This document shows positions 1-64,000 of a stretch of DNA of 64,000 nt, piece after piece. This stretch comes from Shouchella miscanthi (GTDB taxonomy: Bacteria > Bacillota > Bacilli > Bacillales > Bacillaceae_D). The notes under the pieces were generated by a model, which was not told the origin of the DNA, ran no database searches, and saw nothing but the letters and a program-made list of their open reading frames with translations. The stretch lies in assembly GCF_007725405.1 (NCBI RefSeq), contig NZ_CP042163.1, positions 3,720,001 through 3,784,000 on the forward strand, in the 5' to 3' direction. A program made the position numbers and the translations under genes. Within the stretch, counting starts at the first letter, position 1. Every line of letters begins with the position of its first letter.

Positions 1-590
1 TAATCAACAAGATAAGACAGATCATTCTGTAGAAATCGTATCACTGGTACAGACGTGAACAGCAGCGTAACTGGCATGCTAATCAGTGCCGATTGCGTTT
101 GATTCTGAGAAAAGATTCCTACGACATAGCCAATTAATAAACTAATAAAGCTTGCGACCGTTGTCATGACCAAGTAGCTCAACAGTGGAACGTCTGCATA
201 AGCAATCCCACTTGCGGGAATCAATAAAAGATTCGTAATGGTTAAGATGACAAGTGGAGGAATAATGGTTCCTATTAAATAGTCCAAACCACTTACAGAA
301 GAAGTCATTAACACCCGTAACGTATTCTTTTCTTTTTCTTCTGCTAACGGGCTACTACTCATCGCAATACCAGCAATAGCAATATTAAAAATAAGGCCAA
401 AGCTAAGTACAAACGCACCAGTTGAAAAGAATATTCCTGCTTCATTTACATCTACTTCAGGCATCAAATGCCTCATTGCAAATGCAAAGACAAGTGCTAG
501 AACTGGTGTTAGAATGACACTTGTATTGCTCATGATGGTCTGAAACTTTAACACAATAATGGCATTTATTTTTCGAAGCGACACATTCAT
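1..590 (-). CDS. ABC-2 type permease, N-terminal part (cut by window edge)
   Basis: The reading frame opens with ATG at 590 and stays open to base 1, so the C-terminus lies outside the window. Its start overlaps the stop of the upstream ATPase gene in an ATGA arrangement, the usual sign of translational coupling within one transporter operon. The visible 196 residues begin MNVSLRKINAIIVLK and continue with several hydrophobic spans and a charged segment SPLAEEKEKNTLRVLM. That segment is typical of ABC-2 membrane subunits, where a conserved Glu-rich cytoplasmic helix follows the first transmembrane segments. I infer an exporter with the neighbouring ATPase. The substrate is unknown; a peptide or antimicrobial is plausible because a LytTR regulator and a peptide operon are nearby. 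Confidence 0.85.
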   Translation of the reverse strand, partial: MNVSLRKINAIIVLKFQTIMSNTSVILTPVLALVFAFAMRHLMPEVDVNEAGIFFSTGAFVLSFGLIFNIAIAGIAMSSSPLAEEKEKNTLRVLMTSSVSGLDYLIGTIIPPLVILTITNLLLIPASGIAYADVPLLSYLVMTTVASFISLLIGYVVGIFSQNQTQSALISMPVTLLFTSVPVIRFLQNDLSYLVD

Positions 591-1441
591 ACTAATTTCC
601 TCCCCGTAACTTCCAAGAAAACCGTTTCAAGTGTAGGTTCACATGAATGAATGGTCAGAAGTTGATCTTGTGACATCCATTCGTGAATTTGTTTACTTGC
701 CTCATCAGAATGAAGTAGAACCTTTTCCGCACCTGTAACCAACTGCACTCGATATTGTCTCTTTTTGTTATATTTTAAACACACTTCTTTCGGTACACCA
801 TGCTCGACGATAACACCTTCATTTAAAAGAGCAACGTGGTCACACAGCTTTGTTGCCTCCTCCATATTGTGGGTTGTTAGAAAGATAGCCGTTCCTGAAT
901 CCTTTATCTCCATTAACAACTCGTGAACCGCTTCCGCTGTACTAGGATCTAACCCACTCGTTGGCTCATCTAAAAACAACACCCTTGGCTTATGAAGCAA
1001 GGCTCTTGCAAGAATCAAACGCTGGGTCATTCCTTTTGATAGTTGATGAGCCAGCTTTTTTTTATGTTCCATTAGACCCACTCGCTTTAATAAATGATTC
1101 ACACGCTGTCGATCAACGCCAAGGATTTTTGCCAACACCGCCATATTTTGATAAACCGTTAATTTCTCATATACGCCACTATTGTCCGTCACAATTCCAA
1201 CTTGTTCGTAGATGCTTTCGTTAATCTGTTCCACAGGTTTTCCCAGCACAAAAGCGTGACCAGACGTTTGCGCCAGCTGTCCTGTTAACAGTTTAATGGT
1301 TGTTGTTTTTCCTGATCCAGAAGGACCGAGAAAACCGAAGATCTCTCCTGCCTGTACTGAAAACGAAACATTTTGCAAAGCTGTATGTTTGTTAAATGAC
1401 TTTGCTACCCGTTTAACTTCAATGACCCTTTGATCTGTCAT
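587..1441 (-). CDS. ABC transporter ATP-binding protein
   Basis: This 284-residue ATPase would power the ABC-2 permease encoded just downstream. Walker A is GPSGSGKTT (about residue 39), the signature is LSKGMTQR, and Walker B plus D-loop is VLFLDEPTSGLDP, so all nucleotide-binding motifs are intact. The C-terminal 70 residues are the variable tail common in bacitracin- and drug-export ATPases (BcrA/YhcH-like). The ATG at 1441 is preceded by GAAGGAGTG. The gene is separated from the LytTR regulator by about 165 bp that carry a hairpin and four phased repeats, so it probably has its own regulated promoter. Confidence 0.9.
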   Translation of the reverse strand: MTDQRVIEVKRVAKSFNKHTALQNVSFSVQAGEIFGFLGPSGSGKTTTIKLLTGQLAQTSGHAFVLGKPVEQINESIYEQVGIVTDNSGVYEKLTVYQNMAVLAKILGVDRQRVNHLLKRVGLMEHKKKLAHQLSKGMTQRLILARALLHKPRVLFLDEPTSGLDPSTAEAVHELLMEIKDSGTAIFLTTHNMEEATKLCDHVALLNEGVIVEHGVPKEVCLKYNKKRQYRVQLVTGAEKVLLHSDEASKQIHEWMSQDQLLTIHSCEPTLETVFLEVTGRKLV

Positions 1442-1535
1442 CCTGCATTCACTCCTTCACCACTCCAAAAGCGGGTGTTTTAATCTCACACCCTTAGTGT
1501 AGTAATCGAATCGACATATGTCTTTAAACCCCGTT

Positions 1536-1608
1536 GAAACGTACCCTTCACCACCGAAATGTATAGAAAAAAGGTTGAAATGTACCCACTTCAACCTGAA
1601 ACGTCCCC
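1536..1608 (-). promoter_or_regulatory. Four phased direct repeats, probable LytTR operator
   Basis: On the plus strand the motif GAAAYGTACCC occurs at 1536-1546 (GAAACGTACCC), 1556-1566 (GAAATGTATAG), 1577-1587 (GAAATGTACCC) and 1598-1608 (GAAACGTCCCC). The starts are 20, 21 and 21 bp apart, two helical turns, so all four sites face the same side of the DNA. Read on the transcribed strand each contains TACRTTTC, close to the known LytTR core TACCGTTNRK. The block lies between the LytTR gene and the ATPase gene. I infer that the LytTR protein binds here to control the exporter. Confidence 0.65.
1566..1597 (-). terminator. Rho-independent terminator after the LytTR gene
   Basis: On the minus strand AGGTTGAA and TTCAACCT (1590-1597 with 1572-1579) form a perfect 8-bp stem with a 10-nt loop, followed by six T. 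It lies just after the LytTR stop codon and overlaps the repeat array, so termination and operator binding share the same bases. Confidence 0.55.
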
Positions 1609-2606
1609 TATAGTGTAAGCAATTTTTTCATTTCATCTAAACGATTTCGAGATAACGGCAATTTTGCTTGGGCACTCCCTTTGAGGATAAGGGTGTAGCT
1701 GTTTTTCGAATAACTAATTAATTCAGAAACTCGCTGCAAGTTAACTAAATAAGACCGGTGGCATCGAAAAAATCCAAACGTACGTAATTTTTCCTCTAAC
1801 TCATTCATTGTTAAATCCGTTGGAAAAGAGTCTTCCTCAATGCGTATATGACTGACGCTGTTTATACTTTCAATGTAATCAATTTCGTCTGGGCTGAAGA
1901 AAATTAGTTTATCCGCCATTTTACAACTTACTTTGAAGATATTCTTCGGCGCTACTCCCTCATTTTCGACTTTTTCATTTTGAAGTCCATCTGGTTCTTC
2001 TACTAGGTCAGTCGTTTCTAAACCTATTGTAGAACGGTACCGGTACACTTGTTTGCTTACCAACAAGAGATCTTCAATGTAGTTTGATGTAATGAGCGTA
2101 GCAATCCCTTGGTTCTGAACGTAGGCCAATGCCTGGATATACAATTCAATTCCTTCATCTGATAGCGTGTTTAGCGGGTTTTCTAACAGCACAATTTCTG
2201 GAGAAAATAAGTATATCCGAAATAAACTTACCCGTTTTTTTTGTTCTTTAGTAAGGTCCTTAATCTTCTTATGCCACACATCCGATAACGAAAAGATAGA
2301 AATAAATGCCTCAAGAGGCTTCTGAAAATCCGCAATTTTTTTGAAAAAGCGTAAATACTGTTGTACCGTTAATGGTTCATACTGCCCGTCATCACTACGG
2401 TCTTGCAAGATTAAACCAGCTTCTCGTTCAATCTTCCCACTCGAAGGAATTTGCTCACCACAGACTAGCTCAAAAAGTGTCGCCGTTTCCTTTTCGTTCA
2501 TTTTCATTCCAACGTGTGATGATCCATCCAGTGAAAATGAGATGTTTTTTAGAATGGTTTGGTTCTCTTCTTGTTTCCAAACATTCTCCAATGTAACTAA
2601 TGTCAT
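1608..2606 (-). CDS. Degenerate ABC ATPase-LytTR DNA-binding fusion regulator
   Basis: A 332-residue protein in two parts. Residues 1-200 follow the ABC ATPase layout (VTLENVWKQEENQTILKNISFSL, a Q-loop-like QDRSD, and LFSPEIVLLENPLN at the Walker B place). The P-loop is lost: HVGMKMNEKETATL stands where GxxGxGKST should be, and the signature region reads LTKEQKKRV. Residues 230-332 are a LytTR domain (DKLIFFSPDEIDYIES, then FFRCHRSYLVNL, then LPLSRNR). It is therefore unlikely to hydrolyse ATP and probably acts as a DNA-binding sensor. The family occurs next to ABC-2 exporters in Bacillota. The four repeats just downstream are its likely operator. The ATG has only a weak AAGAAAG ribosome binding site. 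Confidence 0.8.
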   Translation of the reverse strand: MTLVTLENVWKQEENQTILKNISFSLDGSSHVGMKMNEKETATLFELVCGEQIPSSGKIEREAGLILQDRSDDGQYEPLTVQQYLRFFKKIADFQKPLEAFISIFSLSDVWHKKIKDLTKEQKKRVSLFRIYLFSPEIVLLENPLNTLSDEGIELYIQALAYVQNQGIATLITSNYIEDLLLVSKQVYRYRSTIGLETTDLVEEPDGLQNEKVENEGVAPKNIFKVSCKMADKLIFFSPDEIDYIESINSVSHIRIEEDSFPTDLTMNELEEKLRTFGFFRCHRSYLVNLQRVSELISYSKNSYTLILKGSAQAKLPLSRNRLDEMKKLLTL

Positions 2607-2769
2607 CGACTACACACTTTCTTCGCACATATTTTAAAGTCAGTATACAACTTAGAACTCGGAATCGCTAGTCGGTCAACTAGACGACCAGTTTGGATGG
2701 ACTAAGCGTTCATGATCAAGAGCAGCGACCTTCATTCACCCAAACAGCCTTTACTATGTAACAAATGCA

Positions 2770-2803
2770 AAAAAGACCTTCCCATCACAACTTGTAGAAG
2801 GTC
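2770..2803 (-). terminator. Terminator of the RiPP-like operon
   Basis: On the minus strand GACCTTC, a 15-nt loop and GAAGGTC are followed by TTTTTT. It lies 15 bp after the stop of the GNAT gene and closes the operon that begins near 11.1 kb. Confidence 0.75.
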
Positions 2804-2817
2804 CCGATCATCTTTGC

Positions 2818-3702
2818 TCAACTAAGATGCTTTTCATAAGAGAGAAGTTCGTGTTCCTTGTGAAAACCGAGCTTTTGGTAAATATGAATCGCTGTTTCAT
2901 TAGCTGAATTCACACACAATGTGATTTCATCTATGCTTTCAAATGAAAACAACCATTCTAATCCTTTTGAGAGGAGAGCTGTCCCTAATCCCTTCTCACG
3001 TGAATTAGTGTCTACTCCCAAAAATTCAATACTACCTTCTCCAAAATCTGGGCTTGCCTCAACGTGAACGTAGCCAGTGACACGCCCTGCCTCATCGCTG
3101 GCAATAAAAACGTGAGACGCTTCACCTAGTTGATCGATCATTTCGTTTCCAGACAAATAGGTTTTAGGAAATAGGCGATCATGAAGATGGATTAATTGAT
3201 TGTACTCATTCGTTTGAATGCTGGCGATGGCGTCGCTTTTAACTTTTTTATGCATAAACGTATGGTTAAAACAGGTTAAAATCGTTTGATCACTTCCATT
3301 TGAAAAGTCGAACTCTTTAGCGAAAGTAAGGACGCCTGTATTCTTTTTTTCAGGAAATAATTCTACCGTTTTTATAGACTTAGGCATTTCTAAAAGCAAG
3401 GAAGTCCACAGTAATTCTATAACCTTAGCTGCTTGCTTAGCATTTACAAATGGACCCCAGATCTCTGCACTTCCTCTTTCTATATCCGCATCAAAACCAC
3501 AAACACCAACCGTTTTTTCATCCTCTATTACTAAGACAAAAGCATCAACTGCTGGTATATCTCCAAAATCTTCTTCTAATGTATGTAGAATTTCTTCCTT
3601 TTTCTTTCCACAAAACCCCACATGATGCTCTGGTAACGAGTTTAAGTTAGAAATGAAAGCCGCTACTTCCGTTAACTGTGGCTTTTTTAAAATATGGATC
3701 AT
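2818..3702 (-). CDS. GNAT-family acetyltransferase with two GNAT-like halves
   Basis: At 294 residues it is about twice the length of a single GNAT domain. The N-terminal half is degenerate. The C-terminal half carries the acetyl-CoA loop REKGLGTALL (about residue 233) and the typical tail NSANETAIHIYQKLGF. The ATG at 3702 follows AGGAGGGCTTTAC. It is the last gene before the operon terminator and sits 35 bp after the exporter. I infer that it acetylates the mature peptide or an amine made from it, either as a tailoring step or as self-protection. A general GNAT unrelated to the pathway cannot be excluded. Confidence 0.8.
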   Translation of the reverse strand: MIHILKKPQLTEVAAFISNLNSLPEHHVGFCGKKKEEILHTLEEDFGDIPAVDAFVLVIEDEKTVGVCGFDADIERGSAEIWGPFVNAKQAAKVIELLWTSLLLEMPKSIKTVELFPEKKNTGVLTFAKEFDFSNGSDQTILTCFNHTFMHKKVKSDAIASIQTNEYNQLIHLHDRLFPKTYLSGNEMIDQLGEASHVFIASDEAGRVTGYVHVEASPDFGEGSIEFLGVDTNSREKGLGTALLSKGLEWLFSFESIDEITLCVNSANETAIHIYQKLGFHKEHELLSYEKHLS

Positions 3703-3737
3703 GTAAAGCCCTCCTATTCTATTTACTATAAAAATTC

Positions 3738-5417
3738 TTATTGTAATACCTGAAAATCTACATAGCTCCGATACTTTTGGTGTGAATTGTAAAGGGTGTG
3801 ATGGGTACCTTCACCCGTTACCTGTCCATTGTCTAAAAAGATAATTCGATCCGCGTTAATAATTGTTGATAACCTGTGAGCAATAATGACGACTATTTTA
3901 TTCTCCACATTACGATGTAAATACTTTTGTAGGATGGCTTCGCTTTCACTATCTAAGTTTGAAGTAGGCTCATCTAAATAAATGATCTCTCTTTCTTTAG
4001 AAAGGGCTCTTAGAATATTCACTCGTTGTTTTTGCCCTCCTGATAAATTAGGAGCAAACTCATCTTTCAAGGAGTCATAGTCAAAATTCATAAAATGTCG
4101 GTCAAGTAATGCTAGAAACGCATCGCTTGACTTCGTTTCATTGCCATAAAAGACATTCGTTTCAACACTTGCATCAAACAATAAGCTATCTTGCGGAATA
4201 TACCCAATCTTACTTTTATAGAATGCAGAGTGAGAAACACGTTCGCCATTGTAAAGAATCGATCCACTATCTGGCGAATAGAGACCTAAAAGAAGCTTTA
4301 AGAACGTACTTTTCCCACTGCCAGAAGGACCAACAACGGCCACTACTTCTCCATGCTTTAATTCTACATTCACATTTCGTAAAACAGGGGTGTCTTTATA
4401 GGAGAACGTAAGGTTTCTTATCTCGACAGCATTTTGTTTAGAACCTTGTGCTAATTCTCCTGTTGCCTCCGATTCGAATGAAAAAATAGAATGGATAAAA
4501 ACAGATGCACCTGAGGCTGTCCTGTACGACACCCATATACTTGAAAAAGCTCTTAATGGGCTGAATAACTGAAATAAAATTAAAAAGGCCGCTAAAAAGC
4601 CTCCGAACGTTAAGGTTCCTTGAGAAATTAATAGGCTCCCATATCCCATGACAGCGGTTAGTAGAATAATGGAAAGAATCATCACAAGTGGTTCTAGAAA
4701 AGCATAGACCTTTGCTTCTTTCATGCCCAATTTAAAAATAGAATGAAGAGTCTTTTTCCCATTGTCTACTTCTTTCTTTTCGGTTTTATATACTTTTACC
4801 ACTTCAATGTTTTCAATGATTCTTAAAAAGTAAGCAGACAATCTGGCAACATTTAATCGAAAATCGTAAGAAATGGTTTGCATTTTCTTACTAAATGGAA
4901 CAATGACGCATAAAAATAGGGCTAGAGCGATAACGATAAAGAGTACCATATGATAGGAAATCAACGAAAGAGCAATCAATGAACCGATAATTAACACGAC
5001 ATTCGTCAATAATTTCGGAACTTGTTCAGTTAGAAACATATTAATTTCTTCAATATCGCCAATTAATCTACTTACTAGTTCACCTGGTCGATTTTCGTTA
5101 AAAAACCGAAGTGGTAATGTTAAAATCTTACCCCATACTTGTAGCCTCAGTCGATAAATCATCGTTTCACAAAGCAAACTTAAGATATACGTAGATAGCC
5201 CATTCAGTAAACCTTGAATCAAAAAGAGCCCAATCAGCGCATAGAGCAATTGGCTATTCACTTCATTGCTATAGGTGACATCATCAATGAAGTTTTTAAT
5301 AATTAACGGTGTAATGACTGCAGATACAGCAAAGGCAATGGATAAAACCAATCCCACAGTAAGAATACGTTTAGGAATTTTGATCTTTCTAACAATTTGC
5401 ATCAAATCGTTATTCAT
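3738..5417 (-). CDS. ABC exporter (fused transmembrane and ATPase domains)
   Basis: This 559-residue half-transporter has six transmembrane helices in residues 15-310 and a nucleotide-binding domain with Walker A VGPSGSGKST, signature LSGGQKQR and Walker B IIYLDEPTS. It would work as a homodimer. The N-terminus goes straight into the first membrane helix (KRILTVGLVLSIAFAVSAVI), so there is no C39 peptidase domain although the precursors end their leaders in Gly-Gly. It is therefore expected to export an already cleaved product, or to depend on a protease encoded elsewhere. The start lies inside the stop region of a 13-codon mini-ORF. Confidence 0.88.
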   Translation of the reverse strand: MNNDLMQIVRKIKIPKRILTVGLVLSIAFAVSAVITPLIIKNFIDDVTYSNEVNSQLLYALIGLFLIQGLLNGLSTYILSLLCETMIYRLRLQVWGKILTLPLRFFNENRPGELVSRLIGDIEEINMFLTEQVPKLLTNVVLIIGSLIALSLISYHMVLFIVIALALFLCVIVPFSKKMQTISYDFRLNVARLSAYFLRIIENIEVVKVYKTEKKEVDNGKKTLHSIFKLGMKEAKVYAFLEPLVMILSIILLTAVMGYGSLLISQGTLTFGGFLAAFLILFQLFSPLRAFSSIWVSYRTASGASVFIHSIFSFESEATGELAQGSKQNAVEIRNLTFSYKDTPVLRNVNVELKHGEVVAVVGPSGSGKSTFLKLLLGLYSPDSGSILYNGERVSHSAFYKSKIGYIPQDSLLFDASVETNVFYGNETKSSDAFLALLDRHFMNFDYDSLKDEFAPNLSGGQKQRVNILRALSKEREIIYLDEPTSNLDSESEAILQKYLHRNVENKIVVIIAHRLSTIINADRIIFLDNGQVTGEGTHHTLYNSHQKYRSYVDFQVLQ

Positions 5418-5451
5418 TTACATTCACAATCGTTCTTCTATAGACATTCAT
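5410..5451 (-). CDS. Possible 13-codon leader ORF coupled to the exporter
   Basis: ATG at 5451 follows AAAGGTGG at good spacing and encodes MNVYRRTIVNVNE. Its TAA at 5410-5412 overlaps the exporter start region, while the exporter's own ATG has no obvious ribosome binding site. It may serve only to bring ribosomes to the exporter start. It could also be chance. Confidence 0.3.
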   Translation of the reverse strand: MNVYRRTIVNVNE

Positions 5452-5468
5452 CTCCAAACCACCTTTAA

Positions 5469-6851
5469 TTAATCTAAATGATCGAAGCTTACAGGTGTTA
5501 TATCAGGAAATTTCGTTCTCAGCTCTCTCATGTTATTCAGTTCTGAAAGCTCCCTCATAAAACGTAGAATAAATTCAAAGGATGGTCCTTTTCGAAATCC
5601 CATAGCAATTTTAAACAAGCCTTTGCGCACTTTGTTATCAGGGATAATGGTCTCATAACGATGATGTCTAAAGCCAAAACTTGACCCTCTATAAAACAGT
5701 GCACCTGCTTGTTTAGACTGATTCTCTAACACACCCATTAGGTAGCCATAGTCATCCAAATCATTGTTCTCGATCTGGAAAACAACAAACGGAGACCCCT
5801 TTTCAGCAGTTGATATTTTCTTAAATAAACCACCGATACGTGTATTCTTTTTTAATTCTACGTTATGTTCAAAAACCCGATCAATATAATGGTTTGTCTT
5901 GATCTCATTGAAAATAAAAGGAGCATCAAGCACACTGGCAGACTCGAAGGATAAGGCGCTTCCGTTCAGAGTACGAACCTTTTTTATGTATTGTTTAAGC
6001 TTATAACTGTCGATAATGTCCGCGTCATCCTTTCGACAATAAATATTTACATAGCCAAAATTGCAAAACTCTAATCCAAATTGATGAAGCTTTAAACCAG
6101 ATGAACATTCCATAACAACCGTAAATGGCTGATGTTTACATTTAGCTAGAATAGCGTCTCTTGTAGTATTGTCTTGAGATAAAGTACTATCAATGATAAT
6201 GAATGTAAACTTTTTCTTAGCTTCTATCGGCCTTTCAAAACTTTGATCCGTGTCAAAGTAATTCATTTTCCAGTCATATCTCGTTGGTTCAATGTAGATG
6301 ATATCAAAAGCATTAAAATCTATTTTCCCCGTATGATCAAACGTGATAGACAAGTGTTCTCTAGCGATCACTTCTAACAACCCTTTGCTTTCAAAGTAGT
6401 CTGCAAAACAAACCATCGATAATGGATTGTTTTGACTTGGGGAATAGAATGACAATAAGCTATTGAACAGCGTACTCAATGTAGCCATCCCGCTTGAAAA
6501 AGCTAAGGCCGTATTATTCCAACATACTTGTTCATTACTCGTTTGTATCTTATCTTCTAAGGAAGTTGTCTCTATATTTCGTTCGTACGAAAAGTCATGG
6601 ACCGTTCCTCCATAAGTAGTTGGGGTTTGGAGTGGCGATCTCATAAACGTAGACGTATGTTGGATATTCTTACGAATCCATTTCATTCTAATTGTTTGAG
6701 ACAGTTTCTCTAGCTTGTGTTCAATTAAGAATGCATTGTCATTTGCGTTGATTTGGTTCTCAATAGTATGCGCATCTATCGATATGTCTAGTTGTAGATC
6801 TTCAGACATACATTTTAAAAGATCCAGTTCACTAAGTAGATGGTTTGTCAT
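5469..6851 (-). CDS. Fold-type I PLP enzyme, cystathionine synthase-like
   Basis: A 460-residue protein whose core resembles the Cys/Met-metabolism PLP family. ALAFSSGMATLSTLF (about residue 134) matches the phosphate-binding SGMAA segment, DIIYIEPTRYDW the following strand, and ECSSGLKLHQFG (about residue 248) the internal-aldimine lysine motif SxTKYxxG. The first 110 and last 50 residues are not familiar. It starts in an ATGA overlap with the upstream PLP decarboxylase-like gene, so the enzymes are probably made together. The chemistry is unknown; family members carry out beta- or gamma-elimination and replacement. A role on the peptide or on a released amino acid is inference from the operon only. 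Confidence 0.6.
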   Translation of the reverse strand: MTNHLLSELDLLKCMSEDLQLDISIDAHTIENQINANDNAFLIEHKLEKLSQTIRMKWIRKNIQHTSTFMRSPLQTPTTYGGTVHDFSYERNIETTSLEDKIQTSNEQVCWNNTALAFSSGMATLSTLFNSLLSFYSPSQNNPLSMVCFADYFESKGLLEVIAREHLSITFDHTGKIDFNAFDIIYIEPTRYDWKMNYFDTDQSFERPIEAKKKFTFIIIDSTLSQDNTTRDAILAKCKHQPFTVVMECSSGLKLHQFGLEFCNFGYVNIYCRKDDADIIDSYKLKQYIKKVRTLNGSALSFESASVLDAPFIFNEIKTNHYIDRVFEHNVELKKNTRIGGLFKKISTAEKGSPFVVFQIENNDLDDYGYLMGVLENQSKQAGALFYRGSSFGFRHHRYETIIPDNKVRKGLFKIAMGFRKGPSFEFILRFMRELSELNNMRELRTKFPDITPVSFDHLD

Positions 6852-8008
6852 GCGTACACCTGACTTTCGCCAACAGATAATTCCTTAAATTCATCGTTTA
6901 TATACAAATATTCCTTTGGGGTCGGAATACCGTGAAGGGATTTACTCATAGAAATGGTGTAGGCTCCAAATGGAAACAATACGATATAATCGTTTAATGA
7001 CAGTTTATTAGAAGCCATGTTCTCGAAATAGATATCTTTTTCATAGCACGTATTACCAGCAATGGTTTGCTGTTCCATGTCTCCACTCGAACTAGTGTAA
7101 ACAATCTTTACATTCGCTTTTGTCCATTCTATTAAATTCCAAGAAGAAGAATCCATGTTGACCACCCCATTGTTCACGGATAATACACTCGTCTTTAAAT
7201 AACCAGCCATCACGTAAACAAGCATACCAGGTTCGAATATGACTTCTTTCAGTTTCGGTAAGTACTGTTCCGTATAGGATTGTATGAGCTCAAATGTTTT
7301 ATCTATGTCTTCTTCATTTGAGAATAACCGCGTGAGACCACCGCCAAGGTTTAATGTCTGGACATCCGGAAAAAGAGAAAGAATATCTACTAAATAGTTA
7401 AGGGTGTCCTTAACCGTATTAAAATTATTTAATTCTCCAATGTGAATGTGGATGCTTATCACTTTATAGTGGAACTCTTTTAAAATCTCTTTAAGCGCTT
7501 GTTGATTTTCTGATTGACTTACATTAATCCCAAATCGGCTTTTTGATAGATAAGTCGTAGCACCGTTTGATCCAATCGGAATATTTAACCGTAAGCCAAT
7601 ATCCTTGGGCTGCCTGCTTTCATTGTACTGACATGAATAGGCATATAGTTGCTCCACGTTATCAAAATCAAACTGCACTTGGTTTTCGATCATTTCATGG
7701 ATATGCTCGATTTTTATTCCTGGAGATGTTGCACTAATGCGTGAATAACCAGCTATTGTAGCAACTTGATATTCTTCATACGAAGAGACATCTACCCCGT
7801 CAACAACCCTCGACATATACGCATTTAAACCCACATTCCGATTCGCTTTCATTGAAACGTAGAGTTTCATTTTTTTCACACTACCTAAACGACGTCTTAA
7901 GTGATGCACAACATGTGTTAATGATTCTGCATCATACACAACTGCCGGGCTCGTAATCTCGTTAGACCTATTAAACATATTTTGAGGGAGCTTAGGAAAT
8001 AGACTCAT
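6848..8008 (-). CDS. Fold-III PLP decarboxylase-like enzyme, copy B
   Basis: This 386-residue enzyme belongs to the ornithine/diaminopimelate/arginine decarboxylase superfamily. The PLP lysine is in LYVSMKANRNVG (about residue 53). SRFGI, SIHIHIGEL, NLGGGLTRLF and FEPGMLV are the cofactor-binding strands. AGNTCYEKD (about residue 319) holds the catalytic Cys and acidic pair expected from the partner subunit, and FGAYTISMSKSLHGIPTP is the C-terminal motif. It is a paralogue of the enzyme at 9185-10369 but keeps the Cys that the other lost. Both ends overlap neighbours in ATGA arrangements. The substrate is unknown; ornithine or arginine related compounds fit the arginase-like partner. Confidence 0.8.
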   Translation of the reverse strand: MSLFPKLPQNMFNRSNEITSPAVVYDAESLTHVVHHLRRRLGSVKKMKLYVSMKANRNVGLNAYMSRVVDGVDVSSYEEYQVATIAGYSRISATSPGIKIEHIHEMIENQVQFDFDNVEQLYAYSCQYNESRQPKDIGLRLNIPIGSNGATTYLSKSRFGINVSQSENQQALKEILKEFHYKVISIHIHIGELNNFNTVKDTLNYLVDILSLFPDVQTLNLGGGLTRLFSNEEDIDKTFELIQSYTEQYLPKLKEVIFEPGMLVYVMAGYLKTSVLSVNNGVVNMDSSSWNLIEWTKANVKIVYTSSSGDMEQQTIAGNTCYEKDIYFENMASNKLSLNDYIVLFPFGAYTISMSKSLHGIPTPKEYLYINDEFKELSVGESQVYA

Positions 8009-9207
8009 GATAAATCCACCTTCGTCATCATACTGATCAACGTTAGCAACAGCTCATTTACAAGTAAGGCTTCATGAACTTTATGCTCGGACGGAAGAAA
8101 TTCCACCACGTCGGCACCTATAATGTCATGTTCTCTTATACTAGTTAAGATAGCCATCAATTCTTTAGGGTGCATACCAAGCGGGACTGGGGTACCTGTT
8201 GAAGACATAAAACTAGGATCTAATACATCGACATCAAGCGTTATGTAGTAGGGCAACCCCTCTCTTAAATAGTCGCTTATATCCAGTTCACCAGAAGAAA
8301 CGACTTCAATCTTCTCTGCTTGTACATGCTCTTGATCCACTCTTTGCCTTTGACCAATTTGTAGGATATGTTCAAGATTTCTTTCATTTAAAAACCCATC
8401 CATGAAGTTCCCATGGTGAATATCTTTAAATGATACTTGTTCGGTTCCCCCGCCATCATAATGGGCATCAATATGGATCAAGCCAATTTTTTTATGCGAG
8501 AGAATCCCTTGTAAGGACGAATACGTAATCGAGTGATCTCCACCGACGATTACAGGCTTAATCTTGGCTAATGTTAGTTTCCTCACAATTTCCTCTAATT
8601 GTCTTTGCTGCCTACCGTTTCGATCAAATACGTGTCCAGAGATATCTCCACAATCAAACACCTTACTCGCTAATTGGACCCCTTCTGTATATTGTCCTTT
8701 CACTTCTACTTGAGGGAAACCATAGGGTACAATTGATCGACTGTGACGCCTCAAATATTCAGGGCCCAATCGACTGCCTGGTAAATTGGTTACATTGTGA
8801 TCAAACGGCATGCCGATAATAGCGACTGCATCCGCTATATGGCCACCAATATTAATGACCTCTTCCATTCTCATACCATTAAAATTAAAGAAACGATTCG
8901 TTGATTGGGCAATATTATTTGCCATTTGAACATCTACATCAGCTAGCACAATGAGATCGTTCTTTTCAAGCTCTTCTATAGATTCTAGTAACTCCGCTTC
9001 TTCAAGTACTTGTTGATTGGAGTTCCTATAGATCGATATAGCCTGCTCCACGTTTACCGGGAGATTGAACGAAGAAAGAAGAGTAAACATATCTAGTGGT
9101 ATGTGGTATTCTCTCCCCTTCCCCATGTTGGTAAGGATGATGTCTTGAGCACTAGTACGTATAACAGACACATTTGGATTTACTTTATACCGAGTGGAAC
9201 GGTTCAC
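8005..9207 (-). CDS. RRE-like domain fused to arginase-family enzyme (putative peptide arginase)
   Basis: Residues 1-95 look like a PqqD/RiPP-recognition winged helix (KVNPNVSVIRTSAQDIILTN, then a helical EAELLESIEELEKNDLIVL). Residues 130-400 are an arginase/agmatinase domain with every manganese ligand motif present: VGGDHS, HIDAHYDGG, LDVDVLDPSF and VEFLPSEH. Free-standing arginases are about 300 residues; the extra N-terminus is the distinctive part. Known peptide arginases such as OspR turn Arg side chains of precursor peptides into ornithine. The four precursors here all carry two conserved Arg in the core, so I infer the same reaction. The start is GTG at 9207, set by GGAGG nine bases upstream. 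It overlaps the preceding gene by 23 bp. Confidence 0.82.
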   Translation of the reverse strand: MNRSTRYKVNPNVSVIRTSAQDIILTNMGKGREYHIPLDMFTLLSSFNLPVNVEQAISIYRNSNQQVLEEAELLESIEELEKNDLIVLADVDVQMANNIAQSTNRFFNFNGMRMEEVINIGGHIADAVAIIGMPFDHNVTNLPGSRLGPEYLRRHSRSIVPYGFPQVEVKGQYTEGVQLASKVFDCGDISGHVFDRNGRQQRQLEEIVRKLTLAKIKPVIVGGDHSITYSSLQGILSHKKIGLIHIDAHYDGGGTEQVSFKDIHHGNFMDGFLNERNLEHILQIGQRQRVDQEHVQAEKIEVVSSGELDISDYLREGLPYYITLDVDVLDPSFMSSTGTPVPLGMHPKELMAILTSIREHDIIGADVVEFLPSEHKVHEALLVNELLLTLISMMTKVDLS

Positions 9208-10369
9208 CTCGTATTTCCTCCTCTAAAGAATGGATTTCTCCATCAATTAACACATATTGGTTTGGTAGATTAAGCCTATTAAATCTTCTGGCATTCGTTA
9301 AGGCATAAGCCCCAAATGCTGGAAAAAGTACCTTATCGCCTCTTTTTACTTTGGGTACTTCATATTCTTTAAAATCTGACAAAGAATCTCCTTCAAATAG
9401 CGTATTTCCCACAAAAACAACGCGCTCTACTTCATCAGAACGATTTAGAAAGATCGGATTGCTGCGTATCCAAGGGGATAAATTCCAAAATGATGTATCG
9501 CATTGCAACATCGTAACATTTCTTTTCTTATGTACTTTCTTCGAGACAATTTCTGAAATCAAATAACCATTACCAGCTAACAAAGCACCACCAGGTTCAA
9601 AAATAAACTCTAACTTTCTGCCATGAATGTTCTCCCAGTTTCGTATAAGCAGATTCATTTCTTTAAACAGTTCTCTCGTTTCTTCACGATTATGAAATAA
9701 ATAAAAAAGACCACCGCCAAGATTAATCGTTTTAATTGTATCTATTTGACTTGCAATATCTAATAAGTAATTTAGTTTAAACTGAAAAGAAGCACCGGTA
9801 GATTGCCCTGTATGAATATGAAGATTGCTAATTGTCAAATCGTATGTTTCTTTTAAACGTACTAGTTCATCTTTGTTTTCATAAAAATCAATGCCGAATC
9901 TGCTATCCAAGCCAAAGGTAGCAATTGTATCCATTTCTTCTGGGATAGGTATCGCAATCCTCAAGCCTACTTCTTTCGAGTAACCCATTTCAACAAAATC
10001 ATTTAGTTGATCCATAGAATCCAGATCCATAACGATATCGTTCTCGACAAACGTGCTCATGCTATCGCGGCTATAGTATGGACTTGTCGTCGTTATCTTT
10101 CTAAAGCCACTATCGTGAACAAGACGATATTCACCAACACTCGCAACATCGCATCCGAGACCTAGGTGAGCAAAATGATTCAACATTTCCTTATTATGTA
10201 TTGCTTTTACTGCTAGATGAAGAAAGGCATTGTCAATTAACTCAATATCCTCTTTCAGTACTCTCACTGTATGTTTTATTCCGTCTAAATCATATATCAT
10301 CGTCGGTTCCTTCAGTTGATTCACAAGCTCGAATAGCTTTCCATCAGGTTGTTTATATAAATGATCCAA
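9185..10369 (-). CDS. Fold-III PLP decarboxylase-like enzyme, copy A
   Basis: Same superfamily as the 6848-8008 protein: LAVKAIHNKEM with the PLP lysine, DSRFGIDF, NLHIHTGQS, NLGGGLFYLF, FEPGGALLAG and FGAYALTNARRFNRL are all present. The partner-subunit motif that normally reads CxxxD is VGNTLFEGD here, with Leu where catalytic Cys is expected. It may catalyse a different outcome, or form a heterodimer with copy B in which only one kind of site is active. The frame extends upstream to 10411, but the ribosome binding site GGAGGGTGAT points to a start near the TTG at 10369; this is uncertain by a few codons. It is the first enzyme gene after the precursors. Confidence 0.78.
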   Translation of the reverse strand: MDHLYKQPDGKLFELVNQLKEPTMIYDLDGIKHTVRVLKEDIELIDNAFLHLAVKAIHNKEMLNHFAHLGLGCDVASVGEYRLVHDSGFRKITTTSPYYSRDSMSTFVENDIVMDLDSMDQLNDFVEMGYSKEVGLRIAIPIPEEMDTIATFGLDSRFGIDFYENKDELVRLKETYDLTISNLHIHTGQSTGASFQFKLNYLLDIASQIDTIKTINLGGGLFYLFHNREETRELFKEMNLLIRNWENIHGRKLEFIFEPGGALLAGNGYLISEIVSKKVHKKRNVTMLQCDTSFWNLSPWIRSNPIFLNRSDEVERVVFVGNTLFEGDSLSDFKEYEVPKVKRGDKVLFPAFGAYALTNARRFNRLNLPNQYVLIDGEIHSLEEEIRGEPFHSV

Positions 10370-10428
10370 CAGTGTAATCACCCTCCATAAGCATACTGTT
10401 ACACATCGCATTCGTTCTTTTTCAAGAG

Positions 10429-10460
10429 AGAAACCTTAATAGCCATCTATTAAGGTTTCT
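10429..10460 (-). terminator. Attenuator hairpin between precursor and enzyme genes
   Basis: AGAAACCTTAATA and TATTAAGGTTTCT form a perfect 13-bp stem around a 6-nt loop. There is no good T-run after it on the minus strand, so it probably lets some transcripts through. Such hairpins between precursor and enzyme genes give an excess of precursor mRNA and protect its 3' end. Confidence 0.65.
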
Positions 10461-10472
10461 TTAATTGCTTTG

Positions 10473-10550
10473 TTATCTTGGACGTGATCCACCTAATAAT
10501 TCTAAGTCTAGATTAACGATAGGCGTTTCTTTTGATTCAATCTTAGCCAT
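10473..10550 (-). CDS. RiPP precursor peptide 4 (25 aa, core SRPR)
   Basis: ATG at 10550 encodes a peptide beginning MAKIESKETPIV, continuing NLDLELLGG and ending SRPR. It is the last of four tandem copies and the shortest. The NLDLELLGG segment has the spacing of a double-glycine leader (hydrophobic residues at -4, -7 and -12 and GG at -1/-2), which would release only Ser-Arg-Pro-Arg. It is followed at once by the attenuator hairpin and the enzyme genes. It is too short for automatic gene finders, which may be why the family has been missed. Confidence 0.85.
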   Translation of the reverse strand: MAKIESKETPIVNLDLELLGGSRPR

Positions 10551-10599
10551 TCATTACACCACCTTTATTATTAGTTGATTAAGTATGATTAAACGGATG

Positions 10600-10683
10600 T
10601 TAGTGAACTCTTGGACGCGATCCACCTAGTAATTCTAAATCTAAATTAACTACAGGCGTTTCTTTTGATTCGATTTTAGCCAT
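10600..10683 (-). CDS. RiPP precursor peptide 3 (27 aa, core SRPRVH)
   Basis: ATG at 10683 follows GGAAAGGTAGTGAGAAG. The product starts MAKIESKETPVV, continues NLDLELLGG, and ends SRPRVH, so this copy differs in the last two residues. Leader and core are otherwise the same as in the sister copies. Synonymous differences between copies with little amino-acid change indicate selection on the peptide. Confidence 0.85.
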   Translation of the reverse strand: MAKIESKETPVVNLDLELLGGSRPRVH

Positions 10684-10734
10684 TCTTCTCACTACCTTTC
10701 CAAATAAAATCCATAAGTATAAAAAAGATGACGG

Positions 10735-10815
10735 TTATCGCCTAGGACGTGATCCACCTAGCAGTTCTAAATCCAAATTAACAACAGGTGTTTCTTTTGA
10801 GTCAATTTTAGCCAT
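10735..10815 (-). CDS. RiPP precursor peptide 2 (26 aa, core SRPRR)
   Basis: ATG at 10815 follows GGAAAGGTAGTGAGAAG. The product starts MAKIDSKETPVV, continues NLDLELLGG and ends SRPRR. It is identical in protein sequence to the first copy except Thr for Ile at position 9, although several codons differ. Confidence 0.85.
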   Translation of the reverse strand: MAKIDSKETPVVNLDLELLGGSRPRR

Positions 10816-10867
10816 TCTTCTCACTACCTTTCCTAATAGATTCACTAAGTATAAAAGAAGATGGTGG

Positions 10868-10948
10868 TTAGCGCCTTGGGCGTGACCCACCTAGCAATTC
10901 TAAATCCAAATTAACAACAGGTATTTCTTTTGAGTCGATTTTAGCCAA
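10868..10948 (-). CDS. RiPP precursor peptide 1 (26 aa, core SRPRR)
   Basis: This is the promoter-proximal copy. Its start is TTG at 10948, placed 8 bases after a strong GGAGG; the ATG four bases before it is out of frame and runs into a stop after two codons. The product starts (M)AKIDSKEIPVV, continues NLDLELLGG and ends SRPRR. The TTG start may lower its output relative to the other copies. Confidence 0.83.
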   Translation of the reverse strand: MAKIDSKEIPVVNLDLELLGGSRPRR

Positions 10949-11225
10949 TCATTTCACCTCCTTTCTAATTAAAAAGAATAATCCTATCTTTTGTTTTGAT
11001 TGCTATGATGATGAGCACTGAACCTATCACTCACTTTTCCAACAACTCAGAATATTTTTTCAGGAGTTATGACGTTTAGTAAATCATTCTAGCTACTAAT
11101 ACAACTTACGATAATGAAAATGAATATTATCAAAAAATATAAGATTAGCTTAATTCAATAAATTATAATTGTCAATCAATTGTATAATCGATTTATCTAC
11201 TACTGTCTCGATTCATAGACTGAAT

Positions 11226-11260
11226 GACGATTGTTGAAATGACCGCTCCTAACAATCGTC
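11226..11260. repeat. Perfect 10-bp inverted repeat
   Basis: GACGATTGTT and AACAATCGTC flank a 15-nt loop. There is no convincing T-run on either side, so this may be a regulator site or a structured RNA element rather than a terminator. It lies between the divergent peptide operon and the small membrane protein genes. Confidence 0.4.
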
Positions 11261-11328
11261 TTCTTATACATATTACATGACCCGTTTCTTTTACAATTAA
11301 AAGGAAGTTAATAAGGAAGTTCTTCTCA

Positions 11329-11353
11329 GTTTCACCTTTTAAATAGAGGGAAA
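11329..11353 (+). promoter_or_regulatory. Sigma-B-like promoter of the 48-aa membrane protein
   Basis: GTTTCA (11329-11334), a 13-bp spacer and GGGAAA (11348-11353) fit the general-stress consensus GTTTAA-N12/14-GGGWAW. The start codon is 33 bp further on. Confidence 0.55.
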
Positions 11354-11386
11354 AGAGTAAGACGTTAAAAAAAGGAGGAAGCTACC

Positions 11387-11533
11387 ATGTTGTGGACAAT
11401 TCTAGTCGTTTTAGTTGTATTATGGTTACTTGGATTTATCGGAGAAATCGGCGGAAATCTTGTACATATTTTATTAGTTATTGCACTCGTCGTTCTTATT
11501 TTTCAACTTATCTCTGGCCGCCGGAAACTCTAA
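11387..11533 (+). CDS. Small membrane protein of the lmo0937 family
   Basis: A 48-residue protein, MLWTILVVLVVLWLLGF at the start, GEIGGNLVHILLVIALVVL in the middle and ISGRRKL at the end. This is the two-helix hairpin of the lmo0937-type membrane protein family found across Bacillota. AAAGGAGGAAGCTACC precedes the ATG, a strong ribosome binding site. The sigma-B-like promoter suggests induction by general stress. The molecular role of the family is not known to me. Confidence 0.85.
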   Translation: MLWTILVVLVVLWLLGFIGEIGGNLVHILLVIALVVLIFQLISGRRKL

Positions 11534-11538
11534 AGAAA

Positions 11539-11568
11539 CAGCAAGGCTAAGCGCCTTGCTGTTTTTTT
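11539..11568 (+). terminator. Rho-independent terminator
   Basis: CAGCAAGGC pairs with GCCTTGCTG and is followed by TTTTTTT, directly after the 48-aa membrane protein gene. Confidence 0.85.
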
Positions 11569-11574
11569 ACACTC

Positions 11575-11599
11575 GTTTATAACCCTTTAATCAGGGTAT
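11575..11599 (+). promoter_or_regulatory. Sigma-B-type promoter
   Basis: GTTTAT (11575-11580), 13 bp, GGGTAT (11594-11599): a near-perfect match to the Bacillus general-stress promoter, 39 bp before the next start codon. Confidence 0.7.
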
Positions 11600-11637
11600 A
11601 TACAAAGAGCAATTAAAATCGAAATGAGGGACAACTA

Positions 11638-11805
11638 ATGAAAGGAACCTATACATTATGCATCGCAATCGCTGTCGTTGTTTGGCTACTTGTCATTCTT
11701 GCTACTGGTTATCAAACCGTTAACATTATTAGCGCAACCGTTCTTTCAGGACTGACTTATACAATCTTTCACTTCATGGCGTCGGAAATGAAGGCACCTT
11801 CGTGA
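11638..11805 (+). CDS. Small membrane protein (55 aa), unknown
   Basis: ATG follows ATGAGGGACAACTA. The product has two hydrophobic segments (TLCIAIAVVVWLLVILATGY and NIISATVLSGLTYTIFHF) and a short polar tail. Its TGA overlaps the GTG of the next small membrane gene, so the two are coupled and may form a pair. I do not recognise the family. The sigma-B-type promoter suggests a stress role. Confidence 0.7.
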   Translation: MKGTYTLCIAIAVVVWLLVILATGYQTVNIISATVLSGLTYTIFHFMASEMKAPS

Positions 11806-11999
11806 ATACCCGGTTAAAGGACGGTCTCTTGTTCAGTTTTGTTTATGCAACAATGATGCTCATTATAAGCCTTGTTTTACGTGAAGGCAATCCAGATTGG
11901 CTCTCTACCCTCGGCTTTGCTATAGGTGGTTTTTTATACGGCTTTTTCATACGGCCTTATATGATCAAATGGGAAGAAAAAAAGAAGCTAAAAGAATAA
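11802..11999 (+). CDS. Small membrane protein (65 aa), unknown
   Basis: GTG at 11802 overlaps the stop of the preceding gene (GTGA). The protein has two predicted membrane helices (LLFSFVYATMMLIISLVL and TLGFAIGGFLYGFFI) and ends in a basic WEEKKKLKE tail. It probably forms a unit with the 55-aa protein. No family was recognised. Confidence 0.65.
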   Translation: MNTRLKDGLLFSFVYATMMLIISLVLREGNPDWLSTLGFAIGGFLYGFFIRPYMIKWEEKKKLKE

Positions 12000-12175
12000 T
12001 CGACATCTCCCAACAACACAACGCCCGATGTGCTTCTTTTTTCCCTTTCCGCTATAAAGATGACTTCTACTGCAATGTCCTCTGTGCTTCTAGCAATAGA
12101 CACAATGGACATCATAAGCAATAACGCAGACTTAATAACGTATGCCCAATTCCTTTTAACAGTCTCTTTTCCCAT
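11957..12175 (-). CDS. Possible small membrane-associated protein (72 aa)
   Basis: AAGGAGGT lies 7 bases before the ATG at 12175, an almost ideal ribosome binding site. The product has one hydrophobic stretch (YVIKSALLLMMSIVSIA) followed by a polar part and an odd Phe/Ser-rich end. The 3' end overlaps the convergent 65-aa gene by about 40 bp, which lowers confidence in the last residues. No homologue comes to mind. Confidence 0.45.
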   Translation of the reverse strand: MGKETVKRNWAYVIKSALLLMMSIVSIARSTEDIAVEVIFIAEREKRSTSGVVLLGDVDYSFSFFFSSHLII

Positions 12176-12227
12176 GGCTCGACCTCCTTAATGGTTATCT
12201 ATAACAAAAACCCCCTTCCTCTTAAAA

Positions 12228-12261
12228 AACATAAATAAGCAAGGAATGACTCCCTGCTTAT
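12228..12261 (-). terminator. Terminator of the sigma/anti-sigma operon
   Basis: ATAAGCAGGGA and TCCTTGCTTAT form a stem with one mismatch. On the minus strand it is followed by a T-rich stretch containing TTTTTT. It lies just after the anti-sigma stop codon. Confidence 0.7.
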
Positions 12262-12264
12262 AGG

Positions 12265-13302
12265 TTAATTTTTTAGTTTTACTTTAAAAGAAGTAAATGT
12301 CGGTGGCTCACCAACTTTTTCATCAAACGGCTGCTTTGTTTCATTCCCATCTTCATCTATTTGGACACTGCCCCCATTTGTCGGTAATACAACATGAGGC
12401 GTAATCGTCAATTCTGTTACCGTATCATCGATCGGATCAAACGATTTTATGCTCGAAAACTCAAATTTATTGTGTACAATGTTACCGGAAACGCCGCCCC
12501 CCATACCATTTATTTCGTTCCCATCTTGATCAACAACTTGAAACTCCATCTCCATTCCGAAACTCTGTTCAACATCTGTTCTTTCATCAAAGCCTTGATA
12601 CGTTAAATTTAATCCTGTTTTTCCATAGGAGAGGTCTGGTACTGTTACAGTCAAGCCATCAACCGTTTGCGTGTGATTAACGACTATTTTTTCAGAATCG
12701 ACCTTTTGGACAGGTGTTGAGAAATACCATGATTCCCCCTCTTCTCCATGCAAAACCAATCCTACTTCAAAGTGATCGGGCATTTCATCGGTTACGCCAA
12801 TCGTCTGAATGGCTGTACGTGTGGTGTCTGAAAGATGCTCTTCTCCATAACTTCCACCATAAGTAGAGGGAGAAACACCATTAATTGTAAGCTCAGCTCC
12901 TGCACCAAAGTAATAATCCGACAATGGTTCTTCACTTTTTATAAGATAGCTGAAAGAGAGTGTACTATCATCATAAATCACTTCCTCAAGGGTAATTGAA
13001 ATCCCGTCTACTAATTGAGTTTCACCCACTTGACTTGATAAACCACTTTTATGTGCTTCTTGTAAGCCAATTACATCGGAATTGCCGAATATTGAGCCAA
13101 TGATGGGGATGTATGACAAATTATTTGCAAGAGCCGGTGACATATACGCTGAGCCAACTAAAATAGTACTAGTAGCAGCAATTCCTACGACAGCGTAAAC
13201 TCCTTTTTTTCTACGATTCTTCGCTTTCCGTCCTCGATCAAGCCCTGTCACAATGGCGCTGCGAACTTCTTCAATTGGAATATCAGTATGTAGCTGTTTC
13301 AC
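12265..13302 (-). CDS. Anti-sigma factor (DUF4179-type membrane protein)
   Basis: A 345-residue bitopic protein. Residues 1-32 are a basic cytoplasmic segment (RGRKAKNRRKK), residues 34-57 a membrane helix (GVYAVVGIAATSTILVGSAYM), and the rest an extracellular beta-rich domain. The layout matches DUF4179 anti-sigma factors that hold ECF sigma factors at the membrane. The gene overlaps the sigma gene by 20 bp, the usual coupling for such pairs. The signal sensed is unknown; cell-envelope stress is the usual one for the family. Confidence 0.8.
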   Translation of the reverse strand: MKQLHTDIPIEEVRSAIVTGLDRGRKAKNRRKKGVYAVVGIAATSTILVGSAYMSPALANNLSYIPIIGSIFGNSDVIGLQEAHKSGLSSQVGETQLVDGISITLEEVIYDDSTLSFSYLIKSEEPLSDYYFGAGAELTINGVSPSTYGGSYGEEHLSDTTRTAIQTIGVTDEMPDHFEVGLVLHGEEGESWYFSTPVQKVDSEKIVVNHTQTVDGLTVTVPDLSYGKTGLNLTYQGFDERTDVEQSFGMEMEFQVVDQDGNEINGMGGGVSGNIVHNKFEFSSIKSFDPIDDTVTELTITPHVVLPTNGGSVQIDEDGNETKQPFDEKVGEPPTFTSFKVKLKN

Positions 13303-13828
13303 TGACTAAGTCGCTCCCTTCTAAATCTATTTTTAATTGCTTTCTAGCACGACGTAAATTTGTCTTAATCGTCCCTACCGGTTTATCTGTAATCACTGCA
13401 ATGTCACTTATGGACAAATCATGATAATAAAACAAGATAATGACTACTCGAAAAGACGGCTTCAATTGAGAAAGTGCCTCTTCCAAGATGGGGTGATGAT
13501 TCGGTTTATCCTGTTTGCTTTCCAACCGAATCATCAATTCTCTTTCATCGTACGGAATCATTTGACCCTTTTTTTTCAACAACGTATAGCATTCTCGTAT
13601 TAATATCCGAAACAACCACGTTGAAAAATAGTCAATATTGCGCAATTTTTTTATGCCTATAAAAGCACGATAGGCCGTTTCTTGAATAACGTCGAGGGCA
13701 TCTTCCTTGTTGCCAACGTATGAAAGGGCCTTTGCATAGAGCATTCTCTCTTCCATTACAAGCAACGATTCAAGTGCTCCTCCATCGCCATTTACGGCTT
13801 TTTTCACTGTCAATAGATTATGTTTCAT
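13283..13828 (-). CDS. ECF RNA polymerase sigma factor
   Basis: The 181-residue protein has region 2 (NKEDALDVIQETAYRAFIGI, then FSTWLFRILIREC) and region 4 (ALSQLKPSFRVVIILFYYHD, then ISDIAVITDKPVGTIKTNL), so it is a complete ECF sigma factor. GGAGGAAACACCTAA precedes the ATG. Upstream on the transcribed strand is TGAAAC (13883-13878), the common ECF -35 element, so self-activation is possible, although the -10 is not clear. It is co-transcribed with its membrane anti-sigma. Confidence 0.88.
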   Translation of the reverse strand: MKHNLLTVKKAVNGDGGALESLLVMEERMLYAKALSYVGNKEDALDVIQETAYRAFIGIKKLRNIDYFSTWLFRILIRECYTLLKKKGQMIPYDERELMIRLESKQDKPNHHPILEEALSQLKPSFRVVIILFYYHDLSISDIAVITDKPVGTIKTNLRRARKQLKIDLEGSDLVSETATY

Positions 13829-13909
13829 TTAGGTGTTTCCTCCTCTCATATATTAGAATGACTACAGCCCATAAAAAGTTTCAAGTTAGTAAAATTACTC
13901 ACAAAAATT

Positions 13910-13941
13910 AGCCTTTTGGTTGCTTAAGCAACCAAAAGGCT
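13910..13941 (-). terminator. Terminator of the type VII secretion operon
   Basis: A perfect 32-bp palindrome (AGCCTTTTGGTTGCTT and its complement) is followed on the minus strand by TAATTTTTG. It lies between the last secretion gene and the sigma-factor promoter. Confidence 0.75.
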
Positions 13942-14093
13942 CTTTGTGTAGATGAATTAATCCTCTTTCGAACATCTCATAATAGAAACGAACTTTTAAA
14001 TGTTGCCTGCTTCTACTACTGCACTATGTGGAGGGGGAAGCCTCTATACGTGTCGTTTAACCTGTTTTATCGTTCAGCTTATTGGACACATAG

Positions 14094-14549
14094 CTACTCA
14101 TTTAATTGCGCCGTTTTAGGAATAATATAAATCAATAAAATCGAAACAAGCACCGTCGCTACAGCTGCTAATATCCATGGTAGCACATTTCCATTTTCTT
14201 CTACCGGCACCACATGCCGCGCCAACACTTTCTCCTCGTTGAACAACCCGGCGCTAGCAGCTACATTTTCCTCGTGGTTCGCTTCAGCATTACTTGCAAA
14301 CAAGGTATCTTGAAGTTCCGTGTATGTTTCTTCTAGAGGCTGAGTAAATGTGAGTATTTTTTGTTCTTCAGGCACTCTAATTTCCCGCTGTTCCGCTTCT
14401 GGTTTGTATTGACGGAGCTCTAACAACACTTCCCGCTCTTTATAAACACCAGGTTCCACTCGTTCTTCTTGGGCAAAGCTTGGCATTACCGAAGACAGGA
14501 GTAGCACTGAACATACTCCTATCCCCGTAACCTTGGCTTTACATTTCAT
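14094..14549 (-). CDS. yueC: Type VII secretion protein EssA/YueC
   Basis: A 151-residue protein with an N-terminal signal-like helix (VTGIGVCSVLLLSSVMPSFAQ), a charged extracellular segment, and a C-terminal membrane helix (LPWILAAVATVLVSILLIYII). This is the EssA/YueC topology, and the gene holds its usual place at the end of the yuk operon. GAGG nine bases upstream selects the ATG at 14549 rather than the one at 14558, which has no spacing. The start overlaps the yueB stop. EssA is a membrane part of the secretion machine. Confidence 0.82.
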   Translation of the reverse strand: MKCKAKVTGIGVCSVLLLSSVMPSFAQEERVEPGVYKEREVLLELRQYKPEAEQREIRVPEEQKILTFTQPLEETYTELQDTLFASNAEANHEENVAASAGLFNEEKVLARHVVPVEENGNVLPWILAAVATVLVSILLIYIIPKTAQLNE

Positions 14550-17500
14550 AAACGTCATCCTCTTCTTTTTTGCGGTTTACGACCGCATGACGAACGATTG
14601 GAACGGCAATCGTTAGCGCTGCAATGAGCGCCAATGGAAGCATGCCTGTAAGAAATGCATTTTGCGAGCTTGCTTGAATGGAAATATAGAGTTCCGCAAT
14701 TAGATTATTCGTACTGAAATTTGGCATGGCCATATCAAGGAGCGGGCTTGTAAAGAATAGGACGCACGCAACACTAAGTAGCCATCCAACCCACGGACCA
14801 GCCATAAAGGCAACACGGATTAGGCCAGCTGTTGCCAAGATCAAGAGAACCGTAATAATGGTCCATTGTATCGATTGGCTTCCACTCATCGTGTAAATTG
14901 ATAAGCCATAAATGCTTATGACTAAACCAACAATGATTGATAACATGCTAAACAACGAAAGATTAACCAAGATTGGCACCGAACTATAGTGGTGTGTTAA
15001 AAACCCAATCAGCAAACTTGATAGTAATACAATGACAAGCACAACGATTGGTGGTGTTAGCCTTTCAGCTGGTCCCGTTCCTTGCTCTCCACTTACACCA
15101 ACAGGACTGGAAAGATGGTTATAGACATAGTCATTGTGATGGCCATCAGTCAAAGCATTGGCTAAAATCGTGTGAATGTCTTCGTAAACCAGTTCCGTTG
15201 TTTGAACGTTGTCTGACCATCTTGAGTTCAAATTATCTGATTTGGCTTGAACTTCAGTCACATTGCTATGAAGATCTTCTGTTTGAGCAATAATATCATC
15301 TTGGCGGTTGCTAAGAGATTCAACGGATGCTCCTAATTGTTGAACTTCATCTAATGACATTTGTTGATTGGAAACGACCATTTGCCCATTTAAGCCATCC
15401 ACCGGTGCTGGTTCTATAGTAATCGCTTCATAGCTTTCAGATAGATTCTCGCCAATAGTGTTACTCGCTTCCGCCATTGCCGCCACTTCTTCGAGAATGG
15501 CTTGTTGTTCTTGAGCAATTGATTGCTCTAACTCGTTCAGCACATTATTTGCATCCGCAACAAATTGAGTAAACTCTACTTCTGCTTCCTCCACGGATTG
15601 TTGGGCTTCCTCCAGCTGCGCTTGGTTGCCCATAAACGAACTGACGGATTGTCGTGCCCTATCAATAGTAGCCTGAACCTCACGGACACGATTGTCTTCA
15701 TCGACAAGTTGCTTCACTCGGTCTTGATTTAAATTACCTAGCTGACTATATGCCCAATCTAATTTGGCTAATTCTCCATAATAGGTAAGTAGTTCTTGTA
15801 CATTTGTTGACAGGATTGGACTGTCAATTAAGGAAGGCGATGCACCAATTCGGTTGAAAACGGCTTGTTCTTGCCTGCGAACTTCCTCAATAACTGGGTC
15901 AATCACTTGCGCTTCAAGCTGTTCAACATATTGTTCCAAACGTGATGCATAGTCTTCAAGGTTTTCTACATAATCAAGAAATGCCTCGGTCACTTCTCTA
16001 TGGTCCTCTATTCTCCACTGCGCTACTTTTAATGTTGGTTCCATGTTGTTAAGTAGTTCCATTGCCTTTGTCCATACCCGTTGCAGTTCATCCTGAGAAA
16101 AAGTAACAAATTCTGCACGGTACGGCGTAAAGGAAAGAGCTGTATTTAAATCTTCTTGCTCCTCTTCTTCTAATGGAAGCTCTTGTTCAGACTCTTCGTC
16201 TCTTTCCTCCTCTTCATTCCCGCCTTCGTTATTCTCTTCCTCATTTGGAGGCTCTGTTGGCTGTGAAGGGGGATCTTCATCACCGTTTCCATTATCATCA
16301 CGATCTCCTGGCGCTGGTTGCTCATTTTCATCACTGTCTCCATTATCCGGATCAGGTTCTGACGGTGATTCTGGTTCTGTTGGATCAGGTTCTGGAATGT
16401 CTATTTCTCCAGGATTTAATCTACCGACTAATTTTTCGATTTCAGCAATCGTTTCTTCTATGTCGTTTAGAAGGTCTTCATCAATCGGCTCTAGCACTTC
16501 TTCCGGCTGTTCAGGTCGAGAAGGGCTTTCCTGTGGATCCTCGTCCCGTGATAAATGGTAGCGTACATATAACGTTTGGCGGAACTGCGCTTCTGCCCGT
16601 TCTTCTTGCGTTGCATTTGCATATTGTCCGATTAGTTCAGCCTGTGCATTTGGTATGCGATCAACTGCTTCATCTTGGGCAGCATATACTTGGTTAATGT
16701 TGCGATTAAATCGATTCATATCGTCAGTAAATTTATACGAACCGATGGCCCAGTTACCGAGCAAAGAAACGACTCTATCACCATCATTGGAAAATTGTGG
16801 TGCAAAAACACTCTGACTTTCTTGTACATTTCCGCTTCCTGCTTGTAAAGCTTGTTGGAACTCATTCACTGCTTGGTTGACAAGGTCGCCATTTTGAGTG
16901 TTCGCTTGTAGCATCATCTCTGTTTGCTCATTGTGATAATTCATGTAAAGATCCATTGCATCAGTAAGTTCGTTAAATCCCTCTTGGGCTTCTTCTAGAT
17001 TCGCACGAGAGCTTTCCGATAAATTGGCTGTATCCGAAGTAGCTGAAAAATACTGATCAAGACGGCTTCGCTGCACCTCAATTTCCTCAGCTAATTCTTG
17101 TGAACTTGGCGAGTAAAATGAGTACATTTCATTTAAAAAGTCAACTTCTTTTTGCAACACGTCAGTAAAGTTTCCTCTAACTCGGTCCACTTCCTCGGAT
17201 ACATAGCGCCAATATTGTGTGCTAATTTGCTGGTTCATTTTTAATTGGGCACTCTCTAATTCTTTTTGCACCCGTTCTTGGTTCTCTGCATTTAAATTGT
17301 TATAGATTTCATAATTTACACTCGCCTGATTTGGGAGTGAATCTTGAAACGACATAATGTTCTCGGAAAAAGAAGAATCAATATAGACAATCGCGTCATA
17401 TTCTTGGTTCGCTAATCCAGCTTGAGCAGAAGCTCTACCAGCCACTACCCATTCATATTCCGAGTCACCTTGCAATGTGGATACAATATCATTACCTAAA

Positions 17501-17679
17501 ATAAGTGGTTCATTTTCCTCATATTGGTATCCGTTGTCCTCATTAACTACTACCATTTTGCCGGATGCTTTTAATTCTTCTCTCATAGGTTCTTGCCCTA
17601 TGTACTGAAAAAAGGCAAAAGGGATAGCAATGATGATTGCTACAAGCAATAACAGCTTGACGATATGTTTTTTCTGCAC
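14539..17679 (-). CDS. yueB: Type VII secretion protein EsaA/YueB
   Basis: This 1046-residue protein has an N-terminal membrane helix (IVKLLLLVAIIIAIPFAFFQYI), a very long extracellular region with coiled-coil character, and six hydrophobic helices in the last 200 residues. Around residues 440-560 is a Pro/Asp/Glu-rich linker (for example PEPDPTEPESPSEPDPDN). The GTG start at 17679 is chosen because AGGTGG lies five bases upstream; the frame itself extends into yukB. In Staphylococcus EsaA spans the envelope as part of the channel. In B. subtilis YueB is the receptor of phage SPP1, so the variable ectodomain could be phage-exposed here too. Confidence 0.9.
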   Translation of the reverse strand: MQKKHIVKLLLLVAIIIAIPFAFFQYIGQEPMREELKASGKMVVVNEDNGYQYEENEPLILGNDIVSTLQGDSEYEWVVAGRASAQAGLANQEYDAIVYIDSSFSENIMSFQDSLPNQASVNYEIYNNLNAENQERVQKELESAQLKMNQQISTQYWRYVSEEVDRVRGNFTDVLQKEVDFLNEMYSFYSPSSQELAEEIEVQRSRLDQYFSATSDTANLSESSRANLEEAQEGFNELTDAMDLYMNYHNEQTEMMLQANTQNGDLVNQAVNEFQQALQAGSGNVQESQSVFAPQFSNDGDRVVSLLGNWAIGSYKFTDDMNRFNRNINQVYAAQDEAVDRIPNAQAELIGQYANATQEERAEAQFRQTLYVRYHLSRDEDPQESPSRPEQPEEVLEPIDEDLLNDIEETIAEIEKLVGRLNPGEIDIPEPDPTEPESPSEPDPDNGDSDENEQPAPGDRDDNGNGDEDPPSQPTEPPNEEENNEGGNEEEERDEESEQELPLEEEEQEDLNTALSFTPYRAEFVTFSQDELQRVWTKAMELLNNMEPTLKVAQWRIEDHREVTEAFLDYVENLEDYASRLEQYVEQLEAQVIDPVIEEVRRQEQAVFNRIGASPSLIDSPILSTNVQELLTYYGELAKLDWAYSQLGNLNQDRVKQLVDEDNRVREVQATIDRARQSVSSFMGNQAQLEEAQQSVEEAEVEFTQFVADANNVLNELEQSIAQEQQAILEEVAAMAEASNTIGENLSESYEAITIEPAPVDGLNGQMVVSNQQMSLDEVQQLGASVESLSNRQDDIIAQTEDLHSNVTEVQAKSDNLNSRWSDNVQTTELVYEDIHTILANALTDGHHNDYVYNHLSSPVGVSGEQGTGPAERLTPPIVVLVIVLLSSLLIGFLTHHYSSVPILVNLSLFSMLSIIVGLVISIYGLSIYTMSGSQSIQWTIITVLLILATAGLIRVAFMAGPWVGWLLSVACVLFFTSPLLDMAMPNFSTNNLIAELYISIQASSQNAFLTGMLPLALIAALTIAVPIVRHAVVNRKKEEDDVYEM

Positions 17680-17707
17680 GTAAACCACCTCGCTTAAATT
17701 CCGTTGG

Positions 17708-20700
17708 TTATGGAGCTTCTGGTATTTTAATTTTTGTCTCAATTCCATTGACGACATAGTAACCAAAACCTGGGGCGATCTCCTCTTCATTTCGCGTGAA
17801 AGAAAGATTGACAAGGGTTTGGTCTGACTTTTTCATGACGATTATATAGTGACGCACCAATTTCAATTCTGCAGTCAGAGGATCGAAGCCTTTCGTGAAT
17901 TCTGCAGAGTTGCCACATACAATCATTCGAAAACCTAGATGGCTCGAATTTTTGATTAGCTTCGCTAGTTTATCTTGAATGGTCGCATCAACTGTTTGTT
18001 GGAAACGGATGAGGCTGTCGATTACTAATAACACTGGTGGAAAAGCGGTAACCGTTCCTCCATTGTTTAACGCATCCATGTAAGCTTGTTCTCGAACAGT
18101 CATTTTTTCTTCAGTCGCTGACACCCAGTCTTTGATCTGTTCTTTTTGATCTATATAGGAAATAAGCTTCTGCCCTACATAAGAAGACAACTTGCGGTCC
18201 ACGCCATCAACTAATCCAATCTCCTCTACTTCTTGTAGCAAATAGTAGTTTAATAGAACTTTGACAACGTTCGTCTTCCCTTTCCTTGGCTGCCCAACAA
18301 CTACTAAATGCGGCTCCGATTTTGATTGTAAGAATACTGGCTTAACGGTATCTTCATCAAGAGCAAAAGGAATACTGTCGCCTGGATCGCCAACGCGTGT
18401 TCTGAAAGCTTCCAACGAAAGCTGTGTAGGCAACATTGCAATTTTTTCCGGCAGCCTAGCGTCTTGGTAACGCCGTCCTAATTGGGCGATCGCCTGTCTT
18501 GTTGCTTCCATCATTTCCATGTCATTTTCACCAGCTTCTGGCAAATATAGTTGTGTAAAGGAATGGCTGTCTTTCGCTATGATGGCGCGTCCAGGTATTG
18601 GTTCGATTTCGTACTTACTCCGACCAAGCAATGTAATGACATCGTTTCGGTCATTCATAAAATGGACAATTTTCGTTCTCATCGCATTCATGAGCGGCTG
18701 ACGCAAGGCATTCGCTCTTGTAGCTGTTAAGCTTACATAAATTCCTAACGATTGCCCATCGCGAGCAAATTGAATAAATGTGGATTCCAATTGCTCATAT
18801 TCCTCTTTGATCAAATCAAAGTTGTCAATAAAGATAAAGAGAACAGGCAAAGGCTCTGTTGCTGTTTGGTTATACATCGTCAAACTATTGACTTCTTGAA
18901 CGAGGAATCGTTCGCGGCGATCGTCCATCTCTGCTTTTAGCAAGGCAATCGCTTTCTCAATTTTACGTTTTTCATCAATTTTAAAGTAATCGGCTGTATG
19001 AGGTAGCTGCCTAAACGGTAACAACGCTCCATTTCCAAAATCAAAAATGTAAAAGTGAAGCGCTTCTGGATTAAACGACTTGGCAAAAGAAAGCATTAAT
19101 GCCATTAGCGTTGTCGATTTCCCATATCCACCAGATCCAAAGACAGCAACATTACCGTCTTTTAGCCATTGATACTGAACATCGAATTGCCTTTGTGTTT
19201 CTGGCTCATCAGCAAGCGCCAGAGGAAACATACCTGCCTCTGTATCTTTTTGTACAGGGGGAAGCCATTCTTCAAGCGGTTCAAGCCATGGGCTTGACGC
19301 TTTTTGTATGCTTAAACGCTCCGTTGTTACTTTGATCTCTTTCACAACCGCTTCCATTTCCGTGATGCTCTTTACTTTTTTACTAGCAACTGTTTGGACG
19401 TTGGATATAGGTACTAGCCCTGCATCCGTAACTAAGGCAACATCTTCTTCACCTTCATGAGTTTCTCGCAAATACGGCGCACCACTCCATGCAGATTGAA
19501 ACAATTCATATAGCTCGTTATTACCGACTTGTAAATAAGCCCGCCCTGTTACAGTTAAGTTAGCCGCATCGGGGTTTTTCAAAATTTCTTTCGAATCTTG
19601 AGCGTCTTGTACTTTTAACGCGACGCGAAAACGAGCGTTGCTCCAAATTTGGTTGTCAATGATGCCACCTGGCTTTTGTGTCGCAAGAATAAGGTGGACA
19701 CCTAGGCTCCGTCCGATTCGTGCTGCACTTACGAGTTCTTGAATAAATTCAGGTTCCTCGTTTTTTAATTCCGCAAATTCATCGGATATGATGAATAGGT
19801 GAGGCATTGGTTCCATAACTTGTTTATTTTTATACAATTCCATATAGTCATCAATGTGGTTTACTACATTTTGGTCGAATAATCTCTGCCGTTTTCGTAA
19901 TTCACTTTTGATTGATGCCAACGCTCGCATACTAAAATTCTTGCTATCATTGATATTCGTAATCGTTCCGAGCAAATGAGGAATCGTTTTAAATGGCTGT
20001 GCCATTCCCCCACCTTTATAGTCAATAAGAAGAAAAGCGACTTCATGGGGATGGTAGTGAACGGCTAACGATAAAATATACGTTTGCAGAAACTCACTTT
20101 TCCCTGAACCGGTTGTTCCTGCTAGCAAACCATGGGGCCCATGAGCCTTCTCATGGATGTTTAGCTCAAGAAGTTCATCCTTCGCTTTAAATCCGACAGG
20201 CACTGCAAGTGATTCGGCGCTGTTTGTCGTTTCCCACCGGCGTTCTATTGCTAATTCTTCTGTGTGATCGACGCCAAACATTTCAAGAAAAGAAGCCATA
20301 TCCGGTATCGATCGACTCATACCTCTTTGGTGATTCAATGATGCTAGCAAGCGGGCATACCACTCATTGGTTATTGCATCGTGCGAATCAAAGGTAAAGC
20401 GTTTATGTTCCGCTTTCCGTTCTCGAATGACAATTTCGCCTTCCTTTTGATTGACGGCCTTAATGATTGTGTGAACATATTCAGTTAAATTTTCTTGTGC
20501 ATCCGTGAGAAAAATAACCGACATCCCTAGAAGCTTGTCCGGTCCCTCTAAATATTCCATGATTGCATGGTCACTAATCAAGCTGCGATTGGCGACTAAA
20601 AAAACGAAATGAGGCATGAAACGCTTTGGTTTGCCTTGGCTTTGCTCCAACTCCCGTTCTCGTACCATTTCATAAATGGATGTCAACAGTTGGTCCCGTG

Positions 20701-22132
20701 TCCGTTCATTGTAGATGAATCCCTTTGCATACATATGCGGCAATTGAAAATGAGGGAGCCATTTCATCCATTCCCAACTTGCATACTGATCTTCGTTGAA
20801 AACAGCAACGAAACGAAGATCATGGTAGCTTTGAAAAAAAGTAAGTTGCCCGACCATTTGAGCGACTTCCCGTTGGATTGTCTTCAGTTGGCCGACATAG
20901 CCAATAGAACCGCTCGCTAAGCTGAGGCTAAGGGGCGCATCATGAATATAGGAATAATGCTCTTTTAACGTTTCGCCTTCTTCTAGCAGCTCGTCACGAT
21001 CTCGATTCGCTAAATCGCCACCTGGATCACCAATTTGAAAACTACTTGGGATGGACGATTTTCCAACACGGACATACAAATAATCATCGTCACCGACCGT
21101 TTTCTCCCAGATACGACGATTTAAGTTAGCTGCCATGTATTTACTTTCCTCAAAAGATGGAAAATGATAGTCGAGTACATGCCGTTGCTTATCAGCTATT
21201 TCTTGAAGTTCGACCCGTTTCTCTTTCAAGTAGCGAGTATAAACACGTTGACGCTTTTCTTCTTTTTGTTTACGGATTTTCCGTTCTCGAAAATAATTGA
21301 CCGTCGAAGTAATGAGCGTTACGGTGAACATTGTGACCGAAATAATGATAAAAATCCCCCGGGGAATGAGCAAAGCAACGATTCCCATTACAATGAGCAT
21401 CGCTAGTGGTGGCAATACGATGAGCCAGAGGGCTCGATGGTTATCGTCCAACTCCTGACCCGGAATGGAGAAATTCACTTTTTCTTTTGGTTCTTCATAA
21501 ATAATTCGCGGCGTTCGACGATACTCAGGGTACTTCTTTTTACTTTCGGAAGTAGGAACGGCTATGGGAGAGAGTCTCGTTTGTATAGGCTCCGTTGATT
21601 CAATCGTCAATAAATCGCTTTCCTTAATAACAAACATTGTATAGCCAAGTAATACGATATCTCCATTTTTTACTGGTTGCTTCTTTGTTAGAATTTCTCC
21701 ATTCATAAACACACGGGCATGCTCTTCTGGATACACATACCAACAGTCGTCTTGCTTAATTAATGCACATGACGAAGTAGGACTTTCCTTCGGCAACACG
21801 ATGTCAGCTGAACCCTCGTGCCCGATCGAAAGGAATGTTTCTTTCCCTATGTAATACACCCATTCGCTTATGGGTTCGCTTTCATACACGAATGTGAAAA
21901 GAACGTTATCTTCTTTATATTGAAAGGTCTCACCGGCAGCTAGAATATGCTCACCTATACCTTCACTATCAAGTACACATTGCTTCTGGTCATGAGCGAT
22001 TTTAGCGATAATCTTAGCTCGGAGAGGCGGAACGAGTAAGTCGACGTCCTCGCTTGAGCCTAACAAACGCTCTGTTTGGCTTAATTCAAGCTGCTGCACA
22101 TACTTATCATAAAATACCCATAATCGATCCAT
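17708..22132 (-). CDS. yukB: Type VII secretion ATPase EssC/YukB
   Basis: The 1474-residue motor of the secretion system. The N-terminal 200 residues hold FHA-like domains (SIGHEGSADIVLPKES is the FHA core), two membrane helices lie near residues 235-280, and three FtsK/SpoIIIE ATPase domains follow. Their Walker A motifs are GTTGSGKS (about 674), FGSGGYGKST (about 1004) and VGQPRKGKTN (about 1284). The first domain keeps LLIDYKGGG and is the main ATPase in homologues; the others bind substrates and regulate. Length and domain order are those of Bacillus YukB, so the gene is intact. Confidence 0.95.
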   Translation of the reverse strand: MDRLWVFYDKYVQQLELSQTERLLGSSEDVDLLVPPLRAKIIAKIAHDQKQCVLDSEGIGEHILAAGETFQYKEDNVLFTFVYESEPISEWVYYIGKETFLSIGHEGSADIVLPKESPTSSCALIKQDDCWYVYPEEHARVFMNGEILTKKQPVKNGDIVLLGYTMFVIKESDLLTIESTEPIQTRLSPIAVPTSESKKKYPEYRRTPRIIYEEPKEKVNFSIPGQELDDNHRALWLIVLPPLAMLIVMGIVALLIPRGIFIIISVTMFTVTLITSTVNYFRERKIRKQKEEKRQRVYTRYLKEKRVELQEIADKQRHVLDYHFPSFEESKYMAANLNRRIWEKTVGDDDYLYVRVGKSSIPSSFQIGDPGGDLANRDRDELLEEGETLKEHYSYIHDAPLSLSLASGSIGYVGQLKTIQREVAQMVGQLTFFQSYHDLRFVAVFNEDQYASWEWMKWLPHFQLPHMYAKGFIYNERTRDQLLTSIYEMVRERELEQSQGKPKRFMPHFVFLVANRSLISDHAIMEYLEGPDKLLGMSVIFLTDAQENLTEYVHTIIKAVNQKEGEIVIRERKAEHKRFTFDSHDAITNEWYARLLASLNHQRGMSRSIPDMASFLEMFGVDHTEELAIERRWETTNSAESLAVPVGFKAKDELLELNIHEKAHGPHGLLAGTTGSGKSEFLQTYILSLAVHYHPHEVAFLLIDYKGGGMAQPFKTIPHLLGTITNINDSKNFSMRALASIKSELRKRQRLFDQNVVNHIDDYMELYKNKQVMEPMPHLFIISDEFAELKNEEPEFIQELVSAARIGRSLGVHLILATQKPGGIIDNQIWSNARFRVALKVQDAQDSKEILKNPDAANLTVTGRAYLQVGNNELYELFQSAWSGAPYLRETHEGEEDVALVTDAGLVPISNVQTVASKKVKSITEMEAVVKEIKVTTERLSIQKASSPWLEPLEEWLPPVQKDTEAGMFPLALADEPETQRQFDVQYQWLKDGNVAVFGSGGYGKSTTLMALMLSFAKSFNPEALHFYIFDFGNGALLPFRQLPHTADYFKIDEKRKIEKAIALLKAEMDDRRERFLVQEVNSLTMYNQTATEPLPVLFIFIDNFDLIKEEYEQLESTFIQFARDGQSLGIYVSLTATRANALRQPLMNAMRTKIVHFMNDRNDVITLLGRSKYEIEPIPGRAIIAKDSHSFTQLYLPEAGENDMEMMEATRQAIAQLGRRYQDARLPEKIAMLPTQLSLEAFRTRVGDPGDSIPFALDEDTVKPVFLQSKSEPHLVVVGQPRKGKTNVVKVLLNYYLLQEVEEIGLVDGVDRKLSSYVGQKLISYIDQKEQIKDWVSATEEKMTVREQAYMDALNNGGTVTAFPPVLLVIDSLIRFQQTVDATIQDKLAKLIKNSSHLGFRMIVCGNSAEFTKGFDPLTAELKLVRHYIIVMKKSDQTLVNLSFTRNEEEIAPGFGYYVVNGIETKIKIPEAP

Positions 22133-22155
22133 TGTCCCACCTCCTACGTGCGCCC

Positions 22156-23460
22156 CTATTCATCTTCGTTCTCTTCTTCTTCGTTTTGTTCAGCGTCATC
22201 GTCACGCTCATTTTCTTCGTCCTCGTTTGGTTCAGAATTCGCCTCATTGTCTTCTTCAGCCTCGGTGTCATCTGCAGTTGCGTCCGCTTCTTCCGCTTCC
22301 CGTTCTTCTTGCTCTCGTAGATAACGGTCAATATCCGCTTGAATATCGTTCAGTAATTCTTCACGATCATCTCCGGACAAGCTAGTATCTTGACGAACGG
22401 CATCTCGCCACTTTAAATTGGCATACATCTCTAGTTCTCCGTCCTGCAATTGGCGTGCGATTTCGTTTGCTTCCTCATACTCACCACGACCAATCGTGAT
22501 CCAATAGTCAAAATAGAGCGGTTCTGCTTGAAGGGTCAATGTATTTTGTACATTTGCTGTTTGATCCATATTCAAGTCTTCATTGGCGACATAGGATTGA
22601 GCCAACTGGTACTGTACGACGCGAGGCATTTGGCTCGGATTATATGGTTCCAAGGCAGTAATGACTTCACTAGGGTTACTATTGATATAGGCTTCATTGC
22701 TCGCAATAAAAGCATCGTAACGTGGATGAAGGAAAAAAAGCACATAGATGGTATAGATAATAGTCGGAACAAGCAACCCTGCCACAGCAAAAAACAAACT
22801 TTTTTGCAAGCGCCACTTTTTCTTCGGCACCATATGTACTTGTCTAGCGCGCTGTTCTTCTTCATGGATCCACGTCTCGACACAATTCAAAAGCGCATCA
22901 ATTGTTTCAGTCTCTAGCAATTTTTTTGCTCGTGCCGATAGTTTCATCGTGTCTGTAAAACTCATGTACTCACTAAAGCGATACTCACCATCAAGCAATA
23001 CAAGCAATGTTGTCTTTAGCTCCGCAAACAGCTTATCTTCATTTTTTTCATAAGGCGGAAGACTTTCTTTAATGCCATAATGAATAAAGTGTATGTCAAG
23101 CCCTTCTGTTACTAATACATTCTCCGGACAAACAATTAAATGTAGTCTGGAACTAGAATGCTCCACAACTGCACGAATAAGTGAGTAGCCAATAACTTGT
23201 TTTGCATAGTCACCTTTGTTTCGAAATTTACTAAAAGGCAACATTGTCTCTTGTGGATGAACAGTAATCACAAGCTCATCTTCATCTTCAGCAATTGTAC
23301 GTTTGAGGAGCGGATCTTGTTGCTTTAACAACTCCGATTCTAACGAATGAGATTGCTTAATTTCCGCAGTTTGAAATGTTAGTGTGTATGTATTTCTTTC
23401 AGGGTCCCTAATAAAGGTTGCACCTGTCTGCTCTTCCAAATAAAATCGCTTTTTGTCCAT
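22156..23460 (-). CDS. yukC: Type VII secretion protein EssB/YukC
   Basis: A 434-residue protein with an N-terminal pseudokinase-like cytoplasmic domain (DKKRFYLEEQTGATFIRDPE at the start), one membrane helix near residues 218-240 (SLFFAVAGLLVPTIIYTIYVL), and an extracellular helical domain. The last 45 residues are almost only Glu, Asp, Asn and Ala, an acidic tail longer than I would expect. EssB is the central membrane scaffold that links EsxA-type substrates to the ATPase. It sits in the normal operon position. Confidence 0.92.
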   Translation of the reverse strand: MDKKRFYLEEQTGATFIRDPERNTYTLTFQTAEIKQSHSLESELLKQQDPLLKRTIAEDEDELVITVHPQETMLPFSKFRNKGDYAKQVIGYSLIRAVVEHSSSRLHLIVCPENVLVTEGLDIHFIHYGIKESLPPYEKNEDKLFAELKTTLLVLLDGEYRFSEYMSFTDTMKLSARAKKLLETETIDALLNCVETWIHEEEQRARQVHMVPKKKWRLQKSLFFAVAGLLVPTIIYTIYVLFFLHPRYDAFIASNEAYINSNPSEVITALEPYNPSQMPRVVQYQLAQSYVANEDLNMDQTANVQNTLTLQAEPLYFDYWITIGRGEYEEANEIARQLQDGELEMYANLKWRDAVRQDTSLSGDDREELLNDIQADIDRYLREQEEREAEEADATADDTEAEEDNEANSEPNEDEENERDDDAEQNEEEENEDE

Positions 23461-23486
23461 TCCATGTCCGATCCCTTCAACCAGTG

Positions 23487-23726
23487 CTATAAAATCTCTA
23501 TGCGGTCTCCATTTGTTACACCACGTTCAGCGAGTACTTGGCTACCGTAGACATGAGTTTCTTTGTTTTGAACACGGATCCAACTCCCATCACGCTGAGG
23601 AACTTCAAGCTCCTCGATGCTCCAAATAAGATCAACGACTTTTTTTGCCGTATATTGATCAGATAGCCGCAAGTCAAACCGTTTTCCTGAATACCGTTTC
23701 ATGTCAACCGTTACAGTGATGTACAT
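23487..23726 (-). CDS. yukD: Ubiquitin-like protein YukD/EsaB
   Basis: The 79-residue product (MYITVTVDMKRYSGKRFDLR at the start, GVTNGDRIEIL at the end) has the length and beta-grasp pattern of YukD/EsaB. The frame extends upstream, but GGGTGG six bases before the ATG at 23726 fixes the start. EsaB is a small cytoplasmic regulator of type VII secretion. A hairpin lies between it and yukE. Confidence 0.88.
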   Translation of the reverse strand: MYITVTVDMKRYSGKRFDLRLSDQYTAKKVVDLIWSIEELEVPQRDGSWIRVQNKETHVYGSQVLAERGVTNGDRIEIL

Positions 23727-23750
23727 CAAATGCCACCCTTTCATAAGGAA

Positions 23751-23778
23751 GGACGCAATTGTAAAAAAATTGCGCCCA
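23751..23778 (-). terminator. Attenuator hairpin between yukE and yukD
   Basis: GGGCGCAATT and AATTGCGTCC pair around a T-rich loop on the minus strand. Placed between the abundant substrate gene and the machine genes, it would let yukE be expressed at a higher level. Confidence 0.5.
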
Positions 23779-23801
23779 CAGTTGTTTCTATTCCTGACCA
23801 A

Positions 23802-24095
23802 TTAACCGCGAATGTTGCCTGCAATTTGTTGATCTGTTTCTTCAAGGGTCCGTCCACTGTTGCGTAGCTGCTCAGATACTTCGCCAAGCAAATCGCCCAT
23901 ACGGACAAAGGATGGCTTTAATTCGTCATACTGTTGAACAAACGCTTCAGAAGCTTGACCATCCCACATACCTTGTAGCTGATCTCTGAAACCATCTAAC
24001 CTGCTTATGAGGTCATGCACCTCTCCACTTGAGCGATTATAGTCATCAGCTTTTTGGTAAAGTTCTTCAGGTGTAACACGAATCAATCCAGACAT
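23802..24095 (-). CDS. yukE: WXG100 protein YukE/EsxA
   Basis: The 97-residue helical-hairpin protein has the WXG turn as MWDGQAS near residue 44, and a C-terminal tail SGRTLEETDQQIAGNIRG in which the YxxxD/E export signal is replaced by a polar sequence. The start is the ATG at 24095, preceded by AAAAGGAGGAGTTAAT. WXG100 proteins are secreted as dimers and are needed for the system to work. It is the first gene of the secretion operon. Confidence 0.93.
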   Translation of the reverse strand: MSGLIRVTPEELYQKADDYNRSSGEVHDLISRLDGFRDQLQGMWDGQASEAFVQQYDELKPSFVRMGDLLGEVSEQLRNSGRTLEETDQQIAGNIRG

Positions 24096-24463
24096 ATTAA
24101 CTCCTCCTTTTCGTTTTATAGTCTCATGGTAGCCAGTGAAGATTTTACTAGTCAACCATCATCTTACATATTTTCGTAAAATGGTAATATAGTACTGATA
24201 TTATTAATTTTCTCACACTTCAAATAGTTCTTTCGAACCAGAATAATTGTTCTAATCAAACAGCTCTATTTCGTATACTTTAACCGTGTTGACAAGCAAC
24301 TTATGAAGCATCTTTTATAAAAATAATTATTTTAATTTTATTTAGGCAAACAAATGAGCCAATAGAAAATAGACTTACTGCTAAATGATTGCCCTTTATT
24401 TCGTCTTCTTGATAGGACTCAAGAAGTGATGGCCTTCAACTAGAAGCCGATCAACAGCTAGTG
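24096..24463. other. Gene-free stretch upstream of yukE
   Basis: There is no coding frame with a ribosome binding site. The stretch is AT-rich and should hold the promoter of the yuk operon, but I see no clear -35/-10 pair. No convincing terminator follows the 109-aa partner gene either, so some transcription may run from the lipase module into yukE. Confidence 0.5.
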
Positions 24464-24793
24464 CTAATCCTTTGGCACTTCTGTATAGGTAATCGTAAAC
24501 GGCTGCGTTTTCCCATGATCGATGACGTCTTCAAACTTCCAATGAAAGCGAATCAATTCGTCAACCACCGTTTGGATACGGCCCTGTCCTTTTACCGCCT
24601 CAGACTCCAACTCTTCAATAGTCGCCAAAATGATTTCCCCTTTGCTCGAGTCAAGAATGCCTTGGACATCCTGCTTCAACTCGCCAAGCTTGTCCATCTT
24701 CGTTTGCAACAGTTCCACCACAAGGTTTCGTTTCTCGTCGTGTGTTCGTGCTTGTTCAAGCGTATAGGTCCCACTATAACCAAATGTATTCAT
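24464..24793 (-). CDS. Small helical partner of the lipase effector
   Basis: A 109-residue, mainly helical protein (MNTFGYSGTYTLEQARTHDE, then VVELLQTKMDKLGELKQDVQ, then IDHGKTQPFTITYTEVPKD). It begins just after the effector; GAGGGAAGTG before the ATG at 24793 overlaps the effector stop. In type VII systems, LXG-type and reverse-arranged toxins need one or two small helical WXG-like partners (Lap or TlaA proteins) that bind their helical targeting domain. I infer that role from size, helix content and position. It has no WXG motif. Confidence 0.6.
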   Translation of the reverse strand: MNTFGYSGTYTLEQARTHDEKRNLVVELLQTKMDKLGELKQDVQGILDSSKGEIILATIEELESEAVKGQGRIQTVVDELIRFHWKFEDVIDHGKTQPFTITYTEVPKD

Positions 24794-24807
24794 CGATGAC
24801 ACTTCCC

Positions 24808-26529
24808 TCAACCTGATAAATAAGTAAACATGCCCGCCACATTGTAGTCGACATCAAACATCTCTTCCACTGCTTGACGCATCGCCTCCGCTTTCTCACC
24901 GATGGACTCCCGATTTTGCTTGACTAACGAAGCAACCCCTTCAAGTGGCGCGCCTTCCAGCGGCAAAAACGATTCACGAAAATGCAAATTGGTGATAAGC
25001 CCACCGTAAGAGCTAGGCAACAAATGCTGATAACTGCGGTAATTGCTCTCCATCACACTCATCTTTGAAGCTAATTGTTTCTTCTTATGTTGATAAAAGT
25101 CTATATACTCATGCTCCATCATAGCCAAGTAGCGTTCAAGCAGCGTATCTTGTTGATCGAGAACCTTCTGCACTGCTTCATACGCGTCTAACGTCTTGCT
25201 CAAATTAAGCTTAATTTCGTCCCCACCAGCTGAACCTTCCAAATACAAGTCGCCACCATGATAAGACTTGCCCTCGGCGATTTCATTCATAAGCGCCTCA
25301 AGCTTATGGTGCGCTTCCGCCGATTTGGCCACTCCTTCAAACAGCGTATTGATCGAGGCAATTTGATTCTCCATCATTAACTTATATGAAACCCCAGTAA
25401 AAATAGCATCTTCTACGAATCGAGAAATTGACGTACCTTCACCTTCATGAACCCTCATATAAACCCCTTCTGTTGCTGTCAGAAAAATTTGCAATTCCCA
25501 TCTCAACTGGCTCGCATCTTCCTCAGACAAATACCCGGCGGTCTCCAACTCATCGACGAGAACAGAGACTGTTGATTTCATCGTATCAAAATCAAGCGGA
25601 TCAGCGTTAGGATGATCCTTGTAATAAGTCAATGCATCGCTAAACGCCTCGTCCATGACACCAGCAACCCCTTCACCCCCATAAACATGGCCGTATGGGG
25701 CTAAAAAATCAAGCAACGCCTGCAGCTCTTCTTGAGGAATCGCTTCCACTGCCCCCACAAACCCTTTGTTCTCATGGTCTGTACGATACGTTGTGACATT
25801 GCCCACAGCAAACATCCACGGAAAGGAATCAAGCGCATACAAAAAATCACTCTTGGAGCGGGTTTGATGGATACTAGACTCTTTGTCTTTGTAATACTCC
25901 TTAGCGAACGCTTCTAGTTCTGCAGGGGGGATGGATTGGACACTCTCATCATCCAAATCTTGTATATTAAATTCTCTACCTATTGCTAATCTAAAACCAT
26001 TATCATAATGGATCTGTTGAATCGCGTTAGACTGGGCGCCATTAAATGTGTTTACTTCTGTAAAATAGGCGTCTTTAAGTTGAATTGCCGCTACCGTATT
26101 GTGACCTTTTGAATGAGCGAGAGCGTAGACAGGAACTTCTCTCTCAATATCGTGCTGTTCAGTTATAGTATCAAGAAAATTTTTTGTGTCTCTCGCATAT
26201 TGGGCGCCTCCCGTACCGACACCAATACTAAACAAATTGTCGACCCAATCTTCAGTGGAGACACTCCCCCGTGAGATAAATACCACTTCATTCACTTCAT
26301 CCGAATTTCCTTTGTTAGCTAAGACGATTGCTGTCCCTTTTGCATCCGATGACTCGAAATTGCCGTCCATTCGACCAATATTCATCTTCGTATCAATGGG
26401 CCTCCCCATTTCTTCAAGGTATATTCGTTCAATCGCTTCAATGATCTCCTCATCGGTCATCTCCGGGAATTTATACTCAAGGTCTGTAATTCGCATTTGC
26501 ACCATTTCATCATCAAAAACACTGCTCAT
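24808..26529 (-). CDS. Putative type VII-secreted lipase effector, reverse domain order
   Basis: A 573-residue protein. The N-terminal half (to about residue 250) is an alpha/beta-hydrolase of the lipase class 3/DUF6792 kind: FISRGSVSTEDWVDNLF is the oxyanion segment and VYALAHSKGHNTVAAIQL holds the nucleophilic Ser in A-H-S-K-G. The C-terminal part from about residue 340 is predicted to be long helices (YKLMMENQIASINTLFEGVA, and LDQQDTLLERYLAMMEHEYI), resembling an LXG-type targeting domain placed last instead of first. This matches the reverse layout reported for the staphylococcal lipase toxin TslA. ATG at 26529 follows AAAGGTGATT. It has no signal peptide. It probably attacks membranes of rival bacteria. 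Confidence 0.7.
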   Translation of the reverse strand: MSSVFDDEMVQMRITDLEYKFPEMTDEEIIEAIERIYLEEMGRPIDTKMNIGRMDGNFESSDAKGTAIVLANKGNSDEVNEVVFISRGSVSTEDWVDNLFSIGVGTGGAQYARDTKNFLDTITEQHDIEREVPVYALAHSKGHNTVAAIQLKDAYFTEVNTFNGAQSNAIQQIHYDNGFRLAIGREFNIQDLDDESVQSIPPAELEAFAKEYYKDKESSIHQTRSKSDFLYALDSFPWMFAVGNVTTYRTDHENKGFVGAVEAIPQEELQALLDFLAPYGHVYGGEGVAGVMDEAFSDALTYYKDHPNADPLDFDTMKSTVSVLVDELETAGYLSEEDASQLRWELQIFLTATEGVYMRVHEGEGTSISRFVEDAIFTGVSYKLMMENQIASINTLFEGVAKSAEAHHKLEALMNEIAEGKSYHGGDLYLEGSAGGDEIKLNLSKTLDAYEAVQKVLDQQDTLLERYLAMMEHEYIDFYQHKKKQLASKMSVMESNYRSYQHLLPSSYGGLITNLHFRESFLPLEGAPLEGVASLVKQNRESIGEKAEAMRQAVEEMFDVDYNVAGMFTYLSG

Positions 26530-26545
26530 ACCCAAATCACCTTTC

Positions 26546-27283
26546 CTATTGGTCTAACAAACGAATAGAATACATCAGCTTTTCCGCCACTTCCGCTTCC
26601 TCTTCAAGTGAGATATCGCATTCATCTTTCCCTTGACACATAGCCATAAATTCATAGCTAATGGCCTGATTCTGTTCCTTTGAAAAAAGATAACCAAAAT
26701 ACTTTAAAACAGGGCCGTATTCGTCCTTGTCTTCAACCTTACCGTAATAAATTTCCAGATCGTTGGCTTCTACACGTACATATTCATCTTCAAAGCCCAT
26801 TTCGTCTTTAAAGACATTTAGATAGTTTTGTTTTAATTCTTGAGGATATTTACTTTGATATATGACTTGTACGTTGTATTGTTTTTTTTCAAGGTTATTA
26901 TTGATAGCATATATTAAAGTTTCAATTTTATTGTTTTCAATTACATGAAGCATAGAAGGGATAATCCCATTTTCCGGAATTAGCATCTCAAAGCCCTCAA
27001 GCTTCCCTCTCATTTGATGAAAACCTGGTTCGACGTCAGTCTCCACTAAAAAGCTGTTTGTAAATTCATGTTCCACTGCTAAACGATCATCCTCATTGTC
27101 CACTCCTTCGCCCTCCACTTCCTGTGTTGCGTCATCGTCTGCTGATGTTTGTTCAGCATCAGATTCTTCCTGCTTCTCTTCTCCTTTCACTTCTTCTTCA
27201 GGCTCTTGTTGGTTATTGGCAGTATTGCATCCTACAATTAGCAGCACTGCGCAAAGTGTACTTATACGAAGCCACGTTTTCAC
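26546..27283 (-). CDS. Lipoprotein paralogue 1, candidate lipase immunity protein
   Basis: A 245-residue lipoprotein with lipobox VLLIVGCN, then a Glu/Asp-rich linker and a globular domain with CQGKDEC near the C-terminus, a Cys pair shared by all four copies. The true start is GTG at 27283: AAAGGGGAG is directly against the ATG at 27289 but six bases from the GTG. It ends 16 bp before the effector start, so the two are co-transcribed. Membrane-anchored lipoproteins neutralise secreted lipases in the TslA/TilA pair, and I infer the same job. It is most like copy 3. Confidence 0.75.
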   Translation of the reverse strand: MKTWLRISTLCAVLLIVGCNTANNQQEPEEEVKGEEKQEESDAEQTSADDDATQEVEGEGVDNEDDRLAVEHEFTNSFLVETDVEPGFHQMRGKLEGFEMLIPENGIIPSMLHVIENNKIETLIYAINNNLEKKQYNVQVIYQSKYPQELKQNYLNVFKDEMGFEDEYVRVEANDLEIYYGKVEDKDEYGPVLKYFGYLFSKEQNQAISYEFMAMCQGKDECDISLEEEAEVAEKLMYSIRLLDQ

Positions 27284-27408
27284 CGTCATCTCCCCTTTCT
27301 AACGGATCAGGGTATCATTTTATGTATTATTAATTATTTGTTTATTTGTCTATTTCCTATTTTAAGATATCCAAACTTCTTTTTTATTGCAAGAGTTTCT
27401 TATCTTTC

Positions 27409-28137
27409 CTATTGTTCTAACAAACGAATTGAATACATCAGCTTTTCCGCTATTTCTGTTTCCTCTTCAAGGCTGATGGAACATTCTCCTCCACCTTGGC
27501 ACATCGCAGTATGCGTGTATGAAATCGCTTGGTTCCTATCCTCGGCAAAAAGGTAACCAAAATATCGCATATACGGACCATACTCATCCTCATCCTCAAA
27601 GCTCCCGTAATACATTTCTAAACCATTAGCTTCTGCATATTGATATTCCCCATCAAAACCTACTTCAGTTTTAAAGACATTTAAATAATTTTGTTTTACT
27701 TCTTCTCGGTATTTTTTATAATACATCAGTTTAACATCATGCAATTTTCTTTCACTAAAATTATTAAACGTATAAATAAGTGTTTCAATTGCATCGTTTT
27801 CAATATCATGAAGCAGATCGGAAATAATCCCATTCTCCGGAATCACCATTGCAAAACCATCAAGCTTTCCTCTCATTTGGTGAAAACCTGGTTCCACATC
27901 GGTCTCCACTAAAAAGCTTTTTGTAAATTCATGTTCCACAGCTAAACGATCATCCTCATTGTCCACTCCTTCCTGTTCAGCTTCATCGTCCTCCGGCATT
28001 TGTTCAGCATCAGAATCTTCCTGCTTCTCTTCTCCGCTCACTTCTTCTTCAGTCTCTTGTTGGTTATTGGCAGTATTGCATCCTACAATTATCAGCACTG
28101 CGCAAAGTGTTGTACTTATACGAAGCCACGTTTTCAC
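27409..28137 (-). CDS. Lipoprotein paralogue 2
   Basis: A 242-residue lipoprotein starting at GTG 28137, with the lipobox as VLIIVGCN. It has the acidic linker, the conserved core EPGFHQMRGKLDGF, and CQGGGEC near the end. The middle part (IENDAIETLIYTFNNFSERK, then KLMYYKKYREEVKQNYLNVF) differs clearly from copies 1 and 3, so it may recognise a different toxin variant. The spacing and promoter block upstream are the same as for its sisters. Confidence 0.75.
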   Translation of the reverse strand: MKTWLRISTTLCAVLIIVGCNTANNQQETEEEVSGEEKQEDSDAEQMPEDDEAEQEGVDNEDDRLAVEHEFTKSFLVETDVEPGFHQMRGKLDGFAMVIPENGIISDLLHDIENDAIETLIYTFNNFSERKLHDVKLMYYKKYREEVKQNYLNVFKTEVGFDGEYQYAEANGLEMYYGSFEDEDEYGPYMRYFGYLFAEDRNQAISYTHTAMCQGGGECSISLEEETEIAEKLMYSIRLLEQ

Positions 28138-28259
28138 CGTCATCTCCCCTTTCTAACGGATCAGGGTATCATTTCATTTTATGTATGAATAATTATTTGT
28201 TTATTTCCTATTTTAAAATATCCAAACTTCTTTTTTGTTGAAAGAGCTTCTTATCTTTC

Positions 28260-28961
28260 CTATTGGTCTAACAAACGAATAGAATACATCAGCTTTTCCG
28301 CCAATTCCGCTTCCTCTTCAAGAGGGATATCGCATTCTTCTTCCCCTTGACACATAGCCACAAATTCATACGTAATGGCCTGATTCTGTTCCTTTGAAAA
28401 CAGATAACCAAAATACTTTAAAATAGGGCCGTACTCATCCTTGTCGTCAACCTTACCATAATAAATTTTCAGATCGTTGGCTTCTACACGTACATATTCA
28501 TCTTCAAAGCCCATTTCGTCTTTAAAGACATTTAGATAGTTTTGTTTTAATTCTTGAGGATATTTACTTTGATATATGACTTGTACGTTGTATTGCTTTT
28601 TTTCGAGGTTATTGTTAATAGCATATATTAAGGTTTCAATTTTATTGTTTTCAATTGCATGAAGCATAGAAGGTATAATGGCATTTTCCGGAATTAGCAT
28701 CTCAAAGCCATCAAGCTTCCCTCTCATTTGATGAAAACCTGGCTCCACGTCAGTATCCACCAAAAACTCTTTTGTAAATTCATGTTCCACAGCTAAACGA
28801 TCATCCTCATTGCCCACTCCTTCATGCTCTGCTAATGGTTGTTCAGTACTAGGGCCTTCCTGTTCCTCTTCTTCTTCAAGCTCTTGTTGGTTATTGGCAG
28901 TATTGCATCCTACAATTAGCAACACTGCGTAAAGTATACTTATACGAAGCCACGTTTTCAC
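28260..28961 (-). CDS. Lipoprotein paralogue 3
   Basis: A 233-residue lipoprotein starting at GTG 28961. The lipobox is VLLIVGCN and the acidic linker is shorter than in copies 1 and 2. The core is almost the same as copy 1 (YNVQVIYQSKYPQELKQNYL is shared), with CQGEEEC. The high identity to a copy two genes away points to gene conversion or a recent duplication. Confidence 0.75.
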   Translation of the reverse strand: MKTWLRISILYAVLLIVGCNTANNQQELEEEEEQEGPSTEQPLAEHEGVGNEDDRLAVEHEFTKEFLVDTDVEPGFHQMRGKLDGFEMLIPENAIIPSMLHAIENNKIETLIYAINNNLEKKQYNVQVIYQSKYPQELKQNYLNVFKDEMGFEDEYVRVEANDLKIYYGKVDDKDEYGPILKYFGYLFSKEQNQAITYEFVAMCQGEEECDIPLEEEAELAEKLMYSIRLLDQ

Positions 28962-29081
28962 CGTCATCTCCCCTTTCTGACGGATCAGGGTATCATTTCA
29001 TTTTATGTATGAATAATTATTTGTTTATTTCCTATTTTAAGATATCCAATTCTTTTTTGTTGAAAGAGCTTCTTATCTTTC

Positions 29082-29768
29082 CTATTGGTCTAACAAACGA
29101 ATAGAATACATTAGCTTTTCCGCCATTTCCGCTTCTTCTTCATGGTTAAAGTTACAATTTTCTTCCCCTTGGCACATAACTGTAAAAGAAAATGAAATTG
29201 ATTGATTGTTGTCAGCCGAAAATAGGTAACCAAAATATTTCAAATACGGGCCGTACTCATCTTCATCATCATAGCTCCCGTAATACACTTCCAAATCATT
29301 AACTTCTGTATACTCATATTCCCCTTCAAAATTATTAGCATGTTTAAACACATTCAAATAACTTTGTTCTAATCCTTCAGGATAGTGGCTTTGATACATA
29401 ACTTGAACATCGTATAGTTTTTTTTCAGGCTCATTATTGAACGTGTAAATGACTGTTTCAGCATCATTGTTTTCAGTTGCATGAAGCAGATCAGAAATAA
29501 TCCCATTCTCCGGAATTAACATCTCAAAGCCATCAAGCTTCCCTCTCATTTGGTGAAAACCTGGCTCCACATCGGTCTCCACTAAAAAGTTGTTTGTAAA
29601 TTCATGTTCCACTGCTAGACGCTCATTCTCATTGTCCACTCCTTCATCCTCTTCTGATGGTTGTTCAGTACTAGGGCCTTCCTGTGGCTCTTCTTGGTTA
29701 TTGGCTGTATTACATCCGACAATTAGCAACATTGCCCACAGTGTACTTATAAGAAGCCACGTTTTCAC
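29082..29768 (-). CDS. Lipoprotein paralogue 4 (promoter-proximal)
   Basis: A 228-residue lipoprotein starting at GTG 29768 with lipobox MLLIVGCN, the shortest linker, and CQGEENC. The core (DAETVIYTFNNEPEKKLYDV, then GLEQSYLNVFKHANNFEGEY) is a further variant. As the first gene of the array it is nearest to the main promoter, which should lie in the 29.8-30.0 kb region. Confidence 0.75.
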   Translation of the reverse strand: MKTWLLISTLWAMLLIVGCNTANNQEEPQEGPSTEQPSEEDEGVDNENERLAVEHEFTNNFLVETDVEPGFHQMRGKLDGFEMLIPENGIISDLLHATENNDAETVIYTFNNEPEKKLYDVQVMYQSHYPEGLEQSYLNVFKHANNFEGEYEYTEVNDLEVYYGSYDDEDEYGPYLKYFGYLFSADNNQSISFSFTVMCQGEENCNFNHEEEAEMAEKLMYSIRLLDQ

Positions 29769-30044
29769 CGTCATCTCCCCTTTCTAACGGATCAGGGTAT
29801 TTTTTATGTATGGATCATTAGTTGTTTATTTCTACATTTTAGGATAAACGATCTTTCTTTCGTTGAAAAGGCTTCAAGGCCTTTGTCACCTGTCTTCTGA
29901 TTCTTAATTCTTTTCATATACTAAAGGAAAAAGCTAGAATCCAATCTATTTAAAATCGGAAATAGAGTACTCGGCTTCTATTTATTTACTATGCAATCAC
30001 CCATCTTTTAAATGAACGCTTGTAGCCCTTCCTTCTAAACAAAA
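29769..30044. other. Gene-free stretch upstream of the lipoprotein array
   Basis: There are no coding frames. It holds the repeated pre-gene block of copy 4 at its left end and otherwise AT-rich DNA that should contain the promoter of the immunity/effector operon. Confidence 0.4.
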
Positions 30045-30080
30045 AAGCTCTGTCAGATGATCGACATCCTGACAGAGCTT
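30045..30080 (-). terminator. Rho-independent terminator
   Basis: AAGCTCTGTCAG and CTGACAGAGCTT form a perfect 12-bp stem, followed on the minus strand by TTTTTTG. It ends the transcript of the 44-aa gene and insulates it from the lipoprotein array. Confidence 0.85.
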
Positions 30081-30086
30081 CCTTTA

Positions 30087-30221
30087 TTATTTGACCCGCT
30101 TCAATTTATTTCCAGCCTTACGATAAAGACCACCATCTTCATCATAAAAATATTTAAATCCGATAATGGATAACGGTCTCCACGCTTTTGTCCATTTCTT
30201 CTCAGAGTGGATGTAACCCAT
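30087..30221 (-). CDS. Small basic protein (44 aa), unknown
   Basis: ATG at 30221 follows TTAGGAGGAAAGCAT, a strong ribosome binding site, and a terminator follows the stop. The product (MGYIHSEKKWTKAWRPLSII, then FKYFYDEDGGLYRKAGNKLK) is aromatic and basic with no membrane helix. It has its own complete expression unit, so it is likely real. No function is known to me. It lies divergent to the Fur-regulated reductase and might share the Fur site. Confidence 0.7.
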   Translation of the reverse strand: MGYIHSEKKWTKAWRPLSIIGFKYFYDEDGGLYRKAGNKLKRVK

Positions 30222-30363
30222 ATGCTTTCCTCCTAAGTTCAACGTGCTTGATCCTATTATCTTCTCTCTTCACCACCATATCTAGCGAAGAAAAATAGAA
30301 TATGTTGGATAAAAACAAAAAAATAACAAAGAGTATCTAGCATCTATGATTCAAATCAGTAAT

Positions 30364-30378
30364 TGATAATGATTATCA
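30364..30378 (+). promoter_or_regulatory. Perfect 7-1-7 Fur box
   Basis: TGATAATGATTATCA is an exact match to the Bacillus Fur consensus TGATAATNATTATCA. It lies 53 bp before the reductase ribosome-binding region, in promoter position, so the gene should be derepressed by iron limitation. Confidence 0.9.
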
Positions 30379-30430
30379 TTCGTAGTATACTTATTGCTAA
30401 TAGGAAGCTCACTGAAAAGGAGACGATCAT

Positions 30431-31147
30431 ATGCAGATCTATTGGACGAAGATTAATCAAATTATTGAGGAATCAGCAGAAGTGAAAACCTATATGCTTG
30501 ACTGTCCTGAAGGGTTTACATGGGAAGAAGGCTCACACACACACTTTGCGCTAGAGGGATTTAATGCCGATGAGAAGCCAAACCGTAGCTTAATTCGACA
30601 TATGTCTATATCCACTTTGCCCCATGAGGGATCCATTGGTATTACCACTCGCATTAAAGAGCAATGCTCGGAATTTAAATCGATTTTACGAAATCTCGAA
30701 GTGGGGCATGAGGTGGCTCTTTTCAAAACCCACTCCAATGTACCGCTAAAGCGAGAAAACAAAAACATTTACTTATTATCAGCAGGAGTTGGTCTAGCCA
30801 CATTCCGTCCACTTGTACTTGATTATCTCCAGCGTAACGACAACGTCAATCAGATTCATTCCTTAAACGTTGATTCATCAAAGGCTTTCTTATTCACAAA
30901 CGTCTTTGAAAGTAACCCAAATCAGAAGCTTACAACTCAATTTGTCGATAACCGAGCCGCTTATTACGAAGAGGTAAAACATCTCGCCCAAGATAAAAAC
31001 GGACTCTTCTATATTGTCGGAAGCGATGACTTCCTTGTAGAAAACATCTCATTGTTACGTAAGCAAGGTGTCCATTCAGAGCAAATCATGCTTGATAAAC
31101 ACGAGCAGCAACGACCGAATTTCCTTTCAGAAGAAGTAACACATTAA
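30431..31147 (+). CDS. Iron-regulated FAD/NAD(P)-binding oxidoreductase
   Basis: A 238-residue flavin reductase of the ferredoxin-NADP reductase superfamily. RHMSIST (about residue 57) is the FAD-binding motif, LLSAGVGLATFRPLV (about 117) the nicotinamide-binding loop, and FYIVGSDDFL the following strand. It has no 2Fe-2S domain. With the Fur box upstream, I infer that it reduces iron released from a siderophore or haem, or supplies electrons for that. GAAAAGGAGACGATCAT precedes the ATG. The gene stands alone between two terminators. Confidence 0.8.
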   Translation: MQIYWTKINQIIEESAEVKTYMLDCPEGFTWEEGSHTHFALEGFNADEKPNRSLIRHMSISTLPHEGSIGITTRIKEQCSEFKSILRNLEVGHEVALFKTHSNVPLKRENKNIYLLSAGVGLATFRPLVLDYLQRNDNVNQIHSLNVDSSKAFLFTNVFESNPNQKLTTQFVDNRAAYYEEVKHLAQDKNGLFYIVGSDDFLVENISLLRKQGVHSEQIMLDKHEQQRPNFLSEEVTH

Positions 31148-31151
31148 AAAA

Positions 31152-31185
31152 ACGCGGAAGAGTGATGTTCATTCTTCCGCGTTTT
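31152..31185. terminator. Bidirectional terminator
   Basis: ACGCGGAAGA and TCTTCCGCGT form a 10-bp stem with T-runs on both sides. It serves the reductase on the plus strand and the sugar permease operon on the minus strand. Confidence 0.85.
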
Positions 31186-31310
31186 AATCGTGGTTTACAC
31201 TCTTAAAGGGTACAACACGTTTCATGATTCTGCACTATAGGCAAACCATTTACGTCCACGTCTATGATAAGGGTCTCTTTAATCAGAATGCACTGTAGTT
31301 GAAACACCTT

Positions 31311-32201
31311 TTATCCTTTTACCGCCCCTTGGGTCATGCCCTCAACAATTTGCTTTTCCATAAATAAATAGAAGAGGATAGTCGGCACGAGTACAATCGT
31401 TAATGCTGCCATTTGAGCTGTATAGTTTGTAGAGTGTTGGCCTGCAAAATTAGCAAGACCAAGTGGTAATGTCCGCAAGAGGTCGTCATTAATAAGGACG
31501 AGAGCAAAGCTAAACTCATTCCAGTTATTAATGAAGTTAATAATAATGACGGTCGCAAGAACAGGGCGTGTCATTGGCAAAATAATCGACCAGAAAATCT
31601 TAAAAACCCCCGCTCCATCCATAACGGCTGACTCTTCAATTTCATGAGGAAACGACTTCATAAAGCTTGTTAATAAGAAGATCGTAATCGATAAATTGAA
31701 AGCAATATACGGGAAAATGAGCGCCAATCGAGTATCCAGTAATCCAATGTTTTGCATCAAAATAAACATCGGAACAAGCGTTGCATGAATCGGTACAAGC
31801 AAGCCTAGGATAAAAAATGAATAAAGCACCTTTTGGCCTCTAAATTGAAATCTTGCTAAGAAATAGGAAGCAAGTGCACCAAATAGGACCGTTAAGATAA
31901 CGGCGACACCGCCAACAAACACACTATTAAAAAAGTACGTATTAATATTCGCTGTAAACCAAGCATCGACATAATTCGTCCATACCCATTCTGTCGGTAA
32001 ACCAAATGGATTTAAAGCGAATTCCTGACCTGATTTAAATGAATTAAGGATCATCCAAACAATGGGGTAGGCATTAATAACCGCAAATGTAATTAAGATC
32101 AGATAAATAAGCAACCGCGATGCCCGTTTCTTAAACCAAGCTGTTTTTTCATTTATTTCTTTTCTCGGGACTGGTGATACTGGTTGTTGATCTACTTGCA
32201 T
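31311..32201 (-). CDS. Sugar ABC transporter permease (MalG/MsmG type)
   Basis: A 296-residue membrane subunit with six helices. The EAA loop at about residues 195-215 reads EESAVMDGAGVFKIFWSIIL, the contact point for the ATPase. The end of the protein, FYLFMEKQIVEGMTQGAVKG, is the standard MalG-type C-terminus. It follows its partner permease by 13 bp. No ATPase is encoded here; carbohydrate importers of this type usually share a general MsmX ATPase encoded elsewhere. Confidence 0.92.
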   Translation of the reverse strand: MQVDQQPVSPVPRKEINEKTAWFKKRASRLLIYLILITFAVINAYPIVWMILNSFKSGQEFALNPFGLPTEWVWTNYVDAWFTANINTYFFNSVFVGGVAVILTVLFGALASYFLARFQFRGQKVLYSFFILGLLVPIHATLVPMFILMQNIGLLDTRLALIFPYIAFNLSITIFLLTSFMKSFPHEIEESAVMDGAGVFKIFWSIILPMTRPVLATVIIINFINNWNEFSFALVLINDDLLRTLPLGLANFAGQHSTNYTAQMAALTIVLVPTILFYLFMEKQIVEGMTQGAVKG

Positions 32202-32214
32202 TCTGTAAACCTCC

Positions 32215-33099
32215 TTATGCCCGTTTCGTGCCAGTACGTTTTTTTAGAAGCATATTCGCACATACGATAATGGCGATACTAAAGACGAAAATTAAAACTG
32301 AAATCGCACTGCCATAGCCATAGCGCAGCCCTTGGAATGTTTCTGTATACATATAGGTAGCCATTACTTCCGTGGCATTCGCTGGCCCACCACCTGTCAT
32401 TACAAAGATCAAGTCGAAGGTCTTCAAGCTCCCGCTAATGCAAAGAATCACGGCGATGATAATGACACCCCAAATGGATGGTAACGTGACATAACGGGTT
32501 TTTTGCCATTCAGTGGCGCCATCTAGTTCTGCCGCTTCCAAGATGTCTTTTGGCACCGTCTGTAACGCTGATAGGAAAATGATGAAGTAGAGACCTACAA
32601 ACTGCCAAATAATAACGGCTGCGATTGCATACATCGCATAATCGGGGTTGCCAAGCCAGTTTTGCGCAAGCGAACTTAAACCAAGATTGTTTAAAAGATG
32701 GTTCAATAACCCTTGCTCCACGTTGTAAATCATTCGCCACGTCAGTGAAATGACAACCGTTGAGATAACGACAGGAAGGAAAGCAATCGTTCGAAAAAAC
32801 TTCGCTCCCTTGATTTTTCGATTCAACAGCAAAGCGAGCACGAGGGCAATCGGGATTTGTCCGAAGACAGAGGCTGCCACAACAATTAAATTGTTCCGAA
32901 CGGATAGCCAAAACACAGAATCATTAAGAATGGCTCGAAAGTTAGCAAGCCCCACATATTCCATTGGCGAGAACCCGTTCCATGACATAAAGGAATAGTA
33001 AAACGAGATAAAGATTGGAATGATGCTGAAGATACAGTAAACGAGCAACGCTGGAATTACGCCAAGTGCAATCTTCCACCGGCTTTTTAATAAATGCAC
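32215..33099 (-). CDS. Sugar ABC transporter permease (MalF/MsmF type)
   Basis: A membrane subunit of about 294 residues with six helices and an EAA loop LEAAELDGATEWQKTRYVTL at about residues 185-205. The frame begins with GTG at 33108, but AAAGGA spacing fits the GTG at 33099 better. A perfect cre site lies 29 bp upstream of this start, so this gene and its partner have a catabolite-controlled promoter apart from the regulator genes. Substrate not identifiable; no glycosidase gene is nearby to give a hint. Confidence 0.92.
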   Translation of the reverse strand: MHLLKSRWKIALGVIPALLVYCIFSIIPIFISFYYSFMSWNGFSPMEYVGLANFRAILNDSVFWLSVRNNLIVVAASVFGQIPIALVLALLLNRKIKGAKFFRTIAFLPVVISTVVISLTWRMIYNVEQGLLNHLLNNLGLSSLAQNWLGNPDYAMYAIAAVIIWQFVGLYFIIFLSALQTVPKDILEAAELDGATEWQKTRYVTLPSIWGVIIIAVILCISGSLKTFDLIFVMTGGGPANATEVMATYMYTETFQGLRYGYGSAISVLIFVFSIAIIVCANMLLKKRTGTKRA

Positions 33100-33127
33100 C
33101 TGGATCACGTCCTTTCATCGCCTCATG

Positions 33128-33142
33128 TTGGAAGCGTTTTCT
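33128..33142 (-). promoter_or_regulatory. CcpA cre site before the permease genes
   Basis: TTGGAAGCGTTTTCT matches WTGNAANCGNWNNCW at every fixed position. It lies between the response-regulator stop and the permease start. Confidence 0.7.
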
Positions 33143-33186
33143 AGAATCATTGTAACGAGACTCTTCTCTTATAAAAATCCGAAAAG

Positions 33187-34764
33187 TTACGATTCTATCT
33201 GTTTTTCTCTTCTTTCTTGCGTTGCATTCATACGCCTATACTGAGTTGGTGTGAAACCAACCTGCTTTTTAAAAACTTGCACAAAATATTTGTATTCTTT
33301 ATAACCAACATATTCGGCAATTTCAAACACTTTGTTGGACGTGTTCAGCAACAGCTCTACTGATTTTTGAATACGGAGACCATTAACATACTCTGAAAAA
33401 CTTTGCCCCGTCTCCTTTTTAAACAGCATACTGAAATAATTAGGTGTAATAAAATGGCGCTCCGCCACTTCTGCTGCTCGCAAATCGTGCTGATAATGCT
33501 TATGAATATACCGTTTCATTTTTTCAATCATCCAGTTGTTCTGTCCATCTTCTTTTAATTCCCCAAGTAAATGGATTAGATCGCAAAGGAAAAGCTGCTC
33601 AATGACATTAGAAGTGTTCCATTTACGTAGGTCCAGTTCTTCTTGTAACCGTAGCGCCACTCGATCAAAGGATTTAGTAGGCAACCGTTCTTGCAGCTTT
33701 CGTTTTAGCTCTTCTTCAAGACTCTGGCACGCTTCTACCATTTGGCTGAAAGACTGCCCTTTATCTAGTAACTTTGTCACCGTCTGATTTATACACGCTT
33801 CTAGCTGGCTTTCATCCCCTTTGAGGAGCGCTTCCCATAAACACAAACTGTGACTCTTCCAATCAACGGTTACTCTCTCATGCTCTCGACTTTCTATTAA
33901 TAGGCCACACCCTTGACCACGCACAATATCAAGCAGGCCAAGCCCTTCCTGGTAATGATCGTAGCATCCGGATAAAGACTGACCGATTGACGAACTGACC
34001 GCATGAATGGGGTAGGGACTCTGCTCCATGATGTCTTCCCATATCTCACGAAGCTTACCGCCTTCGAGCATGTCGGAATGATCACTATACACAAGGGTTA
34101 ATAGCTCATTTTCATGACCATAAAGAGAAACGTGTTCCATACCGTAGGCACTACATGTCTTTTCGACAACATGTCGTACCTCCTCCTGTACACCCTCAAA
34201 AGCTTCGCTTGGCAAGGTATTCTGTAGATAAGCGTAACCAGATACCTCGTTAATCAGTAGCCGGAATCGACCCGTCCATGGTTCGTTTTTTTCCTTTATC
34301 TGCTCAGATAGAGGGGCGTGAAAAAGCCTATGACGAAGCTGTTGCGCCATCCAATCTTGAAGGAGACTATTTTTCCGCTCTTTGTGTGCCACAATCTTGT
34401 TCGTTACTCGTTTGACGAGCGCCATTAATTCGTCTACATCCACCGGTTTAAGTAAATAGTCTTCTATCCCTAGTCGAAGTGCTTGCCGTGCATAATCGAA
34501 GTGATCAAAACCACTAATAATGATCATCTTTGTATCTGGCTTTTCATGAACGATGTGCTCTGCCAACGCGAGCCCATCCATTTCAGGCATGGAAATATCC
34601 GTTAGAATCAAATCGAATGGTTGATGTGCTAGTTTTTCTAACGCTTGCTTTCCGTTAAACGCCATGTCTACCTCCTGCACGCCAAGGCTTTCCCAAGGAA
34701 TCGTTTGAACGAGCCCTTGGCAAATCACTGGCTCATCATCTACAATTAGCATCCGTATGCTCAT
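33187..34764 (-). CDS. YesN-type response regulator with AraC output domain
   Basis: A 525-residue protein. The receiver domain (MLIVDDEPVICQGL, phospho-acceptor in DLILTDISMPEMDGL, KPVDVDEL) is at the N-terminus, a helical linker in the middle, and an AraC DNA-binding domain at the end (AAEVAERHFITPNYFSMLFK, then FEIAEYVGYKEYKYFVQVFK). ATG at 34764 has GAGGAGG nine bases upstream and overlaps the kinase gene by 29 bp. With the kinase it forms a YesMN-type pair that usually senses and activates uptake of an oligosaccharide. Confidence 0.92.
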   Translation of the reverse strand: MSIRMLIVDDEPVICQGLVQTIPWESLGVQEVDMAFNGKQALEKLAHQPFDLILTDISMPEMDGLALAEHIVHEKPDTKMIIISGFDHFDYARQALRLGIEDYLLKPVDVDELMALVKRVTNKIVAHKERKNSLLQDWMAQQLRHRLFHAPLSEQIKEKNEPWTGRFRLLINEVSGYAYLQNTLPSEAFEGVQEEVRHVVEKTCSAYGMEHVSLYGHENELLTLVYSDHSDMLEGGKLREIWEDIMEQSPYPIHAVSSSIGQSLSGCYDHYQEGLGLLDIVRGQGCGLLIESREHERVTVDWKSHSLCLWEALLKGDESQLEACINQTVTKLLDKGQSFSQMVEACQSLEEELKRKLQERLPTKSFDRVALRLQEELDLRKWNTSNVIEQLFLCDLIHLLGELKEDGQNNWMIEKMKRYIHKHYQHDLRAAEVAERHFITPNYFSMLFKKETGQSFSEYVNGLRIQKSVELLLNTSNKVFEIAEYVGYKEYKYFVQVFKKQVGFTPTQYRRMNATQERREKQIES

Positions 34765-36574
34765 GATCGACATCCTCCTCGTGAACGAATCGTTTTTTCT
34801 CCGCTTCACTTTCTATGAATGGCATACGAATACGAATATGTGCCCCTTCATCCGTTTCCATTGCTGTTAGCCCGCAGGTGAAGCCAAAGGTTTTTATGAG
34901 ACGTTGGTGTGTATTTCGTAAGGCGAAACCCTTTTCCCCATGATCTTGGTCATGTAATGCATGATTAAATGCGTTTACGTCCATATGAAGCCCGACGCCA
35001 TTATCAAGCACATCAATGACAACAGACGTCCCCTCACGATACGCTCGAATGGTGATGGTATTCGTTTGTTTTAGTTCAGTAAAACCATGACGAAGGCTAT
35101 TCTCCACTAGCGGCTGCAAAATAAGCTTTAACGTCAGGCTTCTTTCAATGCCTGCCTCCATAAAGACAGAGAATGTCAACTGATTGCCCAAACGCCGTTT
35201 TTGCAGGTCTAGATAGCTTTGAACATACGCCAGTTCATCTTTGAGAGGGATACATAGTTTTCCTTGACTGAGGCTAATCCGAAATAACTTCGACAGATGC
35301 TCAATACTTTTTCCAGTCTCAAATGCGTTCTCCAGCCTTGCTGTCCAGCGAATCATGTCCAACGTATTGTATAAAAAGTGTGGGTTCATTTGGCTTTGTA
35401 ACGCTTTTAATTCTGACTCTTTATTCTGAATTTCAAGTTTATATTTCGTCTCAATTAATCGCTGAATTTGACTAACGGCGTTATTAAAGCGAGATCCTAA
35501 TTGTCCGATCTCATCTTGCGAACGCACTTTCACGCGTGCAGCAAAATCCCCTTCCTCAAGACGCTTTGTCTCTTTTGTTAACTCTGTAATGGGTTTGATG
35601 ATGGTCAACATAAATCCAACAATGGCTACAAGACCAATCCCACCAGCCACAAGCATGATCATGTGCATTGTTTGCCGCATACCTTGAAATTCATTCAGAA
35701 TAAACTCTTCTTTTACAGTTGAAATAAGGGATAAGTCTGTACCCGCAACGTATCGTACCACTGCATAATACACATCGCCATCTTCCTCATATTGAAAAAG
35801 TGTGGCTCCTTCTTGCACGTTCTGAACAACGTCTTGATTAGCGAACTGATCCCCAACAAGATCGGCATTCCGATGAGAGAGCACGAGACCTTCTTCTTGC
35901 ATCAAAATCATGTCATCATTTGGATGTAAATAGCCACTTGTGATGTGGGAAAATAACTCTCGTTCATCTAAACGAATACGTACATCACCAATCGGTTCAG
36001 TAATATCGTACAGATTATTAATGATCCGAAAAAGCGAGACGATCGTATACTCTCCTGTCTCCCAGCCGCTTCGTGTGAGTACATAAGGGTCTGTCCATAC
36101 TGCCCTTCCAAGCTCACCTCTAGCCGCTTCTTCCCACTTCGTTTCATCCCCACTTATCCTTTCTCCAAGATGAAGTTGGGAGCCGTTCGTTCCTTCAATC
36201 TGCGCCGAGTGAAAGTACGGCTTATTATTCAGATGGAACGTAAAGAAGCCACGAATGTGATCCCTTAGCCGCTGCATCTCTTCCGGATTACTGCCATCGC
36301 CTTCAACAGGGAGGGTAAAGTATTGCCGAAATTCTTGGCTGTAGATAATGTAACTTGATAGCTCCTCTACTTCTTCCATGACCCCAAGCAAATTCGACTC
36401 AATATGGCGTAAATTTTGTTCATTCCGTTCAATGACTTGCTTTTCTAAAATGGAATTAGACTGATAGTAAACCAATAAGCTAATGGTTAATGCAGGAATA
36501 AGAATCAGTGACAATAAAATTAAAATCGACTTCCAGCGTAAACTCCAATGACGAAACGACACCCCATTTTTCAT
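34736..36574 (-). CDS. YesM-type membrane sensor histidine kinase
   Basis: A kinase of 612 residues: membrane helix near the N-terminus (ILILLSLILIPALTISLLVYY), an extracellular Cache-like sensor of about 260 residues, a second helix (MIMLVAGGIGLVAIVGFMLTI), a HAMP domain, the His_kinase motif ALQSQMNPHFLYNTLDMIRW, and an HATPase domain (LVENSLRHGF, DNGVGL). The frame opens at TTG 36586, but the ribosome binding site lies too close to it, so ATG 36574 is preferred. It signals to the YesN-like partner downstream. Confidence 0.92.
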   Translation of the reverse strand: MKNGVSFRHWSLRWKSILILLSLILIPALTISLLVYYQSNSILEKQVIERNEQNLRHIESNLLGVMEEVEELSSYIIYSQEFRQYFTLPVEGDGSNPEEMQRLRDHIRGFFTFHLNNKPYFHSAQIEGTNGSQLHLGERISGDETKWEEAARGELGRAVWTDPYVLTRSGWETGEYTIVSLFRIINNLYDITEPIGDVRIRLDERELFSHITSGYLHPNDDMILMQEEGLVLSHRNADLVGDQFANQDVVQNVQEGATLFQYEEDGDVYYAVVRYVAGTDLSLISTVKEEFILNEFQGMRQTMHMIMLVAGGIGLVAIVGFMLTIIKPITELTKETKRLEEGDFAARVKVRSQDEIGQLGSRFNNAVSQIQRLIETKYKLEIQNKESELKALQSQMNPHFLYNTLDMIRWTARLENAFETGKSIEHLSKLFRISLSQGKLCIPLKDELAYVQSYLDLQKRRLGNQLTFSVFMEAGIERSLTLKLILQPLVENSLRHGFTELKQTNTITIRAYREGTSVVIDVLDNGVGLHMDVNAFNHALHDQDHGEKGFALRNTHQRLIKTFGFTCGLTAMETDEGAHIRIRMPFIESEAEKKRFVHEEDVDHEHTDANCR

Positions 36575-36608
36575 CGTAAGCGACAATCCCTTTATATGAG
36601 TAGTTGGA

Positions 36609-36648
36609 AAAGAGCAGTACGATTCTACTGAAGAATGGTCTGCTCTTT
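36609..36648 (-). terminator. Hairpin after the binding-protein gene
   Basis: AAAGAGCAG and CTGCTCTTT pair around a 22-nt loop with a short T-run on the minus strand. It probably reduces, but does not stop, transcription from the binding-protein gene into the regulators. Confidence 0.6.
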
Positions 36649-36664
36649 GTCTTTTACTATAGCA

Positions 36665-37966
36665 TCATTGCGCGTTTACTGTATTTTGGATATTTTGCGC
36701 GGCCTCTTCTGGCGTTGATCGTCCAATCGTAATCGCTTGCAGCTCATTTTGCAGGACGTTGTTTACTGCCTGAGGAAGTACAGCATCATACACTGGTGCT
36801 GGCGGAGCTTCTTGAGAAAGTGCTAGCATATCTAAAAAGAGTGGATCAAGATCTGCATCTTCAGGCATATCGACTTCAGCAGCAACGACACGGCCTACAC
36901 CAATTAGCTCTTGATAAAATTCTTCATCAAACATCCATTTTAAAAATGTCTCAGCTGCTTCTCGTTTTTCATCCGATAAGTCTGCATTCAGCGACCATGA
37001 ATTCCCATAAACAGTGGAGATGGTTCCTGAATCCCCTAAAGGAAACGGAGCAATTCCAACATTCATGTCATCCGGTTTATTGGTCAAGATGCTAATCGCA
37101 CCCCAGTTCCCGTCAATGACCATGGCAGAGCGCTCTTGTAAAAAGTATTCAATCATTTGGTTATCATCAATCGTGTTCAAATCTTCATTAAAGGCGTCCA
37201 TTTCAACAAGCTCTTCTATCACGCCAAGAGCGTCAACGAAATCCGAATCTGTGAAGGATCGCTCTCCTTCAAGCACTTGTGGAATAAAATCATTGCCAGT
37301 AAACCGATCAGCAATTGTAGAAATGTAAACCGATTGTAGCACCCAAGAAGCAGAATTGCCTAAAGCAATAGGTGTCGTATCGTCTCCACGTAAATCCGTA
37401 ATCAGTTCCTTAAACGCATCATACGTCTGCGGAAATTCATCATAGCCCAATTCTTCAAGCATATCGACATTATAAAAGACAAAGCTCGTTGGATTCTGAA
37501 CAGAAGGAATGGCATACACCTCTCCATCAAACGTAAAATCGGCTAGGGCGTCTTCATTTAACAAACCATTGTCAGTCCAATTATCCACAATAGCGTTAAG
37601 AGAGCCTACTGCATTCCCATCGACAAGAGGTTGAAGTTCCGCTCCCGGCCACACTTGAAAAATGTCCGGCAGTTGTCCTCCTGCCGCTTGTGTATTTAAC
37701 CGCGTCCTATAGTCAGCATGCGGTGTGGTTTCAATCTTTAATTGAATGTCATCGTGTTCTTCATTAAATTGTTCCACTCGATCCATCGTTAATTTAAAGT
37801 CATCTCGATCTGGGTTCGCTGAAGCCCAGAAGCTCAGCTCTACCGCATCACCATTCCCTGACCCATCTGCATCTTCTGTACTTCCACCGCAAGCTGCAAG
37901 CAGTGTCAACATCCCAATCGTTGCACCTGTATAGACGATTTTCCCGCCTTTTAATCGATTCAACAA
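36665..37966 (-). CDS. Sugar ABC transporter substrate-binding lipoprotein
   Basis: A 433-residue extracellular solute-binding protein (family 1, MsmE/MalE-like). The N-terminus LKGGKIVYTGATIGMLTLLA followed by ACGG is a lipoprotein signal. FWASANPDRDDF and VWPGAELQPLVDGNAVG are characteristic of carbohydrate binders, and SAMVIDGNWGAISIL lies in the C-lobe. The start is TTG at 37966, six bases after AAGGGGGA. It heads the transport/regulation locus and carries its own cre site. Confidence 0.92.
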   Translation of the reverse strand: MLNRLKGGKIVYTGATIGMLTLLAACGGSTEDADGSGNGDAVELSFWASANPDRDDFKLTMDRVEQFNEEHDDIQLKIETTPHADYRTRLNTQAAGGQLPDIFQVWPGAELQPLVDGNAVGSLNAIVDNWTDNGLLNEDALADFTFDGEVYAIPSVQNPTSFVFYNVDMLEELGYDEFPQTYDAFKELITDLRGDDTTPIALGNSASWVLQSVYISTIADRFTGNDFIPQVLEGERSFTDSDFVDALGVIEELVEMDAFNEDLNTIDDNQMIEYFLQERSAMVIDGNWGAISILTNKPDDMNVGIAPFPLGDSGTISTVYGNSWSLNADLSDEKREAAETFLKWMFDEEFYQELIGVGRVVAAEVDMPEDADLDPLFLDMLALSQEAPPAPVYDAVLPQAVNNVLQNELQAITIGRSTPEEAAQNIQNTVNAQ

Positions 37967-37982
37967 GCTCACTCCCCCTTTT

Positions 37983-37997
37983 ATGAAATCGCTTTCA
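37983..37997 (-). promoter_or_regulatory. CcpA cre site before the binding-protein gene
   Basis: ATGAAATCGCTTTCA matches WTGNAANCGNWNNCW at every fixed position and is nearly palindromic. It lies 17 bp upstream of the start codon, a position where CcpA would block transcription when preferred sugar is present. Confidence 0.75.
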
Positions 37998-38084
37998 ATA
38001 TGTATTATGACAGAATCCATTCGTTAAAAAAGTCCATAAAATTAATATAACATCTATAAATTTATCGACTTCCATACTTAAAGA

Positions 38085-38127
38085 AAACCTCTAGTGTGCG
38101 TTTGGACACACTCACAGCAGAGGCTTT
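38085..38127 (-). terminator. Terminator after the hydrolase gene
   Basis: AAAGCCTCT and AGAGGTTT pair with an inner GTGTG/CACAC stem, followed on the minus strand by TTTTCTTT. Confidence 0.7.
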
Positions 38128-38181
38128 AAACAGTTATTAGAAATCGATCTTTCAAAAATGGTTTATACGACTTACACTTGT

Positions 38182-38994
38182 CTACAAATCTTCTTCTAAA
38201 GGAAAATGACCTGTATTCAGTAAATGAACTTCACAATCATTCAAGTCGTTTTGAAATGCGAGGGCGCCTTTAGGACCAAAAAATAAGTCGTTTTTACCCC
38301 ATGCTACCAATGTCGGGGGCTGATGGGATCGAAAGTATTCTTGCCAAACCGGGTAAAGTTTCACGTTATTCCGATAGTCATAATACAAGGCAAGCTGAAT
38401 CTCATCATTGCCTTCACGATTTAAAACGAATTGATCCATATTCCACGCATCCGGATTCATTCGTTCAGGGTTGCGAGTTCCGCTTCGGTATTGATGCTCC
38501 GTAAATTCCCTCTGTAGCAACGGTCTCAATTTATTTTTGTTCTCTTCCATCGGATTCTCCCAATACGTACGAATCGGGTCCCAAGCGGACAATAATCCTT
38601 CTTCATAAGTGTTTCCGTTTTGCGTAATGATTGCTTCAATGCGCTGCGGGTGCATAACTGCTAATCGAAATCCTATTGGCGCGCCATAATCATGGACATA
38701 GATACTATAGGTATCTAGATTGATTTTTTCAGTAAAGCTGCTAACGAGCTGCGCCAGATGATAAAAACTGTACTCAAACGTTTCCATACTCGGTTGATCA
38801 CTGTTTCCAAAACCAGGATAGTCAGGTGCAATAAGGTGGTAGTCGTCCATCAGGGCAGGAATTAAGTCTCGGTATATGTGTGATGAAGATGGAAAACCGT
38901 GTAGAAGGAGAATAGCTGGCTTCTCTCTACTTCCAGCCTCTCTATAAAATAAGTTGATGCCATTCACGTCTACATGCCTATAGCGTATTGTCAT
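38182..38994 (-). CDS. Alpha/beta hydrolase, Asp-nucleophile type
   Basis: A 270-residue hydrolase with oxyanion motif HGFPSSSHIYRDL, nucleophile elbow VHDYGAPIGF (Asp, as in haloalkane dehalogenases and epoxide hydrolases), and catalytic His in LNTGHFPLEEDL. The protein stops five residues after that, whereas relatives usually go on for about 15-20 residues as a last helix, so the C-terminus may be slightly truncated. It is transcribed divergently from the CGNR regulator, which probably controls it. The natural substrate is unknown. Confidence 0.8.
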   Translation of the reverse strand: MTIRYRHVDVNGINLFYREAGSREKPAILLLHGFPSSSHIYRDLIPALMDDYHLIAPDYPGFGNSDQPSMETFEYSFYHLAQLVSSFTEKINLDTYSIYVHDYGAPIGFRLAVMHPQRIEAIITQNGNTYEEGLLSAWDPIRTYWENPMEENKNKLRPLLQREFTEHQYRSGTRNPERMNPDAWNMDQFVLNREGNDEIQLALYYDYRNNVKLYPVWQEYFRSHQPPTLVAWGKNDLFFGPKGALAFQNDLNDCEVHLLNTGHFPLEEDL

Positions 38995-39150
38995 TTTTTT
39001 ACCTCTATTAGTTTTTAATCCATTAAAGCGCGTACCGTGGACCTCCTTTTTTATAACCCTTAAAATTAATTTATACCAGTTATAATACAGATGTTTTTAT
39101 AACTTGTAAACACAATTTTTAACGGTTATACTCTAGAAGAGGTGAAAAAC

Positions 39151-39723
39151 ATGCAAAAACTACTCTTCTCTTTAGGTGGAGCACCATGGATGAATCTAAT
39201 TAATACGGTTTATACGTCTGATAAACAAACAGTCGATACACTTGATGACGTAGATGCAACACGTGAATGGCTCATTGAAAATGCATTATTGCGTACACAT
39301 GACTCTTTCCAACATCAAACAAACGCAGAAGATGATTTTCTTATTCAACACCTAACGTCGCTCCGCACACTCTGCACGACGATCTTAACTGATTTACTGG
39401 AGAAGGGCAGTCTGTCTTCTTCTTCAAAAAAATTAATGAAGGAGTATGTAAAAGACGTACAGCTCGACCTTTCACTAGGTGAGAAGATATCGCTCCTATA
39501 CGAAGGAACGACCCTTCCACACCATCTCACGTATAAAATCGTTGAATCGATCCTTTCAACGGTGGACAAAGTAGCGCCTACCCGAATCCGAAACTGCGAG
39601 CATCATGACTGCCAGCTTTACTTTATTGATACATCGAAGTCAGGGAAACGACGGTGGTGTAGCATGGAACTATGTGGAAATAGACAAAAGGCCGCTGAGT
39701 TTTATGCACGAAAAAAGAAATGA
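39151..39723 (+). CDS. CGNR zinc-finger transcription regulator (ABATE domain)
   Basis: A 190-residue regulator. The N-terminal part is the ABATE ligand-binding-like domain (LGGAPWMNLINTVYT). The C-terminus is the CGNR zinc finger with metal ligands in CEHHDCQLYF and CSMELCGNRQKAAEFYARKK. AGAAGAGGTG serves as ribosome binding site for the ATG at 39151, so the GTG at 39142 is part of that site rather than a start. It is divergent from the hydrolase and likely regulates it. Confidence 0.88.
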   Translation: MQKLLFSLGGAPWMNLINTVYTSDKQTVDTLDDVDATREWLIENALLRTHDSFQHQTNAEDDFLIQHLTSLRTLCTTILTDLLEKGSLSSSSKKLMKEYVKDVQLDLSLGEKISLLYEGTTLPHHLTYKIVESILSTVDKVAPTRIRNCEHHDCQLYFIDTSKSGKRRWCSMELCGNRQKAAEFYARKKK

Positions 39724-39754
39724 ACTGAACGACATGTTTCAGTCCATTTCCTTT

Positions 39755-40395
39755 TCATTCTTTTTCCAACGTAATTAAACTAATACTAGGCATACTAAAC
39801 AATCGAAATTGAGCAAACCATGGTCCGCCTACGCCTAACCCTCCATTTACATATTGAACATGATGATCCTTCTTATGAACACCTGTAATAGTTGTTTTTC
39901 CAGGGAAGAATCCATGATTAAACGCGTAAAGGGGTCCTACAATCGGAAGTTTCCATTGGCCTCCATGTGAATGTCCATTGATGCTAACATCCCACTGTCG
40001 CCATTCTTCTCCACTATTACCTAACGCCGTTTCTTCAAAAAATTGGACTTCTTCACTTACCTGATCAATCGGTGTTGGACGATGAGCGATTTCAATGGTA
40101 AACGGGTCTGCTTCCTCTTCATAATTCTTTTTAAACTGCTGCTCCGCTTCGGTTAACGTACTCGGGATCGGGTCGTTACGACTTCGTTTACTGCTCGATA
40201 AGGATTTAGCGTTAACCCGCTAGACGCCCCATCTTTTTCAATCTCCCTCCCAGGATGTAAGGCGTTGCACCGTATTTGTCAAAAAGAACATAGATGGGAT
40301 TCCCTGTAACAAGGGCAGCCGTTGAATGATCAGCATCTGCACTTCCTAGAATGTAATACATGTCTTTATCCTTAGGCATCCCAGCAAGATAGTTT
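39755..40395 (-). pseudogene. Metallophosphoesterase remnant
   Basis: The minus strand encodes the C-terminal half of a calcineurin-like phosphoesterase in broken frames. Near the 3' end are GHSHGGQWKLPIVGPLYAF and VNGGLGVGGPWFAQFRLFSM, typical of this family. Further upstream KDKDMYYILGSADADHS is the GNHD-like motif in another frame, followed by a premature stop. The N-terminus is missing. The decay and deletion border the AT-rich cassette at 40.47 kb, so the cassette may have landed here. Confidence 0.8.
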
Positions 40396-40473
40396 TAGTG
40401 ATTAAATTCTTTATTTTTGTATCTCAATTAGCGATCCTTGTTTAAAGAAGAGGGAAATTAAACATAATTAACA

Positions 40474-41415
40474 TTAACAAAAGTGGAGTTTTCTATTTAT
40501 TTTTAAAGAATTGTTAATATCATAATTCATATTAATCACAGATCTTTCTAGATTTAGACTAATATTTTTATAGTTATCAGTCTCATTAAAGGAATATATT
40601 ATACTCCTTGACGCACTTATTAATGCACCTAAGCCGTCATCATTAAAAGCCTCAACTATATCTTCACCTTTTCCCCCTTGAACGCCATAACCAGGAACTA
40701 AAAAGATTGATTTCTTCATCATTTTTCTGAACTTAGATAATTCTTCAGGATGTGTCGCACCAATAACAGCTCCGAATGAAGAATATCCTTCTTTGCCAAT
40801 ATTGCGTTCGCTATCTGCATAGTCGTTAACCATTTCCGCTAAATAGTCTGCTAATGATTGTTTCTTGTTTATTTTTAAATCTAATATTTCTTTTGAAGAT
40901 TGATTACTTGTTTTAACTAGTGTGAACACACCCTTAGTTCCTTCGCTTGCGTTATTAATAAACGGATCTATACTATCACTTCCCATAAGAGGGTTAATTG
41001 TCATTGCGTCGACACTTTCATTATGAGTCCATTCATCAGTTGTTCCTAAATAAGCTTTAGCATACGCTTCCGCAGTAGAGTCAATATCACCTCTTTTAGC
41101 ATCTGCAATTACTATAAGACCATTATCTTTAGCATATCGAACAGTTTGCCAGAATACTTTAATTCCTGTTGCACCATAAATTTCAAAATATGCTATCTGT
41201 AATTTCACTGCTGATACATGATCCTTAATTGTATCTATTATTAATTTGTTGAAAGTCAATATTGCTTCAGAAGCTCCTGATACATTTTTACCAAAGTCGT
41301 TAGCTACTTCATCAAGAATAACTCTTGGTAATCTATTAATCATAGGATCTAAACCTACTACAATGTGAGATTTTTTTTCATTAACTTTTTCACATACTAA
41401 ATCTGAGAAGTTCAT
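40474..41415 (-). CDS. pyrF: Orotidine 5'-phosphate decarboxylase, long (group III) type
   Basis: A 313-residue decarboxylase of the long bacterial subgroup. VGLDPMINRLP, KLQIAYFEIYG, the catalytic DAKRGDIDSTAEAYAK, GAVIGATHPEE, FLVPGYGVQGG and ISASRSIIYSF are all intact, so it should be active on OMP or a close analogue. It is the last gene of a six-gene operon that also contains a second decarboxylase of another subgroup. A normal pyr operon carries a single short pyrF, so this is an extra copy with a special role. AT-rich codon use suggests transfer. Confidence 0.85.
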   Translation of the reverse strand: MNFSDLVCEKVNEKKSHIVVGLDPMINRLPRVILDEVANDFGKNVSGASEAILTFNKLIIDTIKDHVSAVKLQIAYFEIYGATGIKVFWQTVRYAKDNGLIVIADAKRGDIDSTAEAYAKAYLGTTDEWTHNESVDAMTINPLMGSDSIDPFINNASEGTKGVFTLVKTSNQSSKEILDLKINKKQSLADYLAEMVNDYADSERNIGKEGYSSFGAVIGATHPEELSKFRKMMKKSIFLVPGYGVQGGKGEDIVEAFNDDGLGALISASRSIIYSFNETDNYKNISLNLERSVINMNYDINNSLKINRKLHFC

Positions 41416-41418
41416 AGG

Positions 41419-42063
41419 TTATCTATCTCCCGCTATTTCTTGAAATTCATTTGAGATTCTTTCGATATTTTTCTTGAATTTAGAGACCGAACCAAACCGT
41501 TTACTAATTGTAAGATCGTCTGGATCGACAACTCTAGAGTAAGGTAGCATTGAGTGACCTCTAATTAAGAATGAAGCAGTTACTTCACTGCTAGGAATTA
41601 TTCTATGGAATTGACCAGCTGGAAAAAAGTATGCATCCCCTTCATGAAAAACATCTCTAGACAACAATTCCAAATTTATTTTACCATCATGATTAAATGT
41701 ATGATTGTATCTTTCTTGAGTGTAAGATCCTTTAATAATTATTGCCCCAAAGTTAAAACGATGATCATGTATTCTCTCGGTGTTATGACTCATATTTTTA
41801 CTTGCCTTCCAATAATGCAACCTCGCTCTAACATCTTTATTGTCCCAAAGTACATATTTTTCAAATCCTAACGGATGTACTTCCATTAAAGAAGCTATGT
41901 TTGACAAATTAGTCTCATCTTCTTTTAGAAGCTCATTTAACCACTGAGATATCGATTTTTTATCCACTGAACTCTTAATTACTTTCAATAATTCTTTTAA
42001 ATTCACGCCACTGTTTAAGGAATTAGTATCCTTTACTTCTTTTATAAATTCATTTATATTCAT
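41419..42063 (-). CDS. Cupin-fold protein, function unknown
   Basis: A 214-residue protein. The second half has a cupin barrel: RIHDHRFNFGAIIIKGSYTQ holds two His and FFPAGQFHRIIPS the third, which together could bind a metal. The helical N-terminal 70 residues are unfamiliar. It directly follows the kinase gene (one base between them) and precedes the decarboxylase by 3 bp. A metal-dependent oxygenase or isomerase acting on the pathway product is possible, but this is inference. Confidence 0.6.
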   Translation of the reverse strand: MNINEFIKEVKDTNSLNSGVNLKELLKVIKSSVDKKSISQWLNELLKEDETNLSNIASLMEVHPLGFEKYVLWDNKDVRARLHYWKASKNMSHNTERIHDHRFNFGAIIIKGSYTQERYNHTFNHDGKINLELLSRDVFHEGDAYFFPAGQFHRIIPSSEVTASFLIRGHSMLPYSRVVDPDDLTISKRFGSVSKFKKNIERISNEFQEIAGDR

Positions 42064-42675
42064 CTAATTACCTCTTTCAAGTAACTTTTTGACCGACCTA
42101 CAAATTTCCTCATGGATAATTTCCTTACTGTTTGATGCGTCTAAGATTAATGCATCTTTTGGTAGTGCTTCTTCAATAAAGAAATGTCTAACCTTTTTAA
42201 AAACAGAATCATCTTGCTCTTCAAATTTTAAATTTTCTCCATCTCTCATCATCACTCTCTCTAATGATTCATCTGGTTTAATATCTAAATATATTGTTAG
42301 ATCGGGGGTCTTAACTCCACTATTTAATTTTTTTATGTATTCTACTTCCAACCCTCGTGCAGCAAAAAAAGCTATAGAACTATACAAATACCTGTCTGAT
42401 ATTACAATTCCCCCTTCATTTAAATTAGGTTTTATAACTTCTTCTACATGTAAATGCCTATCCGCAGCCGCTAATTTAGCTAAGCCTTCCATGCTGATAC
42501 ATTTACCATTATCAAGATACAATCTAACTCTTGTATCATTTCTATAATTATCGGTAGGCTGTTTTGTTAAAATAACCTTCTGATCTAATCCTTCGAGCCA
42601 GTCTTTCAACAAATTAATTTGTGTTGTTTTTCCAGATCCATCTAATCCACATACTGCTATTAATAATCCATTCAT
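42064..42675 (-). CDS. Thymidylate kinase-like nucleotide kinase
   Basis: A 203-residue P-loop kinase with Walker A GLDGSGKTTQ at residue 10, VISDRYLYSSIAFF (the dTMP kinase DRY motif), AAADRHLHVEE and LDIKPDESLERV. It resembles dTMP kinase but the TKQPTDNYRND segment at the substrate pocket differs from the usual REPGGT. It may phosphorylate a modified nucleotide made by neighbours. ATGA overlap with the upstream gene. Confidence 0.82.
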   Translation of the reverse strand: MNGLLIAVCGLDGSGKTTQINLLKDWLEGLDQKVILTKQPTDNYRNDTRVRLYLDNGKCISMEGLAKLAAADRHLHVEEVIKPNLNEGGIVISDRYLYSSIAFFAARGLEVEYIKKLNSGVKTPDLTIYLDIKPDESLERVMMRDGENLKFEEQDDSVFKKVRHFFIEEALPKDALILDASNSKEIIHEEICRSVKKLLERGN

Positions 42676-43252
42676 TCAAATTCACCCAGCTTTTCAATTG
42701 TCATATTCCGAATTTGAGTACTTAATTTAAGCATCTCTATCGTCTTTTTATCTAACTCTTCACTTTCTAAACTTAACAATTGACCAAAGTATAAACTTTG
42801 AAATTCCTTCACCCAACAAAGTTCTAGTTTATTTAAATTATTAATTTTCTTGATTAACCATTTTTGTTTAGGATTAGTTTCACCATAAGTACATAAAAAA
42901 GACTCCACTGCTTTCTCTAAACACTCTCTTGCTGAAATATATGCTGTAAAACTATCTCCTGATTCTAGGGATCCTATTGAATCATCATGACGATTCTCAC
43001 TAAATCTCATACGATTATAAGCAGACAAACGAATAAATTCTTTGTTTTCTAATAATGGTGAAATTAAACTGGTAAATTTTCCTTCACCGAATATTACATA
43101 AGATCTCAAAAACCTGTGATATAATTCAATAAATCATTATCTTTTTTAATTCTCTGAATTTGACTTGAAACAAATTGTTTGCCTAGCAATAACTTTAATG
43201 TGTATTTATTTGATTCAGAACAAAAATTTTCAATTTTTATTTCCTCAATCAT
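42672..43252 (-). pseudogene. Helical (HEPN-like) protein split by a frameshift
   Basis: ATG at 43252, which overlaps the upstream stop as TAATG, opens a 48-codon frame ending in TGA at 43106. The frame shifted by one then continues RSYVIFGEGKFTSLI to 42672. Joined at the TTTTT run near 43110 they give one protein of about 193 residues, helical throughout, with ARECLEKAVESFL and NPKQKWLIKKI reminiscent of HEPN-type helical domains. Tight overlaps on both sides show the gene belongs to the operon. It may be a real mutation, a sequencing error in the T-run, or a programmed shift. Confidence 0.65.
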
Positions 43253-43920
43253 TAAACTAAATTCCTTTTTAACTGTTGATTTAGATTAATAACTACTTGT
43301 CTAGGATTTTGACTTTCATATATAGTTCGCCCAATGATTGCATAATCAGCACCTGCTCTTATTGTTTCTACAAAGTCTCCACCTTGGGCTCCAACACCAC
43401 AAGAAACAATGATTTTTTCAGTACCAATTATGTTTCTAAACTTTTTAATTTGTTCTGGGCGCGTTCCGGGTGCTTGAATACCATAGGCATTTGTAAAGTT
43501 ACATAGTTCTGCAAATTGACTAGAAAAAGTTCTAGTAAATTCTAACCCACCCGGACTTGTTAATTCAGTTACAATAATTACACCTATTTCATTGTTTGCA
43601 ACTTCCATTATTTCTTGAAGCGCATCTGATCCAATAAAACCATGGACCATGATTGCATCAGCTCCTGATTTTTTTACAATTTCAACTATTCTATTATTCG
43701 TAACTGATACGTCTGCCACTTTGAAATCTGCCACAAATTTAATTTTATATTTTTGTTTTATTTCCGTGATAATTGAAATTCCTTCTTTTAATACTAGAGG
43801 ATAATTAAATTTGACAGCATCAATTAAATCATAAGTATCGTCAAGTACTTTAAAAGCATCCTCTTTAGTGTCGGTGTCAAGAGCTAGCATAATATGACTT
43901 TTAGGTTTATCTAAAAACAT
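43252..43920 (-). CDS. pyrF: Orotidine 5'-phosphate decarboxylase, archaeal type
   Basis: A 222-residue TIM-barrel enzyme. VADFKVADVSVTN carries the catalytic Lys/Asp tetrad in the archaeal arrangement, and CGVGAQGGDFVETI with IIGRTIYESQNP is the phosphate-binding end. The IIVTELTSPGGLEF segment is also archaeal in style. Related hexulose-phosphate synthases have a different DMKT motif, so OMP decarboxylase is the better fit. It overlaps the desulfurase-like gene by 14 bp. Two OMP decarboxylases of different descent in one operon is unusual. Confidence 0.8.
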   Translation of the reverse strand: MFLDKPKSHIMLALDTDTKEDAFKVLDDTYDLIDAVKFNYPLVLKEGISIITEIKQKYKIKFVADFKVADVSVTNNRIVEIVKKSGADAIMVHGFIGSDALQEIMEVANNEIGVIIVTELTSPGGLEFTRTFSSQFAELCNFTNAYGIQAPGTRPEQIKKFRNIIGTEKIIVSCGVGAQGGDFVETIRAGADYAIIGRTIYESQNPRQVVINLNQQLKRNLV

Positions 43921-45088
43921 TTAAACTCCCCATTTCTTTTGTTATTTTTTTGACTGCATTAACAAAGTAATCAATATCCATTTTACTGTTATAGTATCCT
44001 GGGCTCACTCTTACTGTACCAAATGGATAAGTCCCTATTGTTTTATGTGCCCGTGGTGAACAATGTAGGCCAGCCCTAGTCACTATATTAAAAGCATTCT
44101 CTAAAACAATTGAAGTCTCTTGCACTGGATTCATACCTCTAATGTTAAAAGATAAAAGAGGGAGGCTATCATTACAACTATTTTTATAGATTTTTATTTC
44201 CTTTAATTCAGATATTTCATCTTCTAAATACTTGTAAATATTCATTTTATGATTAACATAGTTATCTATTCCGATGTAATTAATATGTTTTATCGATTGA
44301 TTAATTGAATACAGCGCTGGAATATTAGGAGTGCCGGTCTCATAATCAGCTTCTTTGTCACTATAAACCAAGTTAACTTCACTACCTTTACCTGTACCAC
44401 CGTTTAGATGTATTCGCATCTTTAAACTTGATTTAAAGTATAAAGCTCCTATTCCCGTGAAGGCCAGCAAACCTTTATGACCAGAAAAAGCCATGAGATC
44501 GACGTTCATTTCTTTTAAACTGAAGGCTGTACTACCTATAGATTGAGAAGCATCTAAAAAAACTTTAACACCATTGGATGAAGCTATTTGACCAAATTCT
44601 TTCTTGAAAATGAAATTACCGGTAACATTTGAACCATGAATCATTATTAACATTGTTGTATTTGGTTTTTTAAGCCGAGTAAATTCAATGGCGAACTCCT
44701 CTGCTGTAGAGTTGTCATCTATTTTATCTAGAGTTGAATATGTTATTAACCCTTCTTCTTTTAAAGCCTCTAAAGTTCTAGCTACTGCAGCATGCTCATA
44801 TTTTGAGGTAATTACATGGTCTCCTTTATTTAAGCATCCTCTTAAACCTATATTAATTGCATGTGTAGAATTCAACGTAAATACTAAATTTTCTTTTCCT
44901 TCGCAATCAATAAAATTTTTAAACAATTCTCTCGTTTCTTCTAGAAGATTTTCTAAATTATAGTTACTGCTGTATCCTCTTCTATTTAATGTTTGGGGCT
45001 CTGAGAAAACGAATTTATCAATATCAAACCGATGCTTTGGAAAACTGGTAGATGCATTATCTAAGTATATAAGTTGATCATTAACCAA
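43907..45088 (-). CDS. Class V aminotransferase-fold enzyme, cysteine desulfurase-like
   Basis: A 393-residue PLP enzyme. YLDNASTSFPK opens it, SGHKGLLAFTGIG (about residue 202) carries the PLP lysine, NIPALYSINQSI follows, and GLHCSPRAHKTIG (about residue 349) holds a Cys at the place of the sulfur-carrying Cys in SufS-type desulfurases. It would therefore release sulfur from cysteine as a persulfide. It is the first gene of the operon, right after a strong promoter, and no iron-sulfur assembly genes are near. I infer sulfur delivery to a nucleotide-type product. Confidence 0.75.
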   Translation of the reverse strand: MVNDQLIYLDNASTSFPKHRFDIDKFVFSEPQTLNRRGYSSNYNLENLLEETRELFKNFIDCEGKENLVFTLNSTHAINIGLRGCLNKGDHVITSKYEHAAVARTLEALKEEGLITYSTLDKIDDNSTAEEFAIEFTRLKKPNTTMLIMIHGSNVTGNFIFKKEFGQIASSNGVKVFLDASQSIGSTAFSLKEMNVDLMAFSGHKGLLAFTGIGALYFKSSLKMRIHLNGGTGKGSEVNLVYSDKEADYETGTPNIPALYSINQSIKHINYIGIDNYVNHKMNIYKYLEDEISELKEIKIYKNSCNDSLPLLSFNIRGMNPVQETSIVLENAFNIVTRAGLHCSPRAHKTIGTYPFGTVRVSPGYYNSKMDIDYFVNAVKKITKEMGSLNVFR

Positions 45089-45137
45089 TTTATTACTCCC
45101 TTCTTAATTTTTACTATTTTTTGAACTTGTGCTAAAT

Positions 45138-45171
45138 ATTATACAAACACTAATAGTTTGTCAATATTAGT
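45138..45171 (-). promoter_or_regulatory. Strong promoter with overlapping operator dyad
   Basis: On the minus strand TTGACA (45164-45159) and TATAAT (45143-45138) are both perfect, with a 15-bp spacer. ACTAATA (45149-45155) and TATTAGT (45165-45171) form an inverted repeat that straddles the -35 box, a likely repressor site for the six-gene cassette. Confidence 0.65.
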
Positions 45172-45315
45172 ATAAAAAAAGCTTAAAAAGTTTAAATATC
45201 CTAACAAAGAAAATAAAAATAGATCCATTGTTCGTTTTTCGCTTTTTATATTATCACAAATCACACTTAAATTTTTTAATATCAATCATATCAATTTCTA
45301 TACTTCAGCAACAAA

Positions 45316-45354
45316 AAGAGGCTAACTATCAGATTTACTGACAATTAGCCTCTT
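45316..45354 (-). terminator. Rho-independent terminator
   Basis: AAGAGGCTAA and TTAGCCTCTT form a 10-bp stem extended by a partial inner stem. On the minus strand TTTTTG follows. It blocks transcription coming from the IS element side. Confidence 0.75.
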
Positions 45355-45538
45355 GTGTATGTCCAACTATTACAAAAATCGCGACAATGTCGAAAATTAT
45401 AAATAGATTCTATCCTTCAAAAAGGATGACAAACATCCGTTGACCTTGTCAGTCTCTCAGGACTGGATTAAAGGTATCATAATTAATTTTCTATATTATT
45501 ACAAAAAAAAATCATATCGTCAACTTTTTTAAAAAAAG

Positions 45539-46880
45539 GGGAGCGTCAAGAATTTTGTGTAAATAGAAACCCTCATCTATGACAATCAATCATTACTTCG
45601 TTTAAACATGCTTACCAACTCAGCTCTTGCTAAATCAAACCCAAGGTGACAACGCGTAGAAAATTTTTGATTATAGGGTTCAAATTGACTAACAAGGAAC
45701 CGCTCAATGGACGGTTAGTTTGGAAACTGCTCTTTTCGCTTGCTGTATTTCTTTATCTGTTTGTTAAAGGATTCGATGAGATTGGTGGAATAAATGCTTC
45801 TCCAAATCGCTTGAGGAAAATCGTAAAACGTGAGGATAAAAGCGTTCTCCTCAAGTGATTGCGTTGCTCTTGGATAGACCCTTCTCCATTTTGCCACAAA
45901 CTTATCAAGCGCTCTTTGCCCCTCTTGTTTGTTGGTAGCACGGTAGACTCGCTTAAAATCATCACAGACTTCTGCTCGGTCCGAAACGCGAACTTTGTGC
46001 GCTAGGTTGCGTGAAAGATCGACGCAACACGCTTGATAGGATGAAAAAGGAAACATGCTTTGAATGGAATTTACGATTCCTTTAAGTCCATCCGATACAA
46101 AAAGCAACACGTCTTCGACGCCTCGATTCTGAAGGTCCTCTAGGACCTCTTTCCAGACCAAAGCGGATTCAGTTGGAGCGATGGTGTATGCCAACACTTC
46201 TTTCGTCCCGTCCCCTTGAATACCAATAGCTAAATAGATGGCTTCTTTTGAAACGGTGTTCCGTTTAATCGCAATAAAAGTCGCATCTAAATAGATGCAA
46301 ACATAGCGCTTTGAGAGTGTTCGTGTTTTAAAGGCCTCGACTTGTTTTTCCATCGTTTTCGTCATATTCGAGATGGTTTGTGGCGTGTAGTGATGGCCGT
46401 ACATGCGCTCAAGGAGATCGGAAATCTCACCTGTCGTTACCCCTTTTTGATACATATGGATGACGAATGACTCTAGCGTATCATTGGATCGTTTATAAGG
46501 AGCGACTGTTTGTTGGTGAAAATCGCCATTTCGATCTCTAGGCATGGAAAGGTGAAGATCACCAGATTCTGTACGAAGCGTACGCGAGTACGCACCATTC
46601 CTTGAATTTCCTGAACCGAACCCGCTACGATCGTGTTTTTCGTAGTCAAGAAAAGCCGTTAACTCTGTAAGTAGAAGAGTGTTGACTGCTTTTTCTAAGT
46701 GCATTCGAAAAACTTCTTTCAAATCTTCTTTACGAACTAGAGCTTGAGCAATATCTGTAGTAAAATCAGTCATAGGGAAGTCCTCTTTTCTATGGGTTGG
46801 TTGTGGTGACTTAATTCTACTAGAAAAGGGCTTCCTTTTTTCGTGCATTTATTCATTTACACAAGATATTTTACGCTCTC
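45539..46880 (-). mobile_element. IS256-family insertion sequence
   Basis: The element is 1342 bp. Its ends are imperfect inverted repeats of 26 bp: both share GAGCGT near the outer end and TTGTGTAAAT at the inner end, with mismatches in between. AAAAAAAG occurs directly outside both ends (45531-45538 and 46881-46888) as an 8-bp target duplication, the size expected for the family, although the A-rich site makes this less certain. It encodes one transposase, interrupted near its end. Confidence 0.85.
45586..46773 (-). pseudogene. IS256-family transposase with premature stop
   Basis: ATG at 46773 opens a mutator-type transposase (MTDFTTDIAQALVRKEDLKE). The DDE residues are visible in YVCIYLDATFIAI, LLFVSDGLKGI and the Glu in LIESFNKQIKKYSKRKEQFP. 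An in-frame TAA at 45715 stops it after FPN; beyond it the same frame continues PSIERFLVSQFEPYNQKFST and on to TGA at 45586, restoring the 394-codon family length. One nonsense mutation thus removes the last 42 residues. The catalytic core is whole, so activity is uncertain. Confidence 0.85.
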
Positions 46881-46888
46881 AAAAAAAG

Positions 46889-47226
46889 CTTTTGTATCCA
46901 ATTTTTTTTAGGAACAAAAATATTTCCAATTATACGCTTTAAACCGCCCTTTTAGCTATTCTGTTTCATCTTAATTATGCCCTAAAAAATAACTATACAG
47001 GATCATTACGATGTTCAATATTAATGAACAGTATTCCTTAATAAAAAATCTAATAAATTCTTCCATTTTATTGGTTTGGGAGTGTTCATAGAGGTCTAGA
47101 ATTATAAAAATGACTTCTCATTATATGTTTATTAATGTCCCTAAATTCCTACTAGCTACTAATCTTATCACTCCACTTATATAAACATAAATAAACGCGA
47201 TAGAATAAATCCATTCCATCGGACGA
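46889..47226. other. Gene-free stretch between IS element and ywnB
   Basis: AT-rich DNA with no open frame that has a ribosome binding site and no clear hairpin. It was probably intergenic before insertion of the IS element. I see no other structure. Confidence 0.5.
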
Positions 47227-47859
47227 TCAAACCGAGCTGTTTCCTACAACGGTAAATCGTTCATTCCAGTGCTGTGGCTGTTCAATTTCATCCAGTACAG
47301 CTATAGCAAAGTCAGCATAGCTAATATAGCTTTCACCGGCTTGATTCAAAATGAGCTGGTCTTTTCCTTTTGTATACGTACCTGTACGCTTGCCTTCCGC
47401 ATCAAAGAATGCCGCTGGACTCATGTAGGTCCATGTTAAGCTTGTCGTTTCCAGCAACTTTTCCAGCATAAGGCCTGCACCTTTCGCGATAGGTTTATAC
47501 GCCTCTGGAAAATCAGGCGTATCAAGTAAGCGTAAGCCCTTTTCCTTATCCACATAAAGACTTCCTGCCCCACCAATAATGATAAGCGGCGTATCGGTTT
47601 CGCTAAAAGCTTTTATAAAAGCGTCTCCAGCAAGCACAAACGATTCGGTATCGAATGCACCATACGCACTCACAACTGCATCGAATCCCTTCACATCGTC
47701 ACCCGACAAATGGAACACATCTATTTCTTTAACCTCTATCGACTCACTGACCTTACTCGAATCGCGCACGAAGCCAATCACTTCATGCCCTCGATTCAAC
47801 GCTTCTTTAACGACGAGTTGCCCTGCTTTCCCATTTGCTCCGATTACACCAATTTTCAT
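47227..47859 (-). CDS. ywnB: NAD(P)-binding oxidoreductase, YwnB-like
   Basis: A 210-residue atypical short-chain reductase with Rossmann motif VIGANGKAGQLVV at the N-terminus, DAVVSAYGAF as the second strand and YISYADFAIAVLDEIEQ near the end. It is divergent from an Rrf2 regulator, the same pairing as ywnB/ywnA in B. subtilis. The substrate is unknown; the Rrf2 partner suggests induction by electrophile or redox stress. GAGG precedes the ATG. Confidence 0.8.
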   Translation of the reverse strand: MKIGVIGANGKAGQLVVKEALNRGHEVIGFVRDSSKVSESIEVKEIDVFHLSGDDVKGFDAVVSAYGAFDTESFVLAGDAFIKAFSETDTPLIIIGGAGSLYVDKEKGLRLLDTPDFPEAYKPIAKGAGLMLEKLLETTSLTWTYMSPAAFFDAEGKRTGTYTKGKDQLILNQAGESYISYADFAIAVLDEIEQPQHWNERFTVVGNSSV

Positions 47860-47886
47860 CTGTTTTTCCTCCTTGAGTGGTAAACC

Positions 47887-47923
47887 TGTAATTAAATTAG
47901 TTACTTGTAATCATAATAGTTAC
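47887..47923. promoter_or_regulatory. Duplicated 18-bp operator between ywnB and ywnA
   Basis: TGTAATTAAATTAGTTAC (47887-47904) and TGTAATCATAATAGTTAC (47906-47923) differ at three positions and lie 19 bp apart. Each is an imperfect palindrome with GTAA and TTAC ends. They lie in the 135-bp gap between the divergent genes and are the likely Rrf2 binding sites. Confidence 0.7.
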
Positions 47924-47994
47924 ATCCGATTCGTTTGTCAACCTTTTTTCTATGCTATACTGAAGCAAAAGCGAAGGAAAAAGAAGGTGACACC

Positions 47995-48417
47995 ATGACC
48001 ATCAGCAGTCGATTCACTGTTGGCGTTCATATTCTTGCATTACTCGAATTCAACCAAGAAACGGCAATCACATCAGAATTCATTGCCGCTAGCGTTAACA
48101 CGAACCCAGCTCTCATCCGTAAACTGATGGGGATGCTAAAGAAAGCTCATTTAATTGATGTAAAACCTGGCGTAGCTGGGGCAAAACTAGCAAAAAACTT
48201 GAGTGAGATTACGTTGTTAGATGTCTATCATGCTGTTCATGCGGTTAAGGAAAATGAGCTATTCTCTGTTCATAAAGCACCTACCATTGATTGCGAAGTA
48301 GGGAACAACATTCAACTAACGTTAACACCCGTTCTCCACTCTGCGCAAAAAGCACTCGAAGACCAATTGGCTTCTGTCACCATGGAAGCAATTGTTCATG
48401 ATATGAAATCTTCTTGA
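47995..48417 (+). CDS. ywnA: Rrf2-family transcription regulator, YwnA-like
   Basis: A 140-residue winged-helix regulator (SRFTVGVHILALLEFNQ, and SEFIAASVNTNPALIRKLMG as the recognition region). Only one Cys (TIDCEV) is present, so it cannot bind an Fe-S cluster through the usual three cysteines and more likely senses through that thiol. The ATG at 47995 follows GAAGGTGACACC; the longer frame from 47935 lacks a ribosome binding site. It probably represses ywnB and itself. Confidence 0.85.
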   Translation: MTISSRFTVGVHILALLEFNQETAITSEFIAASVNTNPALIRKLMGMLKKAHLIDVKPGVAGAKLAKNLSEITLLDVYHAVHAVKENELFSVHKAPTIDCEVGNNIQLTLTPVLHSAQKALEDQLASVTMEAIVHDMKSS

Positions 48418-48433
48418 TTGACGATGCCAAAGA

Positions 48434-48466
48434 AAAGACAGCAGACCACCCGTGTCTGCTGTCTTT
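48434..48466. terminator. Bidirectional terminator
   Basis: AAAGACAGCAGA and TCTGCTGTCTTT form a perfect 12-bp stem between the convergent ywnA and gntP-like genes. Confidence 0.85.
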
Positions 48467-48472
48467 CATTTG

Positions 48473-49825
48473 TTATACGAGAATGGCCCATAGAATCATC
48501 GTTACTATAATGGTCACGATGCCTTGTAGTAAGGTTGCCATTGTTTGCGCTTTATACGCATCATTGACTTTCATCCCGGTAAATTGTGCAACCACCCAGA
48601 AATAACTATCATTCACATGAGAGACGGTCATCGCACCCGCACCTACGGCCATTACGACAAGTGCTAATGGAATCGCCCCTTCGATCCCCATAATCGGTAG
48701 CATCGGTGCAATTAACGATGACGTAATCACAAGGGATGTGGTTGAAGAGCCTTGGGCTGTTTTTAACGCAGCCGCTAGTAAGAATGGTACAAGCAAGAAC
48801 ATGGCTCCTGTGAATATACCGCTAATGTCCCAGCTTTGAATGATGTCTTCTACACCTGAATTTCGGATAACAGTACCAAAAGAACCACCGACACCTGTTA
48901 TTAACAGAATAGGTGCAGCATCCTTCAGCGCTTGGCTCATCCAGCCTGTTAGGGTTTCTTCATTAAACGCCGGCAAGAGTGGTAACGCTGCCACAACACC
49001 GATTAATAAAGCAATAACCGGTTTTCCTAAGAACATAAGGAAGTTCGCAAAGCCACCTTCCACGCCCAAAACCGCAATAATAGAGCCAAGGCCAATTAAA
49101 ACAATTGGCAGTAAGATGGGGAGAAATGCTGAAAACGTCGAAGGCATTTTCCCGAAGGACGCAACGACTTTATCATAATCAAACTCTTCTCCTGCTGCTG
49201 TCACATCTTCTGGCACTTCAATTTTGGTTGCAACTTTAATGGACCAGAGATAACCGACGAATGTAGCAGGAACCGCTACGATTAATCCGATAAAGATCAC
49301 AGTGCCTAAATAGGCGTCTGCTCCAATGTTCCCAGCCGCGGCAATCGGACCAGGTGTAGGAGGAACAAGGGTATGTGTAGCGTATAAACCTGTTGCCAGG
49401 GCAACAGACATTGACGCCATTGACACCTTCGCTCGTTTTGATAGCGCTTTCCTTAAACTGTTTAAAATAATAAAGCCTGAATCACAAAATACAGGAATTG
49501 ATACAATGAACCCAATAATGCTCATCGCTAGCTGAGGATGCTTCGGTCCAACGATTCGAAGAACGACTTCTGCCATTCGATAAGCCGCACCAGCCTTTTC
49601 TAAAATAACCCCAATAATTGTCCCAAAGACAATGACGAGACCAATACTCATCATCAAGTTCCCAAAGCCTGTGTTCATGCTTTCAACAATCAGATCAAAG
49701 GACATACCTGACGCAAAACCAACAAATAAGGTACCGAGTAATAAGGATAAAAACGGATGTACTTTAAATTTAGAAGTAGCGACAATAATAAGTAAAACAC
49801 CAAGTGCAATAATAAGAAATAGCAT
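48473..49825 (-). CDS. gntP: GntP-family permease, probable glycerate or gluconate uptake
   Basis: A 450-residue transporter with 12-14 helices. SIIGFIVSIPVFCDSGFIIL and VPPTPGPIAAAGNIGADAYL are signature segments of the GntP family, and AMTVSHVNDSYFWVVAQFTG is near the end. The start is ATG at 49825, with GGGGG six bases before it. It follows a glycerate kinase gene by 46 bp, so glycerate is the more likely substrate here. Confidence 0.88.
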   Translation of the reverse strand: MLFLIIALGVLLIIVATSKFKVHPFLSLLLGTLFVGFASGMSFDLIVESMNTGFGNLMMSIGLVIVFGTIIGVILEKAGAAYRMAEVVLRIVGPKHPQLAMSIIGFIVSIPVFCDSGFIILNSLRKALSKRAKVSMASMSVALATGLYATHTLVPPTPGPIAAAGNIGADAYLGTVIFIGLIVAVPATFVGYLWSIKVATKIEVPEDVTAAGEEFDYDKVVASFGKMPSTFSAFLPILLPIVLIGLGSIIAVLGVEGGFANFLMFLGKPVIALLIGVVAALPLLPAFNEETLTGWMSQALKDAAPILLITGVGGSFGTVIRNSGVEDIIQSWDISGIFTGAMFLLVPFLLAAALKTAQGSSTTSLVITSSLIAPMLPIMGIEGAIPLALVVMAVGAGAMTVSHVNDSYFWVVAQFTGMKVNDAYKAQTMATLLQGIVTIIVTMILWAILV

Positions 49826-49871
49826 GGTCATCCCCCTTTTTGAGCAGGCATTCACGCCTGCTCATGTGTCG

Positions 49872-51008
49872 TTAATCTCGAAACGCAAAAAATGTTCGCA
49901 CGACTTGTTCAGTGGTCAGTGCTAGATATTCACTGCACCCCTCCATTGCTTGCTCTAAATTCATAGGTCCTTTCACAATACTGAATACACTTGTGATCCC
50001 GTATTGATACAGCTCTTCAATTCCTTCGCCAACAGACCCTGCAATGGCAATAACCGGAATACCTTGCTTTTTCGCCGCTTCCGCTACACCCATCGGCGTC
50101 TTTCCAGAAGCGGTTTGATCATCAATTTGCCCTTCTCCTGTTAACACGAGATCAGCGCCTACAAGCTTCTTTTCTAAATGCGTATGCTCGATGACAAGAT
50201 CAATGCCTCTTCTCATGGAAGAAGGAAAAAACGCTTGAAACGCTCCGCCTATTCCACCAGCTGCACCTGCACCAGCTTGATCATGGAGACGAATTCCTGT
50301 CTGTTTCTCAATTAAGTCCGCCCATGTGGTTAACCCACGATCCAGTTCCTCCACCATTTCTTGAGTCGCCCCTTTTTGAGGGCCAAACACAGCCGATGCC
50401 CCAGTCGGACCAACGAACGGATTTTGAACATCAGATGCAATTAAAAAGGTAGACTCACGAATACGCTTGTCAAACAAAGCATCATCAATGGCCGTAATCT
50501 GACCAACCGCTTCTCCACCGTATCCCACAGATTCGCCTTGCTCATCGAGAAGCTTCATTCCTAGTGCTTGTAGCATACCAGTGCCGCCATCATTCGTGGC
50601 ACTTCCACCAATCGCTAAAACAAACGAACGATACCCTGCATCCAATGCCGCTTTAATGAGCTCTCCAGTCCCTAGAGTCGTCGTCACCATCGGATTACGC
50701 TCATGAGCCGGAATTAACACAAGCCCTGACGCACTTGCCATTTCAATTACACACGTCTTCCCATCACCAAGAACGCCATATTCTGCGGTAACCGCCTTAC
50801 GAGTCGGTCCTTTCACTTGAACTTCAACTTTTTTTCCTTCTGTTGCTGTAACGAGGCTATCCATCGTGCCTTCCCCACCATCTGCAACAGGAACGGAGAC
50901 GACTTCAGCATTTGGAAGCGCTTTCGATATGGCCTGCTTCATGACAGCCGCTACGTCAACAGCCGATAAACTGCCTTTAAACGAATCTGGCGCAATCACG
51001 ATTTTCAT
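49872..51008 (-). CDS. glxK: Glycerate kinase
   Basis: A 378-residue kinase of the GarK/GlxK family. The N-terminus KIVIAPDSFKGSLSAVDVA, VADGGEGTMDSL, the central AIGGSATNDGGTGMLQALG, and VLTGEGQIDDQTASGKTPMG are the family signatures. It phosphorylates glycerate to phosphoglycerate, feeding lower glycolysis. It is the first gene of a two-gene unit with the permease. No regulator gene is adjacent. Confidence 0.93.
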   Translation of the reverse strand: MKIVIAPDSFKGSLSAVDVAAVMKQAISKALPNAEVVSVPVADGGEGTMDSLVTATEGKKVEVQVKGPTRKAVTAEYGVLGDGKTCVIEMASASGLVLIPAHERNPMVTTTLGTGELIKAALDAGYRSFVLAIGGSATNDGGTGMLQALGMKLLDEQGESVGYGGEAVGQITAIDDALFDKRIRESTFLIASDVQNPFVGPTGASAVFGPQKGATQEMVEELDRGLTTWADLIEKQTGIRLHDQAGAGAAGGIGGAFQAFFPSSMRRGIDLVIEHTHLEKKLVGADLVLTGEGQIDDQTASGKTPMGVAEAAKKQGIPVIAIAGSVGEGIEELYQYGITSVFSIVKGPMNLEQAMEGCSEYLALTTEQVVRTFFAFRD

Positions 51009-51150
51009 GTTGTAACCACCTTACGTCATTCTTATAAAGATGATTATAATCTGAATATACACGTTTTACATCGTGCGAAATGCACAAAAAATAACGGAAA
51101 AATTATAGTTTTATTGTACACATCTGACAATGGGGCCACAAACAATACAA

Positions 51151-51184
51151 AGAGCGAGTTAAGCTCAAAAAGCCCTCTCGCTCG
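51151..51184 (-). terminator. Hairpin after the toxin gene
   Basis: GAGCGAG and CTCGCTC pair around an 18-nt loop. The T-run on the minus strand is short. Probable terminator of the toxin-antitoxin unit. Confidence 0.5.
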
Positions 51185-51204
51185 AATACGTGTTTAGCTG
51201 TAAC

Positions 51205-51543
51205 TTACTTATTTGACTTTAATCTTTCACTAGCACTATCAAAAACTTTACCATCGCTTCTTGTGCCTATTGCGATTAATTCAACGTTTATCAATTGAAC
51301 CGTCATTTCACCCAATTCGTTCTCTTTTATTCTAAAAACAACTCTTATCCCATCTCTTCGGTATTTTAATTCCTTACAACCAATCAATTTGCCCGTTAAC
51401 GGTTTGCCTATTTCATCTGCTCTTTCTTCAAGCCTTCTAATACCCGTTGCAATTAATTTCTTCGTAGAACCATCTAACTTTCTATACTCTTTTTCTGCTT
51501 CTTCATCGATAAAAACAACGTTAAATCTTTTTTGCTGCGACAT
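51205..51543 (-). CDS. RelE/ParE-superfamily toxin
   Basis: A 112-residue protein beginning MSQQKRFNVVFIDEEAEKEY, with a central KELKYRRDGIRVVFRI that matches the RelE/ParE core strands and carries basic residues suited to RNA cleavage at the ribosome. Its start overlaps the antitoxin stop in TAATG. RelE toxins cut mRNA in the ribosomal A site, ParE toxins poison gyrase; I cannot tell which from the sequence. Confidence 0.82.
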   Translation of the reverse strand: MSQQKRFNVVFIDEEAEKEYRKLDGSTKKLIATGIRRLEERADEIGKPLTGKLIGCKELKYRRDGIRVVFRIKENELGEMTVQLINVELIAIGTRSDGKVFDSASERLKSNK

Positions 51544-51905
51544 TATTCGAAGAGATCCTTGTCAGTCAGAGCATCATATTCGTTGCCTTTATTAAACTCT
51601 TCACGCTCTTTTTTGCTCATATGTGACGTAAAAGGGATTGGTTTTGTCTTACCCTCGTCTGACTTCTCCATTCGCTCAGAAATTTTATGCTCCCATAAAG
51701 CTTCACGTAAATCGTCTATCTCTCTATACATACGCTCGTATTCTTCATAGTTCAGAACGACACTTTTTATTTCATTGTGATCTGAAATAAATTGAGGCTC
51801 GTAAACAGCTTTTTTCCTAACTTCAGCAAACTTTTTACTTGCATCCGTTGCTTTTATAATTTGACTCTTCTTGATCGGTGGCTCTTTCAAGAAATCAACT
51901 CCCAT
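51543..51905 (-). CDS. Phd/YefM-type antitoxin
   Basis: A 120-residue protein. Residues 10-70 (IIKATDASKKFAEVRKKAVY, then SVVLNYEEYERMYREIDDLR) fit the Phd/YefM DNA-binding fold. The acidic, Lys-rich C-terminus would wrap the toxin. ATG at 51905 follows GAGGGAGA. Like other antitoxins it should repress its own operon; a long dyad lies just upstream. Confidence 0.8.
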   Translation of the reverse strand: MGVDFLKEPPIKKSQIIKATDASKKFAEVRKKAVYEPQFISDHNEIKSVVLNYEEYERMYREIDDLREALWEHKISERMEKSDEGKTKPIPFTSHMSKKEREEFNKGNEYDALTDKDLFE

Positions 51906-51962
51906 GACCAATCTCCCTCTCTATAAAGTATATGCTCTTAAGTAAAAATTATACACAAAATA

Positions 51963-52022
51963 CGAATAAAAAACAGTACAAAAATACGTATTATTAACTG
52001 TATTTTTATGCGAATTTATTCG
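51963..52022. repeat. Long imperfect dyad upstream of the toxin-antitoxin genes
   Basis: CGAATAAA (51963-51970) is repeated inverted as TTTATTCG (52015-52022), and inside it AAACAGT pairs with ACTGTATTT. The centre holds AATACGTATT, itself a palindrome. It lies 58 bp upstream of the antitoxin start and may be the autoregulatory operator. Confidence 0.4.
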
Positions 52023-52190
52023 CTTCTCAAAAGAAAAAGAAGTACAGCCAATCGAACAATCCCCCTCTCTACGACTTTTGTCTGAGCACTGATCAGTCAA
52101 ATCGATGAGCATGCTCTCCCTCTTATCAACGATTCCAATCGTTTCTTTCTTTCGTACACTAAAAGCAACAACACAAAGGAGTGAAGATAA

Positions 52191-52907
52191 ATGAAAGACG
52201 TTATGGTGATTACAGGAGCATCAAGAGGACTTGGAAAAGCACTAACCCTTCACTATGCGAAACTAGGGTATCGATTAGGAATCTGTGCTCGAAACGAAGA
52301 CGAACTGATGAAGGTAAAAGAAGAAGCGATTGCTTTAGGAGCGGAAGTCGTGGCGGTTCGTGCTGATGTTGCGAACCCAAAGGATGTGGATCGGTTTGTG
52401 TCTGTCGTTGAAGCCACGTTCGGAACAATTGATATTTTACTGAACAATGCGTCGATCTTTGGTCCAGGACCACAGCTACTAGCTGATTATGATGAACACA
52501 TGTTTCAAGACGTGCTCCACACGAATGTACTCAACCCGTTTCTTATGACAAAACGAACCCTTGCGACCATGTTAACAAATGACCGTGGGCTGATCGTTTC
52601 CATTACGTCTGCTGCTGGTCAGACCGGGTTTGCTGAATGGGGTGCGTACGGGGTATCCAAGTTTGCAGTGGAAGGATTGATGCAAACATGGGCAGATGAA
52701 CTATCAGAAACCAAGACAGAGGTTTGTTTAGTTGATCCTGGTGAAATGAATACTGCCATGCACGACATTGCCGTTCCCAATTGCGATTATTCTTTACTAG
52801 AACCAGAAGAGCTGTTGCCGCTATTCGATTACATCATCCAACATCGTGGCACAGTCAACGGAAAGCGGTTTGACATAGATTCGTTCCTAGAGGAGGCAGG
52901 GCAATGA
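52191..52907 (+). CDS. Short-chain dehydrogenase/reductase
   Basis: A 238-residue classical SDR with cofactor motif TGASRGLGKAL, LLNNASIFGPG, catalytic Ser in SITSAAGQTGF and the YGVSK active-site Tyr/Lys. AAAGGAGTGAAGATAA precedes the ATG. Its TGA overlaps the ATG of the QueA-like gene, so they are translated together. Substrate unknown. Confidence 0.88.
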   Translation: MKDVMVITGASRGLGKALTLHYAKLGYRLGICARNEDELMKVKEEAIALGAEVVAVRADVANPKDVDRFVSVVEATFGTIDILLNNASIFGPGPQLLADYDEHMFQDVLHTNVLNPFLMTKRTLATMLTNDRGLIVSITSAAGQTGFAEWGAYGVSKFAVEGLMQTWADELSETKTEVCLVDPGEMNTAMHDIAVPNCDYSLLEPEELLPLFDYIIQHRGTVNGKRFDIDSFLEEAGQ

Positions 52908-53920
52908 CCAATCTTGTTTCGTTCCATGAGGCATTCTCGTTGCCAGCGCATCTTCACGCCAATACGCCTGCTGAGCATCGTGGAAACGATCGTTCCGACG
53001 TGAAGCTCCTTCATACCGAGCGGAAGAGCGGACGCATTCAAGACCACACGTTAACCGATCTCACTGAGCTCTTACAGCCGAATGATTTGCTTCTCTTCAA
53101 TCGCAGCCGAACCATTCCAGCTCAGCTCGTAAGTGAAACCGACAACGTAACCGTTCGATTAGCTCGACAACTAACCGAAACCAGTTGGGAAGCACTCATT
53201 CTTGGTAAAGATAAGACTGTGGTTCAACTTCAAGACGGTGTGACGCTGCATGTACAAGGTGATGGCAGTGAAGCCCCGTTAAAGCGTGTGACCTTTCAAG
53301 GCTTGCACGAACCGGTTCTGTCTTTTCTCCATAAATATGGGGACCCGATTCGGTATGAATACATTAACGCCCCTTGGTCACTGGAGGCGTATCAAACGGT
53401 GTTTGCGTCTGTGCCTGGCTCCATTGAAATGCCTTCAGCTGGGCGAGCCTTTTCGTGGAAACTGATCCACCAATTAAAACAGAACCATATTCAAGTGGGC
53501 TTCCTTACGCTGCATGCAGGCATTAGTTACTACGAAGACAACCAATGGCCGGACCCTTTGCATCACCCTGAGACTTATATGATTCCAGCAGAAACGATTG
53601 CAGCGATTCATGAAGCCAAAGCACGCGGGGGACGAATCATCGCAGTCGGCACAACGGTGGTGCGCGCAGTCGAATCGTATGCAAAAAACAAGCATTCACA
53701 TCAAGGTGCTTGGAAGGATACCACCAATTTGTTTATTCAACGAAAAACGCCCTTACAGCTCGTAGATGGGTTGCTTTCCGGCTTACACGAACCACACTCC
53801 AGTCATCTCGAATTATTACGGGCGTTTTTACCCGATGACGCACTATTGTCAAGCTACCAGCACGCCTTACAAAACAACTACCTCTGGCATGAATTTGGCG
53901 ATGTCCACCTCATGCTGTAA
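52904..53920 (+). CDS. QueA-like SAM:tRNA ribosyltransferase-isomerase
   Basis: A 338-residue homologue of QueA, which moves the ribosyl group of SAM onto the queuosine precursor in tRNA. LLLFNRSRTIPAQL corresponds to the QueA VLNDTRVIPARL strand, and LTLHAGISYY, GTTVVRAVESYA and LVDGLLSGLHEPHSSHLEL match later motifs. It is clearly divergent: the usual PxxxRDxSRLL segment reads PAEHRGNDRSDVKLL. Housekeeping queA normally sits with tgt and ruvAB, so this may be a second copy with another substrate. ATGA overlap with the SDR gene. Confidence 0.8.
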   Translation: MTNLVSFHEAFSLPAHLHANTPAEHRGNDRSDVKLLHTERKSGRIQDHTLTDLTELLQPNDLLLFNRSRTIPAQLVSETDNVTVRLARQLTETSWEALILGKDKTVVQLQDGVTLHVQGDGSEAPLKRVTFQGLHEPVLSFLHKYGDPIRYEYINAPWSLEAYQTVFASVPGSIEMPSAGRAFSWKLIHQLKQNHIQVGFLTLHAGISYYEDNQWPDPLHHPETYMIPAETIAAIHEAKARGGRIIAVGTTVVRAVESYAKNKHSHQGAWKDTTNLFIQRKTPLQLVDGLLSGLHEPHSSHLELLRAFLPDDALLSSYQHALQNNYLWHEFGDVHLML

Positions 53921-53935
53921 AAAGGAGGCAACACC

Positions 53936-54319
53936 ATGTTCACAACACATCACATTGGCATAAACGTACACGACCTAGAAGCAACGCTTTCCTTTTACAA
54001 ACGCTTGCTTGACGCTACGCTCGTCGAACGCATGGCGTTAAACGGCGAAGAGCTTGCGTTTATCCGAATTGGCAACACCTTGATCGAACTCGTCGATTCA
54101 GGGCAAGACAAAGAGGAGGATTCATCCGCCTCCTCCATCCATCTTGCTTTTCAAACAAACAACCTCACAGACGCCATCGTTCGCTTTCAAGGGCAACAGA
54201 TAAAGCTAGAAGAAGGCCCCTATCATCTAGAAAACGGCTGGAAAGCGGTATACTTTCGGGGCATCAACAACGAATTAATTGAACTGATTGAATGCCCCTC
54301 TACAAAAGACTATGCTTAA
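53936..54319 (+). CDS. VOC-superfamily (glyoxalase-like) protein
   Basis: A 127-residue protein with two beta-alpha-beta-beta-beta units. HHIGINVHDLEATLSFYKRL gives the first metal-ligand His and LIELVDSG the first acidic one; GPYHLENGWKAVYFRGINNE and LIELIEC give the second set, as in methylglyoxal/lactoylglutathione lyase relatives. AAAGGAGGCAACACC precedes the ATG. It is 15 bp after the QueA-like gene and overlaps the convergent response-regulator gene by 20 bp. Confidence 0.85.
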   Translation: MFTTHHIGINVHDLEATLSFYKRLLDATLVERMALNGEELAFIRIGNTLIELVDSGQDKEEDSSASSIHLAFQTNNLTDAIVRFQGQQIKLEEGPYHLENGWKAVYFRGINNELIELIECPSTKDYA

Positions 54320-54932
54320 CCGCAAACAAAGCCGCCTGTGTCCGGTCGCTGACGTGCAGCTTGGAAAACACATGAGATAGATGAGTTTTCACCGTTTTTT
54401 CTGTAATCCCTAACCGATCGGCAATTTCTTTATTGCTATAGCCTGAAGCAATCTCCACAAGCACTTCCCGCTCTCGCTTTGTTAGGAGTTCGATGGCCTG
54501 CTCTTCCTCAGACATTGGCGTCGCAATCCGGTTGAGCACGAATTTCGTTACTTTATCATGCAGCTTATTTTCACCGTTTAAAACCGCACGCATCGTTTCC
54601 ACTAATTGTTCTGGATCGATGTCTTTTAACTGATAACCATCGGCACCAGCCTGTAAAGCCGGAATCACATGATCCTTATCAGAAAAGGAGCTCAACACTA
54701 AGATCTTCACATGAGGATAGAGAGCTTTTATCTGGTTCGTCGCTTCCATGCCATTTAATTTCGGCATAAACAAATCCATTAAAATCAAATCAGGCTGAAC
54801 GGTTTTCAGCTTCTGGAGTGCCTCTTCCCCATCATTTGCCTCACCGACAATCTCCATCTCTTCGATGGTATTCAAATAAAACACTAACCCTTTTCGGACA
54901 ACCGTATGATCGTCCACAATCATCACCTTCAT
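54300..54932 (-). CDS. NarL/LuxR-type response regulator
   Basis: A 210-residue regulator with receiver domain (MIVDDHTVVRKGL, phospho-acceptor in LILMDLFMPKLNG) and LuxR helix-turn-helix (LTKREREVLVEIASGYSNKE, then IADRLGITEKTVKTHLSHVF). It overlaps the kinase gene by ATGA, so the two form one system, similar in layout to B. subtilis YhcYZ. The targets are unknown. Confidence 0.9.
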   Translation of the reverse strand: MKVMIVDDHTVVRKGLVFYLNTIEEMEIVGEANDGEEALQKLKTVQPDLILMDLFMPKLNGMEATNQIKALYPHVKILVLSSFSDKDHVIPALQAGADGYQLKDIDPEQLVETMRAVLNGENKLHDKVTKFVLNRIATPMSEEEQAIELLTKREREVLVEIASGYSNKEIADRLGITEKTVKTHLSHVFSKLHVSDRTQAALFAVKHSLL

Positions 54933-56371
54933 ACGTTATCCCCTTGTACTAGCGGTATGCTTATATTCACGGTCGTGCCTTGATGCCGCGCAGACACAAT
55001 CGTTACCGTACCGCCCATTTCCTGTACTCGTTCCTTTATATTCACGAAACCCATTCCTTTTCTCACAGTGTCGGGATCAAACCCGATCCCTTGATCGACG
55101 ATCTGTACCGTTACCGCTTCACTACCAAACAACAGACGGACCGTTACATCCTTTGTCTTCGCATGCTTCTGGCAGTTGTTTAACCCCTCTTGTATCAAAC
55201 GCCACACGCACACTTCCAATGGTTCAGCGATTTTCTTTAATCCTTCTACTTCTACTACAACAGCTAAGCCAATCAAACGCGCATACGCTTCAACCTTTGC
55301 CGCAAGCCCAGACTCCAATCCTTCTGGACGAAGCTGTTTAATTAACTCTTTTAATTCCACAAGAGCTTGATTGCCGAGCTCATGAACATGGGCAACCGTC
55401 GCTTTCATGTCCCCATCCTCTAGCTGCCGCTCTAGCCCTTTCGCATGCAAGATCAAGGAAAATAACAATTGATTCACACTGTCATGCAAGTCCCGAGCAA
55501 GCCGATTCCGTTCCTCCCGCCGCCATAGCTGTTGCTGCTGCCGATTCAACTCAAACTGCTTCAACTGCAGGGAAATATGTGTTAGCACCTCATATAACAC
55601 CGACTCAACCCCAGCCGATAACCCTTCATCATACACACACAGCTCAAGCAGATGCTGGTCAAACGGCAAGCGTACCGTCTTGCTCGCGTCCCCTTCTTCC
55701 CCAGTGAACGTAGACCACTCATTGTAGAAAAACCGAACGCCCTTCCATCCAAAAAACGTCTGTAAAGTCTCCCCTACCGTTGCCAAATAGTCGTCCTCAT
55801 TCGCCACATCCCGTTGAAAGGCGAGATACTTTCCAAGCTGAGAAAGCAAAGCCGTCTGCTTCTGTTCCTCAATATACGCATTCAACCGCTTAATCGTTGC
55901 TCCAATTTGATACGCCACCGTTTCAAACAATTCCAATTCATTCCGGGAGAACGTATCAATAGACGGCGACGCAATATTGATTAACCCAAGAGACTCACTT
56001 CCGGCTTTAATCGGGATCGTCGCATGCCGAGACAGGCCCCCTGTATCGCCCCAGTCGTTCTCTACAGCAAGCTTTAATCGCTTACAATTCATAATATTAA
56101 TCGGTTCATGAAGCTCCCCGTTGTTGTATTTATTCACACAATAACAGCTACCCTCTTTAAGAGGCGCGCACGCCTGATGCATCAACCCTTGTGGCAACCC
56201 TACTTGCGCCACCAATCGCTGCTTCCCTTGCGGCGATACAAGAAAGATCCAGCCCGTTTTAAGCCCAGTCGTTTCAAGAAGAGAGACTAACACGGCCTGT
56301 AAAATGTCTTCGATTCGTTCCCCTTCATTTAACGTTTTCGCAATTTCTTTTAACGTCTCGATACTGTTCAT
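54929..56371 (-). CDS. Cytoplasmic GAF-domain sensor histidine kinase
   Basis: A 480-residue kinase without membrane helices. Residues 1-165 are a GAF domain holding CAPLKEGSCYC and NIMNCKRL, cysteines that could bind a cofactor or sense redox state. A second GAF-like part follows. Then comes HisKA_3 (RNRLARDLHDSVNQLLFSLI, His about residue 297) and an HATPase domain (QEGLNNCQKHAKT, DQGIGFDPDTVRKGMGFVNI). It resembles YhcY of B. subtilis and NreB-type oxygen sensors. Confidence 0.88.
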   Translation of the reverse strand: MNSIETLKEIAKTLNEGERIEDILQAVLVSLLETTGLKTGWIFLVSPQGKQRLVAQVGLPQGLMHQACAPLKEGSCYCVNKYNNGELHEPINIMNCKRLKLAVENDWGDTGGLSRHATIPIKAGSESLGLINIASPSIDTFSRNELELFETVAYQIGATIKRLNAYIEEQKQTALLSQLGKYLAFQRDVANEDDYLATVGETLQTFFGWKGVRFFYNEWSTFTGEEGDASKTVRLPFDQHLLELCVYDEGLSAGVESVLYEVLTHISLQLKQFELNRQQQQLWRREERNRLARDLHDSVNQLLFSLILHAKGLERQLEDGDMKATVAHVHELGNQALVELKELIKQLRPEGLESGLAAKVEAYARLIGLAVVVEVEGLKKIAEPLEVCVWRLIQEGLNNCQKHAKTKDVTVRLLFGSEAVTVQIVDQGIGFDPDTVRKGMGFVNIKERVQEMGGTVTIVSARHQGTTVNISIPLVQGDNV

Positions 56372-56657
56372 TTGTGACTCCTGTGATGGTGTGTCTTTCG
56401 TTTAGTTTAGCATGAGAGGGGTTGAGGTGGGAGGTAAAATGGTTGGGGAAAAAGCATGGTTAAATAAGCAATACACATTATACGTACTCATTGTACATAT
56501 TGCCTTAGTGAGGTGGTATACTAAAAACACTATCAATAGAACGATAGATAGGCGCTTCCTTGCATGGAGAGAACGGAACGGTGCGTCGAGTATTTTTGCA
56601 AAAAGCTTAATAGATACAAGTAGGTATCGGAGTATTTAGTACATTAGACATGAATAC

Positions 56658-56831
56658 TTACGAGGTCGTAATGTTTTGCTGAATGTCTTCATCCATAGCA
56701 TCAATCTTCTTAACAGTTGCTAACACTTGCTGAAGCAATTCGTTCATATTCTGGCTTTCAAGCACATGGGCATGATGCAACAACTCCATCTTTATTTCAG
56801 CTAAAACGAGACGAGAATAAATTGCAGACAT
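56658..56831 (-). CDS. Small helical protein (57 aa), unknown
   Basis: ATG at 56831 has GGAGG seven bases upstream. The product (MSAIYSRLVLAEIKMELLHH, then NMNELLQQVLATVKKIDAMD) is helical and soluble. It is divergent from a small XRE repressor with duplicated putative operators between them, an arrangement seen in phage-type and mobile-element control modules. The longer frame to 56918 has no ribosome binding site and would run through the operators. Confidence 0.6.
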   Translation of the reverse strand: MSAIYSRLVLAEIKMELLHHAHVLESQNMNELLQQVLATVKKIDAMDEDIQQNITTS

Positions 56832-56865
56832 AAGAAGACCTCCAACATTAAAAATAACGATAGAT

Positions 56866-56916
56866 GAACAATCTGTACGCGACTGATTAATTTCACTATA
56901 TACGAACAAACTGTAC
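56866..56916. promoter_or_regulatory. Duplicated 13-bp operator-like repeat
   Basis: GAACAATCTGTAC (56866-56878) and GAACAAACTGTAC (56904-56916) differ at one base and start 38 bp apart, in the gap between the divergent 57-aa gene and the XRE repressor gene. They are likely binding sites for the repressor. Confidence 0.6.
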
Positions 56917-56941
56917 ATGTCAATACAAAAGGAGTTTGCAA

Positions 56942-57160
56942 ATGGCTAATTTTCAAGAACGCTTAAAATCCTTAAAAAACGAATCATCAACAAGTTATCA
57001 AAAGTTAGCAGAATACCTGGGGATTAGTTTAAGAGCTGTGCAACATTACGCAAGTGGCGCACGCACTCCTGATTTAGAGGGTTTAATTAAGATTGCTGAT
57101 TTTTATGAGGTATCAATAGATTATTTAGTGGGGAGAAGTGATGAAAGGGAGAGAAGGTGA
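56942..57160 (+). CDS. XRE-family (Cro/CI-like) transcription regulator
   Basis: The 72-residue protein is a single helix-turn-helix domain: NFQERLKSLKNESSTSYQKL, then AEYLGISLRAVQHYASGART with the recognition helix, then IADFYEVSIDYLVGRSDE. It has no C-terminal oligomerisation domain. AAAGGAG precedes ATG 56942; the TTG at 56936 lies too near. It probably represses the divergent 57-aa gene and itself. Confidence 0.88.
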   Translation: MANFQERLKSLKNESSTSYQKLAEYLGISLRAVQHYASGARTPDLEGLIKIADFYEVSIDYLVGRSDERERR

Positions 57161-57237
57161 CAAACACCAAACAAGTTATACATTCTTTGCCTTTGTAGAG
57201 TGTCTTAGATTCTACATTTTAACATCTAATGACTCTA

Positions 57238-57381
57238 TTAGTTTGAATAACTCTTTAGCTTTTCAACGATTTCTTTCATTACAACCTCTAAGCTGCCCTC
57301 TTTTTCTTTTTCTATTTTCTCCGTTATTTCTACCAGTATTTTTTGTAATGTCAGTTGATCTAAGTTTGAAAGGTTGTCCAT
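57238..57381 (-). CDS. Small helical protein (47 aa), unknown
   Basis: ATG at 57381 follows GAGGTGAGGGTA, a strong ribosome binding site. The product is very charged and helical (MDNLSNLDQLTLQKILVEIT, then EKIEKEKEGSLEVVMKEIVE), as in small adaptor or anti-repressor proteins. It ends close to and convergent with the XRE gene. It could belong to the same small control module. No family was recognised. Confidence 0.6.
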   Translation of the reverse strand: MDNLSNLDQLTLQKILVEITEKIEKEKEGSLEVVMKEIVEKLKSYSN

Positions 57382-57423
57382 TACCCTCACCTCAACGGTT
57401 TCTATTATTTATTATATAAAATA

Positions 57424-57459
57424 CACCTCGTTGCCTTAAAGATTTAAGACAACGAGGTG
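57424..57459 (-). terminator. Terminator of the polysaccharide operon
   Basis: CACCTCGTTGYCTTAA and its complement form a near-perfect 16-bp stem with a 4-nt loop. On the minus strand TATTTTATATAA follows. It lies 5 bp after the UDP-glucose dehydrogenase stop. Confidence 0.8.
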
Positions 57460-57463
57460 GATA

Positions 57464-58780
57464 TTATGCATACTCTTTTTCAGTTTTCACAATTGGTCTT
57501 CCCACTGAAAAATAGTCTACTTTTGCTTTTTTCATTTCTTTAATATCAAAGCAGTTTCTACCATCAAAAATAACGGCTTCTTTTAAATTTTCTTTAAACT
57601 GCTCTGACGTAAGCGAGCAAATCTCATCCCATTCCGTTACAATAAATGCAGTGTCTGCATCTTTAATGGCTTCTAACGCACTATCTGCATAGTTGACAGC
57701 TTCAGGAAGTATCTTTTTTGCATTACCCATCGCAATAGGGTCATACCCAACAACGGTAGCCCCTGCTAGAACCAACTCGTGAGCAAGAACAATAGATGCC
57801 GCTTCTCGCATATCATCGGTATTTGGTTTAAAAGCTAGTCCAAGCATCGCAATTGTTTTACCTCTTAACGAGCCAAAGTACTCTCTAGCTTTGTCTACTA
57901 ATAACCGCTGTTGCTTATAGTTCACTTCAATAACCGCTTTTAACAGTGTGAACTCATGCTCAACATTCCCTGCAATTTGGACTAAAGCACTCGTGTCTTT
58001 AGGGAAACAGGAACCACCATAACCGATACCAGCATTCAAGAACTTGTCCCCAATCCGCTTATCTTGACCCATTCCCTTTGCCACATCATCAATATTTGCA
58101 TCTAACTTATCACAAAGATTCGCTATCTCATTCACAAAACTAATCTTTGTCGCAAGAAACGCATTAGAAGCATATTTAATCATCTCAGCACTACGAATAT
58201 CAGTACGGAAAACAGGAATACCAAAAGGCTGATTAATCTCTTCAATTAAATCACCAGCAATTGGACTATTTGCACCAATTACAATACGATCTCCATGGAA
58301 GGTATCTTGAACAGCTGAACCCTCACGAAGAAATTCAGGGTTAGAAACAACATCAAACGGAACATCTGTAAGTTGCTCTATATATCTTTTAATATAGTCA
58401 TTGGTGCCAACAGGTACGGTACTTTTTGTAACAACAACAGCATAATTATGTAGATGGTCTGCTATATTCGTTGCTACGGATTCGATAAATCTTAAATCAG
58501 CTGTACCATCTTCCTTTTGTGGGGTTCCAACAGCAATATATATAGCATCGGCACCTTCAAAAGCTTTTTGATGTTCTGTTGTAAATGAGAGGCGCTCTTC
58601 TTTAATATTTTTCACCATTAACTCGGATAAACCAGGTTCAAAAATAGGCGATACTCCATTAAGCATGCTATTAACTTTATTTTTATCAACATCTACACAA
58701 GTTACAGAATGACCAATTTCTGAAAGAGCTACACCAGTAACAAGACCGACATAGCCTGTGCCTACGACAGCAATTTTCAT
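57464..58780 (-). CDS. tuaD: UDP-glucose 6-dehydrogenase
   Basis: A 438-residue enzyme that oxidises UDP-glucose to UDP-glucuronate, a precursor for acidic polysaccharides. The N-terminus MKIAVVGTGYVGLVTGVALS binds NAD, and GIGYGGSCFPKDTSAL (about residue 256) holds the catalytic Cys. LGLAFKPNTDDMREA is the C-terminal signature. It closes the polysaccharide operon, so the product of that operon probably contains glucuronic acid. Confidence 0.92.
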   Translation of the reverse strand: MKIAVVGTGYVGLVTGVALSEIGHSVTCVDVDKNKVNSMLNGVSPIFEPGLSELMVKNIKEERLSFTTEHQKAFEGADAIYIAVGTPQKEDGTADLRFIESVATNIADHLHNYAVVVTKSTVPVGTNDYIKRYIEQLTDVPFDVVSNPEFLREGSAVQDTFHGDRIVIGANSPIAGDLIEEINQPFGIPVFRTDIRSAEMIKYASNAFLATKISFVNEIANLCDKLDANIDDVAKGMGQDKRIGDKFLNAGIGYGGSCFPKDTSALVQIAGNVEHEFTLLKAVIEVNYKQQRLLVDKAREYFGSLRGKTIAMLGLAFKPNTDDMREAASIVLAHELVLAGATVVGYDPIAMGNAKKILPEAVNYADSALEAIKDADTAFIVTEWDEICSLTSEQFKENLKEAVIFDGRNCFDIKEMKKAKVDYFSVGRPIVKTEKEYA

Positions 58781-58786
58781 TTTAGT

Positions 58787-59284
58787 TTATACCTCCGTTT
58801 TTAAAAATGAAGTTATATCAGAGATAACTGACTTTGTCAGTTTAGATTTAGTGTCTTGTTTGTATTCATCAAACTTTTTATCTTTAATATCCATTAATGC
58901 ATCACTTAATTCATTTACATCTGTTACCAATTCTACGTAATTCATATCATAAAATATTTTTGAAATCTCTAATTGATGATCATCTACATGTTCACCATAT
59001 TTAGACAAGCGGGGTACTACTATAGTTTTTTTATTGTATTTTAAGCCATCTATAATTGAACTAGTACCACCATGACAGATATAGATATTTGCCTCTTTTA
59101 AAAGCTCGTGGTGCCTTTCTTTTTTTACAAAATCAGAAAAATAAAAGTTTATTGGTTTATAATCACTTTTTCCAATTTGGCAATAGACATCCTCTTTTAT
59201 AACTCCAGTACTTTTTAGTTCATCAATCACTTTAATAAGACGGTTAAATTGAAAATGCTGTGTCCCAACTGTAACATAAATCAA
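58787..59284 (-). CDS. Alg13/PssE-like glycosyltransferase catalytic subunit
   Basis: A 165-residue C-terminal half of a split GT28-type enzyme. MIYVTVGTQHFQFNRLIKVI opens it and ANIYICHGGTSSIIDGLKYN is the sugar-nucleotide binding region. It overlaps the Alg14-like gene by ATGA, as expected for two subunits of one transferase (pairs such as Cps14F/G in pneumococcal capsule). It adds a sugar to a lipid-linked primer. Confidence 0.85.
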   Translation of the reverse strand: MIYVTVGTQHFQFNRLIKVIDELKSTGVIKEDVYCQIGKSDYKPINFYFSDFVKKERHHELLKEANIYICHGGTSSIIDGLKYNKKTIVVPRLSKYGEHVDDHQLEISKIFYDMNYVELVTDVNELSDALMDIKDKKFDEYKQDTKSKLTKSVISDITSFLKTEV

Positions 59285-59739
59285 TAAATTGCCCCCTTGT
59301 AAATAGCTTTTGGATAGTTATTTAATAACTCTTGCCACTGAACGTAATGTCTATCAGAGAATTTGTAAATTATTTTTCCAGTCAAAGTGGGCGAATGAAC
59401 CTTGGCAAAACTTTCAATAAATATAATTTTCCCACCTAATATTTTTGCCAAAAGACAAAAAGGTATAGTTACGCCAGCCCCTGTTGTAACTACAACCTTT
59501 GGTTTAATTTTAAATACATATTTTATTGAATTTACAACATTCAAAAGGAAAATAAAAGAAAAATACCATTTTTTTCTATCTTGTTGTCTTAAAAATCGTA
59601 TGTCGTTATACATATTTGAATCAAGTGTTTTATTTTTTTCAGTTATGAGTACAAAACTGCCCTTATATTCCTTAATAATTTGTAGTAGCTGAGAAAAATG
59701 TCCTCCACTTGAACTTATAAAGACTACTTGCTTCTTCAT
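59281..59739 (-). CDS. Alg14/PssD-like membrane-anchoring subunit
   Basis: A 152-residue protein starting MKKQVVFISSSGGHFSQLLQ, with SSSGGH characteristic of the Alg14/PssD family and VVVTTGAGVTIPFCLLAKIL as a membrane-associated stretch. It recruits the Alg13-like subunit to the membrane. ATGA overlaps on both sides tie it to the neighbouring glycosyltransferase genes. Confidence 0.85.
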   Translation of the reverse strand: MKKQVVFISSSGGHFSQLLQIIKEYKGSFVLITEKNKTLDSNMYNDIRFLRQQDRKKWYFSFIFLLNVVNSIKYVFKIKPKVVVTTGAGVTIPFCLLAKILGGKIIFIESFAKVHSPTLTGKIIYKFSDRHYVQWQELLNNYPKAIYKGAIY

Positions 59740-60833
59740 TTAATATACAGTCCTTTTAGAAAATTCATTAATTCATTGCTGACTTTTTCTTGATCGTAAT
59801 TTACTGCTGTTTCAATTGATTTTTCACTCATAGATAATTGCTCTTCGTAACTCATATCATAAAAGCACTGAATACTATTGCTTATCTCTGAATAATTTCC
59901 TGGAGATATTAAAAAACCATTCTCTTTGTCATCGATATACTCTTTCAATCCACCTATGGAACTTCCGATAACCGGAGTTCCACAAGCTAAAGCCTCAAGA
60001 CCAACTAACCCTAAACTTTCACCTTCTCTTTTTGTAGGGAAAATAAATAAGTCTAATATATTATACAAGTCTACTAGATTTTGCTGAGGTTGAGAGTCTA
60101 AAAGTATTACTCTTTCTTTTATGTTAAGTTCGTCTATTAATTTTAATAAATCTTTAATTTCTGGACCTGATCCTACAACTAAAAACTTAACATCCCCAAC
60201 ATTTCCCTTCATTTGAATGTTGCTAATAGCTCTTAGAAAATCATCCCATCCTTTACCAAAAGAGATTCTTCCTATAAAACCAACATATTTATATTTACAA
60301 GACAAATTATATTTTTCGTAATTTAATACTTTTTGTTTTTTGAACATATTTCTATCAATGCCATTAGAAGGACTTATAAATATAGAACTGTTATTTTCAG
60401 GATACTTTTTATTAATTAACTTTTTATAATATGAAGAAGGAACAATAATGTTATCTACTTTCTTCACAATATTTCTAACTAAAATTTGAAACAATAGCTG
60501 ACTCTTTTTTTCTGGTATCAGATCACTGCCATGAAAGTTTAATATAACTTTTTCCTTAACTATATCACTATTAATAAAGAATAGAGGCAAACAATTGTGG
60601 GATACATAATGTATATAGATGTAGTCGTAGTCATTACTTTTTACCCTCTTAAGTATTTCTCTATAATGAGAAATATAACTAACTAATTTTCTTAACTTAC
60701 TTTCCTGTTTATACATAACAATCTTTTCTATTTCAAAATGCCTTTTTAGTAAATCGTTACTTTTTTTTACGAAAGTACCATAATAAGGATGTTCTTTATT
60801 GGGGTACATATTGGAAATTAAAAGAATTTTCAT
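59736..60833 (-). CDS. GT4-family glycosyltransferase
   Basis: A 365-residue GT-B enzyme. The N-terminal domain has MYPNKEHPYYGTFVKKSND and the C-terminal domain has VGFIGRISFGKGWDDFLRAI and EGESLGLVGLEALACGTPVI with the two Glu of the nucleotide-sugar site. It transfers a sugar with retention of configuration during repeat-unit assembly. It lies 20 bp after the polymerase gene. Confidence 0.88.
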   Translation of the reverse strand: MKILLISNMYPNKEHPYYGTFVKKSNDLLKRHFEIEKIVMYKQESKLRKLVSYISHYREILKRVKSNDYDYIYIHYVSHNCLPLFFINSDIVKEKVILNFHGSDLIPEKKSQLLFQILVRNIVKKVDNIIVPSSYYKKLINKKYPENNSSIFISPSNGIDRNMFKKQKVLNYEKYNLSCKYKYVGFIGRISFGKGWDDFLRAISNIQMKGNVGDVKFLVVGSGPEIKDLLKLIDELNIKERVILLDSQPQQNLVDLYNILDLFIFPTKREGESLGLVGLEALACGTPVIGSSIGGLKEYIDDKENGFLISPGNYSEISNSIQCFYDMSYEEQLSMSEKSIETAVNYDQEKVSNELMNFLKGLYIK

Positions 60834-60853
60834 ATTAGCACCACTTCAAATCT

Positions 60854-62152
60854 CTATTTTCTTAAATGTTCATTGTTAACTATAAGTAACCCACTACAAA
60901 TTAAAGCAAAATAACTCCCCGATAATGCAGAGAATATTACATGACCTCCTAAAAAGCTATACATCATAACGATAATGAAACCAAAATAATACCTTGAGTA
61001 ATCTTCTCTAATTTTTTTTCTTCTACTAACTTTAATAAAAATAGATATTAGATATCCATAAATTAAAACCAGACCAATTATTCCATAACTAAAGAAGACA
61101 TCAAACATATCCATTTCTATTGGGGTTGGTCCTCTATTAAGAAAGTAACCCGTTTCTAATAAGTGTGAATAGTAGCCGACACCGAATAAAAACCTTAGTA
61201 CATCAAAATCAGAATTATTAAACGCTGTGATAGCAGCAGATAAAAAACCATCTCTTCCCGTTAAGATAAAAGTAGAAAAGCTATTATTTTCAACAGCATC
61301 TTGTTGAAAGAAAAAAAAGTGTCTATCAAAAGCCGCTAATAGATCATCTAAGAAAAATAATTGAATTGATGCATAAACAATACCAAGCGATAAGCCCATA
61401 ATACTTATCAACTTGAATTTATTACCAATAGTTTTGCTGGAATTTACCCCTTTAAGAAGGTAGAATATTACAATTAAAACACCAAAAAACATACTGGCTT
61501 TTGAACCTAATAGTAATAAACTAGTAATTATCAAGAGTACACTAATAGCGTATAATAAAAAGCGTTGCTTGTTTTCTATCCCCTTAAACATTAAATCTAA
61601 AGCAAAGATTAGCATCATAAGTAAAACTACATTTAAATCATTAGCAGCATAGAAAAATGCACTATATCCAACGTCTAAAACATACATAGAATAACCAACA
61701 CCAAAAACCCATGGAATCACTATACACAATGGAAACAGAATAATACTAACCTTGAACACCTTTTCTATTGTATTCAAATTTATTTTCCCATAATTATAAA
61801 GTGCTCTCAAAGCCTCAATAATGACTATTATTAGGAAGACTCGCATAACCTCCATTAAGTCCGTAAATAATCCTGAGGCAGATTGATGGTAGTAAAAAAA
61901 TATAAATTGTATAAAGATTAGATAGTATAGTACCCATATGCCGATTGAAGCATTATATTTTTTCTGATATTTAACCGCGAATCCAATCATCAAAAGAATT
62001 ACTATTATCCTGTAAACTTGCCCAATTGTAACTGGTAAACTGTAATTATGAACTAAAAAACCGTTAAAACTATCCACTAATGCAGTAAACGCAAATAGAA
62101 GAAATATTAATTGTTGATATTTGTTATTAAGCACTAGATCAGTATTCACCAC
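60854..62152 (-). CDS. Wzy-like polysaccharide polymerase
   Basis: A 432-residue protein with about 11-12 hydrophobic helices and one larger extracellular loop (LAAFDRHFFFFQQDAVENNS). Sequence conservation in this family is low, so the call rests on topology and on position between glycosyltransferase and flippase genes. It would join repeat units on the outer face of the membrane. The start is GTG 62152, after AAGGGG. Confidence 0.75.
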   Translation of the reverse strand: MVNTDLVLNNKYQQLIFLLFAFTALVDSFNGFLVHNYSLPVTIGQVYRIIVILLMIGFAVKYQKKYNASIGIWVLYYLIFIQFIFFYYHQSASGLFTDLMEVMRVFLIIVIIEALRALYNYGKINLNTIEKVFKVSIILFPLCIVIPWVFGVGYSMYVLDVGYSAFFYAANDLNVVLLMMLIFALDLMFKGIENKQRFLLYAISVLLIITSLLLLGSKASMFFGVLIVIFYLLKGVNSSKTIGNKFKLISIMGLSLGIVYASIQLFFLDDLLAAFDRHFFFFQQDAVENNSFSTFILTGRDGFLSAAITAFNNSDFDVLRFLFGVGYYSHLLETGYFLNRGPTPIEMDMFDVFFSYGIIGLVLIYGYLISIFIKVSRRKKIREDYSRYYFGFIIVMMYSFLGGHVIFSALSGSYFALICSGLLIVNNEHLRK

Positions 62153-62173
62153 TTAATACCCCTTTTTAACAGT

Positions 62174-63343
62174 TCACTGTATTTTACTTTTAAGGATTTT
62201 TGCATAAAACTGAATAAATTGTAGAACGAAATTTAATTTGGACGTATTAATAACTCTCTCTTCTTGAGCAACTTTTCTTTTAGTCAAGATACTATTTATT
62301 GCTGTATCAATACTATAGTCTCTATTAATCTTCAAAGAAAGATTTTCTAACTCTTTATTATCGTAATTTCCCATATTAATATCAGAAATTATACCCTTTA
62401 AGTCACTTAAGTTATCCGGATTTAACAGCCCTCTACCCGAGAAATTATTTTCCCTTAACTGTTCATAAGAAACCTCATTACAAATTTTATATTTCTTCTC
62501 TTCATTTACAACAAGCGCGTATCTACCATAATATAACGAATCGATGATACAGCGTCCTTTGCCCAGAATTATATGAGAGTTATTAATATAATTTATTACA
62601 TCATCCCTGTAACCCTCAATGAATATTATTTTTTTATTACATCCGTTATTAATTTGATTTGCGTAACTTTTTACTTCATCAGCAATTTCGCCATCTCCAA
62701 GTATTCTCATCACAACAGAATTACTACTCGACTCTACATTTAATTGCTTTATAAGATCCATAGAATAGAAAATAGAATGTTTTTTACTGTTATCCAATCT
62801 CGAAATTAATAAAACGTTACAATCTGATGAATCTACATCTTTTATAGATTTTAAATTTGCATCATTAAATTTGAACCTATTAGGTAAAACAGTTATTAAG
62901 CTTGTATTTAAGCCTAAATATTTCAAAGCATTTTTATTTTCCTCACTAAAAACTATCATATTTAAGCGCTCTAAGTGTTTAGGTGTATAAGTCGGTACCT
63001 CGCCACCAGGAATTATACAAAGGATCGGCACACTAATCAAATTTTGTAAAAGTGAACCGTATATACAATCTTGGATTGTACACATTACTAATAAATCAGG
63101 TCTATCATGTTCTATCAGTTTTATTAGCTGCCTAAGAGATTTTATGTTTTGAATTGGGGTTTTAGAATTAAATTCTCTTAACGAATATGTATCAAATTTC
63201 TCATCTTGGAATTTTTTTTCGTTAAAACTAAACTCACCAATAATTTTTACACTATCACCTTCCCCCCGAAAAATTTTAGCATATTCAAGCATGGATATTG
63301 GTGCTCCTCCAGAAAATTTGGATAGCTTCATAAATATCTTCAT
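62174..63343 (-). CDS. Glycosyltransferase (GT-B, divergent)
   Basis: A 389-residue GT-B protein. MKIFMKLSKFSGGAPISMLE is the N-terminal nucleotide-sugar domain, VLLISRLDNSKKHSIFYSMD opens the second domain and IFIEGYRDDVINYINNSHII leads to LGKGRCIIDSLYYGRYALVV, where typical GT4 enzymes have an E-x7-E motif. The motif is changed, so donor and activity are uncertain. It overlaps no neighbour (21 bp to the polymerase). Confidence 0.75.
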   Translation of the reverse strand: MKIFMKLSKFSGGAPISMLEYAKIFRGEGDSVKIIGEFSFNEKKFQDEKFDTYSLREFNSKTPIQNIKSLRQLIKLIEHDRPDLLVMCTIQDCIYGSLLQNLISVPILCIIPGGEVPTYTPKHLERLNMIVFSEENKNALKYLGLNTSLITVLPNRFKFNDANLKSIKDVDSSDCNVLLISRLDNSKKHSIFYSMDLIKQLNVESSSNSVVMRILGDGEIADEVKSYANQINNGCNKKIIFIEGYRDDVINYINNSHIILGKGRCIIDSLYYGRYALVVNEEKKYKICNEVSYEQLRENNFSGRGLLNPDNLSDLKGIISDINMGNYDNKELENLSLKINRDYSIDTAINSILTKRKVAQEERVINTSKLNFVLQFIQFYAKILKSKIQ

Positions 63344-63356
63344 TTTATTAATCCCT

Positions 63357-64000
63357 CTAACTTTTTCTCATCTTAATTTTCGCAACAAGTTTTTGAGCTT
63401 CATAAATATCGGATTTTTTTAATAGGATCACATCAGCGATTTTTAAATTCTCTCTTCTAACATAAACTATTATAAATAAAATTCCGGAGATCAAATATGT
63501 AATTGATGATGTTATGGCAGCACCCTCTATTCCATATCTCGGTATAAATAAAAAGTTTAACAATATATTAATTATTAACGGACCCGTAGTAACCCATATT
63601 GCATACATAGGGTATCCTCTACCGGCTAAGTCAGAATGTAATACTTTTACAATAACCATAAAAAATACACCCGGTAATAATAATTGTATTATTAACGCTG
63701 CTGGTGCATAAACCTCTCCATATAATAATCTAATTAGAGGATCAGAGAAGACAGCAAAAGCAATACAAAAAATAAATAAAGCTGGTAAAATAAATCTCAT
63801 TAACATAATAGATCTATTAACAGCTTCCTTGGTAGATTTACTGTTCGCACTTTTACCAAATAACACAAGGCTCACAGCTGCTGGAACTTGCCAAATTAAT
63901 TCGGCCATATTTGTCCCTACAGAATAATAACCTACAGCTTCGGAATTAACAAAATACTCCAGAAATACGATATCTATCCTGTAATTCAATTGAAGAATAA
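63357..64000 (-). CDS. Wzx-type polysaccharide flippase, C-terminal part (cut by window edge)
   Basis: The frame is open to the last base of the window, so the N-terminal half lies outside; the TTG at 63989 is only an internal codon. RIDIVFLEYFVNSEAVGYYS is the classic mid-protein motif of Wzx/MATE-like flippases, followed by five to six helices. It moves lipid-linked repeat units across the membrane for the polymerase. Confidence 0.88.
   Translation of the reverse strand, partial: ILQLNYRIDIVFLEYFVNSEAVGYYSVGTNMAELIWQVPAAVSLVLFGKSANSKSTKEAVNRSIMLMRFILPALFIFCIAFAVFSDPLIRLLYGEVYAPAALIIQLLLPGVFFMVIVKVLHSDLAGRGYPMYAIWVTTGPLIINILLNFLFIPRYGIEGAAITSSITYLISGILFIIVYVRRENLKIADVILLKKSDIYEAQKLVAKIKMRKS

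What the first reader, a model, noticed from the sequence alone, without database searches (positions are those of the whole stretch)
10473..10948. Four tandem micro-precursors with a Gly-Gly leader and a four-residue Ser-Arg-Pro-Arg core
Seen: four 25-27 codon genes in a row, each with a ribosome binding site, all encoding MAKI(D/E)SKE, NLDLELLGG and SRPR with tails none, VH, R and R. Codons differ while the protein is conserved. Known: GG leaders with a hydrophobic -4/-7/-12 pattern mark secreted modified peptides. Inference: this is a RiPP family with one of the smallest cores known to me; both Arg are invariant.
Basis: partly seen in the sequence, partly recalled or inferred. Interest (0 to 1): 0.93.

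Follow-up and report, generated by a model that had tools for sequence, protein, structure and literature searches.

The report
Tiny arginine peptides with PLP-enzyme operon
Four tiny, unusually conserved peptide genes sit in front of an enzyme operon that probably turns their arginines into ornithines and then builds polyamine-like side chains on them, a peptide modification route for which I found no published description.

Summary
Four tandem minus-strand genes of 25-27 codons (10473-10948) encode near-identical peptides ending GG-SRPR, under strong purifying selection (pN/pS 0.07). The RiPP reading is well supported. The same precursor-enzyme cluster occurs at 9 loci of 8 species, with arginase identity as low as 30%; 17 of 18 precursor copies carry SRPR, 18 of 18 SR. 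In the genus, precursor and enzymes occur together (3 of 13 genomes) or not at all.

Some details fail: the window leaders are not classic double-glycine leaders (Asp at -7, Pro at -12), the exporter has no C39 domain, the second Arg is not invariant, and smaller cores are known.

The operon encodes a PF00491 arginase with an extra N-terminal domain, two LysA-fold PLP decarboxylases and a divergent cystathionine-gamma-synthase-like PLP enzyme (E). E plus a decarboxylase recurs without arginase beside precursors with a conserved core Lys, and beside ThiF genes. I infer Arg to Orn, 3-amino-3-carboxypropyl transfer, then decarboxylation: aminopropyl-ornithine, a ribosomal polyamine peptide (net +15.04 Da per Arg). 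The family is near-certain, peptide arginase action likely, the aminopropyl step untested. One decarboxylase lost its catalytic Cys at 9 of 9 loci; its role is open.

The parts
10868..10948 (-). precursor peptide gene 1, MAKIDSKEIPVVNLDLELLGG-SRPR-R (TTG start, SD AAAGGAGG)
10735..10815 (-). precursor peptide gene 2, MAKIDSKETPVVNLDLELLGG-SRPR-R
10600..10683 (-). precursor peptide gene 3, MAKIESKETPVVNLDLELLGG-SRPR-VH
10473..10550 (-). precursor peptide gene 4, MAKIESKETPIVNLDLELLGG-SRPR
10427..10462. hairpin (14-bp stem, 16 pairs) between the last precursor and DC1; possibly an attenuating or mRNA-end hairpin that keeps precursor mRNA above enzyme mRNA (inferred)
   Evidence: 0 of 60 shuffles as good; terminator-like by the scan on the + strand only
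9185..10411 (-). DC1: alanine-racemase-fold PLP decarboxylase homologue (PF02784 E 8e-21), PLP Lys kept, catalytic Cys replaced by Leu; the true start may be the TTG near 10369 behind GGAGGGTGAT (read)
8005..9207 (-). arginase-family (PF00491 E 2.5e-53) ureohydrolase with an N-terminal extension of about 110 aa, modelled as strands then three helices; metal-ligand motifs kept
6848..8008 (-). DC2: alanine-racemase-fold PLP decarboxylase (PF02784 E 2.7e-20) with catalytic Lys and Cys
5469..6851 (-). E: divergent Cys/Met-metabolism (cystathionine-gamma-synthase / methionine-gamma-lyase related) PLP enzyme, proposed 3-amino-3-carboxypropyl transferase
3738..5417 (-). ABC exporter (membrane + ATPase domains, no C39 peptidase)
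2818..3702 (-). GNAT acetyltransferase, 294 aa (Pfam match on the C-terminal half only), proposed self-protection
   Evidence: GNAT in 5 of the 6 other arginase-type loci checked (L044 none)

Best explanation
The four ORFs are RiPP precursors: a leader with the motif [IVL]DLxxLGG and a core Ser-Arg-Pro-Arg, with a short removable tail. Shown by sequence: precursors, operon, conservation, intact active-site motifs. Inferred, in order: (1) the leader is bound, probably by the extra N-terminal domain of the arginase; (2) the arginase hydrolyses core Arg to Orn, creating a free side-chain amine; (3) E, a cystathionine-gamma-synthase-like PLP enzyme, takes an activated homoserine (O-acyl-homoserine or SAM), makes the PLP-bound vinylglycine intermediate and lets the Orn amine add to it, giving N-delta-(3-amino-3-carboxypropyl)-Orn; (4) DC2 (with or beside the Cys-less DC1) decarboxylates that group, leaving N-delta-(3-aminopropyl)-Orn, a spermidine-like side chain; (5) leader and tail are removed by peptidases outside the cluster, the small polycation is exported, and the GNAT protects the producer by acetylating it. 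E plus one decarboxylase is a portable cassette that also serves precursors whose core already has an amine (Lys), which explains why the arginase is present only in the Arg-core clusters.
For: Same gene order precursor-DC1-arginase-DC2-E in the window, G030 and S. oshimensis, Mammaliicoccus sciuri plasmid pWHA07, G217, G873, G1621 and G1609; G478 has DC1-arginase-E-DC2. The precursor is present in 9 of 9 such loci. pN/pS 0.07. Arginase motifs GGDHS, DAHxD and DxDxxDP are invariant in 5 of 5 aligned. E keeps the family's arm Tyr and Arg, SGM, Asp, PLP Lys and a Lys or Arg where the family binds the substrate carboxylate (family roles recalled) in 11 of 11 E proteins aligned, so it most likely binds a free amino acid. 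Profile and fold hits are methionine gamma-lyase and cystathionine enzymes. DC2 and DC1 match DAP decarboxylase, carboxynorspermidine decarboxylase, BtrK and ODC, of which several act on the amino-acid end of a larger molecule. 14 of 14 loci with a whole or frameshifted E have a decarboxylase gene in the cluster (in L009 in two pieces), and 3 of 3 E fragments do not. The three arginase-less MFS-type loci (L020, L046, L047) have small ORFs with a common C-terminus DKV[YC], thus a core Lys, and the leader motif [ILV]DLxx[LIMV]. Two E+DC loci carry a ThiF gene; microcin C, made with a ThiF enzyme, is aminopropylated by 3-amino-3-carboxypropyl transfer plus PLP decarboxylation and has a GNAT for immunity (PMC12250964; PMC10491745). 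PLP-dependent transfer of that group to an amine is known for Mur24 (PMC10491745 passages).
Against: No enzyme was assayed and no product mass is known. E is below the Pfam cut-off of its nearest family (17.2 of 27 bits), and its model is of middling quality (mean pLDDT 70, TM about 0.3 to the best hits). The donor is unknown. The N-terminal domain of the arginase matches no PqqD/RRE model by sequence and is short and divergent in G478. DC1 without the Cys has no obvious task in this scheme. No dedicated peptidase was seen in the arginase-type clusters. G1621 lacks a recognised GNAT next to the permease. The ThiF-type precursors (ends ERT, VRT) have no core Lys, so their acceptor would have to be something else, and they lack the leader motif. 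The Efae ThiF-type decarboxylase has Ser at the aligned Cys position, with a Cys next to it. The PF00491 fold hits are led by guanidinopropionase and agmatinase, small-molecule enzymes. The G478 core (SRIDKDRL) has both Arg and Lys, so it does not separate the two acceptor types.
Confidence: 0.5

Rival explanations
1. RiPP with ornithines only on the core; E and the decarboxylases do other chemistry on the peptide or on a small partner (for instance decarboxylation-dependent transamination by Cys-less DC1 giving an aldehyde that closes a ring).
For: DC1 has Leu for the protonating Cys in 9 of 9 loci while the PLP Lys is kept in the 8 aligned; in ODC, loss of this Cys is known to shift the reaction towards decarboxylation-dependent transamination (recalled). 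Two decarboxylases were found only in arginase-type loci.
Against: A backbone-bound residue offers no free alpha-amine with its own carboxylate, which PLP decarboxylases need, unless E first adds an amino acid; E+DC also occur without arginase.
Confidence: 0.25
2. Free polyamine pathway: DC1 is an arginine decarboxylase, the PF00491 protein an agmatinase, E+DC2 make a spermidine analogue, and the peptide is a regulator or a later conjugate.
For: Family and fold hits of the PF00491 protein are closest to agmatinase and guanidinopropionase; DC hits include carboxynorspermidine decarboxylase.
Against: The genome has two other arginase-like genes (32% identity to the cluster enzyme); the cluster enzyme has an N-terminal extension; SR is kept in 18 of 18 precursors; arginase-less clusters have one decarboxylase and, in the MFS type, a Lys core; no ligase to join a polyamine to a peptide was seen in the window operon.
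Confidence: 0.12
3. The small ORFs are signalling peptides or regulatory leader peptides and not enzyme substrates.
For: Very short; HTH/TPR-like regulators stand next to two of the loci (read by eye); long-range inverted repeats enclose the gene in four loci.
Against: C-terminal motif is a GG-like leader end plus basic core, in 3-4 tandem copies in three Shouchella genomes and two in G1609; precursor types change together with the enzyme set (arginase with SR core, none with DKV core).
Confidence: 0.07

Closest known systems
Peptide arginases of RiPPs (OspR/FlmR/OhkR, PF12640; PMC12703449, parts 1 and 2 of 5 of the text read)
   Same: Arginase beside small precursors with conserved core Arg; probable Arg to Orn
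   Different: Window enzyme is PF00491 (E 2.5e-53), not PF12640; has an N-terminal extension; accompanied by three PLP-enzyme homologues; other precursor type
Enteropeptin KgrD (PF00491 peptide arginase; as described in PMC12703449)
   Same: PF00491 enzyme acting on a RiPP
   Different: KgrD is described as needing a Cys-derived thiomorpholine; the arginase-type precursors have no Cys and no radical SAM gene was among the 8 operon proteins scanned
Microcin C (MccB ThiF, MccD + MccE; PMC12250964 and PMC10491745, passages)
   Same: Logic of 3-amino-3-carboxypropyl transfer, PLP decarboxylation, GNAT self-immunity; E+DC relatives stand beside ThiF genes in L009 and L010
   Different: Window cluster has no ThiF and no MccD-type SAM enzyme; proposed transferase is a PLP enzyme and the acceptor an Orn amine
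Muraymycin Mur24 (PLP-dependent 3-amino-3-carboxypropyl transfer from SAM to an amine; PMC10491745 passages)
   Same: PLP chemistry proposed for E; the muraymycin group also ends as aminopropyl
   Different: Mur24 resembles ACC synthases; acts on a nucleoside antibiotic, not a ribosomal peptide
Loline LolC + LolD (recalled, not confirmed in the passages seen)
   Same: Cystathionine-gamma-synthase-like enzyme plus ODC-like decarboxylase
   Different: Fungal small-molecule pathway on proline

Membership tests
RiPP (general) | Short precursor gene next to modifying enzymes, conserved together | tested here: met
   9 of 9 arginase-type loci; 3 of 13 genus genomes have both, 10 neither
RiPP (general) | Modified product from the core | not testable with these tools
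   needs mass spectrometry
PF12640 peptide arginases | PF12640 domain | tested here: not met
   PF00491 in 5 of 5 members; PF12640 only E 0.11 in 1 of 5
Enteropeptin KgrD type | PF00491 arginase | tested here: met
Enteropeptin KgrD type | Core Cys forming thiomorpholine | tested here: not met
   no Cys in the arginase-type precursors
   window copies: -7 Asp, -12 Pro; window exporter has ABC_membrane and ABC_tran, no C39; L019 exporter likewise
RRE domain in the arginase | PqqD-like beta-strands followed by three helices | tested here: inconclusive
   model gives strands at 7-37 then helices 38-45, 53-63, 70-82; no sequence match to PqqD
Cys/Met metabolism PLP enzymes (E) | Arm Tyr/Arg, SGM, Asp, PLP Lys, carboxylate-binding basic residue (roles recalled) | tested here: met
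   11 of 11 aligned; profile hits to methionine gamma-lyase and cystathionine lyase; whole-protein Pfam score below cut-off
Alanine-racemase-fold decarboxylases, DC2 | PLP Lys and catalytic Cys | tested here: met
   Lys and Cys 7 of 7 aligned; Cys motif also in S. oshimensis and G030
Alanine-racemase-fold decarboxylases, DC1 | PLP Lys and catalytic Cys | tested here: not met
   Lys kept, Cys replaced by Leu in 8 of 8 aligned; Leu also in G030
Microcin C family | ThiF/MccB adenylyltransferase | tested here: not met
   none among the 8 operon proteins scanned

The most novel reading that the evidence does not exclude
A previously undescribed PLP-only aminopropylation cassette (cystathionine-gamma-synthase-like transferase plus LysA-fold decarboxylase) that serves at least three kinds of ribosomal peptide: Arg cores made acceptors by a dedicated arginase, Lys cores used directly, and ThiF-activated peptides. 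The arginase-type product would be a ribosomally encoded four-residue polyamine peptide, with a Cys-less decarboxylase that may form a mixed dimer or make an aldehyde.
Probability: 0.4. Interest if true: 0.87.

Novelty: new variant of a known kind. Interest (0 to 1): 0.76.

Why it matters
Polyamine side chains on ribosomal peptides would give bacteria a genetically encoded route to strongly cationic small molecules, and a two-enzyme tool to alkylate Lys or Orn side chains with an aminopropyl group. The natural comparison of Arg-core clusters with arginase against Lys-core clusters without it makes the acceptor hypothesis directly testable with short peptides. The Cys-to-Leu decarboxylase kept at 9 of 9 loci is a small open puzzle in PLP enzymology.

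Tried and rejected
Double-glycine export peptide cut by a C39 exporter: rejected, see membership test. PF12640 peptide arginase: rejected. RRE by Pfam and by PDB sequence search: no match, so left as topology only. A PqqD search of the own genome found nothing. Viral collection scans: with E no relative; with the arginase eight loci at 25-29% identity, in none of which E or a decarboxylase of this kind was found by profile. Phage records: no match with E. Plasmid records with E: 3 matches, all followed; two further E queries added none. The genome-contig scan with one sequence gave only S. oshimensis and an unrelated Paraferrimonas arginase. Phylum sample: only the own genome, 1 of 398. Rfam on four loci: nothing at gathering score. 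Structure library by VIA not available. The loline paper (PMC3717770, passages) did not state the LolC mechanism in what I saw, so that comparison is recalled. An arginine-cyclase PLP paper (PMC10367076, abstract and outline only) was considered as a model for E and dropped: an internal core Arg has no free alpha-amine for such a reaction. Literature searches for a description of such a cluster (open-licence PMC only) listed none that I recognised from titles and abstract starts; subscription papers are not held.

Full report
OBSERVATION. Four minus-strand ORFs stand at 10948-10868, 10815-10735, 10683-10600 and 10550-10473. They encode MAKI[DE]SKE[TI]P[VI]VNLDLELLGG-SRPR with tails R, R, VH and none. 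Each has a Shine-Dalgarno-like stretch; the first starts with TTG. The copies differ at many third positions but hardly in protein: pooled over six pairs, 51 synonymous differences on 108 sites and 11 non-synonymous on 324, ratio 0.072. Chance does not give this.

IS IT KEPT WITH THE ENZYMES. The window is from a Shouchella (the nearest named hit is S. oshimensis DSM 18940). In the genus, the arginase of the operon is in 3 of 13 genomes and the precursor in the same 3 of 13. Beyond the genus I followed the last PLP enzyme of the operon (E). Arginase-type loci were found in G217 (L018), G873 (L028), G478 (L019), G1621 and G1609 (L044, L045) and on the Mammaliicoccus sciuri plasmid pWHA07 (L006). 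With the three Shouchella loci (window, G030 of the same species, S. oshimensis) this makes 9 loci of 8 species; a profile check found arginase, DC1, DC2 and E in all 9. Identity to the window arginase over the aligned proteins is 30-34% for four of the relatives. All 9 have a precursor. The one with a gene table (L006) has no gene listed there, but that table is known to be incomplete. Ends: L006 LDLDLMGG-SRPR-LK, L018 LDLTLLGG-SRPR-LS, L028 LDLTILGG-SRPR-HTAN, L044 LDLTILGG-SRPR-VN, L045 LDLTILGG-SRPR-GDLQQF, L019 LDLSVLGG-SRIDKDRL. Counting tandem copies (window 4, G030 4, S. oshimensis 3, G1609 2 of which one is cut by the contig end and seen, the rest 1) gives 18 copies: SR 18 of 18, SRPR 17 of 18. 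The tails vary freely, so the mature part is probably SRPR (or SR...).

THE OPERON. DC1, arginase, DC2 and E follow with overlapping ends, then an exporter and a GNAT. The arginase is PF00491 (E 2.5e-53), PF12640 is not its family, and the metal-binding motifs are invariant in 5 of 5 aligned. The PF00491 match begins at residue 127. The model (mean pLDDT 69) gives strands and three helices in the first 90 residues, the topology of a RiPP recognition element (recalled), but no sequence model matches, so this is open. DC1 and DC2 are LysA/ODC-fold proteins. In the alignment of 19 such proteins, DC2 of the arginase-type loci has the catalytic Cys in 7 of 7, and DC1 has Leu there in 8 of 8 with the PLP Lys kept; the two DC2 and one DC1 left out of that alignment agree by motif, so 9 of 9 each. 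E aligns with methionine gamma-lyase and cystathionine enzymes (fold search, low TM) and keeps their PLP-site residues and a basic residue at the carboxylate position in 11 of 11 proteins aligned (S. oshimensis, G030 and the frameshifted L046 E were not in it).

E PLUS A DECARBOXYLASE IS A CASSETTE. In all, E was seen at 17 loci: 9 arginase-type; 3 with an MFS exporter and no arginase (L020, L046, L047; a FAD oxidoreductase in L020 and L047); 2 with ThiF (L009 Lactococcus lactis, L010 Enterococcus faecalis plasmids); 3 fragments (L021, the own genome's second locus, L029, L048). 14 of the 14 non-fragment loci have a decarboxylase gene in the cluster (broken in L009), the 3 fragments none. The three MFS-type loci have small ORFs with a shared end...VVDKVY (L020)...LVDKVY (L047)...IPDKVC (L046). 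The motif used, [ILV]DLxx[LIMV], was taken from the arginase-type leaders and is met by all three; shuffles of these three peptides meet it with frequencies 0.026, 0.041 and 0.031. So where no arginase is present in these clusters the conserved core holds a Lys, and where the core holds Arg an arginase is present (G478 has both residues). This is the main argument that the cassette works on a side-chain amine. The two ThiF-type precursors (ends ERT and VRT) have neither a core Lys nor the motif; there the adenylated C-terminus may be the acceptor as in microcin C, a point the amine rule does not explain.

MECHANISM. See best explanation. Precedents: microcin C aminopropylation by 3-amino-3-carboxypropyl transfer and PLP decarboxylation, with GNAT immunity (PMC12250964: passages and section 5 on enterofaecins; PMC10491745: passages), and Mur24, a PLP enzyme that transfers the same group to an amine (PMC10491745 passages). 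The exporter is a one-piece ABC protein in the window and L019, an ATPase plus a separate membrane protein in L006, L018, L028, L044 and L045 (ABC-2 match for L006 below cut-off and none for L018), and an MFS protein in L010, L020, L046 and L047. This argues for export of a small finished molecule and leader removal in the cytoplasm; I saw no peptidase gene in the arginase-type clusters. GNAT genes: window, L006, L018, L028, L045 and L019 by Pfam, not in L044, not checked in S. oshimensis and G030.

CONFIDENCE BY STEP. Real precursor family 0.95; substrate of the operon's enzymes 0.88; Arg to Orn on the peptide 0.72; aminopropylation by E and DC 0.5; GNAT as self-protection 0.5.

DISTRIBUTION. 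Rare: E at E-value limits 1e-12 to 1e-15 in 4 of 397 (order), 3 of 398 (class), 2 of 108, 1 of 5, 2 of 36, 1 of 398 (phylum, own genome), 1 of 295 and 5 of 200 genomes; these samples overlap. Patchy and partly plasmid-borne, which suggests horizontal transfer.

WHAT SPEAKS AGAINST. No assay or mass; E lies far from its relatives; the donor is unknown; DC1's task is unknown; the leader-binding domain is unproven; the ThiF type does not fit the amine rule. Search of an open-licence paper library showed no description of such a cluster, but most subscription papers are not in it.

Noticed in passing
L018, L028, L044, L006 around the precursor gene: The precursor gene is enclosed by a long-range inverted repeat (15, 25, 20 and 14 bp; loop about 130-240 nt) whose right arm lies just before DC1. 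Arms differ in sequence between loci but stay complementary; 0, 0, 0 and 1 of 100 shuffles score as high. Window (0 of 60), S. oshimensis and G478 (3 of 100) have a local hairpin instead; in G1609 none was found, its contig ends there. Possibly an mRNA end-protecting or attenuating stem.
   Followed up: partly
L046:11592-12203: A PF02441 flavoprotein stands divergently beside the precursor that ends in Cys (DKVC); the family includes EpiD-type C-terminal Cys decarboxylases (recalled).
   Followed up: partly
L020:6726-7673, L047:742-1728: FAD/pyridine-nucleotide oxidoreductase gene in the Lys-core clusters whose precursors end in Tyr.
   Followed up: partly
L021:9327-11413 (G000:C1 about 1982300-1984400): The window's own genome has a second, decayed locus: a C-terminal fragment of an E relative plus an MFS-like gene, no decarboxylase or arginase.
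   Followed up: partly
window 587-2606: ABC ATPase fused to LytTR and a second ABC ATPase follow the GNAT; I did not see them in the clusters outside Shouchella.
   Followed up: no
window 14539-24811: A type VII secretion-like operon (EssC-like 17708-22132, WXG100-size proteins) lies next door (names recalled).
   Followed up: no
L028:14684-15916, L019:5942-7234: HTH/TPR-like regulators (by eye) stand beside the precursor in two loci, possible peptide-responsive control.
   Followed up: no
L010:5489-6667 and 9239-10855: Two proteins of the Enterococcus ThiF-type cluster without any Pfam match at 0.001.
   Followed up: no
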